The notes beneath the pieces were generated by a model that was not told the origin of the DNA, made no database searches, and was given only the letters and a program-made list of their open reading frames with translations. Position numbers and translations under genes: made by a program. Of a stretch of DNA of 64,000 bases, positions 1-64,000 are shown piece by piece; within the stretch, counting starts at the first letter, position 1; each line of letters opens with the position of its first letter. Source of the DNA: Roseimicrobium gellanilyticum. Lineage in GTDB: Bacteria > Verrucomicrobiota > Verrucomicrobiia > Verrucomicrobiales > Verrucomicrobiaceae. Location: contig NZ_QNRR01000001.1 in NCBI RefSeq assembly GCF_003315205.1, positions 310,001 through 374,000 on the forward strand, written 5' to 3'.

Positions 1-2
1 CT

Positions 3-266
3 GACGACACCATGAAGATGGCGCAGAATCGCTTTGTCGAACCCGCCATGGACGCGGCGCAGCGTGCGAGCGTGCAAGCGCGCAAGGCTTTGGAGCAATC
101 CCGTGATCGCATGAACCAACAGCTCGCTGTGGCGGAAAGATATGCCGCACGCGGCTACGACCAGACTACCACCTGGATCTCTGCGAACCCGCTGGCTGCC
201 GTGGGCATTGCGGTAGGCGCCGGCCTGCTGTTGTCCTCCATCTTCCGCCTGTCCTCACGCCGATAG
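3..266 (+). CDS. DUF883/ElaB-YqjD-like membrane-anchored protein (5' partial)
   Basis: The visible part has an amphipathic, charged helical region followed by one C-terminal membrane segment (NPLAAVGIAVGAGLLLSSIF) and a basic RLSSRR end. This is the layout of the ElaB/YqjD/DUF883 family, inner-membrane proteins reported to associate with ribosomes in E. coli. The reading frame is open to the left window edge. An ATG at 12 is possible, but no ribosome-binding site is visible and the family usually has about 100 residues, so the gene probably begins outside the window. The next genes are a holin-like membrane protein and another small membrane protein, matching the yqjD-yqjE-yqjK arrangement of proteobacteria. 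The family call is by architecture only. Confidence 0.6.
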   Translation, partial: DDTMKMAQNRFVEPAMDAAQRASVQARKALEQSRDRMNQQLAVAERYAARGYDQTTTWISANPLAAVGIAVGAGLLLSSIFRLSSRR

Positions 267-326
267 CCGCGAGCGCCTGGCAGACCTTTTTGACCCGCAT
301 GGCCGTCATGAAATCTCCCACCACTT

Positions 327-767
327 GTGAACATGCACGCCTCCTCGCCTCCCTCGTGGTCATCACATCTTGATCGCGGAAACAGCCTGTCGGATTCCGT
401 CCGCACGTTGCTTTCCTCGCTGGTGACCTATCTGGAGACGCGGTGGAAGCTGTTTAAGGTGGAATCGGGAGAGGCCATGCGGCTGGGAATCCAGGTGGCT
501 GTGGTCACCCTGTTCGCTCTCGCGTGCGCCTTCGTGATGTACGTGTGCGCCATGGTCGGCGTGACCTTGTGGATCGCTCACCAATGGTGGGACGGCGCGG
601 TGATGCCCGCTGCGTTCATCATGGCAGGAGTGCATCTCCTCCTCCTGCTCAGTTGCGCGGGATTCATCATCTGGTCCCTGCGCGGACGAAAGCTCTTTCA
701 CGATACGAGAACAGAATTCAAGGAGGACAAGCGATGGCTGCACCTGCAAACGACATCCAACGTCTGA
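327..767 (+). CDS. Phage-holin-superfamily (YqjE-like) membrane protein
   Basis: The product has 146 residues with two hydrophobic hairpin segments at about 55-80 and 90-120, preceded by an amphipathic stretch that reads SVRTLLSSLVTYLETRWKLFKVES. The motif 'ETR.KLFKVE' before a TM hairpin is typical of the YqjE / Phage_holin_3_6 family. Despite the name, chromosomal members are not known lysis proteins. The start is GTG at 327, with an in-frame ATG at 333; neither has a clear Shine-Dalgarno. The 3' end overlaps the next gene by 34 nt, suggesting translational coupling within one operon. Confidence 0.6.
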   Translation: MNMHASSPPSWSSHLDRGNSLSDSVRTLLSSLVTYLETRWKLFKVESGEAMRLGIQVAVVTLFALACAFVMYVCAMVGVTLWIAHQWWDGAVMPAAFIMAGVHLLLLLSCAGFIIWSLRGRKLFHDTRTEFKEDKRWLHLQTTSNV

Positions 768-1177
768 GAACCCAGCTCGAATCCAGTCGCTGGCAGATGC
801 ACAGCGGCATCCAGCGGATCGAGGATCAGCTCAATGTCTCGAAGCGTGTGCGCACTGAGTTCAAGGAGCACCCGTTGAAGTGGGTGGCCATCAGTGCGGG
901 AGTGGGACTGGTCGCAGCGAAGTTGATTCCACTCCTGCTCGGGAGCAGGAAGCGTGGCGTCATGGGTCGCATGCTCACGCCTCTCGTGCGTGCCGGTGCC
1001 GCAGCGGCAATGCCCATTGTGGCTCACCAGGTTTCCAATTGGATGGCCCAGAAAGGTCTGAGTATTCCAGGTCTTGCTCCGATGCCCATGCCCGAGCCCC
1101 ACCCCATCTCCCAGGTGCCTCCGCCTGTCGTGGGATCTGCCCCGGTATCACCTGCTCAGGAGGCGTATCCCGAATGA
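734..1177 (+). CDS. Small membrane protein, YqjK/DUF3618-like
   Basis: I chose ATG 734 because an AGGAGG ribosome-binding site lies at 721-726, although the frame is open further upstream. The 147-residue product has a coiled N-terminal segment (about 1-45), a hydrophobic segment around LKWVAISAGVGLVAAKLIPLLLG, a second weak hydrophobic region and a proline-rich tail. The 'EHPLKWVAISAGVGL' pattern resembles the anchor of DUF3618/DUF883 proteins. It overlaps the gene upstream, and its stop codon overlaps the start of the transporter downstream in an ATGA (1174-1177), so the four genes look like one transcription unit. Molecular function is unknown. Confidence 0.65.
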   Translation: MAAPANDIQRLRTQLESSRWQMHSGIQRIEDQLNVSKRVRTEFKEHPLKWVAISAGVGLVAAKLIPLLLGSRKRGVMGRMLTPLVRAGAAAAMPIVAHQVSNWMAQKGLSIPGLAPMPMPEPHPISQVPPPVVGSAPVSPAQEAYPE

Positions 1178-3045
1178 ACCCCTTCTCCTTACAGGACCGC
1201 ACCATGGTGCTCGCCGCCAGATTTGTGATTGCGGCTCTCACGTGCGGTCTCCTGTATTGGGGGAGGGAAGTGCTCATGCCGCTGGCGCTGGCCACGTTGA
1301 TTGCCTTCATGCTGCATCCACTCGCGGTGCGACTGCAGCGCATCCGGGTGCCCCGACTGATTTCTGTAGGGTCAGTAATGCTTCTGGCCACGGGACTGAT
1401 CGTGACGGCTGTCTGGTTTATCACCGTGCAGGTGGCCAGTTTCACAAACGAACTGCCCTCCTATCAAAAGAACATCAGTCAGAAAATCGGTCAGGTGCAG
1501 GGCTCCATGCGAGGCGGCGCCTTGGAGAAGTTGCAGAAGGTTTTCCATTCTCTCGAGAGGGAGGCAAAGGCCAGGGAAGAAGCTGTTGCTCCTGCTTCCA
1601 TTTCCAATGAGCCCATGCCTGTGGTGATTGAATCGAAGGAGCGCTGGTTCGACTTCAGTCTGACAAATGCCGCGATTCCCCTGATGGAACCCCTGGTCAC
1701 CGGAGGCCTCATCTTTGTGCTCGTGGCACTCATGCTCCTGCGCTGGGAAGACCTGCGCGCGCGGCTGGTAAGCGTGATGAATCAGAATATCACGCGTACC
1801 ACGCGAGCCATCGATGATGCTGGCAAGAGGATCGCGCGTTACCTCGCGGCGCAGATGTTCATCAACGGCAGCTTCGGCCTTGTCATCGGGCTGGGATTGT
1901 GGGCGCTGGGCGTGCCCTATGCCGGGTTGTGGGGCTTGTGTGCCGCCATGTTTCGCTATGTGCCTTATCTCGGTCCTCTGGTGGCCGCCGCATTGCCCAT
2001 CATGGTGAGTCTGGTCACCTCTGAAGGGTGGACACAGGTGCTCAGTGTGGGGGCCTTGTTCCTCACGCTGGAATTGGTGAGCAACAATGTGCTGGAACCC
2101 TGGCTCTATGGGTGGCGCGTGGGTCTCTCGGAGATTGGCGTGATCCTGGCAGCCGTCGCATGGACATTCTTGTGGGGCACCGCAGGTCTGGTGCTGGCCG
2201 TGCCACTGACGGTGTGCCTCGTGGTGCTCGGCGAGCATGTGCCCGCGATTTCATTCTTCTCACAACTCCTTGGAGACAAGCCCGCGCTTCCATTGCATTT
2301 GCGCTTCTACCAGCGGCTGCTGGCCCATGACAAGAACGAGGCCGCTGAGTTGACGAAGAATCACGCCAAGGCCCATGGTTTTGCGAAGGCCGGTGACGAG
2401 ATTATTGCACCTGCTCTGGCTCATGCCCGGGGTGAAGAGATGCGCGGAGCGCTCAGCGAGGAGGAGGTGGAGGAATTCGCGGCCGCCATTCCGTACATCC
2501 TCGATCGTACGGATGACGAAATCGACGAGGAAGAAGAGGCGGACGCAGCCAGGCAGAGCTCGGCAGTCTCTGCGGGACCGGTGGTGGTCTGGCCCTTGTG
2601 CAGCCTTTCAGAGGCACTGGTGCCACTGCTGCAGCATCACTGCACGGACCTCCCGTGCCGCTGGCAGGTCATTGCGGAGGGTTCCCTCACCTCCGAAGCG
2701 ATTGGCCGGCTGGCCCGTGAAGAGGAACAGCCGGAGGCCGTGTGCCTGCTCCTCCTCACCCATGAGGATCTCTCGCGGACGCGCAACCTGTGCAAAAAGC
2801 TGCGCCACGCCTTCCCAGATGTCCATATCACGGTGGCATTCTGGGCTGAGTCGAGAATGGATACAGACATGACGCAAGCCATCGAAAAGCTGGGCTACGC
2901 CAAGATCACCTGGACGCCCTCCGAAACCCGTGGCGATCTCGCCCCGCACATCCTGGACCATGCCCGGGAGGTGGAAGAGAACGCGCCCCGCGTGCCGAAC
3001 GCCCAACCTGTGGTGAGAGATGCTCGTGAAGCGGTCCCGGCGTGA
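1174..3045 (+). CDS. AI-2E family transporter with long C-terminal extension
   Basis: Residues about 10-355 form the multi-helix AI-2E/PerM-type membrane domain, including the signature stretch NNVLEPWLYGWRVGLSEIG followed by GTAGLVLAVPLTVCLVVLG. These proteins export small molecules or act as ion antiporters; the name does not prove autoinducer transport. The start is ATG 1174, with CAGGAGG at 1157-1163 and a 4-nt overlap with the gene upstream. Family members usually end near residue 350-380. This one continues through an acidic linker (about 370-465) into a soluble alpha/beta-looking domain (about 468-600) that contains SAGPVVVWPLCSLSEALVPL and AVCLLLLTHEDLS. Its stop is immediately followed by the stop codon of the convergent gene, with no bases between. 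Confidence 0.8.
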   Translation: MNPFSLQDRTMVLAARFVIAALTCGLLYWGREVLMPLALATLIAFMLHPLAVRLQRIRVPRLISVGSVMLLATGLIVTAVWFITVQVASFTNELPSYQKNISQKIGQVQGSMRGGALEKLQKVFHSLEREAKAREEAVAPASISNEPMPVVIESKERWFDFSLTNAAIPLMEPLVTGGLIFVLVALMLLRWEDLRARLVSVMNQNITRTTRAIDDAGKRIARYLAAQMFINGSFGLVIGLGLWALGVPYAGLWGLCAAMFRYVPYLGPLVAAALPIMVSLVTSEGWTQVLSVGALFLTLELVSNNVLEPWLYGWRVGLSEIGVILAAVAWTFLWGTAGLVLAVPLTVCLVVLGEHVPAISFFSQLLGDKPALPLHLRFYQRLLAHDKNEAAELTKNHAKAHGFAKAGDEIIAPALAHARGEEMRGALSEEEVEEFAAAIPYILDRTDDEIDEEEEADAARQSSAVSAGPVVVWPLCSLSEALVPLLQHHCTDLPCRWQVIAEGSLTSEAIGRLAREEEQPEAVCLLLLTHEDLSRTRNLCKKLRHAFPDVHITVAFWAESRMDTDMTQAIEKLGYAKITWTPSETRGDLAPHILDHAREVEENAPRVPNAQPVVRDAREAVPA

Positions 3046-4545
3046 TCACTTCTGCCTGTGAGCTGGCGCCAGCCGCTCATCACTCAGGTCCAACCGGTAC
3101 ATGAGCTGGTTGTAGTCATACCGTGCCGGCGCGATCGGATTGCCGCTGAACTCCAGCGTATACGTCCCCTCAAAGTAAATGACCTTGCCACCCTCCTTAT
3201 CCAGGAACCCGTGGTGTATCGGATTGTAATACGAATACCTGGGATGCGTGGCCACCTTCACCGCTTTGCCCCACGGACCGTCGGGAGCGTCGCTCTCGGC
3301 ATACCACATCTCTCCGAGCGGTGAGGGAGCCTTGGCCTTGAAGCCATATTGCACCCCGAGCAGGATCCAGCGTTTGCGGTACGCGTTCCACTGCACACTG
3401 GCATTGTGAAGCTGCACAGGCTCTCCCGTGGCCGCATCTCGGATGTCAAAGCGGGCCTGCGCCAGCTTCATCTTTTCCTGCTTCAGCAGCACCTGCTCAG
3501 CCTCCTGGTTGGTGGGTGGGTGTTCCTTCTGCCACTTCCACTCACCCTTCGCCTGGTCGAACCACAGCGCTTCATACTTCGAAGGATCCAACACATCCGC
3601 CAGCGTGGCGCGTACGCGCGTGTGGGGCAGGGGAGCGCTGAAGTAGTAGTAGCCGTCCTCCGCCTGCACCGCATGCCCCTGCATGTAGCGCCATTCGTTG
3701 GACATCTCGAGCTTCACGGCAGTCTTGAAGGTCTGCGCCGCATCGTCGAAGCGCGCGATGCCATGTTCTGCATGTGGCTTGAGCCCCTCATGCCGTCCAT
3801 AGTGGGCCAGCATCACCTCCTTGCCGTTCTCGTCCTTCACCGTGAGCAGGCCAAAGAGCCACACCGCGCCTGGTCCTTCCACGACCATCATCTTGCGCAG
3901 TCGCTTCGGGTCCTTCTCATCCATGTAGTACTTGTAGGCGATCCCTTTCTCGGGATCGATGTCGCGAGCCGTCGTCGCGCACGTGGTGTTGTAGTTGCCC
4001 AGCGGATAGTTGGGCATGTTCGTATCCCCCCACAGCCAGAAGATGCCATCCTTGTACGGCACCGCCTGCACTGAGTCCTGCCCCATGACACCGGAAGGAT
4101 TCAAGTTCGGCAGCGGCAGGGGAAGCCCGAGCAGTTCACTCGCATGGTACTGTCCTTGTCCCGTGAGACGTCCCACGCGCTCGGCGATGTTGTTGCGCTT
4201 GAGCTTTACCGTGAATGTCTCGCCGGACTTCGGTGTCGGACGGATGCCGGTGAAACCAAAGCCGTCCTTCTTCCACTCATAACCCGGTCCACTGACATGG
4301 AACCACACCTCACGATCCATGAGTCCCGGCTCATAAATGGCGACCCACCCCGCATTGTCCGTCACATAGCGCAGGTCATTCACCGTGCGCAGCTCGATGA
4401 GCGGAATACCGCGTCCCGTGACTTCATCCACCACTTGGATGCCGAAGTGCTTGGTCTCAGCTTTGGAGACCAGAGGCGTGATGATGCCGAAAAGAAAGAC
4501 AACAGCAGGCAGCAGAGGGCGGAGGAATGGCAGGACCGGTTTCAT
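3046..4545 (-). CDS. Secreted protein with carboxypeptidase-regulatory-like and propeller-like regions
   Basis: I chose the start at 4545 because it begins a clear signal peptide (MKPVLPFLRPLLPAVVFLFG, ending near SKA). The frame is open upstream to 4668, but that part looks non-coding. Residues about 30-125 contain a beta-sandwich 'VVDEVTGRGIPLIELRT' stretch typical of carboxypeptidase-regulatory-like domains. The rest has aromatic-rich, repeated beta motifs (FWLWGDTNMPNYPLGN, YYFSAPLPHTRVR, EMWYAESDAPDGPWG) reminiscent of five-bladed propeller proteins such as DUF4185 or GH43-like families. Export and an extracellular carbohydrate-related role are inferences; I recognise no catalytic residues. 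It is a single gene facing the transporter, with stop codons abutting at 3043-3048. Confidence 0.6.
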   Translation of the reverse strand: MKPVLPFLRPLLPAVVFLFGIITPLVSKAETKHFGIQVVDEVTGRGIPLIELRTVNDLRYVTDNAGWVAIYEPGLMDREVWFHVSGPGYEWKKDGFGFTGIRPTPKSGETFTVKLKRNNIAERVGRLTGQGQYHASELLGLPLPLPNLNPSGVMGQDSVQAVPYKDGIFWLWGDTNMPNYPLGNYNTTCATTARDIDPEKGIAYKYYMDEKDPKRLRKMMVVEGPGAVWLFGLLTVKDENGKEVMLAHYGRHEGLKPHAEHGIARFDDAAQTFKTAVKLEMSNEWRYMQGHAVQAEDGYYYFSAPLPHTRVRATLADVLDPSKYEALWFDQAKGEWKWQKEHPPTNQEAEQVLLKQEKMKLAQARFDIRDAATGEPVQLHNASVQWNAYRKRWILLGVQYGFKAKAPSPLGEMWYAESDAPDGPWGKAVKVATHPRYSYYNPIHHGFLDKEGGKVIYFEGTYTLEFSGNPIAPARYDYNQLMYRLDLSDERLAPAHRQK

Positions 4546-4744
4546 GAGTGATAGCACTGGAATCCTATCACGTGGCAATCTTGCCGGGAAAGGTTCAGCA
4601 GGAATGGCGAGCCGATTAGGTTGCGAACCGTCATCCCCGGGGCACCCCTGCGAAACCGCCACTTGCAAGTCGCGCTCTGGCAGGCACAGGCTTTGCTAGT
4701 ACTGAAGTAACCTACCCCTCCCCGCTCCCGCACGCCCCTCCCTC

Positions 4745-7510
4745 ATGGAAGACAAGACATCGCCAGCACCTGACTATCTCGACATCGGTTTCGAGCAGAT
4801 TGATCGTGACATGAAGTTCCTCATGGGGGCTTTCGGAGAGGTGCTGGCGGAGTTGGGCATGCCGGAGCTCACGGAGCATCTCCCCTGGACGGGCAATGAA
4901 CCCTCCACCACTGCGCTGCCGCCACGTCTCGGCCTCGCCTATTCCCTGGCCTTCCAGCTTCTGAACATGGTGGAGGAGAGCGCCGCCGCCAGTGTCCGCG
5001 CCATCCGTGAGGAGCATGAGGGCATCGCCGCCGAGCGCGGCCTCTGGGGCAGCCAGCTCCGCCGCCTCCAGAAGAAAGGCGCCACCGCAGAGGAAATCGT
5101 GGCCACCTTCCGTGAGGTCTGCGTGGAGCCAGTACTCACCGCCCACCCCACCGAGGCGAAGCGCCTCTCCGTGCTGGACCACCACCGCAGCCTGTTCACG
5201 CTGCTGAATGCGCGCCACCATCGCGAGGGTGGCAGCATCGGGGCCAAGCGTCAGCGCGCTGAAGTGAAGGCCGCCATCGAGCGCCTCTGGCGGACCGGGG
5301 AGATCCTTCTCGAAAAGCCCACGCTCACTGACGAGCGGCGCAATGTGCTCTACTATTTCCGCGAGGTCTTTCCCTCCGTACTGCGCATCTTGGATGAGCG
5401 TCTGCGCTTTGCCTGGACCGAGGTGGGGCTGGACCCGGTGCTGCTGAAGGAACCGGAGTCCCTCCCTGTGGTGCGCTTTGGCACCTGGGTGGGTGGTGAC
5501 CGCGATGGTCACCCGGGGGTGACGTCTGAGGTCACGGAGGAGACCTTGGAACGCCTCCGCACGAACGCCATGGTGGTGCATCATCGCCACCTTGCCGATC
5601 TCGCCACGAAGCTCACACTCACGACCTGGATGCAGGCCCCGCCTGCACGTCTGCAGGCTCTGCGGGAGCGGCTCATCGCCACCAAGGTGCAGGTTGAGCC
5701 CCTGATGGCCTCCAGCTCTGAGGAGCCCTGGTCACAAGTGGTGAAGCTCATGCTGGCCCGCCTGCCTGTGAATGTCTCCCCCGGTACACTGGCGCATCTC
5801 CGGCATGGAGAGACCTACTATGCTCGTGCGGAGGAGCTCGCTGCCGATCTCGCGGAGTTGAGCGCCGCCCTCGTGGAGGCGGGTGCGGAGCGCCTGGCTG
5901 CCACCGATGTGGAGCCGTTACAGCGCGCCGTGCAGGTGTTCGGTTTCCACCTTGCCTGTCTCGATGTCCGGCAAAATTCGGCCTTCCATTCGCGGGCACT
6001 GTCCCAACTCATGAATGCCGCGGGCCTGGACGGCTCCGACTGGGAGGACTGGGCGGAGGGCGAGCGCCTGCGTTTCCTGGAGAAGGAGCTCCGCTCTCCA
6101 CGTCCCTTCCTGCATGCCAATGCATCCGCGGGTCCCGAGGCAGATGCGGTGCTGGCCTGCTATCGCGTGCTGGCGAAGCACCTCGAAAGGAACGGCCACG
6201 AAGGACTCGGCGCCCTCATCGTCAGCATGACGCGCCGTCTCTCCGATCTTCTCCTCGTGTATGTGCTGGCGCGCGAGGCTGGCCTCATGAAGCGCACGCC
6301 GGAGGGACTGGTGTGCCTGCTCCCCGTGGTGCCGCTCTTTGAAACGGCGGACGACCTGGAAGGCGGTCCGGAGATGCTGCGGAAGTTTGTGGAGGAGCCG
6401 CTCACCCGGCGCAGTCTGGAGTACCACGCAAAGCGGGCCGGCAAGCCCGGGCGTTTGGTGCAACAGGTCATGATAGGATATAGTGACAGCAACAAGGATG
6501 CGGGCATCCTCGCCAGCCAGTGGGCGCTGCACCTGGCGCAGACCCAGCTGACCGCAGCCGGGAAGGATGCCGGGGTGAAGGTGCGCTTCTTCCACGGTCG
6601 CGGCGGTACCGTGAGCCGTGGCGCGGGCCCCACGCATCGCTTCCTCGATGCGCTGCCGCATGGCTCACTCTGCGGTGACATCCGCACCACGGAGCAAGGC
6701 GAGACCATTGCCCAGAAATTTGGCAACCAATCCACCGCTGCCTTCAATCTGGAACTGCTGCTCGCTGGTGTCTCCGCCACGGCGTGCCTCCATGCACGTG
6801 GCCCTGCTCCCGAGCATCCTCTGGCGCCGCTTGCAGGCAAGCTCGCCTCCACCTCGCGTACCGCCTATCGAGCGCTGCTGGAGAATGAGGGCTTCATGAC
6901 CTTCTACCGGCAGGCCACACCCATTGATGCGCTGGAGCACAGCCGTATCGGTTCGCGTCCTTCACGTCGCACGGGCAAAGCGAGCCTGGATGACCTGCGT
7001 GCGATTCCCTGGGTGTTCTCGTGGAATCAATCGCGCTTCTACGTGCCCGGCTGGTACGGCACCGGCACTGCGCTGGCTTCGCTCACGGATGAGGAGTTCG
7101 CCCAACTCTCCAGCGAGCTCCGTAGCTGGCCCTTCCTGCACTATGTGATCACGAATGTGGAGTCTTCTCTCGCGAGCACCGACCACAGCCTGATGGCCGC
7201 GTATGCGGACCTCGTGGAAGACACCGAGGTGCGCGACAAGATCTTCGGCCAGATCGAGCAGGAATGGAATCTTACCCGCGTGATGCTCGATCGTCTCCGC
7301 GGCGGCCCCATGCATGAGCTGCGTCCCCGCATGTGGCGCACCCTCGAACTCCGCGCTGCTGCCTTGCGCACCCTGCACCAGCAGCAGATCGATCTGCTTC
7401 GTCAGTGGCGTGGACTGCTGAAGACCGATGAAGCCGCTGCGAACGAGTTGCTGCCTGAAGTGCTGCTGAGCGTGAATGCCATCGCGAGCGGCCTGCGCAC
7501 GACGGGCTGA
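4745..7510 (+). CDS. ppc: Phosphoenolpyruvate carboxylase
   Basis: At 921 residues this is full length for bacterial PEP carboxylase, which carboxylates phosphoenolpyruvate to oxaloacetate to refill the TCA cycle. The catalytic-histidine motif VLTAHPTEAKR lies near residue 135, GGDRDGHPGVT near 250, GYSDSNKDAG near 577 and the glycine-rich FHGRGGTVSRG loop near 615. The C-terminus ends in a short ...RTTG, comparable with the NTG end of other members. It begins 199 nt from the divergent secreted-protein gene, so its promoter should lie in 4546-4744. No strong ribosome-binding site precedes ATG 4745. It stands alone and is cytoplasmic. Confidence 0.97.
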   Translation: MEDKTSPAPDYLDIGFEQIDRDMKFLMGAFGEVLAELGMPELTEHLPWTGNEPSTTALPPRLGLAYSLAFQLLNMVEESAAASVRAIREEHEGIAAERGLWGSQLRRLQKKGATAEEIVATFREVCVEPVLTAHPTEAKRLSVLDHHRSLFTLLNARHHREGGSIGAKRQRAEVKAAIERLWRTGEILLEKPTLTDERRNVLYYFREVFPSVLRILDERLRFAWTEVGLDPVLLKEPESLPVVRFGTWVGGDRDGHPGVTSEVTEETLERLRTNAMVVHHRHLADLATKLTLTTWMQAPPARLQALRERLIATKVQVEPLMASSSEEPWSQVVKLMLARLPVNVSPGTLAHLRHGETYYARAEELAADLAELSAALVEAGAERLAATDVEPLQRAVQVFGFHLACLDVRQNSAFHSRALSQLMNAAGLDGSDWEDWAEGERLRFLEKELRSPRPFLHANASAGPEADAVLACYRVLAKHLERNGHEGLGALIVSMTRRLSDLLLVYVLAREAGLMKRTPEGLVCLLPVVPLFETADDLEGGPEMLRKFVEEPLTRRSLEYHAKRAGKPGRLVQQVMIGYSDSNKDAGILASQWALHLAQTQLTAAGKDAGVKVRFFHGRGGTVSRGAGPTHRFLDALPHGSLCGDIRTTEQGETIAQKFGNQSTAAFNLELLLAGVSATACLHARGPAPEHPLAPLAGKLASTSRTAYRALLENEGFMTFYRQATPIDALEHSRIGSRPSRRTGKASLDDLRAIPWVFSWNQSRFYVPGWYGTGTALASLTDEEFAQLSSELRSWPFLHYVITNVESSLASTDHSLMAAYADLVEDTEVRDKIFGQIEQEWNLTRVMLDRLRGGPMHELRPRMWRTLELRAAALRTLHQQQIDLLRQWRGLLKTDEAAANELLPEVLLSVNAIASGLRTTG

Positions 7511-7592
7511 GCAAGTTCAAAGAACATGGCCCCTGTCGATCGAGTCAGCCTATTGCGGGCGCAATCTGTGCGGCGCTGTTTCAAAAAAATGC

Positions 7593-7734
7593 GGTGGGGA
7601 GCCGCTGCGCCGGCTTCCTAACTAGAGCGGGCGGAGGTGGGGCGGAGCATCCGGGTGATATCGGTTTGCGACACGCCAGTTCCCCACCACCTCCGCCCAC
7701 CTGATCAGGAAGCCGACGCAGCGGCTCCCCACCA
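7593..7734. repeat. Nested imperfect palindrome, REP/MITE-like element
   Basis: The outer arms 7593-7619 and 7708-7734 are 27 nt each and inverted with one mismatch. Inner arms 7629-7642 and 7683-7699 (GGGCGGAGGTGGGG and its near complement) form a second inverted pair. The whole 142-bp unit could fold as one long cruciform. It lies in the 375-nt gap between ppc and guaB, in which I see no gene. No transposase is present. A non-autonomous repeat is the likely explanation, but I cannot count copies elsewhere in the genome. Confidence 0.6.
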
Positions 7735-7823
7735 GTGTGTAGGCATGCCAAGCGATAGACTGGAGGAGTGTCGCGAGTGGGTTTTGGTTTCGAGGTGCGG
7801 CAGATTACCGAGGTGTTCTATGA

Positions 7824-7860
7824 AACAAAAAGCGCTGGCCCCACAACCGAGACCAGCGCT
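7824..7860 (-). terminator. Rho-independent terminator of guaB
   Basis: On the minus strand, an 8-bp perfect stem AGCGCTGG/CCAGCGCT (7853-7860 and 7831-7838) with a 14-nt loop is followed by TTTTTGTTT (7822-7830). It begins 26 nt past the guaB stop codon. Confidence 0.85.
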
Positions 7861-7885
7861 TAAAAAATCAATATCTCACCCCAAC

Positions 7886-9343
7886 TCACCCTACCTCATA
7901 GTTCACCGGCTCCTCCGTGATCACGATGTCATGCGGATGGCTTTCCTTCAGACCGCCGGCTGTGATTTGGACGAAGTTCGCCTTCTGGCGGAGCTCTTCG
8001 AGGGTGTTGGCTCCCACGTAGCCCATGCCGCTGCGGAGACCGCCCATGAGTTGGAAGACCACATCGGCCAGCGGACCCTTGTAGGGCACGCGGGCTTCCA
8101 CGCCTTCCGGTACCAGCTTGCCGCTGGAGTTCTGGCCGTAGCGGTCGCCGGCGCCCTTGCGCATGGCCTTGAGGGAACCCATGCCGCGGTACTCCTTGAA
8201 GGTGCGGCCCTGGAGACGCACGGTGGCGCCGGGGCTCTCCGCGGTGCCGGCGAGAAGCGAGCCAATCATCACGCAATCCGCGCCTGCGGCCATGGCCTTC
8301 ACCACGTCGCCCGAGTAGCGCACGCCACCATCGGAGATGACGGCCACGCCACGGCTGCGGCAGACCTCGGCAGTTTCCTGCACGGCGGTGAACTGCGGCA
8401 TACCCACGCCCGAAATGACGCGAGTGGTGCAGATGGAACCGGGACCCACACCCACTTTGATGGCGGAGGCGCCAGCATCGCAGAGATCGCGTGCACCTTC
8501 CTTGGTGACCACGTTGCCCGCGACAATCGGCGTGCGGTCGCCCAACGCTGCGCGGAGCTGTTCGATGACCTTGATGACTCGCGCGGTATGACCCGTGGCC
8601 GCGTCAATGAACACGGCATCCGCACCAGCAGCCTGCATGGCCAGACCGCGATCCACACAGTCTTCACCCACGCCCACAGCGGCGCCCACTCGAAGACGAC
8701 CCTGGTCGTCCTTGGCGGCATTCGTGTACATCTGGCGCTTCTCGATGTCCTGCTTCGTGATGAGTCCGGCCAGATGACCGGCGGCGTCTACGAGCGGGAG
8801 CTTCTCGATGCGGTTGATCCAGAGAATCTTCAGCGCTTCCTCCCAGGTGGTGTCCGGCTTGCCAATCGCGAGCTTTTCGCGAGGCGTCATGATCTCACGG
8901 ACGGGGGTGTTCTCGTCTTCGAGATACCACATGTCGCGGCTGGTCACCATGCCGACGAGGGCACCCTTCTCATCCACTACCGGGAAACCGCTCACACCCT
9001 TCTCGCGCATGAGGCGGGCGACATCGCCCAGCGTGTTGTCGGGCTTCACCCGCAGCGGGTTGTGGATGACGGTATTCTCCGAGCGCTTCACACGCGCCAC
9101 CTGCTCCGCCTGGTAGTCGATGGGACAGGCCCGATGGATTACGCCCATGCCCCCCTCACGTGCCAGCGCAATGGCCAGCTCACTCTCCGTGACCGTGTCC
9201 ATGGCGGACGACAGCACCGGAATATTCAGCGGCAGGGTGGGGGTCAGATTGGTACCCAGAAGAACCTCACCCGGCAGCACAGCACTTCTCCCCGGGAGGA
9301 GAAGAACGTCGTCGAACGACAAAGACAAAGGAATCGCGCCCAT
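7886..9343 (-). CDS. guaB: Inosine-5'-monophosphate dehydrogenase
   Basis: The 485-residue product oxidises IMP to XMP with NAD+, the committed step of GMP synthesis. It opens with [13 protein letters not shown], carries a CBS-domain pair at about 95-210 (ISRD-like '[13 protein letters not shown]' and '[13 protein letters not shown]'), and has the catalytic loop [15 protein letters not shown] with the active-site cysteine near residue 303. The flap region contains GMGSLKAM and the C-terminus ends in a short [12 protein letters not shown] 9343 is preceded by AGGTGG 5 nt upstream on the minus strand. A strong terminator follows the gene. It is apparently monocistronic and cytoplasmic. Confidence 0.97.
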
Positions 9344-9346
9344 GTT

Positions 9347-9379
9347 CCACCTAAGCGAGTCTTTGCCATTTGTCAGGTG
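9347..9379 (-). promoter_or_regulatory. Possible ribosome-binding-site-sequestering hairpin upstream of guaB
   Basis: In guaB mRNA, CCACCU (9379-9374) can pair with the Shine-Dalgarno AGGUGG (9352-9347) just before the start codon. Two further pairs (one G-U) extend the stem across an 18-nt loop. This could hold translation off unless it is opened. The pairing is read from sequence; regulation is inference. Confidence 0.3.
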
Positions 9380-9468
9380 GTTTTTTAGGTTGCGTGCGGG
9401 AGGACTTCATTCGCAACGCAAATTGAGTGCTCACAAATGTGCGTGGGAGAGGGTTGGGCAACGCGGGG

Positions 9469-9837
9469 CTACATGAATCCCCTTTGCACCAGGTACCAGC
9501 CATCGCCCAGATCCTTCAAAACACGTCCTTCGTCGCGCATGGCGTCACTGACGGCGAGCGAGGCTTCATCTCCCGCATGGACCAGCACGTAGTAAAAGTC
9601 GATCGGCGTGACTTCCACAATCGGCGGTGTGGTGGGTTGCACCTCGATCGATTTCAGCACCGCCTGATACCTGCTGAGGTCGCCAGCTGGGTCTTTGCCC
9701 ACGCTTTCGAGCAGTGCTTGGTATTCGCCCCGATGCGCTTTGAAATGAGCCAGGGTGGCGTCGCGATCAGCTGCGTTCCAAGTGCAGCCGGCAACCGGGA
9801 GCAACAGGCAAAACAAAAAGGCGAACCTGCTGGCCAT
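9469..9837 (-). CDS. Small lipoprotein, unknown function
   Basis: Starting at 9837, the 122-residue product begins MASRFAFLFCLLLPVAGC, a lipoprotein signal peptide with lipobox LPVAGC. GAGGG lies about 7 nt upstream of this ATG. An alternative in-frame ATG at 9858 adds seven residues. The mature part has a helical charged region (ADRDATLAHFKAHRGEYQAL) and a C-terminal beta-like region ending LGDGWYLVQRGFM. No domain is recognised. The Sel1-repeat gene ends 40 nt upstream on the same strand, so the two may be cotranscribed. Confidence 0.65.
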   Translation of the reverse strand: MASRFAFLFCLLLPVAGCTWNAADRDATLAHFKAHRGEYQALLESVGKDPAGDLSRYQAVLKSIEVQPTTPPIVEVTPIDFYYVLVHAGDEASLAVSDAMRDEGRVLKDLGDGWYLVQRGFM

Positions 9838-9877
9838 ATTGTCCCTCAGGTTCGCCAAATCTCAGACTTCCGCCGGG

Positions 9878-11014
9878 CTACACCACCGGCTTCCGTGAGC
9901 CACCTTCGTCATCGCCTTCGCGCTTGGGCGTGGTCTTCGGCTTGCGGCGCGGGATGATTTCCTCCTGCAGGATGCGGTCTTCCACGAGAGGTTTTGCGCC
10001 TGTCTCGGGCTTGGGATGCTTTTCCGTCCAGGCGCGCTGTTCCTTGTACTTGGTGAGGCGCTCACCCAGTTCCTTCTCCAGCTTCGAGCGGTCTTCGTCC
10101 GTGTACTCTTTCTCCTTGTCCTCGCTGAACATCACCAGCGCCTTGGTCTGGAGCTGCACCGCCTCGCCAAACTTGCCGTCCCGGGCCAGGGCGGCTGCAA
10201 GGGTGTCCACAACCTGATAGTCCTGCTTCTGCATCTTATCGACCGCGCTGCGGGCGAACTCCACTGCGGTGGGCCCATCATGGAAGGTCTCGTCCGGGCA
10301 CACGGAAAGGAACCATGCGAGGTCATTGCGAGCCCACGGGTCCTCCGACCGGGCGGCGCGGCGATACCAGGCCTCCGCACGGCGGTAGTCCAGAGGTACT
10401 CCGGTGCCCGTGTAATACATGTAAGCGAGGTGGGTCATCGCGCGGATGAGCCCATTCTGCGCGGCCTTCAGGTACCACTTCGCGGCCTCGGGCGTGTTCT
10501 TGTCCACGCCGCTCCCTTTCTCCAGCTTCCAGGCATAAAGGGCTTGGGAGGGGGCGAACTCCTGGTGCGCGGCGCGCTCCAGCCACTTCATGGCCTCGGC
10601 CGGGTTCTTTTCCACCCCTTTCCCGGACTCATAGCACTCTGCAAGATTCTGCTGCGCCAATGGGAAACCGTATTTGGCAGCCTTTTCATACCATTCAAAA
10701 GCCTTCTTCTCGTCCTTGGCAAGGCCGACACCTTCCTCGTGCAAAGTGCCAAGGGCGTTCATCGCGGCTAGATTGTGCTGGTCCGCGGATTTCTGCAGCC
10801 ATTCGGAGGCCTTCTTTTCATCCTTGGTCAGACCTTCGCCGCCCAGATAGCGGACGCCCAATTCGAACTGCGCATCGGCATTGCCACGTTCCGCAAGCTG
10901 CTGGAGGGCAGAGGCATCAAACTTGTCGTCCTGCGTGTCGGCTCCGAACTGGGCCTGCAACGGCAGGGCGGCCAGCGCCAGAAGGGCGGCAATCCAAAGG
11001 CAGCGTTGTTTCAT
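9878..11014 (-). CDS. Secreted Sel1-repeat (tetratricopeptide-like) protein
   Basis: I chose 11014 as the start because MKQRCLWIAALLALAALPLQ is a signal peptide ending in AQA-type residues; an ATG at 11026 with GAGG close upstream is an alternative. Residues about 30-210 contain five consecutive Sel1 repeats of roughly 36 residues (ADAQFELGVRYLGGEGLTKD, LAAMNALGTLHEEGVGLAKD, and so on). A further helical TPR-like part and a basic, proline-rich C-terminal tail follow. Sel1 proteins are periplasmic or extracellular protein-interaction scaffolds. The partner is unknown. The 235 nt upstream (11015-11249) contain no gene. Confidence 0.8.
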   Translation of the reverse strand: MKQRCLWIAALLALAALPLQAQFGADTQDDKFDASALQQLAERGNADAQFELGVRYLGGEGLTKDEKKASEWLQKSADQHNLAAMNALGTLHEEGVGLAKDEKKAFEWYEKAAKYGFPLAQQNLAECYESGKGVEKNPAEAMKWLERAAHQEFAPSQALYAWKLEKGSGVDKNTPEAAKWYLKAAQNGLIRAMTHLAYMYYTGTGVPLDYRRAEAWYRRAARSEDPWARNDLAWFLSVCPDETFHDGPTAVEFARSAVDKMQKQDYQVVDTLAAALARDGKFGEAVQLQTKALVMFSEDKEKEYTDEDRSKLEKELGERLTKYKEQRAWTEKHPKPETGAKPLVEDRILQEEIIPRRKPKTTPKREGDDEGGSRKPVV

Positions 11015-11249
11015 GCTGTAGATCATAACCTCAACCATACGCTTCACAACACCGGACCTCGCTTGCATTTTTCGTGCCCGGGCATTTGTGAACAACTTGA
11101 ATCGCGCCTCAGATTCATGGCGCTCGGACTTCCTTGGAAAACTTTATTGTCGATATGCTTGTAGTTGCCGGGCTGTAACAACAGTGCGCCACCGTGCACA
11201 CTTCCGAAGAAGGTCCTGTGCATGGATGGCGCACTTGGATGTGCAGCCT

Positions 11250-12530
11250 TCAGGCCGCGGCGGGCTCTTCCGCTTCCAGAGGCTCGCCGTAGGGCAGGTC
11301 ATCCGGCAATGGGACAAACTCACGAATCTTGTCCCACAGCCCGGTGAAGTCCTTGTTCACGTCGCCAGAGAGACAGTCCGTGATTTCGCCTGCGGCTTCG
11401 GGGTACTTCTTGATGACCTCGCGGAAGGAGAACTTCGGATCGTAGAAGGCGTAGACCAGCTTGCGCATGTTCTCCACGCCGAAGCGGATGGCCTTGCCAT
11501 ACTCTTCGAAGCGATTGGGTGAAAGGTCGCCCGCGACGAGGCCCTCGTGAATGGCTTCACCGACGAGATGACCACTCTTGAGGGCAAGCATGACCCCGCT
11601 GCTGAAGACCGGATCGAGGAACGCGAATGCATCACCGGCAAGTACGAGGCCGGGTGCCGCGCAGTACTTGGAGTGGCGGGAGTATTCGCTGGTCACGAAG
11701 TACTGCCCCGTGGACTCGCCCTCAGATAGGTAGCGCTTGATCCACTGGTTCTCTTCGATCTCGCGGTTGAAGATTTCCTTCGGATCCTTGACGCCGTCAC
11801 GCGTGAGGTACTTGCCCTCCGCCACGATGCCCACACTGGTCATCTGGTCGTGTTGCGGGATGTGCCAGAACCAGCCCTTGTCAGGCACATATGCCACGGT
11901 GGTATCGCCTTCGTCGATGCCTTCGCCGCGCTTCGAGCCCTTGTAGTAGGTCCACACAGCAATCTTGTTCAGGTAGGGATCGTTCATGCGCCAGCCGCGC
12001 TTGTTGGAGGTGAAAGCCTCCTTGCCGGTGCAGTCGATCGTGATGGGCGCGCGCAGTTCGTAGGTCTTGCCGCTCTTGTCCGTGGCTTCCACACCCACCA
12101 CCGTATCGCCATCCATGAGGAGCTTCTTCACGGTTGTTTCCTCGCGCACTTCGGCGCCCTTCTCGCGGGCGTTGTCCAGAAGCATCTGGTCAAACTCGGA
12201 GCGTAGCACCTGCCAGGTCTGGGCGATGGTCTCGCGATCATAGCGATTGAAGAAGTAGAAGGGCTGTGAGCGTTTCCCGTCCGGCTGCACGAAGGTGACG
12301 CTGTACTTCTTCACGAAGTGCGACTTCCGCATCTTCGGAATCATCCCGATGCGCTCCAGAGGCTGGAAAGTGAATGGGATCAGCGATTCACCGATGTGAT
12401 AGCGGGGAAACTTCTCACGCTCGAGGATGACCACCTTGTGGCCGTACTCTCCGAGAATCGCGGCAGCGCAGGAACCGGCGGGACCACCGCCGATGATGAT
12501 CGTATCATAGTCGTTTGGGTTGTTCTTCAT
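11250..12530 (-). CDS. FAD-dependent oxidoreductase (halogenase/geranylgeranyl-reductase-like)
   Basis: The Rossmann FAD motif DYDTIIIGGGPAGSCAAAIL is at the N-terminus. HIGESLIPFTF follows near residue 50, and the second FAD-binding motif LVLAGDAFAFLDPVFSSGV lies near residue 300. These are the marks of the p-hydroxybenzoate-hydroxylase-fold group that includes flavin-dependent halogenases and geranylgeranyl reductases. I see no clear halogenase WxWxIP motif, though GWFWHIPQHDQ at about 225 is close. The substrate is unknown. I placed the start at 12530, where family similarity begins. An ATG at 12590 directly abuts the stop codon of the ABC ATPase and would add 20 unremarkable residues. It is the last gene of the importer operon. 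Confidence 0.8.
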   Translation of the reverse strand: MKNNPNDYDTIIIGGGPAGSCAAAILGEYGHKVVILEREKFPRYHIGESLIPFTFQPLERIGMIPKMRKSHFVKKYSVTFVQPDGKRSQPFYFFNRYDRETIAQTWQVLRSEFDQMLLDNAREKGAEVREETTVKKLLMDGDTVVGVEATDKSGKTYELRAPITIDCTGKEAFTSNKRGWRMNDPYLNKIAVWTYYKGSKRGEGIDEGDTTVAYVPDKGWFWHIPQHDQMTSVGIVAEGKYLTRDGVKDPKEIFNREIEENQWIKRYLSEGESTGQYFVTSEYSRHSKYCAAPGLVLAGDAFAFLDPVFSSGVMLALKSGHLVGEAIHEGLVAGDLSPNRFEEYGKAIRFGVENMRKLVYAFYDPKFSFREVIKKYPEAAGEITDCLSGDVNKDFTGLWDKIREFVPLPDDLPYGEPLEAEEPAAA

Positions 12531-12590
12531 AAGGGGCGTGTCTGTTGGCACTGGGTGGGTGGTGGTGGGTGCGTATTCGGAAATGAGCAT

Positions 12591-13442
12591 TCAGTGGGAC
12601 TTCCCGGTGGTTCCACCCTGGGCATCCATGCCCATGATGGAAAAGATGCGGTCGCGGACGGACAGGTAACGCGCGTCATCGAGGTTTCGTGGACGTGGCA
12701 AATCCACAATCACCTCTTCTTTGATCGTGGCGGGTCGCTTGCTCATCACGAGCACGCGGTCCGCGAGCTGTACCGCTTCCTCAATGTCATGCGTGACAAA
12801 AAGGATGGTCCTGCCCTCCTGCTGCCAGATGCGCACGAGGTCAGCCCGCATCTTCAGTCGCGTAAGGAAATCCAGCGCGCCGAAGGGTTCATCCATATAG
12901 AGCACGTGCGCTTCTGCTGCGAGAGCCCGGGCGATCTCCACACGCTGGCGCATGCCGCCAGAGAGTTCGCGTGGGTACGCTTTCTCAAAGCCGCTGAGCC
13001 CCACCATCTCGGTGTAGTGACGCACCTGCTTCTCGCGATGCGCCTTGGGCCGGTTCAGCAGTCCGAAGCCGATGTTGTCCTCCACGGTGAGCCAGGGAAA
13101 GACGCCGTTCTCCTGGAATACAAAGATGCGTGACGGATGCGGTCCCTGAACGGCTTCGCCCTCCACCACGGCAGTGCCGCGAGTCTGCTTCACGAAACCT
13201 CCGAGGACATTCAGCAGCGTGGTCTTTCCACAGCCACTCGGTCCCACGATGCAGACGAACTCACCGGGCCGGACGCTGAATTGCACGTTCTCCAGCACAT
13301 GGATCGGTTCCTCAGCTCTGCGTCCGGGAAAGGTCAGCCACAGATCCTCCACGGTGATCACTGGCGATGCAGCAGCGGAGGCTGCGTTCGCGTTGCTGCG
13401 GCCGCTGTGCGCGCCTCCCATCTTGTCCATCGCCGCATTCAT
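12591..13442 (-). CDS. ABC transporter ATP-binding protein, SsuB/TauB type
   Basis: The 283-residue ATPase has Walker A GPSGCGKTTLLN, signature LSGGMRQRVEIARAL, Walker B VLYMDEPFGALD and the switch histidine in FVTHDIEEAVQLADRV. The 'DEPFGALD...EAVQLADRVLVMS' pattern is typical of nitrate/sulfonate/taurine importers. An Ala-rich N-terminal extension of about 28 residues precedes the fold. Its start overlaps the permease stop by 4 nt, so it is translationally coupled. It would energise uptake through the permease in the next entry. The substrate cannot be read from the ATPase. Confidence 0.92.
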   Translation of the reverse strand: MNAAMDKMGGAHSGRSNANAASAAASPVITVEDLWLTFPGRRAEEPIHVLENVQFSVRPGEFVCIVGPSGCGKTTLLNVLGGFVKQTRGTAVVEGEAVQGPHPSRIFVFQENGVFPWLTVEDNIGFGLLNRPKAHREKQVRHYTEMVGLSGFEKAYPRELSGGMRQRVEIARALAAEAHVLYMDEPFGALDFLTRLKMRADLVRIWQQEGRTILFVTHDIEEAVQLADRVLVMSKRPATIKEEVIVDLPRPRNLDDARYLSVRDRIFSIMGMDAQGGTTGKSH

Positions 13443-14215
13443 CGTTGGCCCACCCCCCAGCGTACTTCATCGAACTTCTCCAGCCGCCGCATCAGCAGAT
13501 CCAGCCCAAGCCCAATCAATCCAATCATCACCATGCCCGCCACCACGAGGTCATACCGCTTGCCCGCATTTCGCGCATCGATAATCAGATAGCCGAGCCC
13601 ACCGCCCTGCGTGGCAATCATCTCCGCAGCCACCACCACGAGCCACGCGATGCCCAGTGCAATGCGCAGTCCCGTGATGATCTGTGGCAGCGTGGCAGGC
13701 AAAATAACACGGCGGAAAAGCTGTATGCCACTCAAGCCAAAGTTCTGCGCCGCGCGGAGATAGACCAGTTGCATGTTGCGCACCGCCGCCGTCGACGCCA
13801 CCACGATGGGAAACAGACTCGCGAGGAAGATCAGAAACACTGGCGCCGCGTCATGCGTGCCGAACCACAGGATGGCCACCGGGATCCACGCAATCGGCGA
13901 GATGGGCCGCAGCACCTGGATGATCGGATTGATGGCCATGAACGCCCGATCAAACCATCCCAGTGCCAATCCCAGCGGTACCCCCACGAGGATGGCCAGC
14001 ACGAATCCCCAAGTCACTCGGAACAGCGAGGCCACGATGTATTTCACCAGAAGCCCATGGCTTGCCAGTTCTCCGATGCCTTTCACCACCTCCCACGGCG
14101 TGGGGAAGATGGTCGTGCCCGAAATCACCACCGAGAAATGCCACACGCCCAGCAGCACCGCTGCCACCAGCAGCGGCAGACCGAAGCGGGCCAGTATCGA
14201 GTCCTTCGCCTTCAT
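13439..14215 (-). CDS. ABC transporter permease, SsuC/TauC type
   Basis: The 258-residue product has about six membrane helices and the BPD_transp_1 EAA-type loop around YLRAAQNFGLSGIQLFRRVILPATLPQI. The sequence LGWFDRAFMAINPIIQVLRPISPIAWIPVAI is characteristic of the aliphatic sulfonate/taurine/nitrate permease family. It overlaps the substrate-binding-protein gene upstream and the ATPase gene downstream by 4 nt each, giving a tight SBP-permease-ATPase operon. It sits in the inner membrane. Confidence 0.92.
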   Translation of the reverse strand: MKAKDSILARFGLPLLVAAVLLGVWHFSVVISGTTIFPTPWEVVKGIGELASHGLLVKYIVASLFRVTWGFVLAILVGVPLGLALGWFDRAFMAINPIIQVLRPISPIAWIPVAILWFGTHDAAPVFLIFLASLFPIVVASTAAVRNMQLVYLRAAQNFGLSGIQLFRRVILPATLPQIITGLRIALGIAWLVVVAAEMIATQGGGLGYLIIDARNAGKRYDLVVAGMVMIGLIGLGLDLLMRRLEKFDEVRWGVGQR

Positions 14216-15258
14216 CGCTGCACCCCCTTGCCCTTGTAGTCCCAGGGTTTCACCTGTGTGTCATCCGTCACAAACGAAGGATCCGCGTAGTCTTCAAAAC
14301 GCACTGTGCCCTTGAGCACACCACCTTCCTTTCCGAGAGCCTCAATCTCTTCCAGATCCTTCCGCACCAGGTTGAGGTTGGTGTACTTCACACGATCCGG
14401 TGGCTTGCTCAGCACAAACTTCAGCAGCTCGGGATTCTGGTTGTAGTACTTCTTCGCCACCACCTCGCCAGCCTCCATGCGGTTGTCCATGCTGCTATCC
14501 AGCCACTTGCCGCTCTTCGCGATGCCATCCACCAGCGCCTGCACTTCTTCACGGCGGTTCTTGATGGCATCCTCATGCACCGCGAGCACGCAGGAGATGA
14601 AGTTCGGCCACACATCCTTGGTGAGGTAAAGGATGCGCCCATAGCCATCCATCTCCGTCTGTGCCATGAAGGGCTCTCCCGACGTCACTGCATCCACCGC
14701 ACGCACACTCAGCGCCGCGGGCATGTCCGGTGGCGGCATTTCCACGAGTTTCACATCGCTGATGGACATGCCACGATCCTTCAGTGCCTTGAAGATAAGC
14801 AGCCGTTGATTGGAGAAGCGGCTCGGCACCGCAATGGTCTTGCCCTTGAGGTCCTCAATCTTGAAGATGTTCGAGTCCTTGTGCACCATCATCGCCGTGC
14901 CGTCACGATGCCCTAGGTACACCATCTTGATCGGCACGCCTTGTTCCCTCAGGGACATCGCCAGCGGCGCAAGAATGAACGTCGCCGGCATCTTGTCCGG
15001 ATGGGACAGGAACATCTCCTTCAACTCTGGAAAGCCAGAGAACCGCATCGGCTTGAAAAAACTCTCGCCCTCCATGTTCTGATTGATGAAATCCGTGACC
15101 GGACAAGTCAGGTGGCAGGTCACCGGGATGAACCCCACGGCAAACTTCTCCTTCTTCGCCTCGGGCTTGCCCCACTCGAGATTCAGCGTGCCATGCAGCA
15201 CCGTGATCGCAGCGATCCAGATGAGGCCGAAAATGAGCAGCGTGCTTCTCAGGGACAT
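14212..15258 (-). CDS. ABC transporter substrate-binding protein, NMT1/SsuA-like
   Basis: The 348-residue protein starts with an uncleaved-looking signal/anchor (LIFGLIWIAAITVLHGTLNL) and contains the periplasmic-binding fold of the nitrate/sulfonate/bicarbonate class: FAVGFIPVTCHLTCPVTDF, LAPLAMSLREQGVPIK, LKGKTIAVPSRFSNQRLL and MPAALSVRAVDAVTSGEPF. Two nearby cysteines (CHLTCP) near the ligand side are unusual. The substrate is uncertain; an organosulfur or nitrogen compound would fit the family. It is the first gene of the operon, and its promoter should lie in the 103-nt gap shared with the divergent LysR gene. Confidence 0.85.
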   Translation of the reverse strand: MSLRSTLLIFGLIWIAAITVLHGTLNLEWGKPEAKKEKFAVGFIPVTCHLTCPVTDFINQNMEGESFFKPMRFSGFPELKEMFLSHPDKMPATFILAPLAMSLREQGVPIKMVYLGHRDGTAMMVHKDSNIFKIEDLKGKTIAVPSRFSNQRLLIFKALKDRGMSISDVKLVEMPPPDMPAALSVRAVDAVTSGEPFMAQTEMDGYGRILYLTKDVWPNFISCVLAVHEDAIKNRREEVQALVDGIAKSGKWLDSSMDNRMEAGEVVAKKYYNQNPELLKFVLSKPPDRVKYTNLNLVRKDLEEIEALGKEGGVLKGTVRFEDYADPSFVTDDTQVKPWDYKGKGVQR

Positions 15259-15361
15259 GAGTGAGAGTCAAAAACGTAACCGGGCGGTCTAATAGCGGAA
15301 ATCCAATCTTGCAATCGCAGTGATGCCGTGATGATCTAACTCGCCTACCCTCATCCTCCCC
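15259..15361. promoter_or_regulatory. Divergent promoter region between the importer operon and the LysR gene
   Basis: This 103-nt gap separates two divergently oriented starts, the usual place for a LysR-type operator. I looked for a T-N11-A dyad and saw no convincing one, so only the geometry supports the call. Confidence 0.4.
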
Positions 15362-16288
15362 ATGGAACTCCGCCTTCTCCGATACTTCCAAGCCGTGGCG
15401 GAAGAGCTCAGCTTCTCCAAGGCCGCGCAGAAGCTTCGCATCGCCCAGCCCGCCCTCAGCCGTGCCGTGCGGGAACTGGAGCAGGAACTCGGCGCCGACC
15501 TCCTCACGCGGAACAAGCGCAGCGTGAAACTCACCCCCGCCGGCTCCGTATTGCTGAATGAAACCGGCATCATCCTCGGCCTCTGCGATGAAGCCGTGCG
15601 CAAGGTCCACCGCACCGTGAAGGGCCAGGAGGGCGAGCTGCGTCTCGGCTACATCGGACCGCCCACGCAGCCCTTCCTCACGGAATTGCTCAAGGAATAT
15701 CGCAGCCGCCATCCGCGCGTCACCGTCGTCCTGGAGGAGCGCACCCCCGAGCGCGTGTGGGAGATGGTGTCCAAGGACCGTCTCGATATCGGCCTGACCC
15801 GTCCCGTCGCGGCCGGGGAGCGCATCGGTTTGCAAACCCTCCGCCTGCGACGTGAGGCCATGTGCGCCGTGGTGCCGCGCTCCCATGAACTGGCCAGGCT
15901 GGCCAGGGTGACGTGGAAGATGTTGCAGGGGCTGCCCCTCATCACCCTCGCCCGGCGCGAGGGTGTGGGCCTCTACGATGCCGTCATGCTCGGCTGCCAC
16001 AAGGCGGGCTTCGCCCCGAGACTGGCGCACACTCCCAGCATCGTGGGCACGGTGCTCACTTATGTGGAGGCGGGCGCAGGGGTGGGGGTGGTGCCGGAGA
16101 GCATCAGCGCTTTCAACAACAGCAGTGATCTCATTTTCAAGCCTCTCCAACCCGTCCAGCCGGTGGAACTCGTGATGGTGTGGAACGCCGACCAGAACAA
16201 CCCTGCCGCCCATGCATTCCGCACGCTCATGACCGAATGGCTCGCGCGCAAGAATGGCAAACAACCTCTGGTACCCGCCGGACGTTGA
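15362..16288 (+). CDS. LysR-family transcriptional regulator
   Basis: The 308-residue protein has the N-terminal winged helix-turn-helix typical of the family (MELRLLRYFQAVAEELSFSK, then AAQKLRIAQPALSRAVRELE) and a periplasmic-binding-like effector domain from about residue 90 (ELRLGYIGPPTQPFL). Such regulators usually control the divergent neighbour, here the SsuABC-like importer and FAD oxidoreductase, in response to a pathway metabolite. The stop codon is followed after 3 nt by the start of the U32 gene, so the two are probably cotranscribed. The start at ATG 15362 matches the family N-terminus exactly. Confidence 0.92.
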   Translation: MELRLLRYFQAVAEELSFSKAAQKLRIAQPALSRAVRELEQELGADLLTRNKRSVKLTPAGSVLLNETGIILGLCDEAVRKVHRTVKGQEGELRLGYIGPPTQPFLTELLKEYRSRHPRVTVVLEERTPERVWEMVSKDRLDIGLTRPVAAGERIGLQTLRLRREAMCAVVPRSHELARLARVTWKMLQGLPLITLARREGVGLYDAVMLGCHKAGFAPRLAHTPSIVGTVLTYVEAGAGVGVVPESISAFNNSSDLIFKPLQPVQPVELVMVWNADQNNPAAHAFRTLMTEWLARKNGKQPLVPAGR

Positions 16289-16291
16289 GTT

Positions 16292-18808
<2,517 letters not shown>

Positions 18809-18840
18809 TCCTTGGCGCCGCCATCACCGCTGAGCCCTGG

Positions 18841-19044
18841 GAGCGCGGGCCTCCGGCCGGCGTTGCGCCACCGTGCACACATGCCATACCCACACTCGCA
18901 CCCTTGATCCCAACCGGCTCCGAGGTTGGCTGCGCACTCGAAGTTGCAGTCTGAAGGACTGCAGGAACCCAGCCCAGTGGTTAGGGAGCCTCAGCGACCG
19001 ACACCCTGGGTGGAGAAAAAAAGGTGCCCACCCTGAAAGGGTGG
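18841..19044. repeat. Hairpin-rich non-coding repeat region
   Basis: No gene is seen between 18809 and 19142 (334 nt). The region holds a series of short perfect stems: CCAACC/GGTTGG (18910-18915, 18924-18929), GCAGTC-TGAAG-GACTGC (18946-18962) and CCACCCT-GAA-AGGGTGG (19028-19044). A 17-nt word at 18864-18880 recurs exactly at 11185-11201. The 'CAGCCCAG...CACCCTGGGTGG' wording at 18971-19013 resembles dispersed intergenic repeats of PVC genomes as I remember them. Copy number cannot be checked here. Confidence 0.45.
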
Positions 19045-19142
19045 AGGAGCGTGCGGCGGATTATGCATGGTGACGCCCCCTCATCGCAAGAATGCAGTTC
19101 AGAGCAGGATTGATTTTTTCTGCGCCATTGTAGACAATCAGT

Positions 19143-19469
19143 ATGTTAGGCCAACAGCCATCGCGCTACATGATACACGTCTCATCTGAAGATCTGATCG
19201 AGTTCGTTTGTTCACGGGGCGACTTCCATCTTGTGACCCTGCACAGGAAGTGCCCATTCACTGTCCGGGTGCTGGGAGATGGCCTTGAGCATCTGCCTCA
19301 GACGGACAAGCCGCGACCACACGGACGCAAATCCCTTGATCGCCATTGCGTGGAGTTTTCCCGCACGAACTCATACCAGCCTGGCGATTACGCTAATATC
19401 ACAATGAACGCATCATATACACTGGCGCTCATTCGAGCATATCTTGATTGGCAACGCACCGCAGCCTGA
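19143..19469 (+). CDS. Hypothetical protein
   Basis: This is a 108-residue reading frame from ATG 19143 with no recognised domain. The C-terminal part (MNASYTLALIRAYLDWQRT) could be a helix. There is no visible Shine-Dalgarno, and composition is less G+C-rich than the neighbouring housekeeping genes. It opens a group of orphan genes on the same strand (19143-21943). It could be real or a remnant. Confidence 0.35.
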   Translation: MLGQQPSRYMIHVSSEDLIEFVCSRGDFHLVTLHRKCPFTVRVLGDGLEHLPQTDKPRPHGRKSLDRHCVEFSRTNSYQPGDYANITMNASYTLALIRAYLDWQRTAA

Positions 19470-19552
19470 CAGGGCGCTGCACCGAGTCCGGTTATCACGC
19501 CCGGAGCCTGTATACACTTTCGCGTGTACCAGTCACTTCCACACCGCATCCC

Positions 19553-20650
19553 ATGACCCCTGAACACCAGAGCAACAACATCGCTTCATGGGAGATCGTC
19601 GCTGCCGGGATCGAAGAATATCCGGACAACGAGGCCTGGCTGCCGTGGAAGCCACTCGTTCGTCGATTCCTTCGTGCCGGGATCGACGCCGGGTTGAACC
19701 GTTACTTCCGCGTTGGCCAGTCGATGCATGAGATCATCTTCTCAACGCTCGATCATCACGGGTTTCGCGGCGGCGAGCCACGTGTCACCGTCGAGTTTCA
19801 TCCCCCTACGGAACTTCGCATTCTGTACGGCACCTCTCTCCAAGGGGACCGTACCCGCAAGTTGAAGCCTGTCCTTCGCTTTGAAGACGGCGTCACCACG
19901 CTCAGCCACTATCTTCATCAGCTCTGGACCGCGACCATCCCGGGGCCGGTACCCGAGGAGATTCGCCATCTTGGCGTGAGCCTGCCACCGGACATCGCGA
20001 CTAGACTTCGAGCGCTGGACTACGATCCAGCGTTCGATCCGAAGTTCTATGCGGATTCATTCCGCCGCCACGGTGGTGATTTTGTTCGCGGATACGTTGG
20101 CAGGATCGAAGAGTCGATGGACTACTACCTCGAGTGGTCGCCCAGGCTTCGTGACTTTGCGGCTGATTGCCGCAAGAAAAATCCGTGCCCCGACCCTGAG
20201 AGGCTGGATCCTCGTGATCGGGCCAAACTCCCAATCTATGAATCTCTGATCCGCAAGGCTTCGCCGAGTTCACACAGCGGAAGGAAGAGAGTCTTGATTT
20301 GCTCCATTCCGTTGGTGGGTATGTCCGTCGCAAAATCTTTGTGGCCGGGCGAGGACAATCGCGCGGTAGTGCTGACTCCCGACGAGCTATCAGCCTGGGA
20401 TGAAATCTATAAAAACCCTGAATTAGTCATCAGGTGGTTCATCAACTATTGGTGGGAAGTCAAAGACCCTGCGCCGGACAAGTATTGGAATTTTTCGTAC
20501 GACATGAAAACTGCTCCCGGCACTGTGCCGTGGCTTGTTCGCTCTGGAGAATCTTCAGGCGACCTCTCCGGGGGCGAAGACGCTGGACTTTGGTCATGGG
20601 ATGGAAAACAAGCGGAATATGTGCGGCAACTTTGGACGATTGACTTTTAG
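19553..20650 (+). CDS. Hypothetical protein (365 aa), orphan
   Basis: I selected ATG 19553 because the frame upstream (from 19448) overlaps the previous gene and looks non-coding. The product is soluble and mixed in charge, with stretches such as SWEIVAAGIEEYPDNEAWLPW, HEIIFSTLDHHGFRGGEPRV and VIRWFINYWWEVKDPAPDKY. The second half is rich in tryptophan and aspartate. There is no signal peptide, membrane segment or known motif. Codon usage is more relaxed and A+T-richer than the flanking core genes, which suggests acquisition by transfer. Function is unknown. Confidence 0.6.
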   Translation: MTPEHQSNNIASWEIVAAGIEEYPDNEAWLPWKPLVRRFLRAGIDAGLNRYFRVGQSMHEIIFSTLDHHGFRGGEPRVTVEFHPPTELRILYGTSLQGDRTRKLKPVLRFEDGVTTLSHYLHQLWTATIPGPVPEEIRHLGVSLPPDIATRLRALDYDPAFDPKFYADSFRRHGGDFVRGYVGRIEESMDYYLEWSPRLRDFAADCRKKNPCPDPERLDPRDRAKLPIYESLIRKASPSSHSGRKRVLICSIPLVGMSVAKSLWPGEDNRAVVLTPDELSAWDEIYKNPELVIRWFINYWWEVKDPAPDKYWNFSYDMKTAPGTVPWLVRSGESSGDLSGGEDAGLWSWDGKQAEYVRQLWTIDF

Positions 20651-20739
20651 CCGCATGCACGCGGGATGTGATAATCCCCCTCCACAGCCGTCGGCCGTTG
20701 ACGGAGATCTTGCGCCTCGAACACCCACACCCCTACACC

Positions 20740-21144
20740 ATGAGCGGTATCGAATACGATTGGGAACGCTTTGCGGAAGCGTGGCGAAACTCTGGCTGCG
20801 TAAACAGCGGGCAGGTCGGACCGAAGATGGAGCCGAGCCATGAACACTTGCTCTGCGTGGAGTTTACCGAACTGCATCCATACGCCGCCGACTTCCTGTT
20901 CTCCAAATTGTCGGACACGGATCCTTACCTGGCGGCTTACGCCTTCAAGTGCCTCACGCGAGTCAGCGATGATCTCCAGATGGATGACATTCCTCAATCC
21001 ATCCTCCAGCGGAGTGATTCCATTCAGACTCTATGGGGGTGTGTGGTTCGCACGACTACACTTGGCAGTTTCATTCGCGGATATTGGGGTTTTGAAGACC
21101 CTGAACCGGAGCCGCCTGCCCCCCCTCCACGCTATCTGCCGTGA
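20740..21144 (+). CDS. Hypothetical protein, possibly HEAT-like
   Basis: From ATG 20740 the 134-residue product reads MSGIEYDWERFAEAWRNSGC. It contains a helical pair around LHPYAADFLFSKLSDTDPYL and AAYAFKCLTRVSDD that resembles a HEAT-type helical repeat, then ends in a proline-rich EPEPPAPPPRYLP tail. Proteins of this size and shape are frequent among immunity or orphan proteins, but no toxin partner is recognisable nearby. An upstream extension to 20668 is open but unlikely. Function is unknown. Confidence 0.5.
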   Translation: MSGIEYDWERFAEAWRNSGCVNSGQVGPKMEPSHEHLLCVEFTELHPYAADFLFSKLSDTDPYLAAYAFKCLTRVSDDLQMDDIPQSILQRSDSIQTLWGCVVRTTTLGSFIRGYWGFEDPEPEPPAPPPRYLP

Positions 21145-21168
21145 CCCACGCGACTTCTGTTATTTGAT

Positions 21169-21522
21169 ATGAAAAGAGACTACAACGAGAAGGACATCAA
21201 GACGGCGAGTATTGCGGAGTCGGTTTGTCGGCGGCCCAAGCTGTGCCTTCCAAATGGCACGATCGAGGAAGTCTATGCCTACCTCCGAGGGTGCAATGAC
21301 GTGATCATGAGATTCGGGCTGGAAGAGAAATCTCCGACTCCCCAAGATGCATTGAATTGGATCTATGGTGAGAGCAACAATTTGGGTGGCGGATTGGACC
21401 TGGCAGGACTACGCAGCAAATTTGGATCGGATGAAGCAACGCTTGCCAGTCTTCTTGAGAGCATTCAAGCTCTGAGGTTGGGCGATGAGCCCCTTGGTGA
21501 CAAAGCATCCCCGGCGGAATAA
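21169..21522 (+). CDS. Hypothetical protein (117 aa)
   Basis: This is a soluble 117-residue product starting at ATG 21169, 24 nt after the previous stop. The sequence shows a charged N-terminus (MKRDYNEKDIKTASIAESVC), a helical middle and a C-terminal helix around EATLASLLESIQALRLGDE. No domain is recognised. The close spacing to its neighbours argues for cotranscription within the orphan island. Confidence 0.5.
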   Translation: MKRDYNEKDIKTASIAESVCRRPKLCLPNGTIEEVYAYLRGCNDVIMRFGLEEKSPTPQDALNWIYGESNNLGGGLDLAGLRSKFGSDEATLASLLESIQALRLGDEPLGDKASPAE

Positions 21523-21595
21523 ATGCTGGATGCCAATCGCTGGGGTTCCGCCAGGAGATGAAACATCTCTCACCTTCAATCATTCCGTTCCGCAC

Positions 21596-21943
21596 ATGAA
21601 GAAGTGGACTGTCATCAATGGTATTATCCTCCACTGCGTCACCAGTGGATTGTGGGCTCTCGGATTCGGTGGCATGATGACTGCCTTCAACAAGGCTGAA
21701 GGCGTAAGTTTTGGGAAGGTCATATTCTTCCTGCACAACCTGTTTTATTTCCCGATCGTTCTCCTGGAATATTTCGGCCTGCGTGTGACCCCCAGAGGCT
21801 TGATGAGGAGAGAGACATTCTTTGAAACCATGATTGGGGGCACGATTGGCCCTTTCCCAAGTTTGGCTACCCTGGCGTGGTGCTTCGTCATGGGATACCT
21901 CCTCTATTCCTTCCTTCACCGTAGGAACAGGATAGAGAACTAG
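21596..21943 (+). CDS. Small multi-pass membrane protein
   Basis: I chose ATG 21596 (MKKWTVINGIILHCVTSGLW) because a lysine-led hydrophobic start follows it directly, while the open frame upstream overlaps the previous gene. The 115-residue product has about three membrane segments (residues 5-27, 36-58 and 80-105) and a basic C-terminus, RRNRIEN. No family is recognised. The gene ends at the left terminal inverted repeat of the element at 21943-22266, so the element may lie right at its 3' end. Confidence 0.5.
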   Translation: MKKWTVINGIILHCVTSGLWALGFGGMMTAFNKAEGVSFGKVIFFLHNLFYFPIVLLEYFGLRVTPRGLMRRETFFETMIGGTIGPFPSLATLAWCFVMGYLLYSFLHRRNRIEN

Positions 21944-22266
21944 TGTGGTGTCACGCAAGTTTGTTTACGAAAAAGGCGGCGTTGCATGTGGCTGCTTTGT
22001 TGGCTGTTCCTACGCCGAAGGCGTTGCACATGCACAGCCCGGGGTCAGCCCGCGAAGCGGGCGCCACCCCGGGACAGCATGAGCATTCATGAACGCCGAA
22101 GGTGTTCCACAAAGACGGGTCCATCGGCAAGTCGCATCGTCCGGCCTGGCGTTGGTTTGTGGAACCCCTTCGGCGTAACAGCTCGCCCGGTTTGCGCACG
22201 TGTGAACGGGTCCCGTGATGGGGTAGGGAGAGCATGATGATTCAATAAACTTCCGTGACACCACAC
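21943..22266. mobile_element. 324-bp MITE-like element with 20-bp terminal inverted repeats
   Basis: The ends GTGTGGTGTCACGCAAGTTT (21943-21962) and AAACTTCCGTGACACCACAC (22247-22266) are inverted with one mismatch in 20. Inside is a perfect nested hairpin (22038-22045 with 22066-22073, inner GCCCGC-GAA-GCGGGC at 22048-22062). There are also three copies of a CGCCGAAGG-type word, two direct (22011, 22091) and one inverted (22155-22177). No coding capacity or transposase is present. I saw no clear target-site duplication. A non-autonomous transposon-like repeat is the most economical reading. Confidence 0.65.
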
Positions 22267-22594
22267 CAACTCGCTTGGCGCCCCTCCCTTCAAGCGCATG
22301 AGCTTTAGGGTAAAGATTCGGAAGCGGTGCCGAAGGCCTTGGATTTCGCGCGGCCCTGCTGCACGCTGCTTCGCGACGAAGTGGCACGTGGCGAGCGTGT
22401 AGCGCGGCGGTTGGAAAACCCGGAGTGATGGCTCTTCCCCTCTTTGTCAGTCAGCACAACCACCCCACCTTGGGCTCAACATCACAAATAATTCAACTAT
22501 TTCATAAGTGCAAATTATGCGCAAACCTCTCCTTCGCTCCATGACACCCCCATGCCTGTCCCTCCCATATCTCACGCCCCCATCGAACCACCCC
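22267..22594. other. Non-coding stretch between the MITE-like element and the octamer repeat
   Basis: I see no credible gene. It contains short hairpins (for example CTTCG-CGA-CGAAG near 22371-22383) and an A+T-rich tail (about 22478-22520). Small reading frames here are low-complexity or cross the repeats. It may be a remnant of further intergenic repeats. Confidence 0.4.
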
Positions 22595-22674
22595 AGCATT
22601 CCAGCATTCCAGCACTCCAGCACTCCAGCACTCCAGCACTCCAGCACTCCAGCACTCCAGCACTCCAGCACTCC
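22595..22674. repeat. Octanucleotide tandem repeat, 10 units
   Basis: Ten consecutive 8-bp units occupy this stretch: two AGCATTCC followed by eight AGCACTCC. A unit length that is not a multiple of three, outside any credible gene, is prone to slippage. It lies 220 nt upstream of the murC-murB fusion. Confidence 0.9.
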
Positions 22675-22893
22675 CCGCCACCCGTCCCTTCCCCCTCAAA
22701 ACCAACGAACCGCTCCGAAAACGATAGTTCGTTCTGCCAAACATCCCTTTTTCGCCGATTCCAAGGCACCCAGAACGCCCTGAACTCGGTCACCACCTCC
22801 ACGACCCGCTCCTTCCCACTCGACTCCACGCCGGGTTCGCGCTAAGACGCTGACGACGTTTTTCCCAGCCCAGTTTCCGCTCCCCCCCCTCTC

Positions 22894-25203
22894 ATGACCC
22901 ACGCAGTTCTCAGCTTGTTGAAGGAAGGCCGCACCAAGATGCGGGTGCATCTCATCGGAGTGGCCGGCAGTGGCATGAGCGGCCTCGCCTCTCTGCTGCT
23001 GGAACTGGGGCACTCCGTGAGTGGCTCAGACCGGGTGAGCACGGTCGAGACGACCCGCCTGCAGAAGGCTGGCCTGACCTTCCACTGCCCCCAGCATGAT
23101 CGAGAGGTGGATGGCGCGGACATGGTCATCTACTCCAGTGCGGTGAAGCCGGGCAACCCCGCCTACGAAGCCGCCTACAAGCAGGGCATCCCCCTGGTGC
23201 GTCGTGCGGAAGCTCTGGCCGCCATCATGGCGCGCAAGGCTGGGGTGGTGGTGGCTGGTACGCATGGCAAGACGACGACCTCTTCCATGACGGCGCACGT
23301 GCTGCGCGTCGGTGGTATGCGTCCTTCGCACTATGTCGGTGCGGAGATCCCCATCCTTGGCTCAAACGCTCACTGGGATGATGAAGGCGAACTCTTCGTG
23401 GCGGAAGGCGATGAAAGCGACGGCACCCTGGTGAACTTCCAGCCGCGCCATGCCATCATCTTGAACATCGAGGCGGAGCACCTCGACTTTTATGAGGACT
23501 TGGATGCCATCAAGGTGGTGTTCCGTCAGCTCCTCGAAAAGACCAGCGGATTCAGCGTGTATTGCGCGGAAGACCCCGTGGCCACGGAACTCTGCCATGG
23601 TCGCAAGAATGGCGTGAGCTACGGATGGAGCCGCACCTGCGACTTCTCCGCGGAAATCATCGAACTGCGCCCGACGCAGACCGAGTACGACGTGTACGAA
23701 GGGCAGAACAAACTCGGCACCGTGGTGCTGGGCATTCCCGGGAAACACAACGTGCTGAACTCCCTCGCCGCGCTGGCGATGGCCACGCGTGCGGGAGTTC
23801 CCTTCGACCGCATCAAGCAGGCTCTGGAGTCCTTCCGCGGTGCACGACGTCGCTTCGAGTCGAAGTACGCCGGCGCGAACTACCAGATCATCGACGACTA
23901 CGGGCACCATCCCACCGAGATCAAAGCGACACTCGCCACGGCAAAGGCGCTCAAGCCAAAGCGTCTCATCTGCCTCTTCCAGCCGCACCGCTATTCCCGC
24001 ACGCAACTGCTCAAGAAGGAGTTTGGCCAGGCCTTTGGCGATGTGGACATCCTCTGCGTGACGGATGTGTATGCCGCGAGTGAGAAGCCGCTGCCTGGCG
24101 TCAGCGGCGAGACCATCATTGAAGAAGTGAAGTTGCAGTCGGAAGTGGAGTGCTACTCCACACCAAAACTCCTGCAGGCGCGTGACCTCATCGCCAGCAA
24201 ACTGCAACCGGGGGACCTGCTCATCACCCTCGGCGCAGGGAACGTGCATGAGGTGGGCGGCTGCCTTGCGAAGGATCTCAAGGTGGCGGAACAAATCACC
24301 GAAATTCTCAACCGCGATGGCAGCGGTGCGGTGAAGCTGTATGAGCCGCTCTCCAATCACACCACCATCCGCATCGGTGGCCCGGCGCAGTTCTGGATTC
24401 AGCCCAGCACGATCAACGGGTTCGTCGAAGTGGTGAGGTTCCTGCGTGCTTCCTCCGTCCCCATTCGCGTCATTGGCCGCGGGTCGAATCTGCTGGTGCG
24501 CGATGGCGGCATCCGTGGCGCCGTGATTCATCCGTCCAAGGGTGAGTTTGACGAGGTGAAGGTGGAAGGAAATCGCATCATCGCCGGTGCGGGAGCGCGC
24601 CTGAAGAAGATTGCCAGTGCCGCCAAGGCTGCCGGCATCGGTGGCTTTGAATGGATGGAAGGCATCCCTGGGAATCTCGGTGGTTCGCTACGCATGAATG
24701 CGGGAGCCATGGGTTCGCAGACCTTTGACCAGGTGGTAAGCGTGCGTTTCCTGGATGGTGGCGGTGAGATTCGCGAGAAGACGAAGGATGAGATCACCCA
24801 CCACTACCGCAGCGTGCCGGAGCTGGATCAGCACTACGCCGTGAGCGCCGTGCTGGAAGGTCGTCCGGCGGATGCGGCGGAGATTGATGCGAAGATGGAA
24901 GCCTCCCACACGAAGCGCCGCGAGAGTCAGCCCATTGGCGCGAGCGCGGGTTGCATCTTCAAGAATCCCGGACCCATCCCGGCAGGCAAGCTGGTGGATG
25001 AACTCGGCCTGAAAAAGACCGGCCGTGGCGCCGCCTTTGTCTCCGAGGAACATGGGAACTTCATCCTCAATGACGGCGGAGCGAGTGCGCGAGACGTATT
25101 GGATCTCATCAATGACATCAAGCAGTCCGCCCTCACCGAACGTGGCATTATCCTCGAGACCGAGGTGCAAATCATCGGGGAAGAGGAGCCCTTGGGCCTG
25201 TAG
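22894..25203 (+). CDS. murC-murB: Fused UDP-N-acetylmuramate-L-alanine ligase / UDP-N-acetylenolpyruvoylglucosamine reductase (MurC-MurB)
   Basis: Residues about 16-465 are MurC: the N-terminal HLIGVAGSGMSGLA Rossmann motif, ATP loop VVAGTHGKTTTSSM near 120, IIDDYGHHPTEIKATL, and the C-terminal domain ending ITLGAGNVHEVG. Residues about 475-769 are MurB: NHTTIRIGGPAQFW, GRGSNLLVRDGGIRG, GIPGNLGGSLRMNAGA and the active-site region SAGCIFKNP. One cytoplasmic polypeptide would therefore reduce UDP-GlcNAc-enolpyruvate to UDP-MurNAc and then add L-alanine, two consecutive peptidoglycan steps. ATG 22894 gives 769 residues; ATG 22939 is an alternative closer to the usual MurC start. nadE follows after 9 nt. 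Confidence 0.95.
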   Translation: MTHAVLSLLKEGRTKMRVHLIGVAGSGMSGLASLLLELGHSVSGSDRVSTVETTRLQKAGLTFHCPQHDREVDGADMVIYSSAVKPGNPAYEAAYKQGIPLVRRAEALAAIMARKAGVVVAGTHGKTTTSSMTAHVLRVGGMRPSHYVGAEIPILGSNAHWDDEGELFVAEGDESDGTLVNFQPRHAIILNIEAEHLDFYEDLDAIKVVFRQLLEKTSGFSVYCAEDPVATELCHGRKNGVSYGWSRTCDFSAEIIELRPTQTEYDVYEGQNKLGTVVLGIPGKHNVLNSLAALAMATRAGVPFDRIKQALESFRGARRRFESKYAGANYQIIDDYGHHPTEIKATLATAKALKPKRLICLFQPHRYSRTQLLKKEFGQAFGDVDILCVTDVYAASEKPLPGVSGETIIEEVKLQSEVECYSTPKLLQARDLIASKLQPGDLLITLGAGNVHEVGGCLAKDLKVAEQITEILNRDGSGAVKLYEPLSNHTTIRIGGPAQFWIQPSTINGFVEVVRFLRASSVPIRVIGRGSNLLVRDGGIRGAVIHPSKGEFDEVKVEGNRIIAGAGARLKKIASAAKAAGIGGFEWMEGIPGNLGGSLRMNAGAMGSQTFDQVVSVRFLDGGGEIREKTKDEITHHYRSVPELDQHYAVSAVLEGRPADAAEIDAKMEASHTKRRESQPIGASAGCIFKNPGPIPAGKLVDELGLKKTGRGAAFVSEEHGNFILNDGGASARDVLDLINDIKQSALTERGIILETEVQIIGEEEPLGL

Positions 25204-25212
25204 TCAGATGCC

Positions 25213-26844
25213 ATGAAGATTGCGCTCGCTCAGCTCAATACCATCGTCGGCGACTTCGCCGGCAATCAGGCTCAGGTGCTTGATGCCTATCGCAAGTCGG
25301 TGGCCGCAGGCGCGAAGCTTGTGCTCACGCCGGAGCTTGTCATCACCGGCTATCCGCCCCGCGACCTCGTGCATCGTTCGCGCTTTGTGCCGGGGAATAT
25401 CGAGACTCTGCATACCATCGCGGCAGAAGTGGGCGAGGTGCCCATAATCGTGGGCTTCGTCGACATCAACAAGGATGCCGGAAAGCATTTCCACAACGCA
25501 GCCGCCGTGCTGCAACACGGGAAGGTGGCGCACATCGTTCACAAGTCCCTGCTGCCAACGTATGACGTCTTCGATGAAGATCGTTACTTCGAGCCTGCGC
25601 GCATCATCGCGCCCGTGACGGTGGATGGCCAAAGACTGGGCATCACCATCTGTGAAGACATCTGGACGGACGAGTACCTGCCACGCCCGCTCTATGATGT
25701 GTCTCCACCGGAAATGCTGGGCGAGCAGGGGATTGATTTGCTGGTGAACATCAGCGCCTCCCCCTATGCCTTGGGCAAGCCTCGGATCCGTGAGCGCATG
25801 CTCGGTGCGCTCGCACAGGAGCTGAAAGTTCCCATCGTGTACTGCAACGCCGTGGGCGGGAATGACCAACTGGTGTTCGATGGCAACTCTCTGGTGATTG
25901 GAGCCAACGGTGATGTGCTCGCAAGATTGAAGGCATTCGAGACGGATCTGCAGGTCGTGGAGCTGGGCAAATCAACTGCTGCCACTCAGGCTGTCGAGAC
26001 CTGCGATGCCGAAGAGCTTTACCGCGCGCTGGTGTTGGGCACCCGTGACTACGTGCGCAAGTGTGGCTTCAAGTCGTGCGTGCTGGGTCTGAGCGGCGGC
26101 ATCGATTCCGCTTTGGTGGCGGTGATTGCCGCGGATGCCTTGGGATCCGAGAACGTGCTGGGCATCTCGCTGCCGACCGAGTTCTCCTCACAGGGCAGCA
26201 AGGACGATGCGCGAGACCTCGCAAAGCATCTGGGCATTCGCTACGACACCGTGGCCATCCAGCCAGTGTTTGAAAGCGTGAAGGGCCAGATGCGCGACAT
26301 CTTCGCGGGCAAGCCGGAAGACGTTACGGAAGAGAATATGCAGAGCCGCATCCGCGGCCTCGTGCTCATGTCCCTCTCGAACAAGTTTGGTCACCTGCTG
26401 CTGACCACCGGGAACAAGAGCGAGATGGCTGTGGGCTACTGCACCATCTATGGCGACATGTGCGGCGGCCTCTCCGTCATCAGCGATCTTCCAAAGACGC
26501 GTGTGTACGAAGTCTCACGCTGGATTAATCGCGAGCGCGAGATCATTCCGTGGCCCACCATCGAGAAGCCACCGAGCGCCGAGCTGCGCCCCGACCAGAA
26601 GGACCAGGACACCCTGCCGGAGTACGACATTCTGGATGGCATCCTGGAGCTCTTTGTGGAGCAGGGGAAGAGCGTCGGCGAGATCGTGACCGCCGGCTAC
26701 AACGAGGAAGTCGTGCGCTGGGTCCTTCGCCGCGTGGAGCTGAATGAGTGGAAACGCCATCAGGCCGCACCCGGCCTGAAGGTCACAAGCAAGGCCTTCG
26801 GCATGGGACGTCGCATGCCCATCGTCCAAAAATTCCGCGAGTAG
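25213..26844 (+). CDS. nadE: Glutamine-dependent NAD+ synthetase
   Basis: The 543-residue two-domain enzyme makes NAD+ from deamido-NAD+ using ammonia released from glutamine. The N-terminal nitrilase-type glutaminase domain (about 1-265) shows the Glu-Lys-Cys triad in PELVITGYPPRDL, VHKSLLPTYDVFDE and GITICEDIW. The C-terminal synthetase has the PP-loop LGLSGGIDSALVAVIAADAL near 293, then LLTTGNKSEMAVGYCTIYGD and KPPSAELRPDQKDQD. Size is normal for the bacterial glutaminase-fused type. It starts 9 nt after murC-murB and is probably in the same operon. Confidence 0.96.
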   Translation: MKIALAQLNTIVGDFAGNQAQVLDAYRKSVAAGAKLVLTPELVITGYPPRDLVHRSRFVPGNIETLHTIAAEVGEVPIIVGFVDINKDAGKHFHNAAAVLQHGKVAHIVHKSLLPTYDVFDEDRYFEPARIIAPVTVDGQRLGITICEDIWTDEYLPRPLYDVSPPEMLGEQGIDLLVNISASPYALGKPRIRERMLGALAQELKVPIVYCNAVGGNDQLVFDGNSLVIGANGDVLARLKAFETDLQVVELGKSTAATQAVETCDAEELYRALVLGTRDYVRKCGFKSCVLGLSGGIDSALVAVIAADALGSENVLGISLPTEFSSQGSKDDARDLAKHLGIRYDTVAIQPVFESVKGQMRDIFAGKPEDVTEENMQSRIRGLVLMSLSNKFGHLLLTTGNKSEMAVGYCTIYGDMCGGLSVISDLPKTRVYEVSRWINREREIIPWPTIEKPPSAELRPDQKDQDTLPEYDILDGILELFVEQGKSVGEIVTAGYNEEVVRWVLRRVELNEWKRHQAAPGLKVTSKAFGMGRRMPIVQKFRE

Positions 26845-26928
26845 CTCATCACAAAGTGCTTCGACTTCAGTCGAATCAGTCGGCGTTTCCGTCTCGAACG
26901 ATTTCGAAGTTACACTGGAAGCTCTTCC

Positions 26929-29358
26929 TCACTCAAACTTCAGCAACCGCTTCGCTTCACCCAGCAGGAACTTCGCATCCTGGAACGGCGTGTAGCTTAC
27001 ATCCAGCCAGCGGGTCTGACCCTTGGCGTCGATGAGGAAGGTGCCGTGCAAGGGTGCCTTCTCGAAGTCATCGTAACAACGCCAGGCCTTGAAGGATTTC
27101 AGGTCAGCATCCGAAAGCAGCGTGAACGGTGCACCTGACTTCACATCACAAGTAGCTGCAGTGCTGCTGAGTTCCGCGGGAGGCTCGCTGCCAATGGCCA
27201 CAATCTCGATGCCTTCTGCCGCATAATCTTTTGCGGCCGTGGTGAAGGCTTTGAGCTGCTGCATGCAGTGTTCACAGGTGCTGCCAAGGTAGAAGATCAC
27301 CACCACAGGCTTTCCAGCGTAGTCCTTGAGCGAGACTTGCTTTCCAGCCGCATCTGAAAGCAGGAAATCTGGTGATGTCATCGGATGCCAGTGCAGTGGT
27401 CCCAGGGAGTCCAGGGAAGGATGCACGCCGCTGTCCTTGCGCGGAGCGGTGGGCTGACGCCAGTTCTTGTCCGCGCCGAATTCCACAGCGAGCTCATCCA
27501 GCCGCTTGCTCATGGGCAGCGAGGCATCGAGCAGCGAAGCGGTCTTGCGCGCTGTCGCGAACTGCTTCTTGGCGTCGTCCGTCTTGCCGCATTGCATTAA
27601 GGCATCGATGCGAATCGCAAGACCAGGAGCGTCATTTGGGAGTTGGTTGGCGAGAGTGACGGCCTTGTCCTTGTTACCAATCTTCAACTGGTAGCGGACG
27701 AGGCGTTCCTTCGGCGTGTCCTTGGCCTGGTCGAGCAGTTTGGTGACTTCTTCCGCAGGCTTGTTGTCGAGCATGGCGACAAGCGCCTGCAACTCGGCGA
27801 TGGCATTGGTCACCGTCGCGTTGGGCTTGTTCTTGTCGTCCTTCCTCTTGTCGTCCTCGGACTTGGCAGCAGTGTCCTTGGTTTTGTCTTTGGGGCTGGC
27901 CTCATCTTTCTTCGCAGTCTCAGGTGCGGGCGATTTGTCAGGCTTCGCCTTGTCTTCGGGTTTTGCGGGTGCCGGTGATACCGGTGCATCCTTCTTGCTC
28001 TCTTCAGCCTTCGTATCCCCAGCCTTGGGCTTGTCTTTGCTGGTGTCCAATGAAGCCAGGGTGGTTGGATCCTCCTTCTTCTTCTCCGGGGCGTTTGGCG
28101 TCTTCGGTGCGGGCTTTGTCTTTTCCTCCGTCTTCAGTTTCAGCTTCTGCACTTCCGCGAGGCGTTTCTGCACGCCTGCCTTGTCCCCTTTGAAGAAGGC
28201 TGCAATGCCCAGTGCGCGAAGACGAGTGGCCTCGAAGCTGGGATTCTGCGCGACATCCAGATACGCCGTGCCATCCAAGGCCGTCAGTTCATCCCATTTT
28301 TCAAACTCGAGCAGTGTGTCCAGCAGGCGGTTGCGCCCATAGAAACTGCTGCTGCGATTCTTCTCGAAGGTGTTCCACTCGGGATGGCGGGGGAGTTCCA
28401 CCATGTTCTTCGCGAGGCCCACGGCCTTGTCTGCCTGGCCGAGCTGGTTGTAGGTGCGGATGAGCCACTCAGCGTTGTGCGCGTAGTTGTGGATTTGATC
28501 GGGAAGCACGCGCGTACGGATCATGTACGCGTGATCCACGCGATTCGCGGCTTCCTGCTGCCAGGCGGCATCTTCATTGCGGCTCGTCTTGCTGAAGGTG
28601 TGGCCGGGCATGTGCCACATGTGGGCGATGCCGGGTGAGGTCTGGCCGCACAGCGCGGCGGAAGCGAGCGCTCGTGAGGGCTTCGTGTCATCCCATAGAT
28701 GGATGATGTAGTGATGCGCCGGGTGCATGGGCGCTTTCGCAAACACCTGCTGCACGATGGCGTCCACGGACTCGCGGCTCACCATGGTGACACCTGCGTC
28801 CTTTGCCTTCCAGATGGCCCAGGCGAGAAAGGCCTTCGCCTCAATGTCTTCAGGGTTGTCGTGGATGATGTCCTCCAGATCCTTGATGAAGGTCGTATAG
28901 CGCACCTTCTTGTCCTTCTTCAGGTCCGCATAGAAGGTCTGTAGCGCGGTGATCCAGGCCTGCTCGCGCTTCGAGGCCTTGTCCTTGCGCTTCGCGGCCT
29001 CCGCAATGAAACCCGCCGCGCGCTTTTCATTGTTCACGTTCGCCATCGCACAACCCCAGTAGGCAATGGCACAATCCGGATCGAGTGTGAGGGCCTGACG
29101 GAAGGAGCGCTCGGCCTCGTAGTACCAGAAGCCGTGAATCTGGCCCACACCCTGATCAATGAATTGCTGAGCCGTGGTGCTTTTCGTCGTGGCTGGGAAA
29201 CTCACCTTGCCGCAGCCCTCGATCAAAACGGCAGCCTGGCGCGGACCTTCATTGAAGGTCTCGCCATGGGCCGAATGGCCGGGCAGGGGATCCGCGGCGT
29301 GAAGAAGCGAGAGGGATGCCATCCCCGAAACGAGGAGGGCAGGGACATGGAAGCGCAT
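26929..29358 (-). CDS. Secreted TPR protein with C-terminal peroxiredoxin/thioredoxin-like domain
   Basis: The 809-residue protein begins with a signal peptide (MRFHVPALLVSGMASLSLLH, AADP). Residues about 65-390 are helical and TPR-like (FWYYEAERSFRQALTLDPD, YNQLGQADKAVGLAKNMVE). Residues about 400-530 form a lysine/proline/aspartate-rich linker. A second helical part follows, and the last 150 residues are a redoxin fold: DFLLSDAAGKQVSLKDYAGK, then VIFYLGSTCEHCMQQLKAF with a CEHC pair near residue 695. Similar TPR-plus-AhpC/TSA architectures occur in Verrucomicrobia and Planctomycetes. A periplasmic thiol-redox or chaperone role is inference. It is transcribed towards nadE, with an 84-nt gap in which I see no clear terminator. 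Confidence 0.75.
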   Translation of the reverse strand: MRFHVPALLVSGMASLSLLHAADPLPGHSAHGETFNEGPRQAAVLIEGCGKVSFPATTKSTTAQQFIDQGVGQIHGFWYYEAERSFRQALTLDPDCAIAYWGCAMANVNNEKRAAGFIAEAAKRKDKASKREQAWITALQTFYADLKKDKKVRYTTFIKDLEDIIHDNPEDIEAKAFLAWAIWKAKDAGVTMVSRESVDAIVQQVFAKAPMHPAHHYIIHLWDDTKPSRALASAALCGQTSPGIAHMWHMPGHTFSKTSRNEDAAWQQEAANRVDHAYMIRTRVLPDQIHNYAHNAEWLIRTYNQLGQADKAVGLAKNMVELPRHPEWNTFEKNRSSSFYGRNRLLDTLLEFEKWDELTALDGTAYLDVAQNPSFEATRLRALGIAAFFKGDKAGVQKRLAEVQKLKLKTEEKTKPAPKTPNAPEKKKEDPTTLASLDTSKDKPKAGDTKAEESKKDAPVSPAPAKPEDKAKPDKSPAPETAKKDEASPKDKTKDTAAKSEDDKRKDDKNKPNATVTNAIAELQALVAMLDNKPAEEVTKLLDQAKDTPKERLVRYQLKIGNKDKAVTLANQLPNDAPGLAIRIDALMQCGKTDDAKKQFATARKTASLLDASLPMSKRLDELAVEFGADKNWRQPTAPRKDSGVHPSLDSLGPLHWHPMTSPDFLLSDAAGKQVSLKDYAGKPVVVIFYLGSTCEHCMQQLKAFTTAAKDYAAEGIEIVAIGSEPPAELSSTAATCDVKSGAPFTLLSDADLKSFKAWRCYDDFEKAPLHGTFLIDAKGQTRWLDVSYTPFQDAKFLLGEAKRLLKFE

Positions 29359-29405
29359 AGGAAGGGAAACGTGCGAGCCGCGGGGATGTTGCGGCCCGCA
29401 TCAGT

Positions 29406-30614
29406 CTACCGCTTCACCAGCGACTCGTACAGCTCATGCGTCTTCTCTGCGATGGCGCGCCAGGAGAAGTGCTGCTCGGCGCGCTCGCGGCCAGCCTTGG
29501 CCATGCGGGTGCGCAGGGGCTCGTCGGCCATCAGGCGGTTGATGCTTTCTGCAAGATCGTGGCTGTACTGCTCTGGGTGTGAAGCCTCGTAGGGGCTCTC
29601 AGATTGCTGAAGGAGCGGGACCAGCAGGCCGGTTTCACCGGGCAGGACCACCTCTTTGATGCCGCCCACGGCACTGGCGACCACGGCGGTTTCGCAGGCC
29701 ATGGCTTCCAGATTGATGATGCCAAACGGCTCATAGATAGACGGGCAGCAGAAGACGTCCGCGTGCGAGTACAACGCGATCTTCTCCTCCACGGGGATCA
29801 TGGCCTGGATCCACACGATGCCATCCCGAGTCTTCTGGGCTTCAGCCACAGCCTGCTGCATCTCCACCGCGATCTCCGGTGTGTCCGGCGCGCCAGCGCA
29901 GAGCACCACCTGATAGTTTGGATCCATGTACTTGATGGCTCGCACCAGGTGCACAATGCCCTTCTGCCGGGCGATGCGGCCTACGAAGAGCACGAAGGGC
30001 TTGTTCGGATCCACACCGTGCTTCACCAGGACCTCTGGCGCATGGACCTTGTGATACTCCTCGGGATCGATGCCGTTGTGGATCACGTGGATCTTCTTCG
30101 GATCCGCGTGGAAGAAGCGCAGCACATCCACCTTGGTTTCCTGGGAAACCGCGACGATGGCGTCGGCCATTTCAATCGCTGTCTTCTCCACCCAGCAGCT
30201 GAAGTCATAGCCGCCGCCGAGCTGTTCACGTTTCCACGGGCGCAGGGGTTCCAGCGAGTGCACCGTGAGCACCATGGGAATGCCATAGTTCAGCTTCGCG
30301 AGGATACCGCCGAGGTGCGAGTACCACGTGTGCAGGTGCACCACATCCGCATCGACATTCGTCGTGTTGAAGCTCAAGCCGCGCTGCACGGCTGCAAAGA
30401 CGCTGGCGAGGGGTTTGGGGCAGGTCCACAGGTCCGTGTTGAGTCCGTAGCCCGTGACCTTGAGGTGGTCATTGAGCATTTCATTCTGATTGCCGAAGCA
30501 ACGCACATCCACATCGCAGAGCCGGGAGAGTTCCTTCGTGAGGTACTGCACATGGATGCCGGCGCCACCGTAGATGTTGGGAGGATACTCGTTGGTCAGA
30601 AAAAGGGCTTTCAT
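29406..30614 (-). CDS. glgA: GT4 glycosyltransferase, actinobacterial-type glycogen synthase family
   Basis: The 402-residue protein opens MKALFLTNEYPPNIYGGAGI and shows the GT-B features of family GT4: ADVVHLHTWYSHLGG, a donor-site region FVLFVGRIARQKGIVHLVRA, and the E-x7-E motif SIYEPFGIINLEAMACETAV. The layout matches the Corynebacterium/Mycobacterium GlgA-GlgM group, which uses ADP-glucose to make glycogen or maltose-1-phosphate. Verrucomicrobia commonly store glycogen. Whether this enzyme makes glycogen directly is not resolvable here. It ends 47 nt upstream of the TPR-redoxin gene on the same strand. Confidence 0.8.
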   Translation of the reverse strand: MKALFLTNEYPPNIYGGAGIHVQYLTKELSRLCDVDVRCFGNQNEMLNDHLKVTGYGLNTDLWTCPKPLASVFAAVQRGLSFNTTNVDADVVHLHTWYSHLGGILAKLNYGIPMVLTVHSLEPLRPWKREQLGGGYDFSCWVEKTAIEMADAIVAVSQETKVDVLRFFHADPKKIHVIHNGIDPEEYHKVHAPEVLVKHGVDPNKPFVLFVGRIARQKGIVHLVRAIKYMDPNYQVVLCAGAPDTPEIAVEMQQAVAEAQKTRDGIVWIQAMIPVEEKIALYSHADVFCCPSIYEPFGIINLEAMACETAVVASAVGGIKEVVLPGETGLLVPLLQQSESPYEASHPEQYSHDLAESINRLMADEPLRTRMAKAGRERAEQHFSWRAIAEKTHELYESLVKR

Positions 30615-30683
30615 GGGAAGGAGATTCGAAAGGTAGAAAGACTCGGGCCGTGTCGATGAAGGAATTGTAGCAGATGAGTTGCG

Positions 30684-32084
30684 TCAGAGGGTCACGGTTT
30701 CATGCAGCTTGGCGACACGCACGTTGCTGGAGGGATACTTCAGCGCCAGTGCTGTGCGGAAGGCTTCGCTGCGCTCTGGTTCGCCATGCACAAGGAAGAC
30801 CTGCTTCTTCGGGCCGCCCACGTGCGAGAACCAGTCGAGCAGCTCGCTGTGGTCCGCGTGGCCGGAGTAAGAGTCCATGATTTCGATGCGCGCATTCACC
30901 ACAAATTCATCGCCGAGGATGTTCACCTTGCGCGCGCCGTTGCGCAGCTTCCATCCGAGGGTGTGCTCTGCGCAGTAGCCCACGAAGAGTACGGTGGTGC
31001 TGGGCTCACCCACGTGATTGCGCAAGTGGTGCAGAATGCGTCCGCTCTCGCACATGCCACTGGCGGCGATGATGACGGCGGGCTCCTTCAGGTCATTGAG
31101 CTGGCGCGATTCGTTGGCTTCACGGATGTAACGCAGGCCTTCGAAGCCGAAGGGATTCCGCTTCTCGAACAGGAACTGATACACCTCCTGGTTAAAGCAC
31201 TCTGGATGCAGGCGGAAAATCTCCGTGGCGCTCACCGCGAGGGGGCTGTCCACGAAGATGGGAATGGGGGGGAAGCAGTTGCTTTCCCGCAGCTTGTTCA
31301 GCGAATACAGGAGCTGCTGGGTGCGCTCCACCGCAAAGGCGGGGATGAGGATCTTCCCGTTGCGCTCGAGCGTGGCATTGATGATCTCGCAGATGCGATC
31401 GTCGCTGGCGTTTTCCATTTCATGCTCGCGCCCGCCATAGGTGCTCTCCATGATCACGTAGTCGATGCCTTCGCTGGGTTCGGGCGGATTGAGCAGGTCG
31501 CTCTTGGGTCGGCCCACGTCTCCCGAGAACAGGAGGCGGCTCTTCTTGCCGGTCTCACGGTCATCAATGTCCAGAATCACCTGCGCCGCGCCGAGGATGT
31601 GACCGGCATCGATGAAGCTGAATTTCACCCCATCCGCCACGGGCATGGGGCGGTGGTAGTTGATGGTCACAAACTGACGCAGGCACTTCTCGGCGTCCAT
31701 GCGGTTGTACGTGGGTTCCAGCAGTGGAAGCTTTTGTTTCTCGCGCTTCTTGTTAAGCCACTTCACATCACTTTCCTGGATGTGCGCAGAGTCCGGCAGC
31801 ATGATGCTGCAAAGGTCCCGCGTGGCATCCGTGGCATAGATGTTTCCTGCGAAGCCCTGCTTCACCAGGTTTGGCAGATTCCCACTGTGGTCGATGTGCG
31901 CGTGGGAGAGAATCACCGCATCGAGTGTCTTTGGATCAAAGGGGAACTTGCGATTGCGCTCGAAGGCATCACCGCGGTGACCCTGGTACAGACCGCAGTC
32001 GAGCAGGATGCGCTGGCCATTGACTTCGATGAGGTGCTGCGAGCCGGTGGTGGTTTCGGCGGCGCCGTGGAAGATGATTTTCAT
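30684..32084 (-). CDS. Beta-CASP metallo-beta-lactamase, RNA-processing exonuclease family
   Basis: The 466-residue protein carries the zinc-binding signature HAHIDH at residues 61-66, further ligands in DAGHILGAAQ and LLFSGDVGR, and the beta-CASP domain with GKILIPAFAVERTQQLLY and IIAASGMCESGRILHHL. The C-terminal metallo part has DSYSGHADHSELL and VHGEPERSEAF. This is the Ysh1p/CPSF73-like bacterial RNase group, which acts on RNA 3' ends. Its start overlaps the stop of the membrane-protein gene upstream by 4 nt, so the two are translationally coupled. Cytoplasmic. Confidence 0.92.
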   Translation of the reverse strand: MKIIFHGAAETTTGSQHLIEVNGQRILLDCGLYQGHRGDAFERNRKFPFDPKTLDAVILSHAHIDHSGNLPNLVKQGFAGNIYATDATRDLCSIMLPDSAHIQESDVKWLNKKREKQKLPLLEPTYNRMDAEKCLRQFVTINYHRPMPVADGVKFSFIDAGHILGAAQVILDIDDRETGKKSRLLFSGDVGRPKSDLLNPPEPSEGIDYVIMESTYGGREHEMENASDDRICEIINATLERNGKILIPAFAVERTQQLLYSLNKLRESNCFPPIPIFVDSPLAVSATEIFRLHPECFNQEVYQFLFEKRNPFGFEGLRYIREANESRQLNDLKEPAVIIAASGMCESGRILHHLRNHVGEPSTTVLFVGYCAEHTLGWKLRNGARKVNILGDEFVVNARIEIMDSYSGHADHSELLDWFSHVGGPKKQVFLVHGEPERSEAFRTALALKYPSSNVRVAKLHETVTL

Positions 32085-32572
32085 GCAAGAGGCAAATGGG
32101 GAGCATGCGCGGCGTAGTATTTCAGACGCACCGTGGAGCGATTGAGAACGATGAAGGTGAAGACACCGAGAATCGTGCCGATTGGGAACTGCACGCAGTT
32201 AAACGCGGCCGTGGCGAGTGAGAACTTCCGGTGCCGGTGCTTGAGCAGGAACCATCCAGACAGGCCATTGAGCGTGATTCCTCCTATGAAGAGTACCAAG
32301 GCGAAGACATAGCCCCACTTCATGAGTGGGGGCATGGGCGTGATGATCGCCAGTTCCTCTCCTGATGAAGACGTCACCATCTGCACACGGGAGCCCAGAA
32401 TGGACTTCATGATCATGTAGTGGGTTACGGTGACGGCAAACCCCGCCGCTGCGATTCCCGCGACGATGAAGTGGAAGAGGGCCAGCATCTTCAAATGATC
32501 CTCATCCCTGTCCCGTTCCGGTACGTGATACATGTGCGGCGGGACGGCACTTGGAACAGGCGGCGGGTTCAT
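32081..32572 (-). CDS. Membrane protein, paralogue of the adjacent gene
   Basis: The 163-residue product has three to four membrane segments (about 28-50, 82-105 and 118-145) after a proline-rich soluble start (MNPPPVPSAVPPHMYHVPER). It shares the order and wording of its neighbour at 32602-33084: MNPPP start, D-x-L-ALFHFI, GLSG.FLLK.R.R.FSL.TAA.NC.QFP.GT.LG, IVLNR.SVR.KY. The two arose by tandem duplication. The family resembles DUF4234-like small membrane proteins only loosely. Function is unknown. It overlaps the beta-CASP RNase gene by 4 nt. Confidence 0.7.
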   Translation of the reverse strand: MNPPPVPSAVPPHMYHVPERDRDEDHLKMLALFHFIVAGIAAAGFAVTVTHYMIMKSILGSRVQMVTSSSGEELAIITPMPPLMKWGYVFALVLFIGGITLNGLSGWFLLKHRHRKFSLATAAFNCVQFPIGTILGVFTFIVLNRSTVRLKYYAAHAPHLPLA

Positions 32573-32601
32573 GGTGTAAGGTGTTTCAGCAGGGCCACGG
32601 A

Positions 32602-33084
32602 TTACCTTGACGGGGCCAGCGTCCCATCGGCCACGGCGTATTTCGCCCGCACGCTTTCACGATTGAGCACGATGATGGTGCAGATGCCCAACGCTGTGCC
32701 CAGAGGGAACTGCAGGCAATTCTTCGCTGCGGTGAAGAGTGAGAATACCCGCCGCCTCCGTTTCAGCAGGAACACGCCGGAAAGACCATTGCACAGGGCG
32801 CTGAATCCCATCACCAGCAGGAGTGGCATGTAGAACCACTGCATCATGCGAATGGGATCCTCGATGTAGGTGACTTCGATTTGGGAACGTTCTCCGCCGC
32901 GCTTCATGCCCTCGTTGATCAGGAAGTGCATGATGCCGTAGTGCAGCCCCACCAGCAGCATCGCCAGGCCGATGCAACTCGCGCAGATGAAATGGAAGAC
33001 CGCCAGCACCCCCAGGTGAGTCACGTCCCGGTCATGCCCATGTCCCGCGGGGAATGGGGTCATGGACCTGGGCGGTGGATTCAT
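32602..33084 (-). CDS. Membrane protein, paralogue of the adjacent gene
   Basis: The 160-residue product has about three to four membrane helices and the same repeated sequence elements as the next gene downstream (AVFHFICASCIGLAMLL, GLSGVFLLKRRRRVFSL, NCLQFPLGTALGICTIIVLN). The basic RRRR loop between helices suggests that loop faces the cytoplasm. It is the first copy in the transcription direction, 29 nt upstream of its paralogue. No function is assigned. Confidence 0.7.
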   Translation of the reverse strand: MNPPPRSMTPFPAGHGHDRDVTHLGVLAVFHFICASCIGLAMLLVGLHYGIMHFLINEGMKRGGERSQIEVTYIEDPIRMMQWFYMPLLLVMGFSALCNGLSGVFLLKRRRRVFSLFTAAKNCLQFPLGTALGICTIIVLNRESVRAKYAVADGTLAPSR

Positions 33085-33110
33085 ATCGGAGCTGGCGGAC
33101 GCCGGTCCTG

Positions 33111-33935
33111 CTACTTGGCCTGCGCAGCGATCACCTTCTTGAGGTACTCAATGCTACGCTCTGCGATGACCTTCGGTCCGAGGGTGTAGTCGAAGACTTC
33201 GGTGCTCAGCCATCCATCGTAGCCCACTTCATTGAGTGCGGCGATGATGGGTTCGTATTTCACCTCACCCATGCCGGGACCGAGGAGGTTTGGGTCATTC
33301 GTGTGGAAGTGGATGAACCACTCCTTGCTGTTGCGGATGATGTCGGGAATGGACGTGGGCTCATCGCTCATCGCCTTCACGTCGAGATGCAGCTTGCAGC
33401 CGGGGTGATCCACCAGCTTGCAGAAGTCGATGCCTTCCGCGGCGGTGTTCATCCAGTTGGTCTCCTTGCGACCGAGGGGCTCCATGGCGAGCGTAGCACC
33501 GTTTTCGTAGGCCACTTCGGCCACGCCGCGGACCACTTCGGCGGCGCGCTTCGTGGCTTCTTCGCGATCCCACTCGGGGAGAAGGTTGCGGGCCTTGGGG
33601 CTGCCCCACACCATCACCTTGCCGCCGAGAGCGCCGCAGAAGCGGGCCAGATTCTGGCCGAAGCGCATCGCATCGCGACGCAGCAGCGGGTCCGGCGTGG
33701 TGATGTGCATCCACGTGGGACGGGTGAGCAGCCAGTGCAGGCCGATGATTTCCAGACCGAAGGAGTGCGCGATGCGCACCAGCCGCGTGGCATCTGCCAG
33801 GGTCAGCTCGCGGGGGTCTTCCTTCAGGGTGAAGGGGGCCAATTCCAGACCCTGGTAGCCGCAGGCCGCGGCGTCTTCACAAACCTTCTCAAAAGGCTCA
33901 TTGCCCCAATGTTCGTTGCAGATAGCGAAACGCAT
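33111..33935 (-). CDS. Sugar phosphate isomerase/epimerase (xylose-isomerase-like TIM barrel)
   Basis: The 274-residue protein has the AP-endonuclease-2/xylose-isomerase-like fold: the start MRFAICNEHWGNEPFEKVCE, a metal glutamate in LAMEPLGRKETNW, aspartate in LHLDVKAMSDE, histidines in FIHFHTNDPNLLGPG and a second glutamate in LSTEVFDYT. This matches D-tagatose/L-ribulose 3-epimerase and related sugar isomerases. PVC bacteria have many such paralogues for polysaccharide breakdown products. No signal peptide is present. The exact sugar cannot be deduced. The upstream gap (33936-34015) is short. Confidence 0.82.
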   Translation of the reverse strand: MRFAICNEHWGNEPFEKVCEDAAACGYQGLELAPFTLKEDPRELTLADATRLVRIAHSFGLEIIGLHWLLTRPTWMHITTPDPLLRRDAMRFGQNLARFCGALGGKVMVWGSPKARNLLPEWDREEATKRAAEVVRGVAEVAYENGATLAMEPLGRKETNWMNTAAEGIDFCKLVDHPGCKLHLDVKAMSDEPTSIPDIIRNSKEWFIHFHTNDPNLLGPGMGEVKYEPIIAALNEVGYDGWLSTEVFDYTLGPKVIAERSIEYLKKVIAAQAK

Positions 33936-34015
33936 GATGGGGATTTTTTAGCGGAGCGGTCCCATCGCCGCAAGCAACGAAGCCGCTTTTTGGCTCGGGG
34001 TGAGAGTCCTGCGGG

Positions 34016-35074
34016 TCACTCACTGAGCTGGATGACCCTGATCTCCGGTGGGTAGGGGGCCACTTCTGGCGGGACTTTGACGAGTTCATGGACCGATAAG
34101 TCTGACAGCGACATTCTCCAAACGTGGCCATCAAAGTCGTTCAGCAGCAGGTTCGCGTTGCTCGAAAGCGACCGAGGCGCCCTGCTGGCGCATAATGGAG
34201 CATCAACCCTGGCCAGTTCCTTATCCAGCGCGGCATCATGCGCCAGGAGGACCATCTCTTCCTTGCCTGACTTGATTCCGCAAATGAGTGCAGGCGTACC
34301 ATGGAAGGTGGAGGTAATGACCCAACTTGGTGAGGCGTCCAGGTACAGTACCTTGCCCGGTGTCAATTTCCCATCCTTGAGCTCAAACCATTCAACCTGC
34401 CCTTTGCTGTTCCAGCGGAAGACTTCGCTCTGGCTCTTCGCGCCCATTCCATATCTTTTGCCCTCGGGTTCCAGACCTGGAGGTACAACGGTAGCCAGGG
34501 ACTTCGAAGAGGTGTTGTAGTAATACAGTCCCGAGTTCGCCCATCCATAGATGGCCACGCCGTCGGGAATCTTCAGGAGTCGCGGGCTGTTGAATCCTGC
34601 AGGGAGCGGTACCAATTCAGCGGCGCCGGTGTCACCGTCCACGATGGCGAGCGAGAAGTTCTTCCTGTGTCCCTGTGCTTCGCCAAGATCTTCCACTGAG
34701 ATGAGGAAATACTGACCCGTCTCGCCAACGACAATCTGTTCATCGGGGCCGCCCAGCCAGGCCTGATAGGGCACGTTGATGTCGATTTGACGCAGGGATT
34801 TACCCGTGTGGCAATCGATAGCCTGCAGCGTGCGTTTGAGCTTTCCGTCTATCTTGGTGGCAGAAAGGACGTGGATGGCCTTCTCACGGATTCCATAGAT
34901 CGTTTGGCAGCCCAGTTCCACTTTCGTCTCGACCTTCCCATCTGCCAGGATCGTGAGTGCATCGTTGGCCCGGCCTGAAGCCAGGGTCAGGATGTGCTCG
35001 GTAGCCGAGGTGCCTGTTGCGCCAACGGCCATCAGGGCGAGCAAGGCTGCTGTCAGACAAGTCGATATTTTCAT
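34016..35074 (-). CDS. Secreted beta-propeller-like protein, unknown function
   Basis: I chose the start at 35074 because MKISTCLTAALLALMAVGAT is a signal peptide with cleavage near SAT; the open frame upstream to 35152 lacks these features. The 352-residue product shows repeating WD/PQQ-like beta blades (TLQAIDCHTGKSLRQIDI, SLAIVDGDTGAAELVPLP, GVAIYGWANSGLYYYNTSS, VWRMSLSDLSVHELV). No enzyme motif is recognised. It is probably periplasmic or extracellular. It has the same orientation as the metallo-beta-lactamase fold gene 86 nt upstream. Confidence 0.6.
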   Translation of the reverse strand: MKISTCLTAALLALMAVGATGTSATEHILTLASGRANDALTILADGKVETKVELGCQTIYGIREKAIHVLSATKIDGKLKRTLQAIDCHTGKSLRQIDINVPYQAWLGGPDEQIVVGETGQYFLISVEDLGEAQGHRKNFSLAIVDGDTGAAELVPLPAGFNSPRLLKIPDGVAIYGWANSGLYYYNTSSKSLATVVPPGLEPEGKRYGMGAKSQSEVFRWNSKGQVEWFELKDGKLTPGKVLYLDASPSWVITSTFHGTPALICGIKSGKEEMVLLAHDAALDKELARVDAPLCASRAPRSLSSNANLLLNDFDGHVWRMSLSDLSVHELVKVPPEVAPYPPEIRVIQLSE

Positions 35075-35160
35075 CGGTGCGTGGAAGGGGCGCTTGTTCG
35101 TGAATTCCGCAGTCCACCGCGCAGATCTCGACAGGTGGCAGGGTGAGGGCATTGCCCCTC

Positions 35161-36258
35161 CTACGGCTTCTTCTTCGTCACAAACGTTCCTATGTGATTC
35201 GTTGCCGGCACTGCCACTTTGTAGACCGTCCCTTCTGGCTCCACGGTGCAGACGATGTAGTTGGCCTGGCAGCCCTCACCGAGGTCGCCTTTGTTGGCGA
35301 TGTGCTTTGGTTCGGTGGTGTTCTGCCGGTCGTCGCGCACGTTTTCATGAACCTGGTACATCGCCTTGATGGAAGGCGTACCCTTCAGCGCGTCCATGGC
35401 GGACTGGCTGGTACCCTTGCGCGGGCCGTTGTTCATGACGGAAACGGTGGGGGAGAGGCTCTTGATGAGCAGGGGATTGTTGCTCACATCGAGTCCGTGG
35501 TGGTTCACCTGATAAACATCCACTTCGCCTACAAGATTAATGGGCGAGACCAGCTTCTCCTCCAGGTTCCAAGTCAGGTCGCCCCCGTCGAAGAAGACGA
35601 AATTACCGTACTGTAGGAGCAGGACCACGCTGTTGGCGTTGTCGGAGGTGTCCTCGGGTTTGGCGGGCACGGAACCGTTGAGCGGGTTCGGGGTGGCCTG
35701 GTCGGCGCGCAGTGCGACGAATTTCTTGTTGGCACCGAGGCACTTGAGCGAGAGGGCAGGGGAGCCGGGAGCGCCTGACTTCAGGGGAATGGAATCACCG
35801 GCGGCAAGGGTCACGCGCTTGCCTACCTTGGCATCCCGATAGGGTCGGCTCATCAGGGTCCAGCGCATGTCATTGGGCTTGTTGTCGGGGCTCGTTTCCG
35901 TGATGCCCTTGTCGTAAAGCGTGCCGATGGGCATCAACACCGCCAGCTCTGCCAGGCCGCCAAAGTGGTCCACGTGAAAGTGGGTGATGACCACGTGGTC
36001 AATCTGCTTCAGCCCGGCGATCTCGGTCGCCAGCTTGTGAATGCGTCCCGCGTCCCGCCCGCCGGGGTTGCCGGTATCGATGAGGATGGATTCTCCTTCC
36101 GGAGTGACCACAAGGGTGGCGCCGCCGCCCTCGGCATCGATCCAGTAGATGGAAAGCTCTCTGGGTTTTGATGTTTCACTTTGAGCGTGAAGGGCTGGTG
36201 AGGTGAAAGCCAGCAGTGAAAACAGGCCGGCAAGAAAGGGGCGACGGGCGGATTTCAT
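35161..36258 (-). CDS. Secreted metallo-beta-lactamase-fold hydrolase (ComEC/Rec2-like)
   Basis: The 365-residue protein has a signal peptide ([18 protein letters not shown]). Its MBL domain contains [27 protein letters not shown], the zinc motif [13 protein letters not shown] near residue 92, [10 protein letters not shown] and [16 protein letters not shown]. The 'HHG.D.S.N' second-site motif is typical of the ComEC/Rec2-type and polyketide-cyclase-associated MBL proteins. The protein would act in the periplasm or outside the cell. The substrate is unknown. It is divergent from the respiratory supercluster; the 306-nt gap between them holds the act promoter region. Confidence 0.75.
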
Positions 36259-36490
36259 GGGAGGAATGTGGGTCCCGCGAGCCTAAAAGAGCCTCCCGTC
36301 GCAAGGGAACAGAAATCCGAAGCGGAGCCGAGAAAATTGGGGCGGAAGCGTGACTTTTCACTGCCGAGTTCACGGGTAAAATGTCCCGGAATTCCCATGC
36401 CTGATGAAACACTCGGGACGCCTCCTACAAAACCGGGCGACATGCGACAGCGATTCTTTCGCGGGCGTTCAAAATTCTTCCATTCCCGCC

Positions 36491-36518
36491 TTGCATTCGG
36501 CAGGCCCATCTCTACAAT
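36491..36518 (+). promoter_or_regulatory. Predicted sigma70-type promoter of the act-cox supercluster
   Basis: TTGCAT (36491-36496) and TACAAT (36513-36518) are separated by 16 nt, close to the -35/-10 consensus. The predicted start of transcription is near 36525, about 40 nt before the actA ATG. The remainder of the gap 36259-36564 shows nothing else I can name. Read by eye only. Confidence 0.4.
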
Positions 36519-36526
36519 GGAAAACC

Positions 36527-36546
36527 CTTGTGAAATTTTTCACAAG
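36527..36546. promoter_or_regulatory. Perfect palindrome with TGTGA-N6-TCACA (CRP/FNR-superfamily-like site)
   Basis: CTTGTGAAA-TT-TTTCACAAG is a perfect 9+9 inverted repeat. It contains TGTGA-N6-TCACA (36529-36544), the core consensus of Crp-type operators. It lies 19 nt before actA and just downstream of the predicted start of transcription, a repressor-like position. In RNA it would form a hairpin in the leader. Which regulator binds is unknown. Confidence 0.5.
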
Positions 36547-36564
36547 CGCTGAAACAACTACCTC

Positions 36565-37380
36565 ATGGGCAATTTCTTTCCTCGCTGGAGCAACTGGGTG
36601 CCGCTGCAAATCGCAGTCTGCCTCGGGTTTTTGGTGGTGGGTGCGGTCGTTGGCGCGACCTACTATTTCACGCCGAAGTACACGCGTGTGGGTTACGAGC
36701 CGACTCAGCCAGTTCCCTTCTCGCACAAGCAGCACGTCGGCGAGCTCGGTCTCGACTGCCGTTACTGCCATTCCTACATCGAGCAGTCCAGCCACGCGAA
36801 CGTTCCCACGAACCAGACCTGCTACAACTGCCACGGCCCGGACAAGGCGCAGGTGAAGAAGGACAGCCCCAAGCTGGAGATGGTGCGCAATGCTGACAAG
36901 GACGGCCATCCCATCCAGTGGACCAAGGTTCACAAGGCGCCTGACTACGTGTACTTCAACCATAGCGTCCACCTTGCCCGCGGCGTCTCCTGTGTGAGCT
37001 GTCATGGCCAGGTCAATGAGATGGAAGTCGTGAAGCATGCCGAGCCGCAGAGCATGGGCTGGTGCCTTGACTGCCACCGCGAGCCTGAAAACAAGCTTCG
37101 CCCGCTCGACCAGATTACCAATCTGAACTACAAGCCCGAAGACCTCGGCCGCGAGCAGTTCTACAAGGGGCTTCAAGACAAGGGCGCCAAGGTCGAGGAT
37201 CTTGCGCAGGTCATTCTTGGTGACAAGAAGGCTGAATCCCTCCCTGGCGACATCAGCGGCATCGTGGCCCTCGCCGAAAAGACTTACGGACCCAAGGTGA
37301 CGCAGAAAGAGGTCGGCACCCAGCTCAAGCACAACTGGCGCATCACCCCGCCGGAAGATTGCACCGCCTGCCACCGCTAA
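36565..37380 (+). CDS. actA: Alternative complex III subunit A, pentaheme cytochrome c
   Basis: The 271-residue protein has one N-terminal membrane helix (VPLQIAVCLGFLVVGAVVGA) and five CxxCH heme sites (CRYCH, CYNCH, CVSCH, CLDCH, CTACH), the normal count for ActA. It carries electrons in the periplasmic arm of ACIII, the quinol:cytochrome c oxidoreductase that replaces the bc1 complex. It is the first gene of the plus-strand supercluster, 24 nt before actB. There is no strong ribosome-binding site, but the start is fixed by the membrane helix. Confidence 0.95.
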   Translation: MGNFFPRWSNWVPLQIAVCLGFLVVGAVVGATYYFTPKYTRVGYEPTQPVPFSHKQHVGELGLDCRYCHSYIEQSSHANVPTNQTCYNCHGPDKAQVKKDSPKLEMVRNADKDGHPIQWTKVHKAPDYVYFNHSVHLARGVSCVSCHGQVNEMEVVKHAEPQSMGWCLDCHREPENKLRPLDQITNLNYKPEDLGREQFYKGLQDKGAKVEDLAQVILGDKKAESLPGDISGIVALAEKTYGPKVTQKEVGTQLKHNWRITPPEDCTACHR

Positions 37381-37404
37381 AATCCCGCGCCCGCCCTGCT
37401 CAGC

Positions 37405-40400
37405 ATGAAACGCATCTGGAACCATCCCGAAGTGAAATCCGATCGCCGCTACTGGCGTAGCCTCGGTGAATATCAGCAGACGCCTGAATTCACGGAGAAG
37501 CTCGGTCGCGAGTTCGATCCTGGACTCGCCAAGGGGGAAAATGAAGGGGAAGGCGAAACCCGCCGTGACTTCATGAAGATGGTTGGCGGTATTGCCGCCA
37601 TGGCCGGTCTGGCGAGTTGCCGCCGCCCCGTCGAGAAGATTCTTCCCTTTACCAAGCACGTCGAGTGGATCATCCCCGGCAAGGCGCTGCTGTATGCCAC
37701 TTCGATGCCTCGTCCCTGGGGTGCGACGCCGATGGTCGTGGTCACGCATGAAGGTCGTCCGACCCACTTGCAGGGCAACCCGCACCATCCCGGTGGCGGT
37801 GGCCTTGATATCTTTGCTCAGGCTTCCGTGCTGGACCTGTACAACGACAGCCGCATCAAGCATGTCTCCTACAAGAAGAAGGAGCACTCCTGGGCTGAGT
37901 TTCAGAAGAACATCCGCAAGTGGAATGAGAACGAATGGAGCAAGACGGGCGGTGAAGGCCTGGCCATTCTGACGAGTCCAAGTTCCTCCCCTACGCGCAC
38001 CGGGCTGTATCAGGATCTTGCCAAGAAATATCCCAAGGCGAAGGTGTTTGTGTACAGCCCTGCGGCTTCCGCTGGTGAAGCGGCCGCGGTGAAGGCCGGT
38101 CTCGGTGAGAACGTGCAGCTGGTGCCGAACTTCGAAAAGGCCGAGCGTATCTTCTCCCTCGATAGCGACTTCCTTGGTCTTGATGCCTCGTCCGACAGTG
38201 GCACGAAGCAATTCATGAAGTGGCGCGGTCCCTCCAAGAAGGAGGACCAGATGAATCGCCTCTATGTGCTGGAAAACCGCTACACCCTCACGGGTGGCAT
38301 TGCGGATCACCGCCTGCCGGTGGCAGCCAGCCTGATTCCCCAAGCCGCCGCCGTGCTCGCTGAAGAGCTTGGCAAGGCCCTTGGTAACGCTGCTCTTTCC
38401 CAATCCGCTTCGGCTCTGGCTGCAGGTGTGAGCGAAGACCTGCGCAAGTGGATCGCCATCGCCGCAAAGGATCTCGCCGAGCAGAAGGGCAAGTCCCTCG
38501 TGCTTGCGGGTGCTCGTCAGGGTGATGCGGTGCAAGCCCTCGTGCTCAGCATGAATCAGGCGCTCGGTGCCTTTGGCGCCACGCTCGACACCTTCACGGT
38601 GGATGCGGTGAAGTCCGCGGGCGGCATTGCCGAACTCGTGACTGACATCAAGGCCAACAAGGTCAAGCAGCTTGTCGTTACTGCGGAGACGGACCCTGCG
38701 TATGACGTTCCCGGGTTTGAAGAAGCCGTAAAGGCGACCACGAACATGAGCGTGGTGCAGCTCGCGCTTCGTCCGAACTACACCAGCCGTATTTCCGGTT
38801 GGGTGCTTCCCGCGGCGCACTACCTCGAGTCCTGGGGTGATGCTCGCTGCACGAATGGCACCTACGGCATCACGCAGCCGATGATTCAGCCGCTCTTCGG
38901 TGGCGCTTCGGAAATCGAACTTCTGCTGGCGATGCTTGGCCGCAAGCGCATCGGCCCGGCTCCTGAACCTGCTCCGGCCGCTGCTGCTGCACCCGCGGAT
39001 CCCAAGGCCGCTCCCGCTCCCGCGCCTGCCCCGGCTCCTGCTGTTGCAGAATCCGACCCTGCTTATGAGGCTGTGAAGGCCACCTTTGCGAAGCTCGCGG
39101 GTGGGTGGAACGAGGAAAAGTGGAACATCACCCTGCGTGACGGTTTCCTCGCAGGCTCCGCCGCGACGAAGGCTGCCGCCTCCGTGAATGTCGGTGCCCT
39201 CGGTGGCCTTGTCGCCGCTGCCAAGCCTGCCTCCGCTCCGACGAAGGAAGCTTTTGAAGTCGTCCTCACTGCAGACGCCAGTGTCTTTGACGGTCGTTAC
39301 ACCGATAACGCCTGGCTGCAGGAAGCTCCGGATCCCATCACCAAACTGACTTGGGACAACGCCGCCTGGCTCAGTGTCCGCACATTCCGCGACCTTGGTC
39401 TGAAGAACGACGGTGACATGATCAAGGTCTCCGTGAATGGCAAGGAGCTGAAGCTCGCTGCCGTGCAGTGCCCCGGTCATGCACACAACTCCGTGACCAT
39501 CCCGCTCGGCTACGGCCAGAAGGTGGGAAGTGCCGTTGGCAAGGATCGCGGCTTCAACGCCTACCCGCTGCGCAACAGCACGAGTGAGTTCATCCTGACC
39601 GGCGCCAAGGTCGAGAATGCCAATGAGCATTACGAGCTGGCCATCACGCAGGAGAATTACACCATGGAAGCCCGCGCGCAGGTGCGCGAAGGTTCCAAGA
39701 CCCGCTTTGATGCGGATGAAGACTTCGCCGCGACCGAGGGCATGGACTCCCACATCCCGCCGGTAATGACCCTGTACAAGGGCCGCGTGGGCAAGAAGAC
39801 CGAAGAGAACCCGAACGGTTTCGATTACGAGAACGAGCACCAGTGGGGCATGGTCATTGACCTCTCCAAGTGCCTCGGCTGCTCCGCCTGCATTGTGGCC
39901 TGCCAGAGCGAGAACAACATCGCGGTGGTCGGCAAGGAACAGGTGCGCATGGGGCGCGTGATGCAGTGGATCCGCATGGACCGCTACTTCTCCACCAGCG
40001 ACGGTGTTTCCGAAGATCCGAGCCTTGAAGAGCTGGACAATCCGGAAATGGTCAGCCAGCCGGTGTCCTGCCAGCAGTGTGAAGCTGCTCCGTGCGAAAC
40101 GGTCTGTCCGGTGAACGCCACGGTGCATACCGAAGACGGTCTCAATGCGATGGCCTACAACCGCTGCATCGGTACCCGCTACTGCGCGAACAACTGCCCG
40201 TATACCGCACGTCGTTTCAACTTCTTCGATTGGAACAAGCGCAATCCGTTCATCAAGACGGAAGTCCTTGGCGTCAAGATGAACAACCTGAAGGCTGGCC
40301 CGTTGGGCGAAAGGGCTCCGCAGGAAGTGCAGCAGCTTCAGAAGAATCCGAATGTCACTGTGCGCATGCGTGGTGTCATCGAGAAGTGCACCTACTGCGT

Positions 40401-40722
40401 GCAGCGTCTTGAAGAGGCGAAGATCCGCCAGCGTCGTATCGCGAAGGATGATGCCACCAAGCTGCGTGTGCCCGATGGTCATCTCAAGGTGGCCTGCCAG
40501 GCCGGTTGCGCCGCGGACGCCATCACCTTCGGTGACCTTGCCAATCCGGAAAGTGACGTGGTGAAGGCCAAGGCCAACCCGCGCAACTACGAAGTGCTGA
40601 AGTACATCGGCACGCGTCCCCGCACGAGCTACCTCGCGCGCATTCGCAACGTGAACGAAGAACTTCTCAAGCTCGACACCCGCGCCCGCAAGGCAGGCGA
40701 AGCCAGCAAGTACAACATCTGA
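37405..40722 (+). CDS. actB: Alternative complex III subunit B, molybdopterin-oxidoreductase-like/iron-sulfur protein
   Basis: The 1105-residue protein has a twin-arginine-type signal (TRRDFMKMVGGIAAMAGLASC, ending in a lipobox-like LASC) around residues 51-71. An MPT-oxidoreductase-like domain follows that in ActB lacks the cofactor, and the iron-sulfur domain spans about 810-1060. The cluster cysteines are CLGCSACIVACQ, CQQCEAAPCETVCPVN, CIGTRYCANNCPY and CTYCVQRL...CQAGC, enough for three 4Fe-4S clusters and one 3Fe-4S or fourth cluster. B1 and B2 are fused, as in many Bacteroidetes. A Pro/Ala-rich linker of about 35 residues (near 515-550) interrupts the first domain and is unusual. Confidence 0.95.
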   Translation: MKRIWNHPEVKSDRRYWRSLGEYQQTPEFTEKLGREFDPGLAKGENEGEGETRRDFMKMVGGIAAMAGLASCRRPVEKILPFTKHVEWIIPGKALLYATSMPRPWGATPMVVVTHEGRPTHLQGNPHHPGGGGLDIFAQASVLDLYNDSRIKHVSYKKKEHSWAEFQKNIRKWNENEWSKTGGEGLAILTSPSSSPTRTGLYQDLAKKYPKAKVFVYSPAASAGEAAAVKAGLGENVQLVPNFEKAERIFSLDSDFLGLDASSDSGTKQFMKWRGPSKKEDQMNRLYVLENRYTLTGGIADHRLPVAASLIPQAAAVLAEELGKALGNAALSQSASALAAGVSEDLRKWIAIAAKDLAEQKGKSLVLAGARQGDAVQALVLSMNQALGAFGATLDTFTVDAVKSAGGIAELVTDIKANKVKQLVVTAETDPAYDVPGFEEAVKATTNMSVVQLALRPNYTSRISGWVLPAAHYLESWGDARCTNGTYGITQPMIQPLFGGASEIELLLAMLGRKRIGPAPEPAPAAAAAPADPKAAPAPAPAPAPAVAESDPAYEAVKATFAKLAGGWNEEKWNITLRDGFLAGSAATKAAASVNVGALGGLVAAAKPASAPTKEAFEVVLTADASVFDGRYTDNAWLQEAPDPITKLTWDNAAWLSVRTFRDLGLKNDGDMIKVSVNGKELKLAAVQCPGHAHNSVTIPLGYGQKVGSAVGKDRGFNAYPLRNSTSEFILTGAKVENANEHYELAITQENYTMEARAQVREGSKTRFDADEDFAATEGMDSHIPPVMTLYKGRVGKKTEENPNGFDYENEHQWGMVIDLSKCLGCSACIVACQSENNIAVVGKEQVRMGRVMQWIRMDRYFSTSDGVSEDPSLEELDNPEMVSQPVSCQQCEAAPCETVCPVNATVHTEDGLNAMAYNRCIGTRYCANNCPYTARRFNFFDWNKRNPFIKTEVLGVKMNNLKAGPLGERAPQEVQQLQKNPNVTVRMRGVIEKCTYCVQRLEEAKIRQRRIAKDDATKLRVPDGHLKVACQAGCAADAITFGDLANPESDVVKAKANPRNYEVLKYIGTRPRTSYLARIRNVNEELLKLDTRARKAGEASKYNI

Positions 40723-40742
40723 TTTCCTGACCCTTATCCGTC

Positions 40743-42212
<1,470 letters not shown>

Positions 42213-42238
42213 TCACCCAGCGCACGAGGAAACCAATC

Positions 42239-42796
42239 ATGGCGAAGACCACCCTCAAACGAGTACACGGCTACCTGGCGGAGTTTGAAAGCGCCTCGGA
42301 CGTGTATCATGCATCCGAGAAGATCCGCGACGCGGGCTTCCAGCGCTGGGACGTGCACTCCCCGTTCCCCATCCACGGCCTCAATGAAGCCATGGGTGTG
42401 AAGCGTTCGTCGCTTCCCTTCTTTGTGTTCTTTGGCGGAGCTACGGGCACGCTGACGGCCTTCCTTCTTGCGTTCATCACGCAGGTGGAAATCTACCCCA
42501 CGGTGGTGCAGGCGAAACCGGCGAACATCTTCACCACGCCGGCATTCTTCCCCATCATGTTCGAGCTGACGATTCTGTTCTCGGCGTTCACCACCCTGTT
42601 TGGCTGCTTCGCCTTCATGGGCCTGCCCCGTCTGAACCATCCGCTCTTCGCCTCGAAGCAGTTCAAGAAGTTCTCGGATGACGGCTTCTTCATCTGCATC
42701 GAAGCGCGCGACCCCAAATTCCATCAGGCTGAGACCAAGGCGCTCCTTGAGGAGATTGGCGGCAAGAACATCGAACTGGTGGAGGACGAACTCTAA
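42239..42796 (+). CDS. actD: Alternative complex III subunit D (DUF3341)
   Basis: The 185-residue protein opens with the DUF3341 soluble part (VHGYLAEFESASDVYHASEK, AGFQRWDVHSPFPIHGLNEA) and has two membrane helices (about 60-82 and 102-125) with a cytoplasmic-looking C-terminal domain (FFICIEARDPKFHQAETKALL). This is the standard ActD. It binds the inner-membrane core of ACIII and has no cofactor. It precedes actE by 18 nt. Confidence 0.93.
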   Translation: MAKTTLKRVHGYLAEFESASDVYHASEKIRDAGFQRWDVHSPFPIHGLNEAMGVKRSSLPFFVFFGGATGTLTAFLLAFITQVEIYPTVVQAKPANIFTTPAFFPIMFELTILFSAFTTLFGCFAFMGLPRLNHPLFASKQFKKFSDDGFFICIEARDPKFHQAETKALLEEIGGKNIELVEDEL

Positions 42797-42814
42797 GAGT
42801 CCCGGGCTCATTCC

Positions 42815-43471
42815 ATGAAATACTTTTTCCTCATCTACATTCTGGTCGCGGTGGCCGTTGTGAGCTTCGCGGGCCTTCGTGGTCACAAGACCGAGAAGAC
42901 TCCGTGGGAAATCTTCCCGGACATGGACCGCCAGGCGAAGGTCAAGTACCAGCGCTCCAGCAATTTCTTTGAAGACGGTCACGCCATGCGCCACCCTGTG
43001 AAGGGCACCATGCCGATCGGTTTCGAAATGCCCAGCAAGCCCGCCAGCCAGGGTTTTGAAAAGCAGGAGTACGGCTTCACCCACGGCACGGGTTATTACT
43101 ACACCGGCAAAGTTGGTGACTTCTATGGCGACGGCTTCCCGAAGGAAGTGGTGCTCGACAATGCGCTGCTCAAGCGCGGCATGGAACGGTACAACATTCA
43201 CTGCGCGATCTGCCATGGCTCCTCCGGCAACGGCAAGGGCATGGTGACGAAGTACACCATGGTGGCTCCCACGGATCTCACCGGGGCTGGCATCGACGAT
43301 CCTGCCAACGCTGCCTACCGTCCCGACGGCAAGATCTACGACGTGATCACCAATGGCTGGAACCAGATGGGCTCCTATGGCGCCAACATCTCCGTGGAAG
43401 ATCGCTGGGCCATCGTGGCCTATGTGCGCACCCTCCAGCACGCTGTGAAGAACCCCGTTTCCGGCAAGTAA
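42815..43471 (+). CDS. actE: Alternative complex III subunit E, monoheme cytochrome c
   Basis: The 218-residue protein is anchored by an N-terminal helix (FFLIYILVAVAVVSFAGLRG) and carries one heme site, IHCAICHGSSGNGKGMV, near residue 130. The likely methionine ligand is in the NGWNQMGSYGANIS region. ActE links the ActA hemes to the exit cytochrome or the oxidase. It lies 18 nt after actD and 19 nt before actF. Confidence 0.93.
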   Translation: MKYFFLIYILVAVAVVSFAGLRGHKTEKTPWEIFPDMDRQAKVKYQRSSNFFEDGHAMRHPVKGTMPIGFEMPSKPASQGFEKQEYGFTHGTGYYYTGKVGDFYGDGFPKEVVLDNALLKRGMERYNIHCAICHGSSGNGKGMVTKYTMVAPTDLTGAGIDDPANAAYRPDGKIYDVITNGWNQMGSYGANISVEDRWAIVAYVRTLQHAVKNPVSGK

Positions 43472-43490
43472 AGGCAACACACCTGTCCGC

Positions 43491-44843
43491 ATGCATCATT
43501 CCCTGACACTCGACGACCTGCCCCGCGACGGAGAGAAGCTGGATCTGGCCAAGATCAGCAAGCTCAACGGCGTCCTGCTCCTGGTGGGCGGCATCGGAGC
43601 GATCATCTCGCTCATCTACCTCTTCGGATTCGCCAATACGAAGGACGAAGCCGGCCATGTGGTGGTCAACCGCCAGGGCGAGTTTGCCTACTCCTGGTTG
43701 TTCGCTTTCTTCTTCTTCTTCACGATCACCTGCGGCGGCATCTTCTGGACCATGCTTCAGCATATCTCCAACTCCGGTTGGAGCGTGGCGGTCCGCCGTC
43801 TGTTTGAAAACCTCGGTGGTGGTGTGAAGTGGATGGCGGTGCTGGCGTTGCCTTTCCCGCTCATCCCTGGCGTGCGTGACTCCCTTTGGGAATGGTATGT
43901 GATTCACAAGGAAGCCGCACACCACGCTCATGAAGCGGGCACCTCCACCAAGGAAGCGCTCCACCACATGGCGGAGTCCAACCATCACCTGCACATCCTC
44001 TACGGCAAGTACGGCTATCTGAACACCACCTTCTGGTACATCCGTGCCTTCCTGTACTTCGCGTTTCTGATCGGCATCATCGGCCTGCTTCGCAAGTGGA
44101 GCATTCAGCAGGACAAGGATGGTGATTTCAAGCACACCTTCCGTTCCCGCGCCCTTTGTGCCTTCCCGCTGCTCTTCTTCGCTCTTGCAGTGACCTTCAG
44201 TGCCGTCGACTGGGTGATGAGCATGGACTACACCTGGTTCTCCACCATGTGGGGTGTCTATATCTTCGCTGGCGGCGCCTGGGGTGCGATGGCCACTTCC
44301 ATCCTGGCGCTCACGTACGTGCGCAGGAATGGTTACCTGCAGAAGGTCGTCTCGGGTGAGCACTACCACCTGATGGGCAAGCTGCTCCTCGCCTTCACCA
44401 TCTTCTGGGCGTACATCGCCTTCAGCCAGTACTTCCTCATCTGGTACGCGAACGTGACGGAAGAAACGCGCTTCTTCCTCCTGCGCAACACCGGCCCATG
44501 GTGGTACCTGAGCAACATCCTCGTATGGGGGCACTTCGTGGCCACTTTCGTGCTCCTTCTCTCCGCCGGTCGCAAAAAGAAGACCCTCAGCATGAACTGG
44601 GTTTGTGCTTGGGTGCTCGTCATGCACCTGGTGGACTGGTACTGGCTTGTCATTCCTGAGCGCGCACCTTCCCTCACGAAGGGTGAGCTTCTTCTCAGCC
44701 CGGGTGCCTGGGTGGGTGACGTCATCGCCTTCCTCACCATCGGCGGACTTGTCGGCTGGGCTTACCTCCGTCGTCTTGCCAAGGCCAGCCTTTATCCCTG
44801 CCGCGACCCGCGCCTGCTGGAGTCCGTGATCGCCACCAACTAG
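43491..44843 (+). CDS. actF: Alternative complex III subunit F, membrane protein
   Basis: The 450-residue protein has about ten membrane helices related to ActC (ITCGGIFWTMLQHISNSGW, FSAVDWVMSMDYTWFSTMWG, LMGKLLLAFTIFWAYIAFSQ, FLIWYANVTEETRFFL). These motifs are typical of ActF, the 'quinol:cytochrome c oxidoreductase quinone-binding subunit 2'. A histidine-rich periplasmic loop (HKEAAHHAHEAGTSTKEALH) near residue 140 is notable. It closes the act part of the cluster, 30 nt before the Pro/Ala-rich protein. Confidence 0.94.
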   Translation: MHHSLTLDDLPRDGEKLDLAKISKLNGVLLLVGGIGAIISLIYLFGFANTKDEAGHVVVNRQGEFAYSWLFAFFFFFTITCGGIFWTMLQHISNSGWSVAVRRLFENLGGGVKWMAVLALPFPLIPGVRDSLWEWYVIHKEAAHHAHEAGTSTKEALHHMAESNHHLHILYGKYGYLNTTFWYIRAFLYFAFLIGIIGLLRKWSIQQDKDGDFKHTFRSRALCAFPLLFFALAVTFSAVDWVMSMDYTWFSTMWGVYIFAGGAWGAMATSILALTYVRRNGYLQKVVSGEHYHLMGKLLLAFTIFWAYIAFSQYFLIWYANVTEETRFFLLRNTGPWWYLSNILVWGHFVATFVLLLSAGRKKKTLSMNWVCAWVLVMHLVDWYWLVIPERAPSLTKGELLLSPGAWVGDVIAFLTIGGLVGWAYLRRLAKASLYPCRDPRLLESVIATN

Positions 44844-44873
44844 TCGTCCGCAAGCGCAGCATCCTTCTTATCC

Positions 44874-45596
44874 ATGTCATCACCCGCGACACAACCACCT
44901 TCCCGTGCACTCACCACCACGCTTGGCGTGCTGGCGGCGATTGCCAGCTTTGCCTTGCTGGCCACGCTGTTCCAGTGGGCCGGCGGCGGCGCTCCTGAGG
45001 ATGTCCGTCATGAGACGGCTCTGAAGAAGAAGGCCGAAGTGCAAAAGGACCAGCACGCTCTCCTTGAAAAGTACGGTCTGGCAGGAAACCCTGACGCTGT
45101 CTTCGCCAAAGCCATCGATGGTCTGAAGACCCGCAAGGAAGGCGCCAGCAAGGTCGTGGTCCCTGGATCGAAGACCGCGCTGGAACAGGCCGCTGCTGCG
45201 ACCCCAGCACCAGCCCCGGCCCCGGCTCCTGCTGCTGACAAGAAGCCTGCTGAACAAAAGGCTCCCGAAGCTCCAGCCCCGACTCCCGCACCAGCTGCGG
45301 AACCGAAGCCTGCTCCGGCTGCCCCAGTCCCGGCTCCAGTCCCCGCCCCAACACCGGCTCCTGAGCCCAAGCCCGCCCCGGCACCTACGCCCGCCGCCGC
45401 GCCCGCTCCCACCCCTGAGCCAGCTTCTGCTCCAGGCAGCCGCGTTGAGCCCCCGCTTCCTACCAAGGAACCCGAGCCCGCACCTGCTGCCCCGGCTCCT
45501 GCAACCGCTCCGGTCCCTGCGACTCCGCCTGCGCCACCGCCCCCCGTTTCTGCTCCTCCGCCGGCTCCCGCTCCCCCCGCACCGAATCCCCAGTAA
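44874..45596 (+). CDS. Single-pass membrane protein with long Pro/Ala-rich tail
   Basis: The 240-residue product has one helix near the N-terminus (LTTTLGVLAAIASFALLATL), a short charged segment (ALKKKAEVQKDQHALLEKYG) and then about 130 residues of Pro-Ala-rich repeats (PAPAPAP, PKPAPAPTP) to the end. A TonB-like periplasm-spanning or disordered tether is the natural reading. It lies between actF and the ccoN-like gene with 24-30 nt gaps, so it is part of the operon and possibly a linker between the ACIII and oxidase modules. The charged segment before the tail resembles the ActF-linked membrane proteins of other clusters only in position. No known family is recognised. Confidence 0.75.
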   Translation: MSSPATQPPSRALTTTLGVLAAIASFALLATLFQWAGGGAPEDVRHETALKKKAEVQKDQHALLEKYGLAGNPDAVFAKAIDGLKTRKEGASKVVVPGSKTALEQAAAATPAPAPAPAPAADKKPAEQKAPEAPAPTPAPAAEPKPAPAAPVPAPVPAPTPAPEPKPAPAPTPAAAPAPTPEPASAPGSRVEPPLPTKEPEPAPAAPAPATAPVPATPPAPPPPVSAPPPAPAPPAPNPQ

Positions 45597-45620
45597 GTTT
45601 TTCCCAAGTATCCACCAACC

Positions 45621-47141
45621 ATGGCGACCACAGACTCGTCCATCTCGAACAGCGACAGCCTGCGCCGCGCGGCCATTGACCGCTCGGTGAAGGGGCCGGT
45701 GCTTTTCCTTTTCGCCAATGCCGCCATGTGGCTGCTGGCCTCGACCGTGATGGGCTTGATTGCCTCCATCAAACTGGTCTCCCCTGACTTCCTGAACTAC
45801 GACTGGCTCTGGTTCCTGAACTACAGCCGTCTTCAGCCCGCTCACATGGCAGCCTTGGTTTATGGCTGGGCCATGCAGGCCGGCCTCGGCGTGGCAGTGT
45901 GGCTTCTGGCCCGTCGCAGTGGTCAGGCCCTTTCAGGTGGCGCTGGCACGATGCTGGTGGCTGGCATCTTCTGGAACGTAGGCGTGACTCTCGGTGTGAT
46001 CGGCATTCTTTCCGGTGCGGGCACTGCTCTCCAGTGGCTGGAGTTTCCCTCCTTCGTCTGGCCGGTGCTGTTGATTCCTTACCTCGTCATTGCGGTGAAC
46101 ATGATTGTGCACTACAACCGCGCGAATCGTCAGCAGGGTTTCCACCTCACTTCCTGGTACCTGCTTGCCGCGCTGCTTTGCTTCCCCTGGATCTTCCTCA
46201 CGGGTAACCTGGTGCTCAACTGCTTCGCCGCTGCCACCCCGATTGGTGCCATCGGTGCCGGTGTCAATGCCTGGTACGTGAGCGCAACCATCATGCTCTT
46301 CTTCGCGCCTCTCGGCCTGGGCGTGTGCTACTACTTCATCCCGAAGATCACCGGTCAGCCGGTGTACAGCTACCAGCTCGCGCAGATTGGCTTCTGGGGC
46401 CTCATCATCCTCGGCGGTTGGAGTGGCTTCCAAAAATACATGGGCGGCCCGGTTCCTTCCTGGACGGCAGCCGTTGGTGGTATGGCGACCATCCTGCTCC
46501 TCGTGCCAGCGGGCATCGTGGCACTGAACCACCACCTCACCACCTCGGGCAAGCACAGCCTCATTGAGACCAGCCCGACCCTGCGCTTCATCTTCGTGGG
46601 TTCCGCCTCGTTCCTTGTGACGAGCGGCATCGCGGCCCTCATCAGCAACTTCTGGACGGGCACGAATTTCCAGTTCACCTACGCGGAATACGGCTACCAC
46701 CTCGCTGCGGTGTACGCCTTCTTCAGCATGACGATGTTTGGCGCCATCTACTACATCACACCGCGTCTCGCCGGTTGTGAGTGGCTCAGCGCCCGTCTTA
46801 TCCGCAATCACTTCTGGTTCTCCGTGTATGGAATCACGGCCCTGGTGGCTTGCATGGTGATTGGTGGTCTTGCCCAGGGGCAGAGCCAGAACAATCCCGA
46901 CAACTGGAACCAGCCCTTCATCGGCAGTGTGATCAATGCGCGTGGCTACCTGGTGGGTCGCGCTCTTGCCTGGGCCTTCATCCTCTGGTCGAACTTCTGG
47001 TTCTTCACCCATCTGGTCTTCATGGTCCTCGGCCTTGGCCGCCGCAGCGTGGCTCCCACCCTGCTGGTGCATGACCATCACGACGAGCGCCCCGCCGCTG
47101 TGCCCGCCCCGACTCATCCCCCGGCTTCCGCGACGGCCTAA
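45621..47141 (+). CDS. CcoN-like (cbb3 oxidase subunit I) protein lacking the CuB site
   Basis: The 506-residue protein has about twelve helices and aligns by eye with CcoN along its length: RLQPAHMAALVYGWAM (heme b ligand His75), CYYFIPKITGQPVYSYQLAQ, TMFGAIYYITPRL and GYLVGRALAW. However, the WYGHNAV motif of CcoN reads WYVSATI, so Ser221 replaces a CuB histidine. WAGPHH reads WSGFQK, so Gln271 and Lys272 replace the other two. Gly265 replaces the tyrosine of the active site. Only one histidine (His360) remains where CcoN has HxH. A low-spin heme b may remain, but oxygen reduction is very unlikely. It sits directly before ccoO-like and cytochrome c genes. An HH pair at 304-305 does not align with the CuB pair. 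Confidence 0.85.
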   Translation: MATTDSSISNSDSLRRAAIDRSVKGPVLFLFANAAMWLLASTVMGLIASIKLVSPDFLNYDWLWFLNYSRLQPAHMAALVYGWAMQAGLGVAVWLLARRSGQALSGGAGTMLVAGIFWNVGVTLGVIGILSGAGTALQWLEFPSFVWPVLLIPYLVIAVNMIVHYNRANRQQGFHLTSWYLLAALLCFPWIFLTGNLVLNCFAAATPIGAIGAGVNAWYVSATIMLFFAPLGLGVCYYFIPKITGQPVYSYQLAQIGFWGLIILGGWSGFQKYMGGPVPSWTAAVGGMATILLLVPAGIVALNHHLTTSGKHSLIETSPTLRFIFVGSASFLVTSGIAALISNFWTGTNFQFTYAEYGYHLAAVYAFFSMTMFGAIYYITPRLAGCEWLSARLIRNHFWFSVYGITALVACMVIGGLAQGQSQNNPDNWNQPFIGSVINARGYLVGRALAWAFILWSNFWFFTHLVFMVLGLGRRSVAPTLLVHDHHDERPAAVPAPTHPPASATA

Positions 47142-47159
47142 ACTTTCCCTCCACGTAGC

Positions 47160-47852
47160 ATGACTGGTTCCCGCAAGTTTCTTTTCGGCCTGGCCGGCGC
47201 CTTTGGCGTTCCCTGGCTGCTGCTCGTCATCATTCCGGTGATCAAAGCGCAAAAGCTCACCCCTGAAGCCTACGACAAGGATCGTGACGGCATCGAGGGT
47301 GTGTACCCCTCCACCTCGATCGACCGCCAGGGTCAGCTCGTGTACATCTCGGAAGGTTGCGCCCAGTGCCACACGCAGATGATTCGTCCCAGCTTTGTCG
47401 GTATTCTGGACGGCTGGAAGAAAGGCTGGGGCAGTGATCAAAGCGACCAGCCCAAGCATGCCGTTCGCCCCAGCAAGTGGGAAGACTACATGGGTGAGCC
47501 GGTGGCTCCGCTCGGCATTCAGCGCAATGGTCCCGACCTTGCCAATTATGGCTACCGTGCCCCCAAGGAGCGCGCCGCCATCCACCTGAAGCTGTATGCG
47601 CCGCGTGCTTCGAAGACGAATGCCTGGAGCATGATGCCCTCCTACCGTCACCTCTACAAAGTGAAGGCGATTGAAGGCAACGGTTCCTCGCACGCCCTGG
47701 AATTCCCCGAGGACATGGCGAAGGAACTCAAGCCCAAGAAGGGTTTCGAAGTGGTGCCCACCCCCGCGGCGGAGCAACTGGTCGACTATCTGCTGTCACT
47801 CAAGAAGGATGCACCCGTGCCCGGCGAAGTCGTGGCTGAGGACGCGAAATAA
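47160..47852 (+). CDS. CcoO-like membrane-anchored monoheme cytochrome c
   Basis: The 230-residue protein has an N-terminal helix (FLFGLAGAFGVPWLLLVIIP) and the CcoO-type heme motif EGCAQCHTQMIRPSFV near residue 65, followed by the conserved GPDLANYG and a methionine-ligand region SMMPSYRHLY. Canonical CcoO brings electrons to the CcoN active site. Here its partner lacks that site, so it may relay electrons between ACIII and the aa3 oxidase instead. It lies 18 nt after the ccoN-like gene and 10 nt before the next cytochrome gene. Confidence 0.9.
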   Translation: MTGSRKFLFGLAGAFGVPWLLLVIIPVIKAQKLTPEAYDKDRDGIEGVYPSTSIDRQGQLVYISEGCAQCHTQMIRPSFVGILDGWKKGWGSDQSDQPKHAVRPSKWEDYMGEPVAPLGIQRNGPDLANYGYRAPKERAAIHLKLYAPRASKTNAWSMMPSYRHLYKVKAIEGNGSSHALEFPEDMAKELKPKKGFEVVPTPAAEQLVDYLLSLKKDAPVPGEVVAEDAK

Positions 47853-47862
47853 TCATTGAGAC

Positions 47863-48588
47863 ATGAACGAAAACGCTCCCCAGAATTTTGATTCCACCGA
47901 CCTTGACCGTCTGCATGCAGCGGTGAAGCGCGAGAAGCCGGACGTGCGTCCTGGCGCGGAACCTTCGCCCCTTTGGGTCTTCATCGCCACCATGGTGGCC
48001 ATGGTCTTTGGCGGTGGTTACCTCGGTGCCTATGTCGGCGGCTTCGGTTTCGACCGGAATTCTCCCTTCGATGGCACTCCCAAGGATGTTCGCCCTATCA
48101 TTCAGACGGAAGGTGGAGAACTTGATCCCTTCCAGTTCGCCATGAAAAAGGGCGCTGGTGTGTACAACATCTGCGGTGGCTGCCACGGCGCCGCGGGTAC
48201 TGGCCAGCCCGGTGCCATTCCTCCGCTCGCCGGCTCCGAATGGGTGCTCGGTGGCACAGAGCGTACTACTCGCGTGATTCTTCACGGCCTCGGCGGCGCG
48301 GTGCAGGTCAAGGGTGTTACCTACAATGGTGTGATGCCTCCGCAGGGTGCGCTTTCCGACAAGGAAATCTCCTACGTGCTCACCTACATCCGCAACTCCT
48401 GGGGCAACTCCGGCCACATGGTCACTCCGGAAATGGTGAAGAAAGTGCGTGAAGAAACCGCCACCCATGCGGCTGCCTACACCCAAGCCGAGCTCGATGC
48501 TTTTAAGGACAAGGACATCGAAGGCCCGATTCCTGCCGGTCCTGGCGCTACTGTAGCCCCCGCCGCTGCTCCCGCTCCTGCCAAGTAA
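47863..48588 (+). CDS. Membrane-anchored monoheme cytochrome c, CcoP-like
   Basis: The 241-residue protein has a cytoplasmic N-terminal segment, one helix (WVFIATMVAMVFGGGYLGAY) and a cytochrome c domain with YNICGGCHGAAGTGQPG near residue 103 and a methionine region YNGVMPPQG. Unlike canonical diheme CcoP, it has only one CxxCH. The C-terminus is Ala/Pro-rich (TVAPAAAPAPAK). It completes a ccoN-ccoO-cytochrome trio just before the aa3 oxidase genes and could be the direct donor to CuA. Confidence 0.88.
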   Translation: MNENAPQNFDSTDLDRLHAAVKREKPDVRPGAEPSPLWVFIATMVAMVFGGGYLGAYVGGFGFDRNSPFDGTPKDVRPIIQTEGGELDPFQFAMKKGAGVYNICGGCHGAAGTGQPGAIPPLAGSEWVLGGTERTTRVILHGLGGAVQVKGVTYNGVMPPQGALSDKEISYVLTYIRNSWGNSGHMVTPEMVKKVREETATHAAAYTQAELDAFKDKDIEGPIPAGPGATVAPAAAPAPAK

Positions 48589-48635
48589 CCTTTTCCGAAA
48601 CCCACTTACCAAGTACAGGTCAGCTCCTTTATCTC

Positions 48636-50564
48636 ATGAGCTCTGCGACTGCCACTCACGACCACTCTCACGCCGATCATGCGCACGAGCATGATCATCA
48701 CCAGCAGAGCTGGCTCTACAAGTACATCTTCTCGACCGACCACAAGGTCATCGGCATCCAGTACGGATTTACCGCGATGGCGTTCCTGCTGTTCGGTTTC
48801 TTCCTGATGATGGTCATGCGCTGGAGCATTGCCTTCCCGGGCCAGCCGATGCCGATCTTCGGTGCCATCATGGGTGAGCGCTGGGCTCCTGGCGGTGTGG
48901 TGACTCCTGAGCTCTACAACATGTTCGGTGCCATGCACGGCACCATCATGGTGTTCCTCGGCATCGTGCCCCTTGGTTTCGCTGCTTTCGGCAACTACGT
49001 GATGCCCCTGCAAATCGGTGCGGTGGACATGGCCTTCCCGAAGCTGAACGCCTGGAGCTACTGGCTCTATTTCATCGGCGGCCTCATGATGATGATCAGC
49101 TTCTTCCTTCCGACGGGCGCTGCCCAGGTGGGTTGGACGAACTACTCACCGTTGGCCACCACGGCCCAAATCGACGTGAAGGACCTGTTCTGGACTGGCC
49201 AGACGCAGTGGCTCATGGCGATGGTAATGCTCATCTCCTCCTCGCTGCTCGGTGCTGTGAACTTCATCACCACCCTGCTGAACCTGCGCTGCAAGGGCAT
49301 GACCTGGATGCGCATGCCGTTCTTCTGCTGGGCGATGCTCGTGACCGCCTTCCTGCTGCTCCTGGCTTTCCCCCCTCTGGAAGTGGCCGCCATTCTGCAG
49401 CTCTTTGACCGTCTCTTCGGTTCCAGCTTCTTCCTGCCCACTGGACTTGTGGAAGCCAACCGTCACCTTGACATCGCCGGCGGTGGTAGCCCTCTCCTGT
49501 ACCAGCACTTGTTCTGGTTCCTGGGTCACCCTGAGGTGTACGTGCTCATCCTTCCGGCCATCGCCATTGTGGCGGAGGTCATCCCGACGAACATTCGCCG
49601 TCCGCTGTGGGGCCATCGCACGATGATCTACGCAGCCCTCGTGCTGGGCTTCCTGAGCTTCATCGTGTGGGCACACCACATGTACCTCACCGGCATGGGC
49701 TCGGTGGTGAGCACCTTCTTCCAGATCACCACGGTGTTGATCTCGGTGCCCTCGGTGATCCTGCTGACCTGCCTCATGATCTCCCTGTGGGGTGGTTCCA
49801 TCCGCTTCAATACGGCGATGCTGTTCGCATGCGCGTTCCTCCCGATGTTCGGTATCGGTGGTCTCACCGGTCTGCCGCTGGCCTTCAGCTACATCGACCT
49901 CTTCCTGCACGACACCTACTATGTGATCGGTCACTTCCACTACGTGGTGGCGCCGGGTACCATCTTTGGTCTCTTTGCAGGCATCTACCACTGGTACCCC
50001 AAGATCACGGGACGTTTCATGAATGAAACTGCCGGTCGCTGGCACTTCTGGCCCTCCCTGGTGTTCATGAACCTGCTGTTCGCGCCGATGTTGGTGCAGG
50101 GTATGGCGGGCTTCCATCGCCGCTGGCACGATGGTGGTGCTGCCTTTGAAGGCACGACCCACGGCAGCATGTGGATCTCCGAACTCGTCGGGGGTGTGTT
50201 CAAGCTCTTTGGCTTCCACATGTATGATGGCAAGGGTAACGACATCACGGACACCCTGATGATTCTCAACCCGCTGATGTCCTTCGCAGCATGGGGACTC
50301 GCCCTGTCGCAGGTTCCTTTCATCATCAATCTCTTCCTGAGCATCAAGGGTGGCAAGAAGGTGACCTCGGACAATCCTTGGCAGTCCACCACGCTTGAGT
50401 GGGCAACACCGACGCCTCCCGGACACGGCAACTTCCTTGAGGATCCGGTCGTCTACCGCCAGCCCTATGAGTACAGCGTCCCCGGCGCCGAAACGGACTA
50501 CACACCCTCGTGGCTTCCTGAAGGTGCCAAGGTGGAGGACAAACTCACCCACGCAAAGCACTGA
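48636..50564 (+). CDS. ctaD: Cytochrome c oxidase subunit I (aa3-type, A family)
   Basis: The 642-residue protein has all catalytic motifs: FWFLGHPEVYVLIL (CuB His and cross-linked Tyr, with the D-channel Glu) near 297, the CuB pair VWAHHMYLTGM near 345, and HDTYYVIGHFHYVVAPG (heme a3 and heme a ligands) near 424. It is the real terminal oxidase of the cluster, reducing oxygen and pumping protons. The first 25 residues are a striking histidine-rich segment (HDHSHADHAHEHDHHQQ). Codons and spacing are like the rest of the operon. Confidence 0.96.
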   Translation: MSSATATHDHSHADHAHEHDHHQQSWLYKYIFSTDHKVIGIQYGFTAMAFLLFGFFLMMVMRWSIAFPGQPMPIFGAIMGERWAPGGVVTPELYNMFGAMHGTIMVFLGIVPLGFAAFGNYVMPLQIGAVDMAFPKLNAWSYWLYFIGGLMMMISFFLPTGAAQVGWTNYSPLATTAQIDVKDLFWTGQTQWLMAMVMLISSSLLGAVNFITTLLNLRCKGMTWMRMPFFCWAMLVTAFLLLLAFPPLEVAAILQLFDRLFGSSFFLPTGLVEANRHLDIAGGGSPLLYQHLFWFLGHPEVYVLILPAIAIVAEVIPTNIRRPLWGHRTMIYAALVLGFLSFIVWAHHMYLTGMGSVVSTFFQITTVLISVPSVILLTCLMISLWGGSIRFNTAMLFACAFLPMFGIGGLTGLPLAFSYIDLFLHDTYYVIGHFHYVVAPGTIFGLFAGIYHWYPKITGRFMNETAGRWHFWPSLVFMNLLFAPMLVQGMAGFHRRWHDGGAAFEGTTHGSMWISELVGGVFKLFGFHMYDGKGNDITDTLMILNPLMSFAAWGLALSQVPFIINLFLSIKGGKKVTSDNPWQSTTLEWATPTPPGHGNFLEDPVVYRQPYEYSVPGAETDYTPSWLPEGAKVEDKLTHAKH

Positions 50565-50633
50565 AGTTCCTGATACCCGGCAGCATCGCGACCGTCTCCG
50601 TCTCAATCTGACAACCTGCTTCTCTCTCTTCTG

Positions 50634-52145
50634 ATGGAAATCCCATACACCGTAAAAGCCAGACCGGACACCGGGCTGTGGAATGCCAAGATTGGCGTCT
50701 GGCTCTTCCTCGCCTCCGAAGTCATGCTCTTCGGCGGCCTGTTCTCCGCCTACATCTTCCTGCGCCTTGCGCCAGAAGGTCCCTGGCCGGTGCAGGTGCT
50801 CACGGTGAGCTGGGGATTCTGGAACACCCTGATCCTGATTCTATCCTCCGTGACCGTGCTTCAGGCATGGGTCGCGCTGAAGCTGCGGAAGTACAATCTC
50901 TTCCGCATCTGGATGGCCCTCACCATCTTCTGTGCTTTCGCCTTCCTCGGCATCAAAAGCATCGAGTACAATGACAAGTTCCATCACTACGGTCTGCGCC
51001 TGCATGACGGCTCGGTGATGGAAGGCCACTTGCCTCACGAGGCAGACGGTTCCCACGGCAAGTACAAGATCACGTTCTCCGACGTGACCACGGTGACCCT
51101 GGCCAGTCGCCCCATGGACATGGGTCTCTTCGGCATCAGCTTCTTCCACAACGGCTCGGACGGAGAGTTCTTGAAGTACATCACGGAAGGTGAACCCAAG
51201 TTCAAGACCGAAGACGGCGCGGAGATCACCCTTGATGAAGCCAAGGTGAAGGAATTGATGGACCACGCCCGCAGCAAGGAACACAAGGACGAGAAGGGCG
51301 TTTGGAAGCCCATCGCCTCGGTGAAGCTCACGGCGGTGAAGCCCCTGAAATTCACGATCCCTGCCGGCAAGATGTTCGACAACTCCTGGACGGAGAAGAA
51401 TGCCTACCTTCGTGACGGCACTGTCCTCGAAGGCAAGCTCACGGATGACGCTGTGAAGCTCGAGGTCGACAAGCTGGACTTCCGCTGGCTCTTCCCCCAC
51501 CACGAGAAGGACGAGGAGAAGGCTTTTGCCGCCGCCCTCAACGCAGATCTTTGGAAGCACATTCCCAATGGGGCTGAATTGAAGGAGAAGTTCAAGACGC
51601 ACCGTGCCCACCATCTGGATCACTTCCACAAGAAGCACGATGCTGATCTTGGCGGCAAGGCGGTTCCGAATCCCATGAACAACGACGACTTCGTGCGCAA
51701 CACCTATTCGGTGCTGCATGCGGAGCTGGAGAAGTTCTCTGCGGGTGGTGCCACGCATGAACCTGCAAAGCATTCCAGCAATCAGGACGCCAATGGCACT
51801 GCCTCCCGGGTGGCTGCTCTGGAACAAGGCGCTGCGCATGATGCCTCCGGCGGTGGTCACCACGACCATCCCACGGTCACTGTGCCCCACAAGGAAGTGG
51901 CCCACTTCTCCAACTTCACCCCGAAGTGGCATAACTACTACGCCATCTACTTCTGCATCACCGGCCTTCACGGTTTGCACGTTCTTGCTGGCGCGCTCGT
52001 CCTCTCTTATTTCCTCCTCTTCGGCAAGAAGCTGTATGACAAGGATCCCGAGCACATGGCAAACCGTGTGGAAGTAGGCGGCCTCTTCTGGCACTTTGTG
52101 GATCTGGTGTGGATCTTCCTTTTCCCGCTGCTGTATCTCCTCTAG
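50634..52145 (+). CDS. ctaE: Cytochrome c oxidase subunit III with large soluble insertion
   Basis: Residues 1-117 hold the first three helices (LWNAKIGVWLFLASEVMLFG, SWGFWNTLILILSSVTVLQA), and residues about 428-503 hold the last two (YYAIYFCITGLHGLHVLAGA, GLFWHFVDLVWIFLFPLLYL), both normal subunit III. Between them lie about 310 hydrophilic residues absent from typical 190-270-residue subunit III proteins. The insert contains two similar beta motifs (LHDGSVMEGHL and LRDGTVLEGKL), helical charged stretches and a histidine-rich end (GGGHHDHPTVTVPHKEVAH). The frame is intact throughout, so it is not a frameshift product. The insert's role is unknown. It lies between ctaD and the subunit IV gene. 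Confidence 0.9.
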   Translation: MEIPYTVKARPDTGLWNAKIGVWLFLASEVMLFGGLFSAYIFLRLAPEGPWPVQVLTVSWGFWNTLILILSSVTVLQAWVALKLRKYNLFRIWMALTIFCAFAFLGIKSIEYNDKFHHYGLRLHDGSVMEGHLPHEADGSHGKYKITFSDVTTVTLASRPMDMGLFGISFFHNGSDGEFLKYITEGEPKFKTEDGAEITLDEAKVKELMDHARSKEHKDEKGVWKPIASVKLTAVKPLKFTIPAGKMFDNSWTEKNAYLRDGTVLEGKLTDDAVKLEVDKLDFRWLFPHHEKDEEKAFAAALNADLWKHIPNGAELKEKFKTHRAHHLDHFHKKHDADLGGKAVPNPMNNDDFVRNTYSVLHAELEKFSAGGATHEPAKHSSNQDANGTASRVAALEQGAAHDASGGGHHDHPTVTVPHKEVAHFSNFTPKWHNYYAIYFCITGLHGLHVLAGALVLSYFLLFGKKLYDKDPEHMANRVEVGGLFWHFVDLVWIFLFPLLYLL

Positions 52146-52190
52146 TCCAGCGCTCTTACCTGTTCCGTACAAATTTTAGACTGATTCAAC

Positions 52191-52538
52191 ATGGCACACG
52201 ACCATCACGACCACGACAGCCCTGAAGCGATCCGCAAGGCATCGAATATGATCTGGATCGTTGGACTTGTCCTTGTATTCGGCACGGTTGTTACCGTGTG
52301 GGCAAGAGACTGGGATATGGGTACCCGCGGTAAAAACATTGCCTTCGGCATGCTCATCGCAACCATCAAAGCCTCGTTCGTGGGACTGATCTTCATGCAC
52401 TTGAAGAGCGAGCGTGGCCTGATCTACAAGTTCCTCTTCTTCACGGTCATCTTCGCCATCGGGTTGTTTGTGCTGACGTACCTCGCGTGGGCTGACCCGC
52501 TGCATTCGCACATCATTCCGGCCGTCGAGCACGGTTAA
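52191..52538 (+). CDS. Cytochrome c oxidase subunit IV (prokaryotic, COX4_pro type)
   Basis: The 115-residue protein has three membrane helices (MIWIVGLVLVFGTVVTVWA, GKNIAFGMLIATIKASFVGL, IYKFLFFTVIFAIGLFVLTY) and the family feature KASFVGLIFMHLK. It begins with a histidine/aspartate-rich start (MAHDHHDHD). The small subunit stabilises the oxidase. It lies 45 nt after subunit III. Confidence 0.88.
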   Translation: MAHDHHDHDSPEAIRKASNMIWIVGLVLVFGTVVTVWARDWDMGTRGKNIAFGMLIATIKASFVGLIFMHLKSERGLIYKFLFFTVIFAIGLFVLTYLAWADPLHSHIIPAVEHG

Positions 52539-52559
52539 TAAGTCACTTCTCTTCACGCG

Positions 52560-52769
52560 ATGTCTCTCAAGGGTTTCCACATCCTGTTCATCACCTTGGC
52601 CTTCCTTTGCACGGCGGGCTTCTGGGGGTGGGCGGTGGTGTTCGCGGAGCGCGCGAAGGAGCTGGGCGTGTCCGCCATGGCAAATTTCAGCGGCTCGCTC
52701 GCCATCGCGTTGCTGGTGTACGGCATCTGGTTTGTCGTCCGCAAGAGCAAAACCATCCACGTTGTCTGA
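52560..52769 (+). CDS. Two-helix small membrane protein of the oxidase operon
   Basis: The 69-residue product has two hydrophobic helices (FHILFITLAFLCTAGFWGWA and FSGSLAIALLVYGIWFVVRK) separated by a short loop. It starts 21 nt after subunit IV and ends 11 nt before the next small gene, in the same direction and tightly packed, so it is probably a true accessory subunit. No family is recognised. Confidence 0.7.
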   Translation: MSLKGFHILFITLAFLCTAGFWGWAVVFAERAKELGVSAMANFSGSLAIALLVYGIWFVVRKSKTIHVV

Positions 52770-52780
52770 CCCCATCTGAC

Positions 52781-52981
52781 ATGGACCTTATCACCCCGCT
52801 GCTTTCCTGCGCCACCTGCATGCCAGACCCTTCTTCGGAAGTGTCGAAGGCTGCCAGCATGTCCATCATGTTCCTCGGTGTGATCATCCTTGGGATGATG
52901 GGGCTCTTCATCAAAATCATGTTCAACTTTGCCCGCCGTGAGCGGGAGTTCGAAAAGTCCTCTCCTGCGCAATCATCATGA
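52781..52981 (+). CDS. Single-helix small membrane protein of the oxidase operon
   Basis: From ATG 52781 the 66-residue product reads MDLITPLLSCATCMPDPSSE, then one helix (MSIMFLGVIILGMMGLFIKI) and a charged tail (FARREREFEKSS). A CxxC pair lies near the N-terminus, before the helix and without the heme histidine, so it might bind copper or form a disulfide. Its stop overlaps the start of subunit II by ATGA (52978-52981), strong support for translation. Confidence 0.7.
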   Translation: MDLITPLLSCATCMPDPSSEVSKAASMSIMFLGVIILGMMGLFIKIMFNFARREREFEKSSPAQSS

Positions 52982-53805
52982 ATCTGGATCCTATCGTCGC
53001 TGCCATCCCTGCCCTTAACAAGATTCTGGGTATCCCGGAGCTTGCTTCCGAGCATGGAGAAATGGTCGATCACATGCTGGAACTGGTGCACTGGTTCATG
53101 CTGGTTCTGTTCATCGGCTGGAGCACTTTCCTGGTGTTTGTGTTCACCAAGTTCCGCAAGGACAAGAGCGCCAAGGCGGACTACGTCGGTGTGCGTGGTC
53201 ACGCGTCGACCCACATTGAAATCGGCGTGGTGATTGTGGAGGCCATTCTGCTCCTCGGGTTTGCCTTTCCCCTCTGGGCACAGCAGTCCGTGGGCTATCC
53301 CACCGGCAAGGAAGTGGTGAAGGTGCGCGCCATGGGTGAGAAGTTTAAGTGGAACTTCCAGTACGCTGGCCAGGATGGCACCCTCGGTGGGTACGCTCTC
53401 GCAAACATTGGAAACCCCGCCACGAATGAAATGGGGCTCGACGCCAAGGACCCGAATGGCAAGGATGACTTCGTGAAGGGTGCTACTCTGACCCTCCCCG
53501 TCGGCCGCCCGGTGATCATCGACGTGACCAGCAAGGACGTGATTCACAACCTCGCGCTCGTCCCCATGCGTGCCGCGCAGGACGCCACCCCTGGCGTGAA
53601 CGGTCACCTCTGGTTCACCCCCACAAAGACGGGCTCATGGGACATCATCTGCGGTCAGCTTTGTGGCGCCGGTCACAGTGGCATGCGCGGCACTCTGGAA
53701 GTGATTCCGCAGAAGGACTTTGACGAATTCATGAAGGAAGGCAGCGAAGGCGCCCTCAAGAATGCTGCTGCTGCCCCGGCCGCAGCCCCGGCTGCCGCGC
53801 ACTAA
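52978..53805 (+). CDS. ctaC: Cytochrome c oxidase subunit II (CuA-containing)
   Basis: The 275-residue protein has two N-terminal helices (MLVLFIGWSTFLVFVFTKF, IGVVIVEAILLLGFAFPLWA) and a periplasmic cupredoxin domain with the CuA ligands VIHNLALVP and IICGQLCGAGHSGMRG near residue 224. It accepts electrons from cytochrome c and passes them to subunit I. No heme is attached, so it is not a caa3 type. An Ala/Pro-rich tail ends the protein. Its position after subunits III and IV differs from the usual II-I-III order. Confidence 0.95.
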   Translation: MNLDPIVAAIPALNKILGIPELASEHGEMVDHMLELVHWFMLVLFIGWSTFLVFVFTKFRKDKSAKADYVGVRGHASTHIEIGVVIVEAILLLGFAFPLWAQQSVGYPTGKEVVKVRAMGEKFKWNFQYAGQDGTLGGYALANIGNPATNEMGLDAKDPNGKDDFVKGATLTLPVGRPVIIDVTSKDVIHNLALVPMRAAQDATPGVNGHLWFTPTKTGSWDIICGQLCGAGHSGMRGTLEVIPQKDFDEFMKEGSEGALKNAAAAPAAAPAAAH

Positions 53806-53853
53806 ATTGCGAGGTGGTGCCTGCTGCGCTGTCCCGGCATTTTCTGTCTCTCG

Positions 53854-53885
53854 AATGTCCCGCACTGTTGACTGTGCGGGACATT
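53854..53885. terminator. Strong hairpin after the oxidase genes
   Basis: AATGTCCCGCAC/GTGCGGGACATT forms a perfect 12-bp stem with an 8-nt loop, 48 nt after the subunit II stop and 24 nt before ctaA. There is no T-run after it, so it may attenuate expression or protect mRNA rather than terminate fully. Confidence 0.5.
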
Positions 53886-53908
53886 TCGCCTGAGGCCAGC
53901 GCACGCAC

Positions 53909-54952
53909 ATGATCTGGACCCGTTTTCAACGCCTTGCCATCGCGACTTTCATCGCGGTGGAGCTGCTCATTTTTGTGGGCGCTGCCGTGCGGGCGAGCGG
54001 CTCCGGTCTCGGGTGTCCGGACTGGCCATTCTGCTACGGCTGCTGGCTGCCACCGACCAAGGCTGCGGACATCGATTTTTCAAAGCTGGATCTGGAGAAG
54101 TTCCGGAAGAAAGCAGCCCAGCACGGACGTGACCCTGCCAGCATCACCGAGGAGAGCTTGCGCACCGAGTTCGATCCTGTAGCCACATGGATTGAGTACC
54201 TGAACCGGCTCACCAGCCTTCCCGTGGGCTTTACTTCGCTGCTTCTTTTTGGGGCTTCGTTTGGCCAGCTCAAGCAAAGACGGTTTGGAGTCTTTCTCGC
54301 GGGAGTGAGCGCTTTCGCCCTGGTACTCATCAACGCGTGGTTGGGTGCCCGCGTGGTGCTCAGTGGATTGAAGCCTGGCATCATCACCCTGCACATGGCC
54401 CTGGCCATTCTCCTGCAGTGTGTACTGGTGTATGCGGCGTGGCGGGGCACCGCAATGCCCTGGCACCTGAACACCAAGGGCCGGATGACTGCAGGTCTCA
54501 GAATGCTGGGATGGTTGCTTTTCCTCCTCATTGTGATTGAGGGGGTGATGGGCTCCCAGGTGCGCGAGTTGACGGATGCGCTGGCCAAGAGTCATGTGGG
54601 TGAGCTTCGTTCGCAGTGGGTGGGTGAGCTGGAGCAGAGCTGGGTGTACCTCATCCACCGGAGCTTCTCGTGGCTCATTGTGGCTTGCGTCCTTTGGTGG
54701 GTATGGGAGGCAAAGTCGGTTCTGAAAAAGGTGGGATGGCTGGAGTGGGGTGTGGTGGGGATTGTCTTTGCGCAGATGTTTTTAGGATTGATCCTGGCTC
54801 ACGTGGGCATCGTGCGCGTGGCGCAAGTGCTGCACATCGGCTTGTCTTCCATCCTCGTAAGCGGGTTGTTCCTGTGGCTCTTGGGTGCCACGAACCGGAA
54901 GACCGATGGCAGCGCTGCGGTTGCGGGTGGCGTCCCGGCCCCGACGCGTTAA
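53909..54952 (+). CDS. ctaA: Heme A synthase (COX15/CtaA)
   Basis: The 347-residue membrane protein has about eight helices with the COX15 signature VGAAVRASGSGLGCPDWPFCYG and heme-ligand histidines around IEYLNRLTSL, ITLHMALAILLQ, LIHRSFSWLI and VLHIGLSS. It converts heme O to heme A for the aa3 oxidase encoded upstream. A short hydrophilic insert follows the first helix (ADIDFSKLDLEKFRKKAAQH). It is followed by ctaB after 18 nt, giving an assembly module. Confidence 0.93.
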   Translation: MIWTRFQRLAIATFIAVELLIFVGAAVRASGSGLGCPDWPFCYGCWLPPTKAADIDFSKLDLEKFRKKAAQHGRDPASITEESLRTEFDPVATWIEYLNRLTSLPVGFTSLLLFGASFGQLKQRRFGVFLAGVSAFALVLINAWLGARVVLSGLKPGIITLHMALAILLQCVLVYAAWRGTAMPWHLNTKGRMTAGLRMLGWLLFLLIVIEGVMGSQVRELTDALAKSHVGELRSQWVGELEQSWVYLIHRSFSWLIVACVLWWVWEAKSVLKKVGWLEWGVVGIVFAQMFLGLILAHVGIVRVAQVLHIGLSSILVSGLFLWLLGATNRKTDGSAAVAGGVPAPTR

Positions 54953-54970
54953 GTTGAGCGACCACCCACC

Positions 54971-55912
54971 ATGACGGAAACCGAGACCACCAGCAGCAAC
55001 ACGGCACCATCGCCAGGCACCATGAAGGACATCATGGTACTGACGAAGTTCCGTCTGAGCGCGATGGTGATCGTCACCACCTTCGTGGGTTTTTGGCTGA
55101 ACAGTCATGGCCCGCTGAACTGGTGGCTTCTGGTGCACACCATCCTGGGCAGCACGCTCGCGGCCTTTGGGGCAGCGGTGTTCAACCAACTGATGGAGAT
55201 CGACGTCGATAAGCGCATGAAGCGAACAGCGGATCGGCCGCTGCCTTCACGTCGTATGGAACCGGGGGCTGCCTTTGCCATTGGATGGCTGTTGAGCGCG
55301 TTTGCCATCATTCATCTGGTCAAGATGGTGAATCTGGAAGCTGCCACCTTGTGCGCCATGACGCTGGCGGTATACCTCTTCATTTACACACCGATGAAAC
55401 AGCAGTCCGCGTGGAATACCATTGTGGGCGCGGTGTCTGGGGCGTTGCCACCCCTTATCGGTTGGGCTGGTGCGGCAGGTCAGCCCGCAGAGAGTGATCC
55501 GTATTTCCGCTGGCAGATCATTGTCTCACCGGGAGCCATCTATCTCTTCCTGCTTCTCTTCCTGTGGCAGCTTCCACACTTCCTGGCCATCAACTGGATG
55601 TACCGCGATGAATATCGGAAGGGTGGTTTTGTCATGTGGGCGAATGATGATGACACAGGGGCCAAGACCTCACGTCTCGCGTTTCTCTTTTCCATCTGCA
55701 CGGTGGTCGCAGCCTTCCTGCCGGCGCTCACAGGCCAGACGGGGTTCTGGTTCCTGCCTGCGGCTTGTGTCATCAATGGAGCGCTGCTCTGGCTGGCGTG
55801 GAAGTTCCTGAAAACTCCAGACCGCCCCACGGCACGAAAACTTTTCTTCTACACCCTGATGCATTTACCGCTGCTGCTCGGGGTGAGCATGGCATTCTGG
55901 AAGCGCCTGTGA
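54971..55912 (+). CDS. ctaB: Protoheme IX farnesyltransferase (heme O synthase)
   Basis: The 313-residue UbiA-type prenyltransferase has LTKFRLSAMVIVTTFVGFWL, the first Asp-rich motif NQLMEIDVDKRMKRTADRPL with the two conserved aspartates, and the second loop region MYRDEYRKGGFVMWANDDDT. Nine helices are expected. It farnesylates heme B to heme O, the substrate of CtaA. ATG 54971 lies 18 nt after ctaA; the first 17 residues are a polar Thr/Ser-rich extension. Confidence 0.94.
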   Translation: MTETETTSSNTAPSPGTMKDIMVLTKFRLSAMVIVTTFVGFWLNSHGPLNWWLLVHTILGSTLAAFGAAVFNQLMEIDVDKRMKRTADRPLPSRRMEPGAAFAIGWLLSAFAIIHLVKMVNLEAATLCAMTLAVYLFIYTPMKQQSAWNTIVGAVSGALPPLIGWAGAAGQPAESDPYFRWQIIVSPGAIYLFLLLFLWQLPHFLAINWMYRDEYRKGGFVMWANDDDTGAKTSRLAFLFSICTVVAAFLPALTGQTGFWFLPAACVINGALLWLAWKFLKTPDRPTARKLFFYTLMHLPLLLGVSMAFWKRL

Positions 55913-55940
55913 TCGTTCCGCAGCGTACCCTTCTTCAGTC

Positions 55941-56750
55941 ATGAGCACTCCCCCCCCTGCTGAAACTCGTCGCATTCACCCTCTCACCATCTGGATCCCC
56001 ATCATTGCCATCGTGGGGGGCATCGTGGTGGCGTATAGCTACCTGGTGAAATTGAGCATGGAGAAGCGCCAGGATCGCCTGCCGGTGCTCTCACGTCTTG
56101 AGAAGGATCTCACCCTCGTTGAGCGCAGTGGGAAGACCGTTGAGCTTTCACAACTCAAGGGCAAGGTCATTGTCGCCTGCTGGGTGTACACGCATTGCCC
56201 TCGCGGCTGCGCAGGCGTCGTGAGTGCGATGCTCGACGTGCACAAGGATTACGAGAACAATCCCGACGTGCATTTCCTTTCCGTGAGTGTGGATCCTGAC
56301 GACGGAGCTGAGCAGTTGAAGACGTTTGCGGATGGACTGAAGATTGGAGGGGACAACTGGTGGTTCGTCAATGGGCCCAAGGATGTGCTGCGAAGCTACA
56401 TGACGCGCTACTTCGGTTTCATGGCTGTGCAGGATATTCCGGAAAAGGACCGGCTGTCTCCCGCGGACAAGTACATGCATGACATGAAGGTCGCGCTCGT
56501 GGACAAGCAGGGGAGGGTGCGTGGTCACTACGATATCTCCAATCCGGATCCCCAACAGAATGAGTTCATCAACGCCAAATTCAGAGAGGATATGAAGAGG
56601 GTTCTTGCTGAAACCCAGTCTTCCAACAACATGGCCATGGGCATCATCCTGCTTTCTGTCATGGGCATCTCCGTGCTCTCTCTGCTGATCATGGCGTGGA
56701 AGCGGCCGCCCGGCAGACCTGCTCCCTCCGACCCCGCCACGGCTCCCTGA
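55941..56750 (+). CDS. SCO1/SenC-family copper chaperone
   Basis: The 269-residue protein has an N-terminal anchor (LTIWIPIIAIVGGIVVAYSY), a thioredoxin-like domain with the CxxxC copper motif VYTHCPRGCAG near residue 90 and the distal histidine in KYMHDMKVALVD. Unlike most SCO proteins, it has a second C-terminal helix (MGIILLSVMGISVLSLLIMA) followed by a Pro-rich tail. It should deliver copper to CuA of subunit II. It lies between ctaB and the DUF420 gene. Confidence 0.9.
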   Translation: MSTPPPAETRRIHPLTIWIPIIAIVGGIVVAYSYLVKLSMEKRQDRLPVLSRLEKDLTLVERSGKTVELSQLKGKVIVACWVYTHCPRGCAGVVSAMLDVHKDYENNPDVHFLSVSVDPDDGAEQLKTFADGLKIGGDNWWFVNGPKDVLRSYMTRYFGFMAVQDIPEKDRLSPADKYMHDMKVALVDKQGRVRGHYDISNPDPQQNEFINAKFREDMKRVLAETQSSNNMAMGIILLSVMGISVLSLLIMAWKRPPGRPAPSDPATAP

Positions 56751-56767
56751 TCGCTCTCATCCTTGCC

Positions 56768-57247
56768 ATGCAGCTCTCCGATCTCCCGACACTCAACGCC
56801 ATCCTGAATTTCACCGCCACGATCCTGCTCGTAGTGGGGTGGATTTGCATCAAGAGCCGAAAGGTGGCCGCGCACATTGCCCTGATGATTCTGGCGTTGC
56901 TGGTGTCGGCGGCATTCCTGACCAGCTACCTGATCTACCATTTCAATACGGAGCCGTTCCGATTTCCAGTCACCAACTGGTTCCGCTATGTGTATTTCGC
57001 CCTGCTGGGAACCCATATCATTGCGGCGATCGTGAACCTCCCGATGATCATCATGACGGTCATTCCTGCGGCCAGACGCAAGTTTGACAAGCACAAGCGC
57101 ATCGCGCGCTGGACTCTCCCGGTATGGCTGTACGTCTCTGTCACTGGAGTGGTGGTATACATCATGTGTTACCAAATCACCTACCCAACGGAGATGACTC
57201 AACGTGTGGACACGCAGAAGGTCCTGAAGTCGAGCTCTGCCAGGTGA
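56768..57247 (+). CDS. DUF420 membrane protein (CtaM-like oxidase assembly factor)
   Basis: I chose ATG 56768 (MQLSDLPTLNAILNFTATIL), which matches the DUF420 start. The 159-residue protein has about five helices with histidines in AAHIALMIL, IYHFNTEPFRF, LGTHIIAAIVNLP and the segment FDKHKRIARWTLPVWLYVSV, all typical of DUF420. CtaM of Staphylococcus, in this family, is needed for aa3 oxidase activity. The last gene of the supercluster, it overlaps the convergent pelG 3' end by 49 nt (57199-57247). Confidence 0.88.
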   Translation: MQLSDLPTLNAILNFTATILLVVGWICIKSRKVAAHIALMILALLVSAAFLTSYLIYHFNTEPFRFPVTNWFRYVYFALLGTHIIAAIVNLPMIIMTVIPAARRKFDKHKRIARWTLPVWLYVSVTGVVVYIMCYQITYPTEMTQRVDTQKVLKSSSAR

Positions 57248-58572
57248 CGGTTCACCCGTGAAGCGGCGAGCAGCAGGGCAAATCCTGCAGCCACGACAAA
57301 GCCGAAGCCGTACCATGCTTCATTCTCCCGCAAGGTGATGATGCTCAGGGTGGCATTTCCCAGCAGGAATACCAGCGAGCACCAGAGCGCACCACGCCGG
57401 TCATCCAGGTAGAAGAGAACGGTGAGTGCGGAGAGGAACATCACCAGCAGAAGCGCGCCGAAAAGCGTGATTCGGAAGATGCCAGTCTGCACATAGCCGA
57501 TGTGAAACCATGATGTAAGGTGATCGGCGAAGACCACCAGCACCACGGTGGTGAATCCCTGCACCTTCAACAAGCGGATGAATCCCTCACGCAGGCTGAC
57601 CATGATGGCGTGGCGCGCGGAGGTGATTTCGCGCAGGGGGCGCCCTTCTTTCACCGCATCGAAATACTCGTGGAAGCGTTCGGCAAAGGCTGTCTCCACC
57701 TGAAGGAAGAAGACCGCCATGCCCGGTGCGATGGACAGGAGGCTCAGGTAGATGGCGAAGTCATAGTCCGGCGCCGCGTGCAGGGCTCCTGCGATCTGCA
57801 CATTGCTCTGGGAAAACCACCAGAAGAGGAACTTGTCGATCCAGATCGCCAAGTTGTAAAACAGGCCGCAGAGCATGAGATCCGGGAATCGCGTGAAAGC
57901 ACGCAGAAAGCCAAAGCACGAGCCGCGCCCCCTTCCGAACTCCGCATACACAAAGTAGAGGAGCATGACTGCGATGAGAAAATGCCCTCCAAGGAAACCG
58001 AGGATGGCCCCAGTGAGCCCGTGCTCCTTTGCGAGAAAGTACGCTGCCAACACGGACACCGCATAACCCGCGAAAAACGCGACCACGATGCGCGTGTAGT
58101 GCCTCAGGGCGCTGAGGTAGGTGCTGATGATGAAGATGCCTGCCACGTGCACGAGCAGGGCCCCGGCCGCAGCTTGATACAGGGGAGGCGCAGGTACCTG
58201 GGTAAGAAAGAACCAACCACCCGCAGCACCAGACAGCGCTGCCGTCAGAAAGAGAGAGCCGAGTAACGAAGGGAAAATGGCTCCCCGTTGTTTCTCAGAA
58301 AAGCAGTCCGCCGCATGACGTGTGAGCACCAGTTGGATGGGGCCGGTGATCACCAGCGCAAATGCATACACATGAGTGATGGAGGAGGTGAGGAGACGAA
58401 GGTCATCCGGGCGCAGGATGGAATCCAGCAGCCAGGTGGCGATCATGAGCGAGACGATGGAGATGATCCACGGTCCCGCGCTCACCACGGCCGCACTGGC
58501 ATAAGCCTGCAATTGCCCCGTGTAATCACGACGCGCGCTCAATCTCCGAAGTTCGAATCCGATTCCAGCCAT
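57199..58572 (-). CDS. pelG: PelG, exopolysaccharide Pel transporter membrane subunit
   Basis: The 457-residue protein opens with the PelG signature MAGIGFELRRLSARRDYTGQ and has about twelve membrane helices of the MVF/polysaccharide-exporter fold (AYASAAVVSAGPWIISIVSL, VYAFALVITGPIQLVLTRHA). With PelF, PelD and PelE it forms the inner-membrane Pel synthase-export complex. It starts 2 nt after the pelF stop and is the last gene of the operon. The 3' end overlaps the DUF420 gene on the other strand. Confidence 0.92.
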   Translation of the reverse strand: MAGIGFELRRLSARRDYTGQLQAYASAAVVSAGPWIISIVSLMIATWLLDSILRPDDLRLLTSSITHVYAFALVITGPIQLVLTRHAADCFSEKQRGAIFPSLLGSLFLTAALSGAAGGWFFLTQVPAPPLYQAAAGALLVHVAGIFIISTYLSALRHYTRIVVAFFAGYAVSVLAAYFLAKEHGLTGAILGFLGGHFLIAVMLLYFVYAEFGRGRGSCFGFLRAFTRFPDLMLCGLFYNLAIWIDKFLFWWFSQSNVQIAGALHAAPDYDFAIYLSLLSIAPGMAVFFLQVETAFAERFHEYFDAVKEGRPLREITSARHAIMVSLREGFIRLLKVQGFTTVVLVVFADHLTSWFHIGYVQTGIFRITLFGALLLVMFLSALTVLFYLDDRRGALWCSLVFLLGNATLSIITLRENEAWYGFGFVVAAGFALLLAASRVNRHLAELDFRTFCVSTR

Positions 58573-58574
58573 GG

Positions 58575-60167
58575 TCAGACAGGGAGAGCAGTCATGGGGG
58601 ATGGACGGGCCTCTTTAGGGGTGGATGCCGGTGCGGTTGCCTCCGCATGAGCCAGGTTCCGATACATTTCCCAGTAGGCGCCGAGTGTGCGGCTCTCGTG
58701 ATAGCTTCTGTAGACGCGCTCCCGGCCAATCAGGCCCAAACGATCCTGAATCTCGTGACTGACCAGCAGCGCAATCAGGGCCTGGGCCATTTGGTCGGAA
58801 TCGCCAACCTCAGTTACCAAGCCGCATGCGCTCAGGCGGGGCTGCTCAGCGGGCTGGCCTTCGAGGAGCTCGCGGCACGCGCCGACATCCGTCGATACGA
58901 TCGGGATGCCACAAGCCATCGCCTCCAGCATAACGAAGGGGAGTCCCTCGCTCACACTGGTGAGAGCCATCACATCCATGAGTGGCAGCACCTCGTCGCG
59001 CTGGCGCAGTCCCAAGAAGTGAACTTGATCCTTCAGTCCGAGCTGGGTGGCGAGTTGCGTGCATTCGCGCGCATAGTCAGGGGCTTCCTCCAGAGGTCCG
59101 GCGAGAAGGAACTGGGTGTCCGGCAGGGCATCACACACGCGGCGCGCGGCGCGCAGCAAGGTCTTCACATCCTTGATGGGGACAATGCGTCCCAAGAAAC
59201 CCACCACGCGCGAGGTTGCATTGGCTTTGCGTCGCTCAAGCCGCTGCTGATACAGAGGTTCACAGGCCTCCACCGCGATGCCGTTGGGGATTACCCTGAT
59301 CCTGGAGAGGTCCGCGCCGAAATGGTGCTGGATGGCTGCATTCCGATTGAACAAGGAAATGACGTGGGCGGATTGGTGATAGCACCACCGTCCAAGCACA
59401 TCGAAGGTGCGCATCCAAGCCTGACGCAAGGTGCCAATGGAGTCCGTGAGAGAAGGGTGCAGGGTTAGGGAGTCCTGTATCCACCTGGAACGCCAGATGT
59501 CCTGAATGCGCTCACGGAGGTAGATTCCATGCTCACTCAAGATGAGTGGCCTGCCTTGTTGCTGTGCCACCAGCGCGCCAAGGAAGCCTGCGTATCCTGT
59601 GCATGCGGTGTGATACACCTTGGCCTGGGGAATTCGTGGCAGCGCGTGCATCAGTTTCCACAACGGCTCAATCAAGTAACGCGCGGTCCAGAAGAAATGA
59701 AGGAAGGATTCCTCCGGGGCGTAGCGCTCATACACCTCTTGAAGCACGCTCCAAGTTTGTGGTGCGTGGTAGAAATCCTCAAAGGCGATGCCGGGATGCC
59801 GGAGGAGGTGATCTGCCAGTGGCCCCATTAGACTCAATTCTTGAGCGTCACCGCGTGGCGCCAGTTCAAAGAGATTCCGGAGCAGCGCGTAGATGGCATT
59901 CCAAGATGCAGGAACCGCCCGCTTCTTCACGGTGGGTGTCCTTTCGAAGAGGTACAGCTCCTCCAGGACCAGGACGTTCTCCGGGATCTCATACTTGTAG
60001 CTGGTATCTTCTCCCTTCTCACTGCCGATGTAGAAGATGCCAAACGTCACCTGCGGCATGGCGGTGATGATCTGATGTACCCACGTGGATACACCACCGG
60101 ACACGTAGGGGTAGGTGCCTTCCAAGAGGAGGCAGATATCCACAGCAGGTGCATCCGTTTGTTTCAT
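58575..60167 (-). CDS. pelF: PelF, Pel polysaccharide glycosyltransferase (GT4)
   Basis: The 530-residue cytoplasmic GT4 enzyme starts with the PelF-specific VDICLLLEGTYPYVSGGVST and continues WVHQIITAMPQVTFGIFYIG. It has the donor-site region VVGFLGRIVPIKDVKTLLRA and an E-x7-E motif in TSVSEGLPFVMLEAMACGIP. PelF polymerises the Pel backbone from UDP-activated N-acetylhexosamine. The C-terminal tail is Ala/Pro-rich. It lies 13 nt downstream of pelE and is followed by pelG. Confidence 0.94.
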   Translation of the reverse strand: MKQTDAPAVDICLLLEGTYPYVSGGVSTWVHQIITAMPQVTFGIFYIGSEKGEDTSYKYEIPENVLVLEELYLFERTPTVKKRAVPASWNAIYALLRNLFELAPRGDAQELSLMGPLADHLLRHPGIAFEDFYHAPQTWSVLQEVYERYAPEESFLHFFWTARYLIEPLWKLMHALPRIPQAKVYHTACTGYAGFLGALVAQQQGRPLILSEHGIYLRERIQDIWRSRWIQDSLTLHPSLTDSIGTLRQAWMRTFDVLGRWCYHQSAHVISLFNRNAAIQHHFGADLSRIRVIPNGIAVEACEPLYQQRLERRKANATSRVVGFLGRIVPIKDVKTLLRAARRVCDALPDTQFLLAGPLEEAPDYARECTQLATQLGLKDQVHFLGLRQRDEVLPLMDVMALTSVSEGLPFVMLEAMACGIPIVSTDVGACRELLEGQPAEQPRLSACGLVTEVGDSDQMAQALIALLVSHEIQDRLGLIGRERVYRSYHESRTLGAYWEMYRNLAHAEATAPASTPKEARPSPMTALPV

Positions 60168-60180
60168 GAGGGGAGAATGG

Positions 60181-60918
60181 TCAGCTCATCTGATAGTTAC
60201 TGCTCACCACGGGCGGGGGACTCTGGATGAAAGCGACGTGCATCAGGCGCGGGACGAGGTCTGTGTGCAACGGACTGCCCACAGGCAGCCGCGCCTGCAT
60301 GGCCTGGGCCTGGGCAGGTTGATTGAGTTGCAGGAAATACATGGCCGCAGCATGAAGGGCGCGTGGATGACTCAGTTCTTCGAGCCTCGGAGAGAGAAGA
60401 TCCTGCACCCTTTCCACAATGGCTTTGTGCTCAGACGTCGGTGTGAGCGGGGAGCGCAGGAGCGCGAATGCCGCCTCAAGGAACGAAGCAAGAAGGGCGG
60501 GGGATTTTCTTGAGGCTGCCTTCTGAGCCAGCATCTGAAAATGATCCTGCAATGTGGCCTGTCCCTCCTGTAGCACGCATTGAGCGTAGAGTTGGAGTTC
60601 GGGATCACTGCTTTTGAGCTGACGGCGCAGGAGGGGAATCGTCTCTCTCCAGGGTAGATGCCTCATGCCAGAGACCAGTGGACGCAGCTCAGCAACTTCC
60701 AGAGTGCGGCATAGATGAAGCAGGGAGTGTGTCTGGACCTCCGGTGGTTGAGCGCGACCCCTTCCACGCAGCAAGGAATTCCCGATGCGGATTTCACCCA
60801 TGTCATGGTGACGACGTGGCATGCAGCCGAGCGTCAATGCAGCGGCCAGCAGAGGCGCGCAGAATGCCGCCAGCCACAGGGCCGGATGCCAGTCCACGAT
60901 GGCAAAGAGCGTGGTCAT
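60181..60918 (-). CDS. pelE: PelE-like membrane/helical-repeat protein
   Basis: The 245-residue protein has one N-terminal membrane segment (HPALWLAAFCAPLLAAALTL) followed by helical repeats (ETIPLLRRQLKSSDPELQLY, AVLQEGQ-like helices) that fit the TPR/HEAT part of PelE. The position between pelD and pelF is that of pelE in Pseudomonas. Sequence conservation in PelE is low, so the call rests mainly on place and architecture. Its start overlaps the pelD stop by 4 nt (60915-60918). Confidence 0.65.
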   Translation of the reverse strand: MTTLFAIVDWHPALWLAAFCAPLLAAALTLGCMPRRHHDMGEIRIGNSLLRGRGRAQPPEVQTHSLLHLCRTLEVAELRPLVSGMRHLPWRETIPLLRRQLKSSDPELQLYAQCVLQEGQATLQDHFQMLAQKAASRKSPALLASFLEAAFALLRSPLTPTSEHKAIVERVQDLLSPRLEELSHPRALHAAAMYFLQLNQPAQAQAMQARLPVGSPLHTDLVPRLMHVAFIQSPPPVVSSNYQMS

Positions 60919-62174
60919 GATGCCTGTTGCAAGAGTTGCCAGAGGTCTTCGGCCGAGCTCTCCCCTGAGACAACATGGTGGCGGATGCGCGCTCCAGGAA
61001 TGGTTTGCACGAGCGCGCGCGACAGCCCCGCAGCTTCTGCCTGACCGGAGAAAGGAAGGAGGACGGCCAGGGCATTCTCATCAGCAAGCTGGGCTGTGAT
61101 GGCTGTGGATGGCAATGAAACCGACTTGCGACGTATCGGTGTACCGGTGGCAGGGGGATCGATGCGCAGCATGATCGAGGGAATGCCGTGAGTCTGATCC
61201 GTGTTGATGGCTTCAGAGAGAAGCGTGGAGAATTCCTGGTGACTTACATTCGCGCCTCTCTCTGAATGACGTGTGAAGTCCTGGCGCAGTGCTGCCAATG
61301 CCGAGGCCCAGGAGATGATGAGCTCAAGTCTCGCGAGATTCTGGAGCGTGTAGCTCTCCAGAGGCATGTCTTGAATGAGCAGGACACAGGTATGCCCACG
61401 CCCGTCCATCCATGGAAACGCGGCCAGGAAGGGTTGCGCCTGGGTGAGTTCCGTGGCGTCCGGCACACTGGCAAGCGCCTGGGCTGCGAGCGCCTTTTCC
61501 GCAAGAGGCGTGGCGGTGAGCAACAGCGACTCTTTGAGCGGTGTGGTGGGATGAAGCGATGCGAGTTGATGCAGCACATGATCCCGCACTTCGTAGATGG
61601 CTGCACTGACCATGCCGGTCGCCCGGTGCAGGGCATGCAGCAGTTGCGTATTGAACTGCTCTGGAGGGTGATTAAAGATGCGGGCGAGATCTTCGTCGAG
61701 GGGACACAACGGCGCGTTATAGACCGCGAGACGTTGCTGAAGTTGGTGACGTGTGTCGTTGATGATCTGAAGCTGGCTGTGCAACCTGGTGTTCTCCTCA
61801 CTGAGTTGGGCCGATTCTTGTGCTAGTGCCCGCCGGCTCTTGCCTAGAATGCTCCCGGCTTCTCCGGCCACTGCCCCTGCCACGACAAGCGCGAGCATGT
61901 GATAGGAGTGGAGATGCAGTGCCTCTGCCAAAGTGATGACTTCCTTCTGACTTACCGCCAGGGCGACCCCTGCGCTGGTGACGAGCCCCGTCAGAAGACC
62001 AGGAATGAACCCATAGCGAATACCCACCAACATGGAGGGAATGAGCCACGGAGTAGGATTCAGGCCCAGCCATCCGGGATCGTTCTGGCCCAGCAGGTGA
62101 TTGGCACCAGCCAGCAGCAACGTGAGCACGATGAAGTCTCGCGCGGCTTTGCCTGTGCTGCCAGTGGCGTCCAC
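60915..62174 (-). CDS. pelD: PelD-like membrane protein with GAF and degenerate GGDEF regions
   Basis: The 419-residue protein has about four membrane helices at residues 12-110 (PTPWLIPSMLVGIRYGFIPG), a coiled segment (about 115-165), a GAF-like domain (about 170-310) and a C-terminal degenerate GGDEF-like domain. This is the PelD order. In Pseudomonas, PelD binds c-di-GMP through an RxxD inhibitory-site motif. I find no RxxD anywhere in this protein; the nearest is MLRIDPP around residue 345. c-di-GMP control may therefore be lost or rebuilt. It lies between the PelA-hydrolase-like gene and pelE. Confidence 0.8.
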   Translation of the reverse strand: MDATGSTGKAARDFIVLTLLLAGANHLLGQNDPGWLGLNPTPWLIPSMLVGIRYGFIPGLLTGLVTSAGVALAVSQKEVITLAEALHLHSYHMLALVVAGAVAGEAGSILGKSRRALAQESAQLSEENTRLHSQLQIINDTRHQLQQRLAVYNAPLCPLDEDLARIFNHPPEQFNTQLLHALHRATGMVSAAIYEVRDHVLHQLASLHPTTPLKESLLLTATPLAEKALAAQALASVPDATELTQAQPFLAAFPWMDGRGHTCVLLIQDMPLESYTLQNLARLELIISWASALAALRQDFTRHSERGANVSHQEFSTLLSEAINTDQTHGIPSIMLRIDPPATGTPIRRKSVSLPSTAITAQLADENALAVLLPFSGQAEAAGLSRALVQTIPGARIRHHVVSGESSAEDLWQLLQQAS

Positions 62175-62231
62175 TTGGGTGGGTGGGAGTTGAGAGAGGG
62201 AAGTGATGAGCTGACGTGGGTGAAATTGCGA

Positions 62232-63164
62232 CTACTGGCAGACTTCCTCCTCAGATGAAGAAGGCTGCTCGTCTGGCTGGAAATGCGGGATGCCCTGCAG
62301 ATCCGGCGTGCCAACAAAGGGGATGCAGCCCTGCGCCTCGATGCGCCGCGCCGTCGTGCGGGCCAGAGAGGCGTTGTTGGGCGCCACGTAGTCCACCACA
62401 AACACGGGAAGCCCCAGCCGCTGGATGCGAGCCACGTGGGAGAGCAACCATTTGGCATCATCAGGGGAGACTGCCCGGTATTGCTGGCGGTAACCATCCC
62501 ATGTCTGATAAAGGCTCTCGACCAGCACTGCGTCTGCATCTCGAGCGACGTCGGGCAGGAGATCAAAACCGCGATTGAGGATCAAGCGAGTGTAGGGGTG
62601 TTTCACCTTGAGCTGTTGGATGGCGTGTACCAAGGCGCTCCGGCATGACTCTGCTTTCTCCGGATGAGCGGTGCTGATGAGTTGGGCACTGTCCAGCGTA
62701 TCGAGGAAGAGACCATCAAAGCCTCGCTGGATGGCCGGCTGTGTCAGATCCTCCAGCACCCACGGGAGCCACTGGGGATGGGTGATATCGAGCACAGAGG
62801 AGCTCCAGTTGGGATTGTCCCCAATGATGGGAATGCCGCGTCTTTTCGCAGCCAGCGCTTCGCGACTACCGGGTTGCACCTCCACCATGGAGGCATAGGC
62901 CAGCACACTACGTCCACCTCCCTTTAGCTGTGGCAGATCGACCTTGGCGGTGACAGCGATGATGCAGAGATCATGACTGCGCAGAACGGCGCTGTCGGGG
63001 ATGAGGGAGTAGTCGATGCAGAAGCGTGTTTGCTCCGGCTTCCACACGGGCTGCGCGCGACGAATGGTCTGCTGGCCCCACACGGAAGCTCCGGTTAGTA
63101 CGGAGAGGATGCCCATGAGAAGTGAGGGGATGGTCACGAGTCGCTGAAGCTTTGAGGTGCGCAT
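62232..63164 (-). CDS. PelA-hydrolase-like glycoside hydrolase (GH114/GH166-type)
   Basis: I chose the start at 63164, where MRTSKLQRLVTIPSLLMGIL begins a signal peptide; the open frame upstream to 63302 overlaps the PelB-like gene. The mature part is a TIM-barrel of the endo-alpha-1,4-polygalactosaminidase type, with FCIDYSLIPDSAVLR, RGFDGLFLDTLDSAQLI (catalytic Asp region) and DAVLVESLYQTWDGY (Glu). In Pseudomonas this domain is the N-terminus of the 948-residue PelA, fused to a deacetylase. Here only the hydrolase is present (310 residues). It would trim partly deacetylated Pel in the periplasm. Operon with pelD. Confidence 0.82.
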   Translation of the reverse strand: MRTSKLQRLVTIPSLLMGILSVLTGASVWGQQTIRRAQPVWKPEQTRFCIDYSLIPDSAVLRSHDLCIIAVTAKVDLPQLKGGGRSVLAYASMVEVQPGSREALAAKRRGIPIIGDNPNWSSSVLDITHPQWLPWVLEDLTQPAIQRGFDGLFLDTLDSAQLISTAHPEKAESCRSALVHAIQQLKVKHPYTRLILNRGFDLLPDVARDADAVLVESLYQTWDGYRQQYRAVSPDDAKWLLSHVARIQRLGLPVFVVDYVAPNNASLARTTARRIEAQGCIPFVGTPDLQGIPHFQPDEQPSSSEEEVCQ

Positions 63165-63192
63165 ATTCAGATCGCGTTTTTTTGGAAAATGC

Positions 63193-64000
63193 TCAGAAGT
63201 TGACCTCGGCGCCGAGAGAAGCCTGCCATGCTCCATCACTTGATGAGGAACCCACACCATCGGAGTCATGGCGGAGATCGAGGTACAGCATGGCGTGATC
63301 ATTCAGCCAGTACTCCACGCCTGCAGCCACAGTGTATTCCCAGGCCTCATCGGCGAAGTCACGATACACGCCTGCCTGGAAATAGGTGCTCCAGGTGGTA
63401 TCGATTCGCTTGCTGATGCTGAGCTGGATGCCATGGCGGTTCGTCTCGGGATCCACGAGGCTGTCGAAGATCTCGCGACCATAGTTGGCGGCGACTGCCT
63501 TGCGCAGTTCCTCCCCTGCATCAAGTGCGCGGCGAATCTGTTCAGGTGGGCCGAGCTCACGTGTCACGCTATTGGGTAGCTTGGACTCAGCATGGAACCT
63601 TGTATAGGTGCCGGAGTAGCCAATCGCGACCTCCGGGCGTTTGCGTGTTTCCGTCAGCAGAATGTAGTCGATGGAGCCACTGATGCCGTAGCTGTCGCCG
63701 AGGTCATCGCCATCCACGTGAATGCGGCTGGCGTAGGCTGAGCCGTTGTAGCGCACGCGAGGATGCAAGTATCCCTCCATGGCAAACTCCAGGCGGTCTT
63801 CGCGTCCGTTGAGAAGCTGAAGAGGAAGGCCGTAATCCGCGCGTTTATTTCCTGTGTAGGTGAGGGACCACGCCACGCTCGCCCAACCGACCCCGCTATT
63901 GGGGAATCGGCCGACACGTGCACCGTAGAGGACGTCTTCTTCCGAGCCCCCAGCTGACACTTCGGCGAAGTAGCCGCCGCGGAATCTCCGCTGAACGGCG
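63193..64000 (-). CDS. PelB-like outer-membrane beta-barrel, C-terminal part (5' partial)
   Basis: The frame is open to the right window edge, so only about 269 C-terminal residues are seen. They alternate polar and hydrophobic residues in beta-hairpins (GRFPNSGVGWASVAWSLTYT, YGISGSIDYILLTE, TYFQAGVYRDFADEAWEYTV, DHAMLYLDLRHDSDG) and end in LGAEVNF with the C-terminal phenylalanine that guides outer-membrane insertion. This fits the PelB export porin barrel. Position upstream of the PelA-hydrolase-like gene supports it, but the TPR part lies outside the window. A GTG at 63960 is not the start. Confidence 0.65.
   Translation of the reverse strand, partial: AVQRRFRGGYFAEVSAGGSEEDVLYGARVGRFPNSGVGWASVAWSLTYTGNKRADYGLPLQLLNGREDRLEFAMEGYLHPRVRYNGSAYASRIHVDGDDLGDSYGISGSIDYILLTETRKRPEVAIGYSGTYTRFHAESKLPNSVTRELGPPEQIRRALDAGEELRKAVAANYGREIFDSLVDPETNRHGIQLSISKRIDTTWSTYFQAGVYRDFADEAWEYTVAAGVEYWLNDHAMLYLDLRHDSDGVGSSSSDGAWQASLGAEVNF

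Follow-up and report, generated by a model that had tools for sequence, protein, structure and literature searches.

The closest described systems link ACIII either to an A-type oxidase or to an oxidase of the cbb3 type. In passages of PMC5928083 and PMC8552683, the bridge between ACIII and its oxidase is a sixth ActA haem in F. johnsoniae and a haem on subunit II in R. marinus. For the verrucomicrobial methanotrophs, passages of PMC8498564 count a cbb3 oxidase among three complex IV types, place its genes beside those of ACIII and report a C-type oxidase with ACIII only in these methanotrophs and in Opitutaceae. The ACIII-adjacent cbb3 oxidase is said to fit the high affinity for O2 that strain SolV shows (PMC6688271, in its section 11), and a cbb3 oxidase is also listed in passages of PMC10205796, PMC11102522 and PMC8170126. 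What is new here is a C-family oxidase subunit that has repeatedly been emptied; among the titles, abstract openings and passages of openly licensed PMC papers that the searches brought up, none describes a haem-copper subunit I that has lost its site and is encoded beside ACIII.

The window, i.e., the whole stretch of 64,000 nucleotides that was analysed, carries genes in the order actABCDEF, a Pro/Ala-rich frame, a CcoN homologue (N) and two cytochromes c (O and P), followed by aa3 genes. Throughout, "intact" proteins have all seven ligands present and "site-less" proteins do not; both names were coined in this analysis. The features are as follows.

36565..37380, plus strand: ActA, pentahaem cytochrome c of ACIII (five CXXCH and no sixth; position in the act order)
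37405..40722, plus strand: putative ActB, Fe-S/molybdo-like ACIII subunit (open reading frame; label from size and order)
40743..42212, plus strand: ActC, NrfD-like membrane subunit (DsrP-type match, E 1.7e-12, below cut-off; order)
42239..42796, plus strand: ActD (PF11821 ActD, E 2.6e-59)
42815..43471, plus strand: ActE, monohaem cytochrome c (PF13442, E 1.4e-12; one CXXCH)
43491..44843, plus strand: putative ActF, NrfD-like membrane subunit (label from order, without an NCBIfam match; homologue upstream of the N-like gene in 64/64 loci)
44874..45596, plus strand: Pro/Ala-rich protein, hydrophobic near its N-terminus, encoded between ActF and N (no Pfam or NCBIfam match)
45621..47141, plus strand: N, site-less CcoN homologue (PF00115, TIGR00780, alignments, tree, AF2 and structure searches)
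45843..45845, plus strand: codon of His75, the sole kept former haem-b ligand (alignments; His in 16/16 rows of families f1 and f2)
46281..46283, plus strand: codon of Ser221, former CuB His (alignments)
46413..46415, plus strand: codon of Gly265, former active-site Tyr (alignments)
46431..46436, plus strand: codons of Gln271-Lys272, former CuB His pair (alignments)
46695..46703, plus strand: codons of Tyr359-His360-Leu361, former HxH with the ligands of haem b3 and haem b (alignments)
47160..47852, plus strand: O, CcoO-like monohaem cytochrome c (PF02433 FixO, E 7.8e-16; CAQCH, Met159)
47863..48588, plus strand: P, CcoP-like monohaem cytochrome c (PF00034, E 1.8e-9; TIGR00782 below cut-off; CGGCH, Met158)
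48636..50564, plus strand: CoxA, A-type (aa3-like) subunit I (PF00115, E 1.6e-128; TIGR02891, 536 bits against a cut-off of 670.75)
50634..52145, plus strand: CoxC-like subunit III with a long insert (NCBIfam matches at 18-118 and 426-503, below cut-offs)
After the CoxC-like gene and before CoxB: small frame, putatively CoxD-like
52978..53805, plus strand: CoxB, subunit II with CuA motif and without haem c (TIGR02866, E 8.1e-36, below cut-off; motif)

Matches to the Pro/Ala-rich protein (44874-45596) were seen in loci L074, L075 and L113, and an insert of about 300 residues separates the first and last matched parts of the CoxC-like protein (50634-52145). A promoter and terminator scan of 36000-54000 returned one promoter-like site (3.7 in shuffles) and 19 terminator-like sites (14.3 in shuffles, sd 4.0). 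The source genome has three PF00115 matches, namely N, the adjoining CoxA and a ligand-complete cbb3 subunit encoded elsewhere (G000:C2, the 841-aa frame L002).

The open reading frame of N (45621-47141, plus strand) is uninterrupted and encodes 506 aa, which match PF00115 with E 2.9e-41 and the ccoN model TIGR00780 with E 2.1e-38. The TIGR00780 score of 132 bits lies below the curated cut-off of 583, as does the score of 254 for a ligand-complete act-linked relative (L055). Ligand columns were taken from HMMER alignments to solved CcoN chains, in which the key stretches are ungapped and with which the family alignments agree; the ligand roles in CcoN and the motifs of ba3-type oxidases and NOR are general knowledge. 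In N, WYVSATI replaces WYGHNAV, with Ser221 at a CuB His; WSGFQK replaces WAGPHH, with Gln271 and Lys272 at the CuB His-His pair; and Gly265 stands in the active-site Tyr column. The original prediction had proposed these replacements and the retention of His75, along with a full-length frame free of stops and frameshifts and a CcoO-like cytochrome downstream, and the alignments, the reading frame and the FixO match of O with its one CXXCH bear it out. It erred in holding that one histidine of the HxH pair remains as His360. The HxH columns are 359 (Tyr) and 361 (Leu), both histidines being gone, and His360 sits between them in a column where near relatives vary among H, Q, E and D. His75 alone is thus left of the seven ligand positions.

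Of the features that mark a cbb3 oxidase, the fold and sequence kinship and the haem-c partners are present in N, while the three CuB histidines, the active-site tyrosine and the HxH pair are absent. Because these defining features were looked for and found to be missing, N should not be classed with the cbb3 oxidases; judging from its sequence, it has almost certainly lost oxidase activity. The original prediction had allowed that His304 and His305 might form a substitute CuB site. This candidate was rejected: the pair is usual in relatives with a complete CuB site and is not conserved in the site-less lineage (His305 in 44% of the 16 f1 and f2 rows). A further histidine, His464 (codon 47010-47012), lies in a column that is Asn in nearly all intact relatives and His in all 18 rows of f1, f2 and f6; among the best 80 of 501 named-record loci it is His in 66, Gln in 12 and a gap in two. 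The helix list of the AF2 prediction puts His464 near the end of the last helix, which we take from the membrane topology to be the cytoplasmic end, and this predicted position rules it out as a haem partner of His75.

The AF2 model of N, based on 68 alignment rows, reached a pLDDT of 91.5 and a pTM of 0.91. Foldseek and VIA searches with it placed cbb3 chains at the top (3mk7_D, Z 48.0, 2.2 A over 448 residues), and its matches to cNOR NorB (Z 41-43) were lower in both Z and identity than those to the cbb3 chains. The family f4 protein L046, 25% identical to N, gave a model with pLDDT 87.4 and Z 47.7 to 3mk7_D; by sequence alone it matched a single PDB chain, a cbb3 subunit, with E 3e-5. As modelled, N is a full-length protein with the CcoN fold, and a common fold is no proof of function.

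The survey covered 288 genomes of Verrucomicrobiota, which were sampled from a larger group, and 90 gave a match. The act-linked N family was present in 65 genomes, all of the window's class, of which 21 have all seven ligands and 44 do not. The suggestion in the original prediction that the degenerate site be sought beside act genes in other Verrucomicrobiota was rewarded. Site-less rows of the tree keep at most two of five active-site positions (two in L007 and L008, a single one or none in the rest), and none has the tyrosine or the histidine of column 271. A genome scan across all phyla gave 501 confirmed stretches, the best 80 of which are all Verrucomicrobiota records; these lean towards near relatives, and part of them probably duplicate genomes already in the tree (e.g., L192 and G215:C48). 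None of these best 80 of 501 loci is intact, ten have two CuB histidines and 73 have a CoxA frame on the same stretch. A sequencing artefact or pseudogene is excluded by the 44 of 65 act-linked genomes, by the site-less state of all 80 listed loci (the best 80 of 501) and by purifying selection. The original prediction had coupled an artefact with the existence of intact family members; such relatives do exist, in other lineages, and only the artefact falls away. A group of common soil and water bacteria retains a full-size oxidase core subunit without its oxygen-reducing centre.

Several members of the survey stand apart. In L007 and L008, both near relatives, two of the three CuB histidines survive and the tyrosine and HxH pair are lost, as is also seen in some named loci; the two histidines are perhaps a leftover or a copper/zinc site. 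Family f6 (L081:8688-10172 and L093:1270-2754) has lost the active site and kept both low-spin haem b ligands, His75 and His361, and is the likeliest place to find a CcoN protein with haem b alone. Two small genomes of the same order, G021 and G033 (f2, g6), are without any PF00115 match, and 20 g6 genomes are without a match to the N protein. Family f24 (L047-L050, L073, L088 and L089) comprises a separate ligand-complete C-family-like subunit that mostly measures about 460 aa and has an O-like partner. Six of its seven loci, L049 being the exception, also carry on that stretch a frame of about 600 aa in which CXXCH occurs seven times.

The tree was built from 89 PF00115 rows with the seven ligand columns left out, and set the 65 act-linked rows beside 24 others, all ligand-complete. 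The act-linked rows form one clade (support 100/100), within which the site-less label needs three changes, all of them forced by starred branches: one for clade A (25 rows of f1, f2, f4, f6, f11 and f15, the window included), one for clade B (18 rows, comprising f5, f9 and L042 of f3) and one for L036 (f3) alone. Several site-less rows are long-branched, and three changes were still needed after removal of 14 rows, mostly of that kind. Forcing all 44 site-less rows into one clade was 84.5 log-likelihood units worse (p-AU 0.0006, in a test that shares the model's long-branch pull), and a single ancient loss was rejected accordingly. One loss followed by two regains of all ligands also amounts to three changes and is implausible. 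The site was apparently lost at least three separate times.

A permutation test set the five active-site positions against the full set of 62 positions that do not vary among the 21 intact act-linked rows and 14 CcoN. The fraction of active-site positions kept was 0.07 in f1 and f2, 0.12 in clade B and 0 in f6, in f11 with f15 and in L036, as against 0.70, 0.63, 0.83, 0.69 and 0.87, respectively, of the 55 other invariant positions (p 0.0004, 0.003, 0.0002, 0.0009 and 0.0002). L036 is the cleanest case, with none of five active-site positions and 87% of the 55 others. In Methylacidiphilaceae (f4), where the whole protein has diverged, the fractions were 0.20 and 0.35 (p 0.28). By this measure, decay is targeted to the active site rather than general in five of the six groups, f4 being the exception. 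Retention of family-specific residues relative to residues common to CcoN, taken as a test for a docking surface, showed no difference (p 0.09-0.78) and if anything the reverse.

For dN/dS, site-less pairs sharing at least about 80% identity gave 0.05-0.11 in f1, f2 and f6, 0.15-0.19 in f4 and 0.16-0.29 in clade B, and the intact act-linked pairs 0.05-0.08, the latter from three unsaturated pairs with four dS-saturated pairs uncounted. On these estimates N is under purifying selection, with constraint eased in clade B and f4 because dN/dS there exceeds that of the intact pairs. The selected, non-oxidase role that had been suggested for N gains from this range (0.05-0.29 overall) and from its gene context: ActF lies upstream of N on the same strand in 64/64 loci, within 0.9 kb in 63 of them and at 7.3 kb in L090. 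The gap in L090 perhaps corresponds to a nos cluster that a passage of PMC11102522 places within the act genes of M. caldifontis IT6.

The two cytochromes were retained along with N. One CXXCH each was found in O and P at all 43 site-less loci examined; among intact loci, O has it in 21/21 and P in all 19 (of 21) for which a P gene could be located. In P, 42/44 site-less rows retain the axial Met, the exceptions being one misaligned row and one cut by a contig end. The axial Met of O is present in 21/21 intact rows versus 29/44 site-less rows, its replacements being Cys in 9/9 f2 rows (L012, L014, L015, L016, L018 and L077-L080), His, Arg or Lys in five clade B rows and Ala in one f1 row. Exchange of an axial Met for Cys should lower the haem potential. 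In cbb3 oxidases, CcoP carries two haems, and electrons pass in the order P-O-b-b3, the O haem handing them to haem b. A varied O Met beside a constant P Met would be expected if the O haem no longer feeds haem b and electrons bypass it via P; with the O Met replaced in 15/44 site-less rows, O is not a standard relay throughout the family. Another gene for a P-like monohaem cytochrome was observed in L077, L078, L080, L043, L012 and L014-L016, in the first four of which it lies between ActF and N.

The neighbouring oxidase is a less regular partner. Within the stretch read, CoxA lies downstream of N in 14 of the 17 clade A loci that could be assessed (the window included; eight more have too little downstream sequence), in none of 18 in clade B, in 0/1 for L036 and in one of 21 intact loci. 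Gene order makes putative docking of N to ACIII and aa3 plausible; since clade B has no coxA nearby, docking to an adjoining aa3 oxidase cannot be general. An A-type match, defined here by a score rule as a PF00115 match of at least 400 bits, was found in all 38 site-less genomes searched (of 44) and in 17/21 intact ones. Co-occurrence with a second oxidase is confounded by descent, and such an oxidase is also present in most intact genomes. G001 and G146 have no PF00115 match besides the intact act-linked gene, an argument for the intact form being a working oxidase. The window's ActA has five haems and its CoxB no haem c; both reported bridges are therefore absent, and ActE, O or P must reach CuA.

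We consider it reasonably probable that N, no longer catalytic, serves as a membrane scaffold for a cytochrome c relay linked to ACIII. The ancestor would have been an ACIII-N-O-P unit, a cbb3-type (C-family) oxidase linked to ACIII, which survives in ligand-complete form in other Verrucomicrobiota. Such an intact ancestor may have formed an ACIII-cbb3 supercomplex, with electrons passing from quinol through ACIII, the haems c of P and O and haem b to haem b3/CuB. Once another oxidase had taken over O2 reduction, the O2 site would have been free to go; N would have lost CuB, the tyrosine and haem b3, and in most lineages haem b too, and would have stayed as a membrane anchor holding O and P against ACIII in a physical complex. 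Electrons would then exit via a haem c, most likely that of P, and their acceptor would lie outside N. The adjoining aa3 oxidase may mostly fill this place in Verrucomicrobiales and Methylacidiphilaceae, and an oxidase encoded elsewhere may do so in clade B.

The original prediction had instead seen N as a haem-b electron or quinol module, i.e., as a protein that still binds one low-spin haem b and shuttles electrons between quinol/ACIII and the cytochromes. His75, which is His in all 16 f1 and f2 rows and in 73 among the best 80 of 501 named loci, is what such a module would need, and f6 retains it together with His361 after the active site has gone. The second low-spin ligand, however, is lost from the window's lineage, column 361 never being His in those 16 rows or among the best 80 of 501 named loci (one gap). 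His75 is itself Phe in seven among the best 80 of 501, absent in 17/18 clade B rows and 5/5 f4 rows and gone from most site-less lineages other than the window's; the one small lineage that keeps the bis-His pair is f6. No other conserved histidine looks positioned as a replacement, His464 lying at a predicted cytoplasmic helix end. N has probably lost haem b as well, and a haem-b shuttle is unlikely.

A passive relic, kept only for operon assembly or translation and with no part in electron flow, might look as N does in that no new motif is common to all site-less lineages, that dN/dS rises to 0.29 in clade B and that several site-less rows have long branches. Yet the protein is full length with the predicted fold, 63-87% of the invariant non-ligand positions are kept outside f4, the partners retain their haem-c motifs in 43/43 site-less loci and act linkage is kept in all, which makes a mere relic quite improbable. 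There is very little to recommend the idea that N has taken on transport or proton conduction in a form coupled to ACIII: Tyr237, Tyr238, Pro241 and Lys242, presumably near the former proton path, are kept in f1, f2 and nearly all clade B rows, but they are common to all 14 CcoN and, Tyr237 excepted, mostly lost in f4, and nothing new was seen conserved across the three losses. Extending the scaffold reading, it is an evenly balanced question whether the core of a haem-copper oxidase has, more than once, been stripped of its metal centres and become a structural adaptor. A CcoN frame without haem would then join ACIII and the two cytochromes c in a stand-alone quinol:cytochrome c module for different oxidases, with at least three origins. 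We know of no other haem-copper family reused as a non-redox scaffold. The losses amount to a natural experiment carried out three times over, with the catalytic centre removed and the wiring kept, and the site-less loci offer a way to ask what ACIII needs for reaching an oxidase.

The finding bears directly on the methanotrophs. Genomes G152 and G042 were taken to be Methylacidiphilum kamchatkense Kam1 and M. fumariolicum SolV, having four and three pmoA matches, the same counts as in Table 1 of PMC6688271. Their act-linked N proteins (L092 and L046, respectively) read SESSHFV at the seven columns, the only His standing at one CuB column. G042 has six PF00115 matches: two A-type (by score, one also by motif, the other being the CoxA that adjoins N), two ba3-type (best PDB matches 1ehk and 1xme), one NorB-type (3o0r) and the site-less N, with no other C-type oxidase. 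The other PF00115 matches of G152 are known as scores only. Passages of published accounts of these relatives still treat the site-less protein as a working oxidase; the ACIII-adjacent cbb3 should not be given as the source of a high affinity for O2 in SolV. Nothing on the expression of the SolV N-locus genes was found in passages of PMC3404531 and PMC4210602.

Set against known systems, N is closest to the cbb3 oxidase CcoN/CcoO/CcoP (PDB 3mk7, 8smr), its best structural and sequence match, with which it shares the fold, the N-O-P order and a single-haem O; it differs in the missing CuB ligands, tyrosine and HxH pair, in a P with one haem and in its act linkage. The related fold of cNOR NorB is recognisable, and N is without its metal-site histidines. 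The Methylacidiphilum "cbb3 next to ACIII" (passages of PMC6688271 and PMC8498564) has the same locus type and the same missing site (L046, L092), whereas its protein is far more diverged, has lost His75 and was published as a high-affinity oxidase. As in the F. johnsoniae and R. marinus ACIII-aa3/caa3 supercomplexes, ACIII genes adjoin A-type oxidase genes in the window; unlike those systems, which in the passages cited above have a haem bridge (sixth ActA haem or subunit II haem), it has neither bridge and carries an N-O-P module in between. The act-linked C-family oxidases of other Verrucomicrobiota (21 rows, e.g., L034, L055 and L085) form one clade with N (100/100) and share the act-N-O order, but all seven of their ligand positions are intact.
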